DNA of 20,980 nt from a virus, in IMG/VR virus record IMGVR_UViG_3300050821_001145, positions 1 through 20,980 of that record; one strand, written 5' to 3'. The position numbers were made by a program, and so were the translations under genes. Position 1 is the first letter of the stretch. The number at the start of each line of letters is the position of its first letter. Of the stretch, positions 1 through 20,980 are shown piece after piece. The notes beneath the pieces are model-generated. The model ran no database searches. It worked only from the letters and a program-made list of their open reading frames with translations, and had not been told where the DNA came from.

Positions 1-42
1 TTGCTGACGCCACATTAATTCTGCGGCCCTTCCCGATTTCCT

Positions 43-122
43 AATAAATATTTATTTCTCCGCGTATTTAATTCTCTGCCAAATATTTATTTACAAACTT
101 CCCGCGCCAAAAAATAAATATT
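43..122. repeat. AT-rich non-coding region with three copies of an 11-bp motif
   Basis: The first 160 bases hold no supportable gene and are much richer in A/T than the rest of the window. The motif aatatttattt occurs at 47-57 and 82-92, and as its reverse complement at 112-122. The first copy lies inside a perfect 14-bp palindrome, aataaatatttatt (43-56). Copy centres are roughly 30-35 bp apart, close to three helical turns. Such spacing is typical of binding sites for a repressor or replication initiator, or of a DNA-unwinding element, but nothing here identifies the protein. The region lies downstream of the minus-strand gene's terminator, so it is not that gene's promoter. It may control something to the left of the window. 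Confidence 0.5.
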
Positions 123-160
123 CGGGCGTTCACCTTTTGTCCTACCCGAGGTCGGGGCAA

Positions 161-218
161 GAAAAATCCCCCGGAAGGGGACCTGTCGAGTGAGACGTTC
201 ACGACAGCTTCCGGGGGG
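161..218 (-). terminator. Rho-independent terminator for the minus-strand gene
   Basis: The arms cccccggaag (168-177) and cttccggggg (208-217) form a 10-bp GC-rich stem. A second helix, ctgtcg (183-188) with cgacag (202-207), extends it and leaves a 5-nt bulge on one side. On the minus strand the stem is followed by ATTTTTC (from the A run at 162-166), the usual terminator signature. It lies about 42 bp past the stop codon of the gene at 260-601. On the plus strand no T run follows, so it is probably one-directional. Confidence 0.8.
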
Positions 219-259
219 AGTCAGGGAGGAAACACTCCAATGTCCGAGCAAGGACACTC

Positions 260-601
260 CTACTTCCTAGCACGCCTGCTGCGTCTGTCAACCCCGCTGC
301 CTTCGTCATCTCCGTCGCTCTCGACGGCGGCCAAACCTTCCTCGATCTCCCGCGGGCTCTCGTCTGCAGTCACTTCAGGAACCACACCTGGGTGGGGCTG
401 TATCTTCAACGCATGACCGTCCGGCCCGAACGTCACGGTGCTTGTTCTGGTTTCCACCCCTCCGTCGGGTGTCCCATATGGCACTGCAATTCTACACCAT
501 CTATGTCCGCTCCCTGCATGCGTGCCGAACGTGATCGTCGCTCCAGTGTGCGCGTCCGCGATCTCCTGGTGCGCGGCTTCGAACTTGTCTTCATCCTTCA
601 T
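260..601 (-). CDS. Hypothetical protein (113 aa), only minus-strand gene
   Basis: I do not recognise a family. The product begins MKDEDKFEAAHQEI, has a middle part rich in short beta-like segments (ITFGTHAGSGHRWCRIAVPYG), and ends in an acidic stretch followed by a basic tail (RRSRRARK). No membrane segment, signal peptide or helix-turn-helix is visible. The open frame continues upstream to about 709, but the start at 601 is preferred because the minus strand reads AAGGAGAGCAGAA immediately before this ATG, a good ribosome-binding site. The upstream extension would also run through the divergent promoter region and into the opposing gene. It is transcribed divergently from the plus-strand block and has its own terminator at 161-218. 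A single divergent gene at a phage module edge can be a regulator or a lysogeny/accessory gene, but no sequence feature shows which. Confidence 0.72.
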   Translation of the reverse strand: MKDEDKFEAAHQEIADAHTGATITFGTHAGSGHRWCRIAVPYGTPDGGVETRTSTVTFGPDGHALKIQPHPGVVPEVTADESPREIEEGLAAVESDGDDEGSGVDRRSRRARK

Positions 602-674
602 TTCTGCTCTCCTTGACATGATAAGGACACAATCTACTCGCACGGCTATACATAGCACAGGGAAAGGGCGAGTG
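602..674. promoter_or_regulatory. Divergent intergenic promoter region
   Basis: This 73-bp gap separates the minus-strand gene from the long plus-strand block and must hold at least one promoter for each unless transcription enters from outside. The best plus-strand candidate is aggaca (624-629), 17 bp, tataca (647-652), which would place the start near 660, just upstream of the KTSC gene. A consensus-like ttgaca at 613-618 has no matching -10 at normal spacing. The call is by eye and weak. Confidence 0.35.
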
Positions 675-872
675 ATGAAGACACCATTTAACCTCGTCAG
701 CACGGCCATCCTGGGCGGCTCCTACGACGAGGAGACGCAGGAGTTGGACCTGACCTTCTCCAATGGTCGGACCTACACCCTGCACAACGTCCCCAAGACT
801 GTCGTGGAGGAGCTGCAGGACGCCCCCAGCGCGGGGAACTACTTCAGGGAGCGAATGAAAGGAAGGTACTGA
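675..872 (+). CDS. KTSC domain protein (65 aa)
   Basis: The whole product matches the KTSC domain pattern: a Val-Ser near the start (residues 8-9), GGSYDEETQELDLTF, a Gly-x-x-Tyr turn (GRTYTLHNVP), then a helix ending in A-x-S-A-G-x-Y-F (about 50-57) and a terminal K/R-x-x-Y. KTSC domains occur as small stand-alone phage proteins and fused to other proteins; their molecular role is not established. The start at 675 is chosen because ggaaaggg (661-668) sits 6 nt upstream. The longer open frame from 438 runs opposite to the minus-strand gene and does not look like protein. Its stop (870-872) overlaps the next start (872), so it opens a translationally coupled set of small genes ahead of the terminase. 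The family call is confident, the function unknown. Confidence 0.85.
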   Translation: MKTPFNLVSTAILGGSYDEETQELDLTFSNGRTYTLHNVPKTVVEELQDAPSAGNYFRERMKGRY

Positions 873-1015
873 TGGCTAAGAAAGACAAAATGGAAAAGAC
901 GATGCACGAATGGAAAGAGGGAAAACTGCATTCCGGCTCGAAAACCGGACCCAAGGTAAAGTCGAGGAAGCAGGCCATTGCGATCGGCCTTAATCAGAAA
1001 AGGAAGGGAAAATGA
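872..1015 (+). CDS. DUF6496-like small basic protein (47 aa)
   Basis: This small gene encodes a very basic 47-residue protein. Its core, MHEWKEGKLHSGSKTGPKV (residues 11-29) followed by KSRKQAIAIGL (30-40), is the recognisable signature of the DUF6496 family, small proteins common in phage and bacterial genomes with no known function. The start overlaps the stop of the KTSC gene as TGATG, and ggaagg (861-866) provides a ribosome-binding site. Its own stop overlaps the next ATG as ATGA (1012-1015). The high Lys/Arg content and the Ser-Arg-Lys-Gln-Ala-Ile-Ala-Ile motif would fit nucleic-acid binding, but that is inference only. Confidence 0.85.
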   Translation: MAKKDKMEKTMHEWKEGKLHSGSKTGPKVKSRKQAIAIGLNQKRKGK

Positions 1016-1254
1016 GCGATACAAAAGGCACAATGAACACAATTGGTTGGGCCGTCAAAACGATGCAGAATGGCGGCAAAGTACGGCGGTCGGGGTGGAA
1101 CGGCAAAGGCATGTGGCTTGCTTTACAAGTTCCTGATGCGCATTCAAAAATGGGTTTGCCATATGTTTACATGAGTACGGTTGGTGGCAAGCTTGTTCCT
1201 TGGCTGTGTTCACAGACCGATCTTCTTGCAGTCGATTGGGAGCTTGCCGATTGA
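1012..1254 (+). CDS. DUF2829 / Tad2-like protein, candidate anti-Thoeris protein (80 aa)
   Basis: The sequence carries the hallmarks of DUF2829: GGKVRRSGWNGKGMWLALQ (residues 21-39), a central LPYVYM strand (49-54) and the terminal block LVPWLCSQTDLLAVDWEL (61-78) with the W-x-x-S-Q-x-D-x-L-A-x-D-W pattern. Characterised members are Tad2 proteins: small oligomeric phage proteins that bind and sequester the cyclic ADP-ribose-type signal made by the Thoeris TIR enzyme, some also binding cyclic dinucleotides. At 80 residues it is near the usual family size. An 11-residue leader precedes the domain; an ATG at 1033 would trim it, but 1012 has aggaaggg (1001-1008) upstream and the ATGA overlap with the preceding gene. 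Its stop overlaps the terminase start. DUF2829 members are common in phages and not all have been tested, so anti-defence activity is inferred. Confidence 0.85.
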   Translation: MSDTKGTMNTIGWAVKTMQNGGKVRRSGWNGKGMWLALQVPDAHSKMGLPYVYMSTVGGKLVPWLCSQTDLLAVDWELAD

Positions 1255-3260
1255 TCGACGTAGCTTCTCTCACCCCACTGGAACAGGCGGTCATTCGCCT
1301 GTCCCCCCAGGTCAACCCATACAACGCGCATAGGACACTCTTTGCCCACCGCCATCCGAACGAGACGCCAGATTTCCACTTTGACATCATCCGCGACCTA
1401 CATGGAGAAAGTCGAAGGCTTCTGTTCCTTGCTTTCCGAGGCGCAGCAAAAAGCACTCTTGCTGAAGAAGCCATCACGATCGGAGCTTGCTGGCGACGTT
1501 TTCGCAATCATATCATCATTGGAGAAAGCGCAACTCGTGCTTGCGAGCGTCTTGCGTCAGTTAAGCACGAACTCGATTTTAACCCGTACATCCGCGCCAT
1601 CTTTGGAGACCTTCATGGCCCCGTCTGGAATGAAGACAAAGTTGTCCTCAACAACGGAGTTGTCATCCAAGCTTTCGGTCGGGGCCAATCCCTTAGAGGA
1701 ACCAAGCACGACGACCAGCGGCCCGACTGCTGCCTTATCGACGACATCGAGGACGAAGAAAGCGTAAGTTCCCCGGAACAGCGGGAGAAGACGAGGCAGT
1801 GGTTGATGCGGACGCTGGTGCCGGCGCTGGCGCCTGATGCCAAAGTTCACATCCTGGCCAACCTGCTGGACCCCGACTGCCTCGCCGCGTGGCTGGAGAA
1901 GAACGGGGGGTGGACGGTTCACCGCTATCCCTGGGAGTACATAGACGAGGCGGGGGAGCGTCGGGCGACGTGGCCGTCACGCTTCCCGCTGGAGCACATC
2001 GATTTCCGCAAGGACGAGTTCCTGCGCTCGGGCATGCTCAACGAGTACATGCAGGAGTTCATGGTCGAGGCGGTTGATCCGTCCACGCGCGTCTTTACGC
2101 GGTCCATGTTCAAGGTAGAGCCGGTCGTGAGGACGTGGCACCCGACATACGCCATGTACGATCCGGCGCGGACGGTGAAGGCTTCCAGCGCGCACACGGG
2201 AAAGGTGGTGTTTTCATGGGTTGGGACCAAGATGATAGTGTGGGACGCTTCCGGCGAGTTATGGATGCCGGACAAGATCATCGAGGACATCTTCCAGACC
2301 TGGGAGGAGTACCAGCCGATCAAAATCGGGATCGAGAAGGAAGGTCTGGAGGAGTTCATTCTGCAGCCCTTGCGGGCCGAGCAGACACGGAGGCAATGCA
2401 TTATCCCTGTCGTAACTCTCCCTGCGCCTGTTGGCAAATTGGCCTTCATCCGCTCGTTGCAACCATTTTTCGTGAGCGGCGAGGTTACTTTTGCAAAAGA
2501 GCTGCCCGTGTTGCAGCAGCAGTTGTTGAGCTTTCCCACCGGAAGGATCGACGTGCCTAATGCGCTGGCCTATGCGTTGCGTATGAGACCTGGACTTGCT
2601 ATCTATGACAACTTCGGTTTTAACAACGTAGTGGACGACTTGGATGTTCAACGCAACACGGCATGCTATCTTGCAGTCAATGCTACCCGGCTCTACACCG
2701 CGGGCGTGCTTTCTCAGCTCGTCGGGGGAACCATGCGTGTTGTGGGGAGCTTCATTCGAGAGGGAGACCCGGGGAGTTCTTTTTATGATATTGCTGCGGT
2801 TGCTAAAGCGATGGCCGGGGGGAAGATCGTGTATTACGCTCCTGCAGAGCATTGGGGGGCGTATGATTCTATCGGGTTACGAAGTGCGGCGGCTAGAGCG
2901 GGGGTACGTCTCAACATGGGGGGACTGTGTTCTCTGGGTCGAGAGGAGACCCGCAAACGACTGGAGAGCCTTGCGCACGGCCAGCCTGCGCTCGTGGTAT
3001 CGTCGGGGGCATCGTGGGCCTTGAACGCCTTTGCCGGGGGCTATGCGGCTTCCATCGTCAAGGGTGGGCCTGTCAGTGGGGCTGCGGAGGAGGGCATCTA
3101 CAAGGTGCTCATGGAGGGTTTCGAGAGCTTTATGGCCGTTGCCGGGCGTTCCCTGGGCTCTGGCGAGGACCGGCCGAACTATGCTATAGACGGTGCTTCG
3201 GGTCGGCGGTATCTGACTGCGCGGCCACAGGTGCAAGTTAGTACGGAAACGAAGCTATGA
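1251..3260 (+). CDS. terL: Terminase large subunit (TerL) with C-terminal extension (669 aa)
   Basis: This is the packaging motor, an ATPase plus nuclease that cuts and pumps phage DNA into the prohead through the portal. The ATPase half has a Walker A-like FRGAAKST (residues 62-69), Walker B CLIDD (161-165) with acidic residues just after it, and a coupling-type segment HILANLLD (200-207). The nuclease half has Asp304 (AMYDPA), Glu362/364 (GIEKEG) and Asp434 (GRIDVPNALAYAL). About 200 residues follow (468-640), more than most TerL proteins have; see findings. The start is taken as TTG at 1251, with gggag (1238-1242) 8 nt upstream and a TTGA overlap with the preceding stop. An ATG at 1200 would add 17 residues read through that gene in another frame. 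No small terminase subunit is recognisable in the window. Confidence 0.93.
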   Translation: MIDVASLTPLEQAVIRLSPQVNPYNAHRTLFAHRHPNETPDFHFDIIRDLHGESRRLLFLAFRGAAKSTLAEEAITIGACWRRFRNHIIIGESATRACERLASVKHELDFNPYIRAIFGDLHGPVWNEDKVVLNNGVVIQAFGRGQSLRGTKHDDQRPDCCLIDDIEDEESVSSPEQREKTRQWLMRTLVPALAPDAKVHILANLLDPDCLAAWLEKNGGWTVHRYPWEYIDEAGERRATWPSRFPLEHIDFRKDEFLRSGMLNEYMQEFMVEAVDPSTRVFTRSMFKVEPVVRTWHPTYAMYDPARTVKASSAHTGKVVFSWVGTKMIVWDASGELWMPDKIIEDIFQTWEEYQPIKIGIEKEGLEEFILQPLRAEQTRRQCIIPVVTLPAPVGKLAFIRSLQPFFVSGEVTFAKELPVLQQQLLSFPTGRIDVPNALAYALRMRPGLAIYDNFGFNNVVDDLDVQRNTACYLAVNATRLYTAGVLSQLVGGTMRVVGSFIREGDPGSSFYDIAAVAKAMAGGKIVYYAPAEHWGAYDSIGLRSAAARAGVRLNMGGLCSLGREETRKRLESLAHGQPALVVSSGASWALNAFAGGYAASIVKGGPVSGAAEEGIYKVLMEGFESFMAVAGRSLGSGEDRPNYAIDGASGRRYLTARPQVQVSTETKL

Positions 3261-3547
3261 CTGATCGTGCTTGTAAAGAGACTGAGCCCGTCATGGTGGC
3301 CTGGAAGAAGTACCAAGAGACCGAAGATTTTGCTAGAACAGCGGAATGGGCTATTGATCTCAGGTATACTGAAGGTTCTTTATGGGCCGCATTCCACGCA
3401 GGTTTTTGTGCTGCGACCGAGCGAGCGGCGGGGCTGCATGAGAGTGTCAATCCTGCTTCTGATGAGGAACGTAGCAACCATGTTCCCGGTGCTGGAGGCA
3501 TGGGTGCAGTGCTTCAGTACCGCGATTTGATTCGTGCGGAAGATTAG
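3257..3547 (+). CDS. Hypothetical phage protein between TerL and portal (96 aa)
   Basis: The product shows a pattern seen in small phage proteins: aWKKYQETEDFARTAEWA (residues 15-32) and LWAAFHAGFCAATERA (42-57), probably amphipathic helices. No catalytic motif, membrane segment or signal peptide is visible. The start overlaps the terminase stop as ATGA (3257-3260), and the stop lies one base before the portal ATG, so the three genes are tightly coupled. A second frame open across 3267-3530 looks like a shadow. Position between large terminase and portal could suggest a packaging accessory role, but nothing in the sequence shows this. Confidence 0.7.
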   Translation: MTDRACKETEPVMVAWKKYQETEDFARTAEWAIDLRYTEGSLWAAFHAGFCAATERAAGLHESVNPASDEERSNHVPGAGGMGAVLQYRDLIRAED

Positions 3548-3548
3548 C

Positions 3549-5837
3549 ATGGCGAAACGAAAATCTAAGGATGACGTAAATTATACGGACCTTGCGGCTG
3601 ATCCTACTGAGCAATGTCAGGGCTGCAAATTTTTCATCAACGGTGAAGCCTGCGCCAAGGTCATGGGCGCCATTGCACCCGAAGGGTGGTGCGAGCTTTA
3701 TGCCGAGAAGGAAGACGTAAAGGACCGCAACCGCGAGCTAGGGGGCAACGAGAATATTCGAGAGCAAGTCCTGAAGCTCGCCAAGCGCGTGGACAAGGCG
3801 TTCATGGATCAGTGGGAGCGGGGCAACGACCAGTGTGACTACTGGGACATTTACAACACTGTTCTCGGTGTCAAGCAAGGTTACTCCGGCAACTCCCAAA
3901 TTTATGTTCCGATCGTCAAGGAAGCCATCGACGCGCGAAAGACGAGGTTCGTCAACCAGATTTTCCCCCGGTCGCAGCGTAACGTCGAGTGTATTACGTC
4001 CGACGAGAAGCCCTATCATGTGATGGCCCTGCTGGAGCACTACATCCGGCGCACGCGGCTGCGCACGCAGATCATGCCGGCGCTCATGATCAACGGGGAC
4101 GTGGAGGGGCAGTACAACATCTACGTCGGATGGGAGGACAGTGAGCGGCATGTTGTCTATCGGACCAAGGCAAAGGCTGAAGTTGAGGGCGAGGCTAGCG
4201 ACATACTTGATCCAGAGGCGGACGACGACATGGAGTCCGCAGTCGTCGTACACCAAGGCCCGAGCGTTGAGGTTCTTTCGGATACCGATGTGGTTGTTGT
4301 CCCTGTGTCTGCTTCTTCTGTGGGTGATGCTCTCGCTAAAGGCGGGGTGGTTGCGATAAAGCGCATCTGGTCGAAGGAACGGTTGAAGCAGGCGGTTGAC
4401 GACGGGGAGATTGACGAGGAAATCGGGGAACTTCTAGAGGACGATATTGCCGCTTACGGAACGGGACAGGAGGGTGATCCCAAGACGGCCAAGAAGCATA
4501 TTGATGCTGCTGGTATTATGTCCGATAAGGACGGTGAGGCCATTGTTATTTATGAGATGTATTCGCGTCTCAAGGTAGACGATGAACGGCGGCTGTGCAA
4601 GATTTTATATGCCGGCGGCACTGAAGGGAAAGAGCGCGTTCCCAGCGTGAGGCTCAATCCTTACTGGAACGACAAGTGCCCGTTGATTTCCGCTGCGCAG
4701 AATAAGCTCAGTGGGGCATTCAAAGGAGCGTCGAAGATCGCTGCGGTGGACAAGCTCCAGTACGGGGCAAACGACGTGGTGAATGAGGGGTGGGACAGTG
4801 CTGCGTACGCCCTTCTTCCCATCATTATGACCGATCCTACGAAGAACCCGCGCACAGGGTCGATGGTCCTCAATCTCGCGGCCATTTGGGAGACGAGCCC
4901 AAATGATACGAAGTTCGCGCAGTTTCCTCCGTTATGGAAGGATGCGTTTTCTATTGTGGCATCTGCTAAGACTGAAATTTTTCAGGTGCTTTCGGTGTCG
5001 CCTGCTGCCATTGCGCAATCAACTGGGCAAAAGGTCAAGCGTAATCAGGCCGAAATTGCCAATGAGCAGCAGGTTGACATTCTCAGCACGGCTGACGTTT
5101 GCACTAATATTGAGGACGAAATTCTTACCCCCCTCCTACGCTGGTTTGTTGACCTCGATCATCAATTTCGGGAGAAGCCTATCACCGTGCGGGAATACGG
5201 ACAGATGGGGCTTGCAACCCGGATGGAGGAGATACCGCCGATCGAGTCGAACCGCCGGTACGAATTTCGTTGGTTCGGGGTGGAGGCAGCGAGGAACGCG
5301 CAGGCCATTCAGATGCAGATCAGCGCTATGAACGTCATCAAGGGCATTCCGCCGGACCAGTATAAGGGTTACGAGATCAATTTGGTGCCTGTGATAAGTC
5401 TGTTGGTGGAGAACGCTTTTGGTTCTCGTATGGCGCCCGAGATTTTCAGGAATTTGAAGTCCAAACTGTCCATGGCTCCCGATGAGGAGAATAAGTACCT
5501 CAAGATGGGCTTGGCGTTGCCCGTGCATGAACTTGACGAGGACCAGAAGCACATGCAGGAGCACATGCAGGCCATGGAGGATGGCGATCCCACGGGGGCG
5601 GTGCGGGAGCACATGATGCTGCATCGGTTCCAGATGGAGAAAAAGATGCAAGCGCAGATGGCGCAGATGATGCAGATGCAGCGTGGGCCGCCTCCAGGCG
5701 GTTCCCCCGGTCAAGCCGGGGGACAAGCCTCGCCGCGGCAGGGCGCGGCGGCCGGTTCTCCCAGGGGTGGACAAGCTCCCCCTGGCGCGGTTCACGCCGA
5801 TCGGCTACAAGATGCTGCAGCAGCTCCAAGGAGATAG
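3549..5837 (+). CDS. Portal protein with N-terminal four-cysteine motif (762 aa)
   Basis: Identified as the portal (head-tail connector, the dodecameric DNA gate) from its large size, its place right after TerL, and typical podovirus portal segments: a YSGNSQIYVPIVKEAIDARK-like region early on, a central DKLQYGANDVVNEGWDSA segment (near 400), and TGQKVKRNQAEIANEQQ near 500. Residues 23-48 hold C-x2-C-x8-C-x12-C ending in PEGWCELY, like the cysteine motif annotated as HiPIP-like in some phage proteins; this is unusual on a portal. The last 130 residues are Met/Gln-rich helices, then a Gly/Pro/Ala tail. The start at 3549 has ggaag (3538-3542) 6 nt upstream; a GTG at 3534 would add only five residues. 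The TAG stop is 3 bp before the next gene. Confidence 0.85.
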   Translation: MAKRKSKDDVNYTDLAADPTEQCQGCKFFINGEACAKVMGAIAPEGWCELYAEKEDVKDRNRELGGNENIREQVLKLAKRVDKAFMDQWERGNDQCDYWDIYNTVLGVKQGYSGNSQIYVPIVKEAIDARKTRFVNQIFPRSQRNVECITSDEKPYHVMALLEHYIRRTRLRTQIMPALMINGDVEGQYNIYVGWEDSERHVVYRTKAKAEVEGEASDILDPEADDDMESAVVVHQGPSVEVLSDTDVVVVPVSASSVGDALAKGGVVAIKRIWSKERLKQAVDDGEIDEEIGELLEDDIAAYGTGQEGDPKTAKKHIDAAGIMSDKDGEAIVIYEMYSRLKVDDERRLCKILYAGGTEGKERVPSVRLNPYWNDKCPLISAAQNKLSGAFKGASKIAAVDKLQYGANDVVNEGWDSAAYALLPIIMTDPTKNPRTGSMVLNLAAIWETSPNDTKFAQFPPLWKDAFSIVASAKTEIFQVLSVSPAAIAQSTGQKVKRNQAEIANEQQVDILSTADVCTNIEDEILTPLLRWFVDLDHQFREKPITVREYGQMGLATRMEEIPPIESNRRYEFRWFGVEAARNAQAIQMQISAMNVIKGIPPDQYKGYEINLVPVISLLVENAFGSRMAPEIFRNLKSKLSMAPDEENKYLKMGLALPVHELDEDQKHMQEHMQAMEDGDPTGAVREHMMLHRFQMEKKMQAQMAQMMQMQRGPPPGGSPGQAGGQASPRQGAAAGSPRGGQAPPGAVHADRLQDAAAAPRR

Positions 5838-5840
5838 ACG

Positions 5841-6260
5841 ATGCGTTGGATTTTAGCCCTTCTCCTTTCGTTGTTCTGCTGGTCCGTTCAAGCGCAGAAC
5901 TTTGACGGGCTAGGTGCCTATGGGTGCATGAATGCCCAAGTTTCGACGTGTCAGTTGAAGACGGCTGGGGGTAAGCTTTACGATTTCCAGCTCTCGAACG
6001 TCAGTGGCACTGCGACATGGGCGTTTGTCATGGATACGGCGACGGTGCCGGTGAATGGGGCAATCGCAGGATGTACGACGGCACAGGCGCCTTGTCTGCT
6101 TAAAGCCTACCAGTTGAGCACGTCGGGAGCGACGATCGGCGTCATGTGGACGCCTTCCTCTGTTCTTTTCTTCGCTGGCCTTGTGATTGCCTGTTCGACA
6201 ACGGCGCCGCCAACGCTGACTCTTAGTGCGACGTGTTTCATGTCTGGAGAGACCCAATGA
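5841..6260 (+). CDS. Exported small Cys-rich phage protein (139 aa)
   Basis: The N-terminus is a textbook Sec signal peptide: one Arg, a long hydrophobic stretch (ILALLLSLFCW) and SVQA before Gln19. The mature part has six cysteines (C29, C37, C78, C85, C118, C132), an even number compatible with three disulfides outside the cytoplasm. The C-terminal half, FVMDTATVPVNGAI through LTLSATCFMSGE, resembles a small all-beta protein of unknown function found in many phage structural clusters. A strong site, aaggag (5828-5833), is 7 nt before the ATG. Its stop overlaps the next gene as ATGA. It is first in a run of four exported products lying between portal and scaffold. A head or tail decoration role, or attachment to the cell surface, is possible; function unknown. 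Confidence 0.8.
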   Translation: MRWILALLLSLFCWSVQAQNFDGLGAYGCMNAQVSTCQLKTAGGKLYDFQLSNVSGTATWAFVMDTATVPVNGAIAGCTTAQAPCLLKAYQLSTSGATIGVMWTPSSVLFFAGLVIACSTTAPPTLTLSATCFMSGETQ

Positions 6261-7429
6261 GAAGATGGCTTGGCGCTCTTGCCGGACTGCTGCTGTGCTC
6301 GGTTGCACACGCCGAGATTATCAATGTTACGCCTGCCGGTGGGAGTGGCGGCACGACCACCATCGTCCCCAACTCCACACCCTGCACCGGCTGCACCGCG
6401 AACGGCCTCCTCTATTCCGATGGGATGAAAGTCCAATCTCTCGCCACCGCCAACAATGGAGCCCTGGTCACCTCTGCGGGAGGGGTGCTGAGCATATCGA
6501 CGACGCTGCCGAGTGGGTTGACGATACCGGGGTATGCGCCGCTGGCGTCGCCGACATTTACCGGCACAGTGACGCTGCCGGATAGTTCGACATGGACCTC
6601 AACGCTGTTGACGTTAGCTGCATCTAGCGGATTTCGCCAACCAAATGGCGCCAATAGTGAATATGGTGGATGCACTTGGGCAACCAACATTTGGACTTGC
6701 GGCACGACGACGAATGCGGGAACGGCTCGGGCGGCGGCACTGCGTGTTAATGGCAGCGGCTTGTTGATAAACACCACAGGCATAATCGCTTCCTTTGATA
6801 CGACTGTTACCCAATTTAACCTGACGGCCGGAACGGGAGGAATGTCGGTTGCCACAGGGAACGGCAAACTTGCATTTGCAATGGCGGGAGGCGGAACTAA
6901 TTACATCGGATATGGGCCGACGACCAACGATGCTGCCTGTTTGGGGTATTCGTCATCATACCCTAACGGTAACATTACTTGTGTTTTAACGTGGACTGAC
7001 AATGGAACTGTGACCATCGCGCCGAACAACTCCATTACGAACATCACGGGATCGCTTACCGTCTCCGCTCTCGCCAACGCCGCCACTACTTCCGCCGTTT
7101 GCTACAATACCGGAACGGGTGTTCTGACGTACGACGGCACCGTCGGCACCTGCACCGTCTCCGGTCGCCAGTTCAAGAACATCCTCGGCGGGTTCGACAG
7201 CGTGGCCAATATCGATTCCTTGCGTCCTGCCGTCTACCGTTACAAGCCCGAGAGCGGGTTTGACGATGGCCGTGTTCATGTCGGGCTGATCGCGCAAGAT
7301 GTGGCCCGGATGGACGATAGATGCGTTGTTCGCAATACAGATGGTGAGATCATCAACTTTGAGGATCGTTGTGTCATAGCGCATTTAATAACTGAGCTAC
7401 ACGATTTACGAAGGAGCATCGCACGATGA
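6257..7429 (+). CDS. Exported tail fibre with S74 intramolecular chaperone domain (390 aa)
   Basis: Residues 1-19 form a signal peptide (MRRW, hydrophobic core, SVAHA before Glu20). The middle is a Gly/Ser/Thr/Asn-rich fibre region with a typical fibre repeat (YAPLASPTFTGTVTLP, 93-108). The C-terminus from 300 matches the peptidase S74 / intramolecular chaperone of endosialidase family: S302-G-R-Q-F-K307 at the autocleavage site, LRPAVYRYKPE (322-332), HVGLIAQDV (341-349) and a final helix. This domain trimerises the fibre and then usually cleaves itself off; the Asp normally following the Ser is Gly here. The mature chain has ten cysteines in five near pairs (43/46, 139/148, 228/242, 282/299, 356/372). 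ATG at 6257 has ggagag upstream and overlaps the preceding stop; a GTG at 6233 is less likely because it would hide the signal peptide. Confidence 0.85.
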   Translation: MRRWLGALAGLLLCSVAHAEIINVTPAGGSGGTTTIVPNSTPCTGCTANGLLYSDGMKVQSLATANNGALVTSAGGVLSISTTLPSGLTIPGYAPLASPTFTGTVTLPDSSTWTSTLLTLAASSGFRQPNGANSEYGGCTWATNIWTCGTTTNAGTARAAALRVNGSGLLINTTGIIASFDTTVTQFNLTAGTGGMSVATGNGKLAFAMAGGGTNYIGYGPTTNDAACLGYSSSYPNGNITCVLTWTDNGTVTIAPNNSITNITGSLTVSALANAATTSAVCYNTGTGVLTYDGTVGTCTVSGRQFKNILGGFDSVANIDSLRPAVYRYKPESGFDDGRVHVGLIAQDVARMDDRCVVRNTDGEIINFEDRCVIAHLITELHDLRRSIAR

Positions 7430-9072
7430 TGCGTCTTGCGCTCCTACTGCTGGTGTTGACGTTTTCCTTTGGCGCAAAAGCGCAAGGCGTTGATTGCACC
7501 GGCACGGTGGATAGCACCGCCGTGTTGCAGGCCGCCGTCAACGCGATGCCAGACACCGGCACGATATACTTTCCCATCGGGTGCAAGGTGAAGCTCGGCA
7601 CCGGAATATCGTCGGGCCAATGCGGAATCACGATCACGTCCCGCGTTGGCGTGCAGTTCAGGTCGGACGTGTTGATCGGCAACTTCGGTGGCGGCCTCAC
7701 CCCGACATTCTACTGGTACGGTAATGGCGGGACGGTCTTCTGCGTAAATTCTACGGATCATCCCCGCTTCATTGGCCTTGGGTTCCAAGTAGCCGGTGGC
7801 GGGAACATGGATTCCTGCATCACCTTCGATGGAAACCCATCTGGCCACATCGGCACCAACGGAATGGTTGATTACGTCGTTTGCAACAATGGATCGAACG
7901 TTAATCCAAATTTCGTCGGCATCTCGATCTCCCCGACTGCTACCAGCAACCACGAAAACTACGAGATCAGTCATCTATATCTCGGTTGTTCCGGTCCGGA
8001 GGCTGTAGTTCGTGCTCGTGACGGCGTGACCATCTCCGGTTCCCCTAACATAAGTTCAGTCGGGGCCGCATTTGTGTCCGGTGACGTGGGCCAGCCGATT
8101 AACGTGTCTTATCCCGGCGGCAACGTGCAGACGACGGTAGCGAGCGTGATCGATGCACAACACGCGGTCCTCGCAAGCCCAATCCCGGCGTCTGTGACCC
8201 AAGCCACGATCATTACAGGTCAGTCCTACGGCATTGGACTCCGCAACGGTGCCAATCAGAACGCGATCCAGCAGACCTTTCGCCGGATCACCTATAACCG
8301 CTGCCGCATCGGCATTGATCTCGTCGGGGGGAATGCCGAGATCGATCACGTCAACGGTGGCCAGAGCGACATTGGGATTCAGATTGGCGGCTTTGTCGCG
8401 GAGCAAGTCTCGATCAATTGGTACGAGAGCGAGAACGACCTTCGCGGCATCGACAGTGCTGGTCCGCTGCTCATGGTCACGAACTCGCGGCTGTCGAACG
8501 GCAATCAGTATGGTGACGGCTTCTTCAGCTTTGGAGGCCGTGTCAATGTCCAGAACTCGTTCTCGAATTTTCATGCTCCGGCCGGATCGGTGCTGGTGGG
8601 CGCGAAGTCGGGAACCGCGACCCTTACTGGCATATCGAATGCGTGGCGTCAGCCGACGTGGGCACAGCTCGGTTATGGGCTATTCCTGAGCCCGTCAGCG
8701 ACGTGGATTAACGATGACGTGGCTGGCGCGGGGGACGCGCCCTCAGTCCATCAATTCGGATGTCAGAACGATGGTGTGTGTTTGGGCTCGATCGCGTATG
8801 GCCGCAACGCGGTAGCTGTACAGGGGCGGGCCATCAATCTGTTCGCCGCCGCAGCGGGCCAAACTTTGGTAGGTGTGCGCGGCGTGGTTGACGCGAATCC
8901 CGGCGGCTATCCGTTTCCCGGCAATGGTGGGGCGTCCTGGAATATGGTCGGCGTACAAGGGATGATCCAGAATGACTGGCTCTATAGGGGGTATGCTGCG
9001 GCGATCGAAGGAGGTTGGTATCCGATCTCCCCGATTCCGGTGCCGCAAGTGAATTGGAGAACGTTTCCTTAA
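7426..9072 (+). CDS. Exported beta-helix tailspike, pectate-lyase-like (548 aa)
   Basis: After a signal peptide (hydrophobic core LALLLLVLTF, AKA before Gln20), residues 28-55 (DSTAVLQAAVNAMPDTGTIYFP, then G) match the opening of pectate-lyase-3 type right-handed beta-helices, the fold of phage tailspikes that bind or cut surface polysaccharide. Short Gly/Asn/Ile-rich coils follow (such as GIGLRN, YNRCRIGIDL, SDIGIQI). Residues about 198-265 look like an inserted small beta-domain (FVSGDVGQPINV, TTVASVID) seen in other tailspikes. Ten cysteines remain after the signal. Catalytic acids cannot be assigned by eye, so lyase, hydrolase or pure binding are all open. The start overlaps the preceding stop (ATGA) and has gaaggag 9 nt upstream; a second ATG directly follows. 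Confidence 0.82.
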   Translation: MMRLALLLLVLTFSFGAKAQGVDCTGTVDSTAVLQAAVNAMPDTGTIYFPIGCKVKLGTGISSGQCGITITSRVGVQFRSDVLIGNFGGGLTPTFYWYGNGGTVFCVNSTDHPRFIGLGFQVAGGGNMDSCITFDGNPSGHIGTNGMVDYVVCNNGSNVNPNFVGISISPTATSNHENYEISHLYLGCSGPEAVVRARDGVTISGSPNISSVGAAFVSGDVGQPINVSYPGGNVQTTVASVIDAQHAVLASPIPASVTQATIITGQSYGIGLRNGANQNAIQQTFRRITYNRCRIGIDLVGGNAEIDHVNGGQSDIGIQIGGFVAEQVSINWYESENDLRGIDSAGPLLMVTNSRLSNGNQYGDGFFSFGGRVNVQNSFSNFHAPAGSVLVGAKSGTATLTGISNAWRQPTWAQLGYGLFLSPSATWINDDVAGAGDAPSVHQFGCQNDGVCLGSIAYGRNAVAVQGRAINLFAAAAGQTLVGVRGVVDANPGGYPFPGNGGASWNMVGVQGMIQNDWLYRGYAAAIEGGWYPISPIPVPQVNWRTFP

Positions 9073-9335
9073 TGTCACGATCATGGTCTCTCGGCCTCCT
9101 CGCCGCCACATTCCTGACCTCTGCGGCTTTTGGGCAGCAAGTCCCACCGCTGGAGCTGCAATACGCAATCCAAGCCTGTCGGAACATGCTCCATGGGGAG
9201 GTCGAGAACTCCCTTGGTAGCGCCGGTTACGCTAATCAATGGCAGGCTAAGGCAAACGAACTGACAGCCAAGGTTGCCGAGCTGGAGGCTAAGTTGAAAG
9301 AGGCCGATGCGGCAGCAAAAACGGAGAAGCCTTGA
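9072..9335 (+). CDS. Short exported coiled-coil protein (87 aa)
   Basis: The start overlaps the spike stop as TAATG. Residues 1-21 look like a signal peptide (SWSLGLLAATFLTSAAFG before Gln22); no lipobox cysteine follows, so it is not an obvious lipoprotein. The mature chain is about 66 residues: QYAIQACRNMLHGEV, then a predicted coiled coil from about 52 to 80 (QAKANELTAKVAELEAKL) with a charged end. The single cysteine is in the first helix. Its size and build recall periplasmic coiled-coil partners such as outer spanins, but no endolysin, holin or inner spanin is adjacent, so that is only a possibility. It may instead be an oligomerising accessory of the spike module. A longer frame from 9015 would be read through the spike gene and is rejected. 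Confidence 0.7.
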   Translation: MSRSWSLGLLAATFLTSAAFGQQVPPLELQYAIQACRNMLHGEVENSLGSAGYANQWQAKANELTAKVAELEAKLKEADAAAKTEKP

Positions 9336-9360
9336 CTTTTTTCCTGTTTTGTTCCGTAAT
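9332..9360 (+). promoter_or_regulatory. Candidate sigma-70-like promoter before scaffold/capsid genes
   Basis: In the 90-bp gap between the exported module and the scaffold gene, ttgact (9332-9337), a 17-bp spacer and cgtaat (9355-9360) match five and four of six consensus positions. The gap also has a T-rich stretch and a small gcggg/cccgc inverted repeat (9375-9389) without a T tail. A promoter here would allow high capsid expression separate from the upstream genes. The -10 lacks the important second A, so this is weak. Confidence 0.3.
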
Positions 9361-9425
9361 GCCCACTTCGCATGGCGGGCGTAACCCGCTCCCGAGTTGT
9401 GCTCGTTATCGCACTGGAGAGTGAA

Positions 9426-10199
9426 ATGGCTGACGACGACACCCCGCAAGACGACGAACTTGATTTGACGGATGACGAGCTTGACACCGATCCTGCCGGT
9501 CAACCTGATGCAGAAGATGACGACGCGGCTGGCGGGGCCGACGAAAACGCTGACGACGACGAGGAGCCAGAGCAGGAAGACGCTTCAGGTTCCCAGGAGC
9601 CAATTGCGGCGCGCCAGCCTGCTTCCCGTGCCGGGCGTGCCGTTTCTGCTTTGCGCGCCGATCGGCGCCGGCAGGCCGAAGAACTCGCCGCTGTGCGCCG
9701 GGAGCTGGCAGAGCTGCGGCAGACCCGCCAGCAGGCTCCTGTGGTGCAGGAAGACCCTCGTGTGGAAGCGGAGCGTTTGGCGCTCATGTCTCCCGAGGAG
9801 CGCATGGAGTACCGGCTCGACCGGTCTCTGCGAGCGCACCAACAGCAGACTTCTGCGATGGTTTTCAACATGCAGACCCAGCAGGACAAAGCTGCGTGGG
9901 ATGCCCGTGCGGCCGGCGACAAGCTGCGATCGAAGCTTGCTGCCGATGTGGAACGCGAGTACCAAGCTTGCATCGCACGCGGGCAGTATCTCCCCCGAGA
10001 GAATATCTACATTTACCTCGTGGGGCAGCGGTTCATTGCCAACCGAGGAAAGGGAGATGGCAAGGCAGCTCGGCGAGTTGAGCGTGAGCGCGTGCGTCCT
10101 GCCAGCGGTCGCGGCGACGTGCAGCCGGAACGGCGCGCGGCTCGCGGTGCCGGTACGACTTCCGACTTTGAGCGCCGATACGGCGACATTCAAATCTGA
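9426..10199 (+). CDS. Capsid scaffolding protein (257 aa)
   Basis: The gene lies immediately before the major capsid gene and has the build of a phage scaffold: a very acidic disordered start (residues 1-56, runs of Asp and Glu), a long helical and coiled-coil centre (AEELAAVRRELAELRQTRQ, about 84-102; SPEERMEYRLDRSLR, 121-135; and on to about 180), and a basic C-terminal tail (about 205-245) suited to binding the capsid shell. Scaffolds guide prohead assembly and leave before or during packaging. No protease motif is visible. ATG 9426 has ggaga (9416-9420) 5 nt upstream; an in-frame ATG at 9372 has no such site. There is no sequence-level family signature I can name, so the call rests on position and composition. 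Confidence 0.8.
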   Translation: MADDDTPQDDELDLTDDELDTDPAGQPDAEDDDAAGGADENADDDEEPEQEDASGSQEPIAARQPASRAGRAVSALRADRRRQAEELAAVRRELAELRQTRQQAPVVQEDPRVEAERLALMSPEERMEYRLDRSLRAHQQQTSAMVFNMQTQQDKAAWDARAAGDKLRSKLAADVEREYQACIARGQYLPRENIYIYLVGQRFIANRGKGDGKAARRVERERVRPASGRGDVQPERRAARGAGTTSDFERRYGDIQI

Positions 10200-10220
10200 G
10201 GCGGTGGCAACTCACCGCTT
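10199..10220 (+). other. Stem-loop between scaffold and capsid genes
   Basis: The arms gcggtg (10201-10206) and caccgc (10213-10218) form a 6-bp stem around gcaact, extendable by a G-T and an A-T pair, and are followed by tttaactt. It lies between the scaffold stop and the capsid ribosome-binding site (ggagag, 10228-10233). The T tail is too short for an efficient terminator. An mRNA-stabilising or processing hairpin that sets scaffold-to-capsid ratio is plausible. Confidence 0.4.
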
Positions 10221-10238
10221 TAACTTCGGAGAGCGGTG

Positions 10239-11579
10239 ATGGCAGTCAATGTTGCTTCTCAATTTTCTGGCGACATAAGCCAGTACATTGCAGACAAGAC
10301 GCTTCCTCTCGTGCGCCGGCAACTGGTCGTTTACCAGTTCGGCGATCCCGCGACGCTCCCCAAAGGGCAAGGCACGACCTACACGGCGAGCCGTTATCCG
10401 CGCGTGCCGCTGCCGTTCGCTCCGCTTTCGGAAGGCGTGCCTCCGATCGGGCAGTCGATGACGCTGCAGCAAGTCAGCGCGCAAGCCCAGCAATGGGGCG
10501 ATAAGATCACCATTACCGACGTTGCGGAAATGACGATTAAGCATCCGTTGTTCAAGAAGGCAACGGAGTTGATCGGCCTTCAGACTGCCGAGACAATGGA
10601 ACGCAACACGTTCACCAATCTTCTCGCGGGCAGTCAGATTAACTACGTCAACAGTCGTGGCGCTCGTGCATCTCTTGTGGCGGGTGACGTTCTAAACCCC
10701 CACGAGATCAATCGCGCTTCGGCCATGCTGATTAATCTCGGTGCGCCTCGTTTCATGGGCGACGAGATGACCGACATGAAGCTGCAGGCGGATGCCGGCG
10801 GCGCGAAGGCGTCCAGCAATCCGCGCAAGATGCCGCATTACGTGGCGGTGGCGCACCCCTTCCCGCTCGGCGATCTCAGCGAAAATCAGACGATCGTTAC
10901 GGCCTGGAGCTATAGCGATCTCAATCGCCTTTACAATTATGAGGTCGGCGAGTGGCGCGGCATCCGGTTCTGCCAGACCAATATGTGCCCAAGTTTTACG
11001 GGAGTTGCGCAAGTCAACCCTGTTGCGGTTGGTGGCGGCACACTGGCGGCGACGAACTACTTTATCATTGTTACCGGATCGGACACGCAGAATCAGTACG
11101 AGTCTCGTATCTATCAAGTGTCCAATTCTACGGCTGTGGGGGCTAATGGTGCGCTTCAGGTGACACTGCCCGCGACGTCAGGGTTCACCTATAGCATTTA
11201 CATCGGCACAACCAACACGCCGTTCAATCTCGGACTGAGCGCTTCGGGTCCGACTTCCGGGCCTCTCATTGGGCAGGCTACTCAGCTTGCGCCGGGTGCC
11301 GTGGTGACGGTGACGGGAATCGGCCTTGCACAGACCCCGCCGGCTGCGCCGGCTACGGGTGTGACGGTCTACCCGACGTTCATCTTCGGACGTGGCGCTT
11401 ATACGCAAGTTGTCCTCGATAGCATGAAGATGACTTACCTGAAAGAGCCGGACAAATCCGATCCGCTCAATCAGTTGCGGGTTGTTGGTTGGAAGGTGTT
11501 CTACGGAACTCTGATCAGTAATCAACAGTTCTTTATGCGTATCGAATCCACGTCTGCCTTCAGCGCCACCTTCGGCTGA
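10239..11579 (+). CDS. Major capsid protein, N4-gp56-like, with Ig-like insertion (446 aa)
   Basis: The gene follows the scaffold. Segments typical of the N4-gp56 type capsid family are visible: DKTLPLVRRQLVVYQFGD near the start (about 19-36), WGDKITITDVAEMTIKHPLF (86-105), a central PHYVAVAHPFPLGDL (199-213), and the C-terminal DPLNQLRVVGWKVFYGTLI (408-426). Such proteins form the icosahedral shell through the HK97 fold. Between about 255 and 365, a Gly/Thr/Ser-rich segment with FN3/Ig-like strands (TNYFIIVTGSDTQNQYESR, FTYSIYIGTTN) is inserted just before the conserved end, likely displayed on the capsid surface. ATG 10239 has ggagag 5 nt upstream; a GTG just before it is less well spaced. 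The stop is a tandem TGA-TAG. Capsid identity is confident; the exact family name is by recognition only. Confidence 0.88.
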   Translation: MAVNVASQFSGDISQYIADKTLPLVRRQLVVYQFGDPATLPKGQGTTYTASRYPRVPLPFAPLSEGVPPIGQSMTLQQVSAQAQQWGDKITITDVAEMTIKHPLFKKATELIGLQTAETMERNTFTNLLAGSQINYVNSRGARASLVAGDVLNPHEINRASAMLINLGAPRFMGDEMTDMKLQADAGGAKASSNPRKMPHYVAVAHPFPLGDLSENQTIVTAWSYSDLNRLYNYEVGEWRGIRFCQTNMCPSFTGVAQVNPVAVGGGTLAATNYFIIVTGSDTQNQYESRIYQVSNSTAVGANGALQVTLPATSGFTYSIYIGTTNTPFNLGLSASGPTSGPLIGQATQLAPGAVVTVTGIGLAQTPPAAPATGVTVYPTFIFGRGAYTQVVLDSMKMTYLKEPDKSDPLNQLRVVGWKVFYGTLISNQQFFMRIESTSAFSATFG

Positions 11580-11605
11580 TAGCAAACTTAACGGAGGTAG
11601 CAAAC

Positions 11606-11908
11606 ATGTCGTATCGCGTGACCTATCAGGTGAACGTCGATTGGGTTGGAGATGGCCAAGGCCCCATGAGCGGCAACACAGCCGCTTCCGTGGGGATGGC
11701 CGCGGCCGGCGGCGCGCAACGCAAGACGGTTTTCAATGGCACGCCATCGGGGCAGATGTCGAAGACGTTTCTGGCGGCTGATGTTGCGACTTTGCTTACG
11801 GGATCGTCTTCAGTGCCGACAGGTGGGCTGGCGCTAGACATTTACAACCAGCTCATTGCTGCGGCCGTTCTTGCGCAAATCCAGAACTTCTCTACGGGGA
11901 CTGGCTGA
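11606..11908 (+). CDS. Small structural protein downstream of capsid (100 aa)
   Basis: I do not recognise the family with confidence. It starts with a beta-like VTYQVNVDWVGDG, has a flexible Gly/Ala part (residues 25-40), and ends with a helix (LDIYNQLIAAAVLAQIQNF). It has the best ribosome-binding site in the block, ggaggt (11593-11598) 7 nt before the ATG, suggesting a product needed in quantity. With the capsid gene upstream and the next small gene overlapping its stop (TGATG, 11906-11910), a capsid cement or head-completion role is plausible. No signal peptide or membrane segment is seen. Confidence 0.72.
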   Translation: MSYRVTYQVNVDWVGDGQGPMSGNTAASVGMAAAGGAQRKTVFNGTPSGQMSKTFLAADVATLLTGSSSVPTGGLALDIYNQLIAAAVLAQIQNFSTGTG

Positions 11909-12198
11909 TGGCAACCGGCACGCTCGGGACGACGGCGAACAACTCGCTTACGTCCCTTATCTTTGGTGGTGCGATGAACACCACCGACCTTGCGACGATC
12001 GCGCAAGGGGTCAAGAACGATCTTGTCAACGGCAATCCGATTTGGCCTGGGGCGTACGCACAAAACGGGCTCCTGTACGTCCCTAGCCGGGGAGTGCTTC
12101 GCGTGCTCCCCGGTGACTATGTAGGGATTGATTCGCAGGGTTGGCCGGTTCTCGTATCGGCCAACTCGATTGCCAACGCAGCGTGGACGCATACATGA
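11908..12198 (+). CDS. Small head-region protein, possible decoration protein (96 aa)
   Basis: The C-terminal half, LYVPSRGVLRVLPGDYVGIDSQGWPVLVSA (residues 55-84), is a pattern I associate with small proteins just downstream of capsid genes in alphaproteobacterial podovirus-like phages; their role is uncharacterised. The first 45 residues look helical and flexible. The start overlaps the preceding stop as TGATG, and its own stop overlaps a further ATG as ATGA at 12195. Context argues for a head decoration or assembly role; that is inference. Confidence 0.72.
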   Translation: MATGTLGTTANNSLTSLIFGGAMNTTDLATIAQGVKNDLVNGNPIWPGAYAQNGLLYVPSRGVLRVLPGDYVGIDSQGWPVLVSANSIANAAWTHT

Positions 12199-12371
12199 TC
12201 TTGCTTAATCCGAACACTGTTAAATATTGTCTGCACTGTCGTTGTCAAACATGGCATTACGACAGTGTGTGCGAATGGAGTGATCTACATAGGACGGCTA
12301 CACATGAGCAAAAAAGAAACCCCGATCGACCGCAAGAACCTCCCGCTCAACCTGCAAATTCTCACCGATGA
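12195..12371 (+). CDS. Small zinc-ribbon-like protein (58 aa)
   Basis: An ATG overlaps the preceding stop as ATGA (12195-12198) and opens a 58-codon frame. The product contains YCLHCRCQTWHYDSVCEWSD (residues 11-30), with C-x2-C-x-C, a His and a further Cys before Trp-Ser-Asp. This C-x2-C...T-x-H...C-x-W-x-D arrangement resembles tiny zinc-binding proteins often present in phage structural clusters. The C-terminal part is basic and proline-rich and overlaps the following gene by 68 nt, more than other junctions here, so the end may be translated poorly or the gene may be decaying. Without this gene the 105-bp gap before 12304 would be the longest in this block. The cysteine motif and start overlap are the evidence; function unknown. 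Confidence 0.5.
   Translation: MILLNPNTVKYCLHCRCQTWHYDSVCEWSDLHRTATHEQKRNPDRPQEPPAQPANSHR
12234..12267. repeat. Perfect 9-bp inverted repeat (hairpin)
   Basis: The arms cactgtcgt (12234-12242) and acgacagtg (12259-12267) pair perfectly around a 16-nt loop, with two further G-T pairs possible at the base. It lies within the small zinc-ribbon-like frame and about 37 nt before the next start codon. No T run follows, so it is not a terminator. It could be an RNA structure controlling the following gene or a protein-binding site. Confidence 0.45.
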
Positions 12372-12753
12372 GGAGCTGCAGGAGCTTCGGGCGGAAGCGC
12401 GCAAGACAGTTGTTGCTGAGCTGTCGAAGCAGGCGCGTGACGAGTATTTTGCCAAGGCACTGGCGGAAGCGCGGCAGGCGAGCATTGCCGACGAGGAGTT
12501 GATTCACGTCCAGATCGACGTGGCGCCGTGGTGCCCCGGAGCGACGATCGACGGTGTTCAGTACTTTCACGGGTACACCTATCCCGTGAAAAAGTCCGTG
12601 GCGTGTGTTCTGTTCGAGCAGATGTGGCGGACGTGGGAGCATCAAGACGAGCTGGACGGCCGTGGGCGCAGTGAGGCGTACCGCCGGCCGCGCAATCTTT
12701 CGATCGGGCCGCGACACCTGGGGGTGTCGAATAACGCCCTGCTAGGAGTGTAA
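12304..12753 (+). CDS. Hypothetical structural-cluster protein (149 aa)
   Basis: The N-terminal 60 residues are helical and charged (DEELQELRAEARKTVVAEL, then FAKALAEARQASI). The rest is beta-rich and well ordered: VQIDVAPWCPGATIDGVQYFHGYTYPV (about 69-95), VLFEQMWRTWEHQDELDGR (102-120), and a basic end (SEAYRRPRNLSIGPRH). I do not know a characterised relative. The start at 12304 has agga (12291-12294) 9 nt upstream; an in-frame upstream start at 12265 lies in the hairpin and lacks a site. Neighbouring head and tail genes suggest a structural or assembly role, unproven. Confidence 0.72.
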   Translation: MSKKETPIDRKNLPLNLQILTDEELQELRAEARKTVVAELSKQARDEYFAKALAEARQASIADEELIHVQIDVAPWCPGATIDGVQYFHGYTYPVKKSVACVLFEQMWRTWEHQDELDGRGRSEAYRRPRNLSIGPRHLGVSNNALLGV

Positions 12754-12766
12754 CAAGGAGCGCTTA

Positions 12767-13231
12767 ATGGAAACCCCGCACGTCAAGACGCCGGATGAAC
12801 TGGCGGTTGCGATCACTGTGTCAACTCAGATACCTCCGAATCGAAATATCGTTTTGCAGACGTACCTTGGGCAAGAGCAACCGGAACGGGCCTTCAATCA
12901 TCTCATGGACAAGCTTGGCCGTGTGGTTGATCGGCAGGATGCTTTCTATAAGAAGAAAGATTTGGTGCTCGGTCTCGCGCACGAGAAGAAGCTCTTGGCG
13001 CAGTTGACCGAGGACTATAATCGGATCGAGGGGCGATCGCAGGTTGCGTGGGAGGCCAAGGGAAAGAAGGGCCCGCATAAGTTGAGCCCACAGGAGGAAC
13101 AGCAGAAGACGACGGCGCAGATCAACATCAAGCGCTACCAAGAGAGCATCGCCAAGATCGAGAACGAGATCGCGGAGTACGAGGAACTTTTGAATGCCCC
13201 TGACCGCGCAGCAAATATGCAGTCTGGCTAG
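12767..13231 (+). CDS. Hypothetical coiled-coil protein (154 aa)
   Basis: The product is mostly helical. Residues 36-60 (EQPERAFNHLMDKLGRVVDRQD) are followed by a coiled-coil candidate (LGLAHEKKLLAQLTEDYNRIE, about 67-88), a Lys-rich loop (KGKKGPHKLSPQEEQQK), and a second coiled coil to about 145 (INIKRYQESIAKIENEIAEYEELL). Two helical arms around a basic loop give a hairpin-like outline. It has a strong aaggag site (12755-12760) 6 nt upstream. Its last 38 nt overlap the adaptor gene in another frame. An assembly chaperone or head-tail joining role is possible from position, but no family is recognised. Confidence 0.75.
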   Translation: METPHVKTPDELAVAITVSTQIPPNRNIVLQTYLGQEQPERAFNHLMDKLGRVVDRQDAFYKKKDLVLGLAHEKKLLAQLTEDYNRIEGRSQVAWEAKGKKGPHKLSPQEEQQKTTAQINIKRYQESIAKIENEIAEYEELLNAPDRAANMQSG

Positions 13232-13907
13232 GCAGGAGGCGAAGTGCCCCGGTTTTGCTTCGCAGTCCGGTCAGTATCTCAATTCGTGCCTGCAGGACTT
13301 GTGCATGAATTGGGATTTGGACGCTGCCATGGGCACGCAGTCCTATACGACTAACACGGTCAATAATCTTCCGACCGACTATCTTCGCACACGTGTCGTT
13401 GATGGCAAGGATGACATATTCTATACTATCAACGGCGTTCCCTATCCAATGATCCAAGTCACGCTGGCGGAATACGATTGGCTCGTGCAGACGCCGGGGT
13501 TTCAGAGTTACCCGCAGTTCTATGCAACGAACTTGTCGGTTTCACCGGCCCAAATTTTGCTGTGGCCTCCTCCTTCGGGGCAGTACCCGGTAACGCATCG
13601 TTACCAGCGGCAGATGCCTGATATTGCGACGCCTGAGACTTCCACGTCAGTTCCGTGGTTTCTCAACACGCAGATTTTGATTCGGTGGACGGCTGGGCTT
13701 CTCATGGGCCTGACAGGGGACCAGCGCCAAGCGGAGTACATGGGAGACGACGAGGAGAGATACCCGCTCGGGGCGCGTTCTCTTTTGAAAGCCTACCTGC
13801 GCAACGTTAGCGATCGTGAGGGGGCTGTAAAGACGGTCGGTTTGGATCGTCGGCGCTTTGGCCGAAGTTTTGACCGGCTCAAGAATACCAAATCCATCGG
13901 GTGGTGA
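13194..13907 (+). CDS. Head-tail adaptor / connector protein (237 aa)
   Basis: The N-terminus PLTAQQICSLARQEAKCPGF (residues 2-21) then LNSCLQDLCMNWDLDAA matches the helical start of podovirus head-tail adaptors of the P22 gp4 / T7 gp11 kind, which sit under the portal and join the tail. The centre (YLRTRVV, YPMIQVTLAEYDWL, ILLWPPPSGQYPVTHRYQR) and PWFLNTQILIRWTAGLLMG (about 155-173) fit the same group. The C-terminus is basic (LDRRRFGRSFDRLK). The gene begins within the end of the previous gene (38-nt overlap), with gagg (13181-13184) upstream. The nozzle-like protein encoded two genes later is its expected partner. Structural class is fairly clear; exact homology is inferred. Confidence 0.72.
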   Translation: MPLTAQQICSLARQEAKCPGFASQSGQYLNSCLQDLCMNWDLDAAMGTQSYTTNTVNNLPTDYLRTRVVDGKDDIFYTINGVPYPMIQVTLAEYDWLVQTPGFQSYPQFYATNLSVSPAQILLWPPPSGQYPVTHRYQRQMPDIATPETSTSVPWFLNTQILIRWTAGLLMGLTGDQRQAEYMGDDEERYPLGARSLLKAYLRNVSDREGAVKTVGLDRRRFGRSFDRLKNTKSIGW

Positions 13908-13908
13908 T

Positions 13909-14337
13909 ATGACTGCTAGAACTGTTGCCGCTCTTACATCCGAAATAACTTCCGACTTCGCTGACAACACGACGGGGTTGATAACTCCTGCCCTGCTGCG
14001 GACGGTCACGCAGGATGTTGTCGATTCGACTTCGCAAGGGTTTGCCACTCCTCCCAATACACAGACCGGGGCAACTTACGCGGTCGTCGCCTCGGACTTC
14101 TCGATCATAGCCAATCGGGCTGGTACGGTCACGTTGACCTTGCCCGATCCCACTACTTGCGTTGGACGCATGTTGTGGATCAAGACGATTCAGGCGCAGA
14201 CCGTCGTAAGCAACGCTTCCAATGTTATCCCTTTGAATGACGGCGCGGCGGGCACGGCGATCCTTGCCGCGACTGCAGGGAAGTGGGCCTTCATGCAGAG
14301 CGATGGCGTAAACTGGAACATCCTGGCAGGGAATTGA
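13909..14337 (+). CDS. Virion-associated beta-rich protein (142 aa)
   Basis: After a helical start (ARTVAALTSEITSDF), residues about 53-142 form a compact beta-domain: GATYAVVASDFSIIANRAGTV..., then TLPDPTTCVGRMLWIKTI, VVSNASNVIPL and AATAGKWAFMQSDGVNWNI. This module is common in phage fibre and baseplate-like proteins, where it is often attached to or next to tail fibres. There is no signal peptide, unlike the fibre genes elsewhere in the window. ATG 13909 has gggtggtg just upstream and follows the adaptor stop by 1 bp; its stop overlaps the nozzle gene as TGATG. A role as a short tail appendage is likely but not shown. Confidence 0.72.
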   Translation: MTARTVAALTSEITSDFADNTTGLITPALLRTVTQDVVDSTSQGFATPPNTQTGATYAVVASDFSIIANRAGTVTLTLPDPTTCVGRMLWIKTIQAQTVVSNASNVIPLNDGAAGTAILAATAGKWAFMQSDGVNWNILAGN

Positions 14338-16025
14338 TGTCCACCCTTCCCGGCACGCCTCTCGTTTGGAGCCCACAGGGTGCATCGGACACGCTCGACT
14401 CCTCGACTTCGTTTTCAGGGGCGATGCAGGCGCTTACCAATCTCATTCCCGATCCCACCACGCGAAATCTGTGGCAGTGCCGTCCCGCTTCGATTTTGCT
14501 CACAGACTTGGCAGCGCATGGGTTTGCCGGGGCTTCTTTCATATCCTGCATGCTCAATGTGGGTACGCGCATCTATGGGATGGTGTCCACAACACGCAAC
14601 GCAGGCCGTGACGAACCTTTCTGCTACGACGTGCCTACCAACACCTTCATCTCCATAGCAGGGGTCACGGCGGCGAACTCCCCGATAAGTCCTAACACGT
14701 TCGGGGCCTGGAATCCGCCGCAGATGGTCCTCGTGGGGTCCAATATCATCGTGGCGCATCCCGGTTTTAGCGGTGCCGCCAACGCCTTTTTCGGTGTCAT
14801 TAACATTCTCAATTCTTTTGCCTTGACGTGGACTGCGACCAACACGGCACCCACCGCGCTCGTGTTTCCTCCTCAGTGGGTGAGCAACTTCAATGGTCGG
14901 TGCTGGTTTCTGGTCAACCCTCCTAACTCTCAGCCTGCGGCCTACTTTTCGGACGTGCTTCTTCCGACACAGATAACAAACGCAAGTCAGATATTGACCT
15001 TTGACGATAACACGCCTCTAACGTGCTCTGCCGGACTGGCGCTCAACAACCAGCTTGGCGGCATCATACAGGCGTTGATTGTGTTCAAGGGTGTGGACAA
15101 CCTGTACCAGATCACAGGAGATTTTGCGTTCGGTACGCTATCCAAAAACTCTATGAACGTGGCGACGGGAACCTTTGCCCCCAACTCGATCGTCTCGAGT
15201 GAGAAGGGCCTCATGTTCATGGCGCCGGATGGGGTGCGGACGATTGATTTTAACGGCAACGTCAGCGATCCCATTGGTAAGGACGGAGATGGCATTACGG
15301 TTCCGTTCTTTTTTGCTCTCGTACCTTCTCGTGCGTGTGCGGCTTTCAATGGTGGCGTGTACCGGGTGCAAGTGCAGAACGGGAGCTTGATCCCTGTAGG
15401 ATCGGGATTCTCGACGGGATTTTCTTCCGGCTTCGGTGCTCCCACGTTCAGCAACCAACAGGAATGGTGGTACGACACGGTGCGAGGGTGTTGGTCGGGA
15501 CCGCACACGACGGGTTTGTCTCTTACCATCCCCTACCAGAACACTTTCTTTGCAACGCTACAGAACGGCGGGGCGAAGATTTTCAGAAGTGACCAAGTGC
15601 AGTCGAATACGAGCACGTTTGTCGAGAACGGCGCGCAGCTCGTTTATAGCTATCAGACGGCCATGCTTCCCGACACGGACCAGATGTCGGAAGTGGCGAT
15701 TATACAGACGACATTGCACATGGCACTTGTGGCAGGGCAGTCTGTCAGTTGCATGGCGCTCAATCAGGACAGCGCGCTTCTCGATCAGGTTACGATTTCC
15801 AGCTCGGGAACGGCAACGCTGTGGAACTTTTTCAACTGGAACAGCGCGGTGTGGAATGGTACGTTGAATGGCAACGCTTTGTTTCCTCGCCGCCTGGACT
15901 GGAACGCGCCTCTTGTGTTTCGTCGCATGCGTCTTTCCGCGAGCGGAATGTCGGCGGCGGGGTTGAAGATCGGACGGCTGCACATGCGCTATCAGGTGCT
16001 CAACTATCTGCAACAGGACTCGTGA
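14337..16025 (+). CDS. Tail nozzle / beta-propeller-like tail protein (562 aa)
   Basis: The size, position after the adaptor, and the start ALTNLIPDPTTRNLWQCRPA (residues 32-51) match tail nozzle proteins of short-tailed phages (P22 gp10 or T7 gp12 type), which plug or extend the tail tube. Long beta-rich stretches follow with propeller-like units: QMVLVGSNIIVAHPGF, FNGRCWFLVNPPNSQPAAYFSD, IVFKGVDNLYQITGDF, GLMFMAPDGVRTIDFNG and WWYDTVRGCWSGPH. The C-terminal part (FRRMRLSASG, IGRLHMRYQVL) is a beta-sandwich-like end. Eight cysteines are present although no signal peptide is, so cysteine richness in this genome is not limited to exported proteins. The start overlaps the previous stop (TGATG) and the stop overlaps the next gene (TGATG, 16023-16027). 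Confidence 0.78.
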   Translation: MSTLPGTPLVWSPQGASDTLDSSTSFSGAMQALTNLIPDPTTRNLWQCRPASILLTDLAAHGFAGASFISCMLNVGTRIYGMVSTTRNAGRDEPFCYDVPTNTFISIAGVTAANSPISPNTFGAWNPPQMVLVGSNIIVAHPGFSGAANAFFGVINILNSFALTWTATNTAPTALVFPPQWVSNFNGRCWFLVNPPNSQPAAYFSDVLLPTQITNASQILTFDDNTPLTCSAGLALNNQLGGIIQALIVFKGVDNLYQITGDFAFGTLSKNSMNVATGTFAPNSIVSSEKGLMFMAPDGVRTIDFNGNVSDPIGKDGDGITVPFFFALVPSRACAAFNGGVYRVQVQNGSLIPVGSGFSTGFSSGFGAPTFSNQQEWWYDTVRGCWSGPHTTGLSLTIPYQNTFFATLQNGGAKIFRSDQVQSNTSTFVENGAQLVYSYQTAMLPDTDQMSEVAIIQTTLHMALVAGQSVSCMALNQDSALLDQVTISSSGTATLWNFFNWNSAVWNGTLNGNALFPRRLDWNAPLVFRRMRLSASGMSAAGLKIGRLHMRYQVLNYLQQDS

Positions 16026-17680
16026 TGAAAAAGTTTCTGCTTGGGTTGCTTCTGTCCTTGTGGACTTCGGTTGCTTCGGCCGGTGTGTCCTGCACTATGC
16101 CTTTTACGTTCGTGCCGGGAACGCTGGCGGACGCAAATCAGGTCAATGCCAACTTCGCAGCCGCGGTTGCTTGCTTCCTCAATGCAGCCGGCGCAGGGAA
16201 TAACAACGACATTACGGCCCTTCTCGCACTGACGACGCCGCTTACCACGGCGCAAGGCGGTTCATCTATCTACATCGGGGGTACTTCCACGGGATCGGCT
16301 AACGCCCAGGTGGTCGCATCACCCTCTCCTACCGGGTTTGCGTTGACGCGCGGTCTTAGTATCCTGTTCACAGCGGGGTTCACGAACACGGGGGCGACGC
16401 AGATTAATGTCAACGGTACGGGCTTAACCAATCTGTACCGGCAGTCACCCAGTGGCCCGCAGGCGCTCACCGGGGGAGAAGTCGTTCTCAACGATTTGAC
16501 TTGGGCGATTTACGATGGAACGCAGTTCCAACTGGTCAACACGGGAGCGCAGTACGGGGGCTATGGGCCTCTCACGTCGCTGTCTTCCGTTGGCGGCACG
16601 CCCGATCTCGGTTCGGTTGCCAGCCACAACATTACTTTCACGGGCAATACCACGATCACATCGTTCGGATCGAGTGCGAGCACGACGTTTCCCCTTTATC
16701 GTTTGAACTTCTCGACGGCTCTCGTCCTCACGCACAACGGGACCAGCCTGATCCTTCCGAGCGCCACCAACATAACGACGGCTTCGGGAGACAATGCCGT
16801 CGCGTTGTACCTTGGTTCCGGCAATTGGCAGGTTGTTCACTACGATCGAGCTAACGGTACGTCGGTTGTCAGTCCGACACCGCTTTGTGGTTTTAGCGGA
16901 CTTGTGATTGCCAACGGGGCCAGCAATTCGATCATCAACTGGTCATACACTAGCTCGGTTTTGATTAACCCTACAGGCAACGTCCCTGTTTTTTCCGGCT
17001 CGAAAAACGGAACGATAAACATTACGACGGGGACGGGAGGCACGAGCACGGCCGGGGGGATGGACGGTACGGGGCCGGGCAATAACACTTTCACTTATAT
17101 GTACGCCATTTATAATGGTACGACATGGAGCGCAGTTGGCAGTGTTACTCCTCCTGCGACTGGTCCGGTCATGCCCGCGGGTTACACGTCGCTCTGCTAC
17201 ATGGGAGCGATGAAAACGAACGGATCGGGCAATCTTTACGGCACCCGTATCCTGGGGCCGGAAGCGCGCTATGTGAACGGAGGCGCAAATCTCACCGCGC
17301 TTCCTGTAATCGCCAATGGAACGATCGGAACGACTTGTGGCGGGGCAACCCCCAATTTTGCTTCCCAGACCATAGTGGGAAGCACTGGCGCGGGGATATG
17401 GGTTCCTTCTACTGCGGTGGCGGCTGATGTCATTGTGAGTTCTCAGTTCACATCGGCAGACACGGCGCTGGTTGCTGTTGCCCCCAGCGGTCCTACGGTC
17501 TTCGGGCAATTCACGACTGGCACGGCGAATACGAATCCTCCTCCGCTCTACACGCTTTCTACGTCTCCAAATCAGCTTGGGCGCATTCTGTTGGAGAGCA
17601 CGGCAATTTGGGCTTGTAGCAGTGCCGCATCGGGGGCTGTTTTTTCCTATGGGTGGAAAGACGCTGTAAATGCCAACTGA
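16025..17680 (+). CDS. Exported tail fibre-like protein (551 aa)
   Basis: A clear signal peptide opens the product (MKKFLLGLLLSLW, VASA before Gly20). Residues 25-60 (MPFTFVPGTLADANQVNANF, then AAAVACFLNAAGAG) resemble the N-terminus of many phage tail fibres. The rest is Gly/Thr/Ser/Asn-rich and beta-like with repeated short strands (FTAGFTNTGATQINVNGTGL, VVLNDLTWAIYDGTQFQLVN, HNITFTGNTTITSF). Six cysteines remain in the mature chain (C23, C50 and four in the second half). The middle and C-terminal parts are plausibly the receptor-binding region, but no enzyme motif is seen. The start overlaps the nozzle stop. The frame is open upstream to 15749, but that part is read through the nozzle gene and is rejected. 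Confidence 0.8.
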   Translation: MKKFLLGLLLSLWTSVASAGVSCTMPFTFVPGTLADANQVNANFAAAVACFLNAAGAGNNNDITALLALTTPLTTAQGGSSIYIGGTSTGSANAQVVASPSPTGFALTRGLSILFTAGFTNTGATQINVNGTGLTNLYRQSPSGPQALTGGEVVLNDLTWAIYDGTQFQLVNTGAQYGGYGPLTSLSSVGGTPDLGSVASHNITFTGNTTITSFGSSASTTFPLYRLNFSTALVLTHNGTSLILPSATNITTASGDNAVALYLGSGNWQVVHYDRANGTSVVSPTPLCGFSGLVIANGASNSIINWSYTSSVLINPTGNVPVFSGSKNGTINITTGTGGTSTAGGMDGTGPGNNTFTYMYAIYNGTTWSAVGSVTPPATGPVMPAGYTSLCYMGAMKTNGSGNLYGTRILGPEARYVNGGANLTALPVIANGTIGTTCGGATPNFASQTIVGSTGAGIWVPSTAVAADVIVSSQFTSADTALVAVAPSGPTVFGQFTTGTANTNPPPLYTLSTSPNQLGRILLESTAIWACSSAASGAVFSYGWKDAVNAN

Positions 17681-17720
17681 ATCGTGCTAGAAAGATCGAA
17701 CCAACGAAAGGGTTAAAGCC

Positions 17721-18953
17721 ATGAAGATCAGGAAGATTTTTGCCGCTCTTGCCGCCGTGGCTGCGACCACTGCAGTTGCGTGGGGCTTGTCGATCCCGCT
17801 GATTACGGGGGCACAAGACCCTAGTCAGCTCAATGCGACGCTTAACTCTCTAATTCAGAGTTTGAACACGCTCGTCACGCCGCAGACGATGGCGCCGTTC
17901 ACCAATTTCCGCAACGTCCTCGACAACGGAAATATGGCTATCTACCAGCGGGGCACCGTTGGCACGACGATCACGACTTGTGGAACGACGACGATTCCGC
18001 AGACGGCCTACGGGGCCGATCGATGGGGATGCAATGCCAACGCGGCGGCGGGCGCAGGGCGGATGAAGGTTGTCACGACCGGCCCCACGCCTCCAGCGGG
18101 ATTCACGGCGTCAGAACAGCTCTACCGGACTTCCGGTGTTTCTCCGCAGCCGACTTGTGCCATGCAGGAGATCGGCACGGTTAACAGCACGGCGCTTGCT
18201 GGGCAGTCTGTTGTTGTCAGTGTCTACGAGCAGCCGCTTGCTGGGCTCGTGGCCGATAATGGTGGGGCTTTCAACGTTTACATCTTCACCGGCACGGGGA
18301 CCGACGAAGGGTTTGGTACTTTCACGGCGACTACGGCAATCACGCCGGCTTGGACGGGTATCGCTACGACCGGCTCGTTCTCGTTTACGAACGCGGCGGC
18401 GGCTTGGGTGCGCGTCAGTGGGAGCGCAGTAATTCCGGCGACAACGACGGAAATAGCAGCGGCGATATGTTTCACGCCGACTGCTTCGGGATCGGGCGTT
18501 ACGGATGGGCTGGCCTTTACAGGATTCCAGCTTGAAGTGTCTCCGTCCGGGCAAGCGTCTCCGTATGAATTTAAGCCTCCGGGGTACGAGACGGTCGAGG
18601 CCAATCGTTACTTCTACTCGATCACGGAAGCTGCTGCGACGGTGCTGCAGAGCCCGTCTGGTAACGGTGCGTCAACGACGACATGCACGCTCAATATCCC
18701 CTTCCCTGTGACGATGCGTGCTGCGCCGACGTTTGTTGCCTGGGGAACGGCGTTGTCTGCTTCGACATGGACGATTACGCATATCGTGACGGCAACGGCT
18801 CTATCGACGCCTTATCTTGCCGTGCTCGGAGCCAACACCCCTACAGGAGGGAGCCTGACGGCCACGGTAGCGTCGGGACTGACGACGGGGCAGACGTGCG
18901 CTTTGACAGGAGCCGGCGGCGGATCGATCATTGGCTTCAGCGCGGATTACTGA
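17721..18953 (+). CDS. Exported receptor-binding / fibre protein with jelly-roll-like domain (410 aa)
   Basis: The start has a signal-peptide-like segment (MKIRKIF, then Ala-rich core, AVA before Trp21). Next comes a fibre-type helix (GAQDPSQLNATLNSLIQSLN, 30-49), parallel to the start of the gene before it. Residues about 62-290 look like a carbohydrate-binding jelly roll used in phage fibres: LDNGNMAIYQRGT, YGADRWGCNAN, a long beta-rich middle, FTGFQLEVSPSGQASPYEFKPP and EANRYFYSITE. The C-terminal 110 residues are another beta-rich domain ending at FSADY. Six cysteines lie in the mature part. The ribosome-binding site is gaaaggg (17706-17712), and the gene ends with TGA-TAG 31 bp before the terminator. 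Receptor or capsule binding is inferred. Confidence 0.8.
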   Translation: MKIRKIFAALAAVAATTAVAWGLSIPLITGAQDPSQLNATLNSLIQSLNTLVTPQTMAPFTNFRNVLDNGNMAIYQRGTVGTTITTCGTTTIPQTAYGADRWGCNANAAAGAGRMKVVTTGPTPPAGFTASEQLYRTSGVSPQPTCAMQEIGTVNSTALAGQSVVVSVYEQPLAGLVADNGGAFNVYIFTGTGTDEGFGTFTATTAITPAWTGIATTGSFSFTNAAAAWVRVSGSAVIPATTTEIAAAICFTPTASGSGVTDGLAFTGFQLEVSPSGQASPYEFKPPGYETVEANRYFYSITEAAATVLQSPSGNGASTTTCTLNIPFPVTMRAAPTFVAWGTALSASTWTITHIVTATALSTPYLAVLGANTPTGGSLTATVASGLTTGQTCALTGAGGGSIIGFSADY

Positions 18954-18983
18954 TAGAGTGCCTGCGCACTACCAACAAGCCTT

Positions 18984-19024
18984 AAAGGGGCGCCTTTTTG
19001 GGTACCAGTCAAAGGCGCCCCTTT
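18984..19024 (+). terminator. Strong stem-loop terminator after the late structural block
   Basis: The arms aaaggggcgccttt (18984-18997) and aaaggcgccccttt (19011-19024) are perfectly complementary over 14 bp, with a 13-nt loop. The stem ends in three T and is followed by cttc. The U tract is short, but the GC core and T-ending arm fit an intrinsic terminator; the A/T flanks would allow function on either strand. A small agtgc/gcact hairpin (18957-18970) precedes it. The next gene's ribosome-binding site (aggaga, 19029-19034) begins 5 nt after the stem, so the structure could also regulate that gene. Confidence 0.8.
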
Positions 19025-19039
19025 CTTCAGGAGACGGTG

Positions 19040-19195
19040 ATGGCCAAGAATGACATGCTTTCCGGCCTCTCAACCAAGAGCCCGAGTGCCACCGATGCAA
19101 GTACCCGTCCGCCAACTTCGGCCACAGTCAAGCAAGACGCGACACGATCCTCCGTTGCCCCTAATCAAGGGACGATCGGACCGCGAACTGCTTGA
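19040..19195 (+). CDS. Short Ser/Thr-rich hypothetical protein (51 aa)
   Basis: The start has an excellent site, aggaga (19029-19034), 5 nt upstream, directly after the terminator. The product begins MAKNDMLSGLSTKSPS and is rich in Ser, Thr, Ala and Pro, with no membrane segment, cysteine or known motif, so it is probably disordered. Its last part overlaps the acetyltransferase frame, which lies in the +1 frame relative to this one. It may be a leader gene whose translation drives the acetyltransferase, the N-terminal part of a frameshifted fusion, or an independent small protein. The sequence does not decide between these. Confidence 0.55.
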   Translation: MAKNDMLSGLSTKSPSATDASTRPPTSATVKQDATRSSVAPNQGTIGPRTA

Positions 19196-19649
19196 ACTGA
19201 CCTACCAGCGCGAACGGCTTGAAAAGCTCCTCCGCGACGGGGAGCTTTTGCCTTTATTGCGGGATCATTTCAATGAGACTGACCCCGATGCAAAGCGTAC
19301 TTCTGTTGATGTTGACTGGGACTATTATCTCGGCGCTGATCTCGCTGGCCGTTTCGTTGTTTATACTGCCCGTGACGGTGCTGCCCTAGTCGGCTATGTC
19401 TTTACGATCATCGGTCCGCATCATCACAAGCAGGGCGTTCTTGTTGGGTCGATCACGATGTACTGGCTGCATCCTGCCAATCGGCTGGGCTTGGCAGGCT
19501 ACAAGTTGCTGCGTGGCAACGAAACGCTTTTGAAAGAGCTGGGCGTGCAGAAAGTTCTCGCGTCCCGCATGCTCAGTCAACGGACTGACATCCTGTTCGA
19601 GCGGATGGGCTACGTGGAAGAAGAAGTCCTTTATGGGAAGTGGCTATGA
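19155..19649 (+). CDS. GNAT-family acetyltransferase (about 164 aa)
   Basis: The GNAT fold is visible from DYYLGADLAGRFVVYTARDG through VGYVFTIIGP, the acetyl-CoA strand and loop (VGSITMYWLHPANRLGLAGYKLLR, with R-L-G-L-A-G as the pyrophosphate loop), ELGVQKVLASRML, and FERMGYVEEEVLYGKWL. GNAT proteins move an acetyl group from acetyl-CoA to amines; the substrate is unknown. Similar GNAT-like genes sit near internal virion genes in T7-like phages. The start is uncertain: TTG 19155 limits overlap with the preceding gene but has no good ribosome site; ATG 19095 and ATG 19050 are in-frame and give odd-looking N-termini. The stop overlaps the next gene as ATGA. Confidence 0.75.
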   Translation: MPLIKGRSDRELLELTYQRERLEKLLRDGELLPLLRDHFNETDPDAKRTSVDVDWDYYLGADLAGRFVVYTARDGAALVGYVFTIIGPHHHKQGVLVGSITMYWLHPANRLGLAGYKLLRGNETLLKELGVQKVLASRMLSQRTDILFERMGYVEEEVLYGKWL

Positions 19650-19849
19650 TTAGATTTTCTCATGTTTCTGACTATGCTATGTGCGATCCCGCATGCACAA
19701 TTCACATCTTTGCTGGGATGCTTTTCAATTGTTATTGGTTGCAAGTCAGATTTATAGGGCCGTGTTCCGTTCCTCGTTACGACTACGCAACTAGCCATGC
19801 TTGGGTGCAGGAGCGAGCGCGCATTCAGGTTCGATGGGGTAAGAAATGA
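19646..19849 (+). CDS. Hypothetical protein (67 aa)
   Basis: The start overlaps the acetyltransferase stop as ATGA and has gggaag (19635-19640) 5 nt upstream. The product has a mildly hydrophobic aromatic middle (IHIFAGMLFNCYWLQVRFIG, 21-40), which could be a short membrane or membrane-associated segment, then a basic C-terminus (VQERARIQVRWGKK). Three cysteines lie at 14, 19 and 31. No family is recognised. The base composition is more A/T-rich than its neighbours, which fits a later acquisition. The stop overlaps the next gene as ATGA. A small membrane protein is one possibility, but confidence in any function is low. Confidence 0.6.
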   Translation: MIRFSHVSDYAMCDPACTIHIFAGMLFNCYWLQVRFIGPCSVPRYDYATSHAWVQERARIQVRWGKK

Positions 19850-20775
19850 GCAATTACCTTCCGTCCAGCAACGTCAACGTCCCCAATCCCTACCAGCTCG
19901 GGCATGATCCCGGCGCTGATGCGGGCGCATACAAAGGCACGCAGGCGCTTGGGCAGTACAATCTCGGAGGACAGAACCTCGGGCAGTATCAGAACCTCAC
20001 GCAGCAGGGCGTTAACAATCCCTATGCCGGCATGTACCAGCAAGGCGGCGGTACGGCGGGACAGATGGGGATGCAGGCCGGCCAAGGCGCCTACGGTGCC
20101 GGCGGGCAGCTCATGCAGAACAGCCTGGGCATGTTGCCCGACGTGTCGGCCTTGTTGAGCATGGGGTTCGACCCGCAGCAGGCTTTGTACGCGCGCACGG
20201 CACAGCAAACGGAGGACCAGCAGCGTGCGCAGCAAGCGGCTTCAGGCGTCGGGGGAACGCCTTACGGTGCCGGTGTCATGGGTCAGACCATGAACAATTT
20301 CAATATCGACTGGCAGAACAACCTGCTTCAGCGCGCTCTTTCCGGCGCGCAAGGCGCAGGAAATTTGATGGGCGCCATTGGGCAAGGCGCTGGGCAAGGC
20401 GCCGGATTGCAGGCGGGTGGCATCCAAGAATACCTGCAGGGTGCGGCGACGCCGTATAACGTCTTCAGCGGGATCAATCAGAACCAGCTCGGGCTTCTCC
20501 AAGGGGCCAATCAATACGGGCAGGGTGCTGCGCAAATTCCGCAGCAGCAGATTCAGGACTATCTGTCTTACCTTAATCAGTCCAATCAGAACGCTCAGAC
20601 GGGAATTAACGCGCAAAACTTGGCGCTCGACAAAGCCAAGTTGCAGGGGCAAGAGTACCAGCAGATTGGACAAGATATTGGCGGTGCTATGGGCTGGGGT
20701 ATGGGGGGCGGCATGGGCGGAATGGGGGGTGGGTTTGGCGCTAACCCCTTCGCTATGATGATGGGGGCCGCGTAA
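19846..20775 (+). CDS. Gln/Gly-rich putative internal virion / ejection protein (309 aa)
   Basis: The composition is striking: Gln, Gly, Ala and Asn dominate with very few charged residues. Repeated short units occur near the start (NPYQLG, LGQYNLGGQNLGQYQNL, NPYAGMYQQGG), a helical middle follows (DPQQALYARTAQQTEDQQRA), then GAGQGAGLQAGG and a C-terminal Met/Gly tail (GWGMGGGMGGMGGGFG). This resembles proteins encoded at the end of short-tailed phage structural blocks that are packed in the head and ejected with DNA. No lytic transglycosylase motif or signal peptide is seen. The start overlaps the preceding stop as ATGA, with gggg (19836-19839) 6 nt upstream. The ejection role is inferred from composition and position. 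Confidence 0.65.
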   Translation: MSNYLPSSNVNVPNPYQLGHDPGADAGAYKGTQALGQYNLGGQNLGQYQNLTQQGVNNPYAGMYQQGGGTAGQMGMQAGQGAYGAGGQLMQNSLGMLPDVSALLSMGFDPQQALYARTAQQTEDQQRAQQAASGVGGTPYGAGVMGQTMNNFNIDWQNNLLQRALSGAQGAGNLMGAIGQGAGQGAGLQAGGIQEYLQGAATPYNVFSGINQNQLGLLQGANQYGQGAAQIPQQQIQDYLSYLNQSNQNAQTGINAQNLALDKAKLQGQEYQQIGQDIGGAMGWGMGGGMGGMGGGFGANPFAMMMGAA

Positions 20776-20980
20776 ATGGGCCAAGGACTTCTCGGGATCG
20801 GAGCTGGAGCGGCCGGCGCGTTCGGCGGGGCCTACGACACGGCGCGGCGCAATCGCCAGCAGTCGCAAATGGGCGACATCGAGATTCAGAATGCACAGCG
20901 GGAAGCCGCTTCTTTAGCCGCGGCCGGCAATAGCTTGGGGGCGCTTGCGGGCTTGGGCGGTGGTTCGACAGGTGCAGGGG
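20776..20980 (+). CDS. Partial internal virion / ejection-type protein (3' end outside window)
   Basis: The ATG follows the previous stop directly (TAA-ATG) and the frame stays open to the window edge, giving 68 codons. The visible part begins MGQGLLGIGAGAAGAFGGAYD, a Gly/Ala stretch that could form a membrane-active helix, then a charged helix (TARRNRQQSQMGDIEIQNAQREAA) and another Gly-rich part. Gly/Ala-rich N-termini of this kind occur in phage DNA-ejection proteins. The gene is cut, so length and family cannot be judged. Confidence 0.65.
   Translation, partial: MGQGLLGIGAGAAGAFGGAYDTARRNRQQSQMGDIEIQNAQREAASLAAAGNSLGALAGLGGGSTGAG

Follow-up and report, generated by a model that had tools for sequence, protein, structure and literature searches.

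Predicted Sec signal peptides and paired cysteines on tail fibre-class proteins of a tailed-phage family

Leader-bearing genes in a tailed-phage late module

The DNA analysed here, which we call the window, comprises positions 1 to 20,980 of IMG/VR virus record IMGVR_UViG_3300050821_001145, a metagenomic contig. Its late module is of tailed-phage type and lies on the + strand, as do all the window features given below, in the order terminase, portal, genes A-D, scaffold, capsid, adaptor, nozzle, genes E and F, acetyltransferase and ejection-type genes. The portal, adaptor and nozzle labels come from gene order and a preliminary description of this DNA. The portal (3549..5837; leader score -3.8) is leaderless, delimits the first of the adhesin slots defined below (slot 1) and has homologues in 38 of 64 sequences. 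The major capsid protein (10239..11579), also leaderless, matched the PHROG major head protein (2e-32). The leaderless tail nozzle (stabilisation) protein (14337..16025; score 3.3), whose stop overlaps the start of E, was named by gene order and gave no match in a profile search.

Gene A (5841..6260), directly after the portal, encodes 139 aa with a predicted signal peptide at 5841-5894 (MRWILALLLSLFCWSVQA/QN, that is VQA/Q, the slash marking the predicted cut). Its mature product has 121 aa and 6 Cys. No family match was found for A, and all the relatives found have a leader and 6 or 4 Cys. Gene B (6257..7429), a tail fibre of 390 aa, has a predicted signal peptide at 6257-6313 (...SVAHA/EI), 10 mature Cys and a C-terminal S74 intramolecular chaperone, matching PHROG tail fiber (1.1e-10) and Pfam Peptidase_S74 (8.3e-8). 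Gene C (7426..9072; 548 aa) is spike-like by eye only, with a predicted signal peptide at 7426-7482 (...FGAKA/QG) and 10 mature Cys; a profile search returned no fibre family and no match, and a structure model built without an alignment was unusable (pLDDT 32). Gene D (9072..9335; 87 aa) has a probable but weak signal peptide at 9072-9134 (...SAAFG/QQ), 1 Cys, a charged, possibly coiled-coil tail and no homologue among the relatives.

The remaining two genes lie beyond the nozzle. Gene E (16025..17680), a post-nozzle tail fibre of 551 aa, has a predicted signal peptide at 16025-16081 (MKKFLLGLLLSLWTSVASA/GV; ASA/G), conserved in diverged relatives, and 6 mature Cys. Its structure model (monomer only; mean pLDDT 76) is similar to tail fibres predicted for other phages and, over ~100 columns, to the Pa193 tail fibre. 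Gene F (17721..18953), a tail fibre of 410 aa, matched PHROG tail fiber (1.8e-17) and has a predicted signal peptide at 17721-17780 (...TTAVA/WG) with 6 mature Cys; the leader is present in relatives, though just below threshold in one (L053). By match and by position in the tail module, B and F (PHROG/Pfam) and E (fold) are of the tail fibre/spike class, and A, C and D are left unassigned. The preliminary description had named five fibre, spike or surface-type proteins, which stands for these three, whilst C is without a family match and A is small. With only 139 aa, A was also miscounted among five large products, but the mature cysteine counts reported for those five (6, 10, 10, 6 and 6) were confirmed.

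Leaders were scored with our own heuristic, combining a von Heijne matrix with hydrophobic core and charge. In its calibration, for which 42 annotated E. coli proteins were used, the scores of known Sec substrates spanned 15.6-23.4, with >=19.8 for those that are soluble, and cytosolic proteins were all <=14.2, whilst polytopic membrane proteins could also score highly. Genes A (25.7), B (24.1), C (23.7), E (21.2) and F (21.2) scored in the range of known E. coli Sec substrates. Of the six Sec leaders previously claimed these five hold, and D is borderline at 16.4. All other window genes scored <=10.1, in agreement with the earlier statement that capsid, scaffold, portal, adaptor and nozzle lack such signals. 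The leaders show the features of Sec/signal peptidase I substrates: n-region charge, a hydrophobic core of 8+ residues and small residues at -3 and -1. Across 115 leader-bearing proteins alanine occupied -1 in 98 and -3 in 90, a preference partly built into the scorer. A lipobox-like site was found in only 5/115, and a later TM-like segment likewise in only 5/115. Soluble export thus fits, and a lipoprotein or membrane anchor is ruled out for nearly all.

The starts of B and C overlap the preceding stop by 4 nt and those of D and E by 1 nt, and A starts 3 nt after the portal stop. The starts are therefore firm, because most are stop/start-coupled to the preceding gene; F is the exception.

Leaders and cysteines among the relatives

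Searching viral contigs with the capsid protein gave 62 loci. Near-complete relatives have genomes of 43-45 kb, several with terminal repeats of roughly 75-130 bp. In the nearest complete relative, a holin and an endolysin gene are present, and no integrase was found among the genes scanned. Three adhesin slots were defined (portal-scaffold, adaptor-nozzle and nozzle-acetyltransferase), and genes of >=100 aa were counted in 11 near-complete relatives, with start choice blind to leaders. Leaders occurred on 44/87 adhesin-slot genes against 3/333 other genes (Fisher 1.5e-31), and fibre-slot content was highly variable. Homologues from other genomes, a point raised in the preliminary description, thus carry leaders in the same genomic slots. 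Leader-bearing starts lay <= ~20 nt from the upstream stop in 35/46 cases, which together with the slot contrast rules out chance or wrong starts. The leaders on the fibre-class proteins are, judged by sequence, genuine Sec/signal peptidase I signals with predicted cleavage.

Cultured control phages (T7, P22, BPP-1, StenR_269 and RHph_I1_23) had no leader on any of 173 genes of >=100 aa, and environmental control genomes had three leader genes at most in any one. In MW202481 the fibre genes listed all fell short of the leader threshold, and the nearest false alarm was BcepIL02 gp62 (17.4). Leaders as a general property of phage fibres are ruled out, the fibres of T7, P22, BPP-1, MW202481 and BcepIL02 being leaderless.

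A few exported-type proteins of these phages have Tat-like twin-arginine leaders and not plain Sec ones (L010:2237, L041:4857, L058:20508-21296, L058:5663-5989 and, in rotated coordinates, G004 16505), with the motifs SRRKFL, SRRRFI, DRRKFIK, TTRRGFI and SRRGFV. The 108-aa product of L058:5663-5989, between terminase and portal, joins its Tat-like leader to a capsid-N-terminal-arm-like stretch (48% identity); the same gene occurs in L057. Another phage protein (L091:3840-4424, - strand) begins with a signal peptide and ends in a PEP-CTERM-like sequence (PIPEPSSLAVFGLALAGLTAARRRR).

An even number of cysteines is typical of proteins folded under oxidising conditions. Counted without the predicted leader, 105 of the 112 leader-bearing proteins with cysteine were even, as were 66/72 clusters at 50% identity (p 3.6e-14). 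Leaderless proteins were even in only 337/767 (leader-bearing versus leaderless, Fisher 3.6e-26) and core virion proteins in 121/309. Because this parity test omits the leader sequence, it supports export independently of the leader. In the gene A family one cysteine pair is absent as a unit in diverged members. Even counts, and pairs gained or lost together, are features of disulfide-bonded proteins.

The N-terminal domain of mature E (16082..16231) has two Cys, mature residue 4 (codon 16091-16093) just before the domain core and mature residue 31 (codon 16172-16174) near the end of the domain helix. Its motif, xPFxLxNGTxADAxQVMANxN (in context xLPFxLxNGTTADAxQVMANxN), is common to leaderless post-nozzle genes, and the mature N-terminus of E matches their true N-terminus. 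A leader stands in front of this domain in 23 phages, whereas in 8 the domain begins at the start codon. The Cys pair was present in 18/23 leader-bearing and 0/8 leaderless homologues, and a single Cys in none (Fisher 1.6e-4). On the nozzle tree there were three or more independent changes of leader state, each tracked by the pair, three being too few for significance. This argues that one putative virion-facing domain serves leader-bearing and leaderless proteins alike, and that export adds its oxidation. From its position and the usual role of fibre N-termini, the domain probably binds the nozzle. The same-slot leaders, the even cysteines and the linkage of leader and Cys pair in the post-nozzle fibre support the earlier suggestion of exported, disulfide-bonded fibres that would mature outside the cytoplasm.

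Cultured phages and prophages beyond the clade

Capsid alignment also revealed relatives that are prophages in Paraburkholderia isolates; a genome scan with the adaptor query and a plasmid search gave no match. In P. tropica LMG 22274 and two further genomes a leader precedes the slot-1 fibre (at 16.7 one falls just short of the threshold), and the mature Cys of the three number 4, 2 and 6; in two sister prophages the slot-1 fibre is leaderless. A hydrophobic N-terminal peptide, LLGLLFPGV, is found on three consecutive virion genes of Paraburkholderia prophages, namely pre-scaffold, scaffold and capsid (L112, L114 and L115, 8640-11360; also L141 and L143). It is not of the A-x-A type, is absent from the window clade and is perhaps an assembly tag.

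Leaders were also found on fibre-class proteins of cultured phages: BcepC6B gp19 (YP_024939.1), annotated as tail fiber (23.4; 4 Cys), Xanthomonas PBR31 orf035 (QIN95346.1; 26.0; 2 Cys), the 687-aa tailspike of Shewanella QDWS (OK094664; 26.4; 8 Cys) and the Bradyrhizobium ppBdUSDA122-1 fibres WAX24263.1 and WAX24264.1 (22.4 and 18.6; 6 and 18 Cys). WAX24264.1 has a Collar domain, a weaker cleavage site and a more anchor-like leader. The outside examples showed Collar domain, beta-helix and fibre PHROG matches. Genes like gp19 in other Burkholderiaceae genomes had a leader in 6/6 cases with even Cys, and all 14 leader-bearing fibres outside the window's own viral set had even Cys.

The QDWS spike (L148:3829-6010) is misannotated in GenBank as a short antisense gene and a truncated protein with a downstream start. 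Phage zrk29-1 (OP650936.1; Hujiaoplasma, Tenericutes) and QDWS (OK094664.1) have the same length, 47,902, and their spike N-termini show no difference across the 136 residues that were compared. One of the two host assignments is doubtful. At three unrelated loci an acyltransferase gene lies convergent to a leader-bearing fibre gene (L102:12722-13846, L148:6003-7055 and L151:2428-3309), annotated as such in L102 and L148 and called by look in L151. Such placement beside a fibre gene is frequent for conversion genes.

Assembly route and alternative readings

We propose, with a probability of roughly 60%, that the fibres are exported by Sec, become oxidised in the periplasm and attach to virions upon lysis. 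Fibres expressed from the late morphogenesis operon would leave through the host Sec translocon and lose their leader, then fold in the periplasm, where their Cys pairs would form disulfides. In the cytoplasm, meanwhile, heads would be built together with portal, adaptor and nozzle and packaged with DNA. Lysis proteins would open the envelope and mature fibres would meet fibreless particles, attaching by the N-terminal domain common to the leaderless fibres of sister phages, so that the virion would be completed at or just after lysis. The holin and endolysin of the closest complete relative represent the lysis system at which this would occur. In vitro, P22 tailspikes can be joined to particles, as can T4 fibres. 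The sequences support export and oxidation well, and from them we also infer cleavage, periplasmic location and attachment at lysis. Joining the virion is the most likely of the three options in the preliminary description, the others being release to modify or coat neighbouring cells and another use of the leader such as membrane anchoring. We consider the odds about even for a broader form of this proposal, a split-compartment assembly with cytoplasmic heads, exported and periplasm-stored fibres and a particle infectious only after mixing at lysis, spread in modular fashion, leader by leader, among proteobacterial phages. Two counterpoints to the proposed route are the leaderless versions of the same fibre in sister phages, indicating that export is not essential for fibre function, and the 5/23 leader-bearing E homologues without the Cys pair. 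No virion or periplasm proteomics was found for these phages.

The main rival, which we think unlikely, is that the proteins are exported and oxidised but released without ever joining the virion, as soluble adhesins that after lysis would mask or remove the receptors of debris and neighbouring cells, or as periplasmic anti-superinfection agents. The slot leaders and even cysteines apply to it too, and in BcepC6B (gp18/gp19) and PBR31 (orf034/orf035) a leader-bearing gene lies beside a leaderless one that could encode the virion fibre. However, in the window clade leader-bearing E sits where sister phages encode a leaderless fibre that shares its N-terminal domain, and S74 and Collar domains are features of tailspikes and fibres. 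Conversion genes lodged among the tail genes, whose exported enzymes or surface proteins would alter the host envelope during infection or lysogeny, would account for the variable slot content and for the acyltransferase-type genes adjoining leader-bearing fibres in the Bradyrhizobium, Shewanella and L151 loci. This reading is improbable, since the leader comes and goes within a family whilst slot and N-terminal domain stay, enzyme domains are limited to weak pectate-lyase folds and the nearest complete relative has no integrase among its scanned genes.

It is more doubtful still that the leader stays uncleaved and anchors the protein hydrophobically in virion or membrane, or that another protease cuts it in the cytoplasm. 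P22 gp7 does lose 20 N-terminal residues to host OpdA (record note), and five leader-bearing proteins have the later TM-like segment, but the alanine preference at -1 and -3 and an even-Cys bias unexpected for a cytoplasmic protein stand against it. An artefact, whether from misplaced starts, contaminating host DNA or N-termini hydrophobic by chance, has next to no likelihood: the starts are predicted and the contig is metagenomic, yet most leader-bearing starts sit close to an upstream stop, and leaders recur in many contigs and isolates over the low background seen outside the slots.

Release at lysis of fibres completed outside the cytoplasm, as we favour, can be set beside known systems. 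The leaderless podovirus fibres and spikes (P22 gp9, T7 gp17, MW202481) are alike in late tail-module position, fibre families and S74/Collar modules but have no signal peptide, whereas here the same kind of gene has a leader and paired Cys. The Oenococcus phage fOg44 endolysin Lys44 is Sec-exported (PMC6116005). Lys44 and SAR endolysins are likewise late proteins of tailed phages, exported by Sec and kept outside the cytoplasm until lysis, but they are muralytic enzymes whilst the cargo here is a fibre-class structural protein; profile searches of the leader-bearing proteins found no muralytic catalytic domain. Filamentous phage pIII and pVIII are also virion proteins with signal peptides, but stay membrane-anchored and assemble at the membrane, whereas here 110/115 mature proteins are without the TM segment expected of a filamentous coat and the heads are of tailed type. 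BcepC6B gp19, PBR31 orf035, the QDWS spike and the ppBdUSDA122-1 fibres are likewise fibre-class with A-x-A/A-x-G leaders and even mature Cys, but come from other phage groups with fewer such genes per genome.

The leaders of cultured phages, for example that of BcepC6B gp19, have apparently never been remarked on. In the PBR31 paper (PMC10975493) gp40 is the only protein credited with a signal peptide, and fibre leaders go unmentioned in the Bradyrhizobium and JC1 phage papers. Searches of open-access literature, with few subscription papers covered, turned up exported endolysins but no account of Sec-exported tail fibres. The earlier remark that no established system exists thus holds for that literature, but cultured examples sit unremarked in GenBank. 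Annotation misses leader-bearing fibres, as the split QDWS spike and BcepC6B gp19 with its overlooked leader illustrate.

Tailed-phage assembly is taught as an entirely cytoplasmic process. The family of the window is one of soil and freshwater phages. BcepC6B, PBR31, QDWS and Paraburkholderia tropica LMG 22274 are cultured, so the question is directly testable. If true, export and disulfide locking of the fibres would bring a periplasmic stage into tailed-phage assembly, phage infectivity would hang on the host Sec and Dsb systems, and the fibres would gain a stability unattainable in the reducing cytoplasm.
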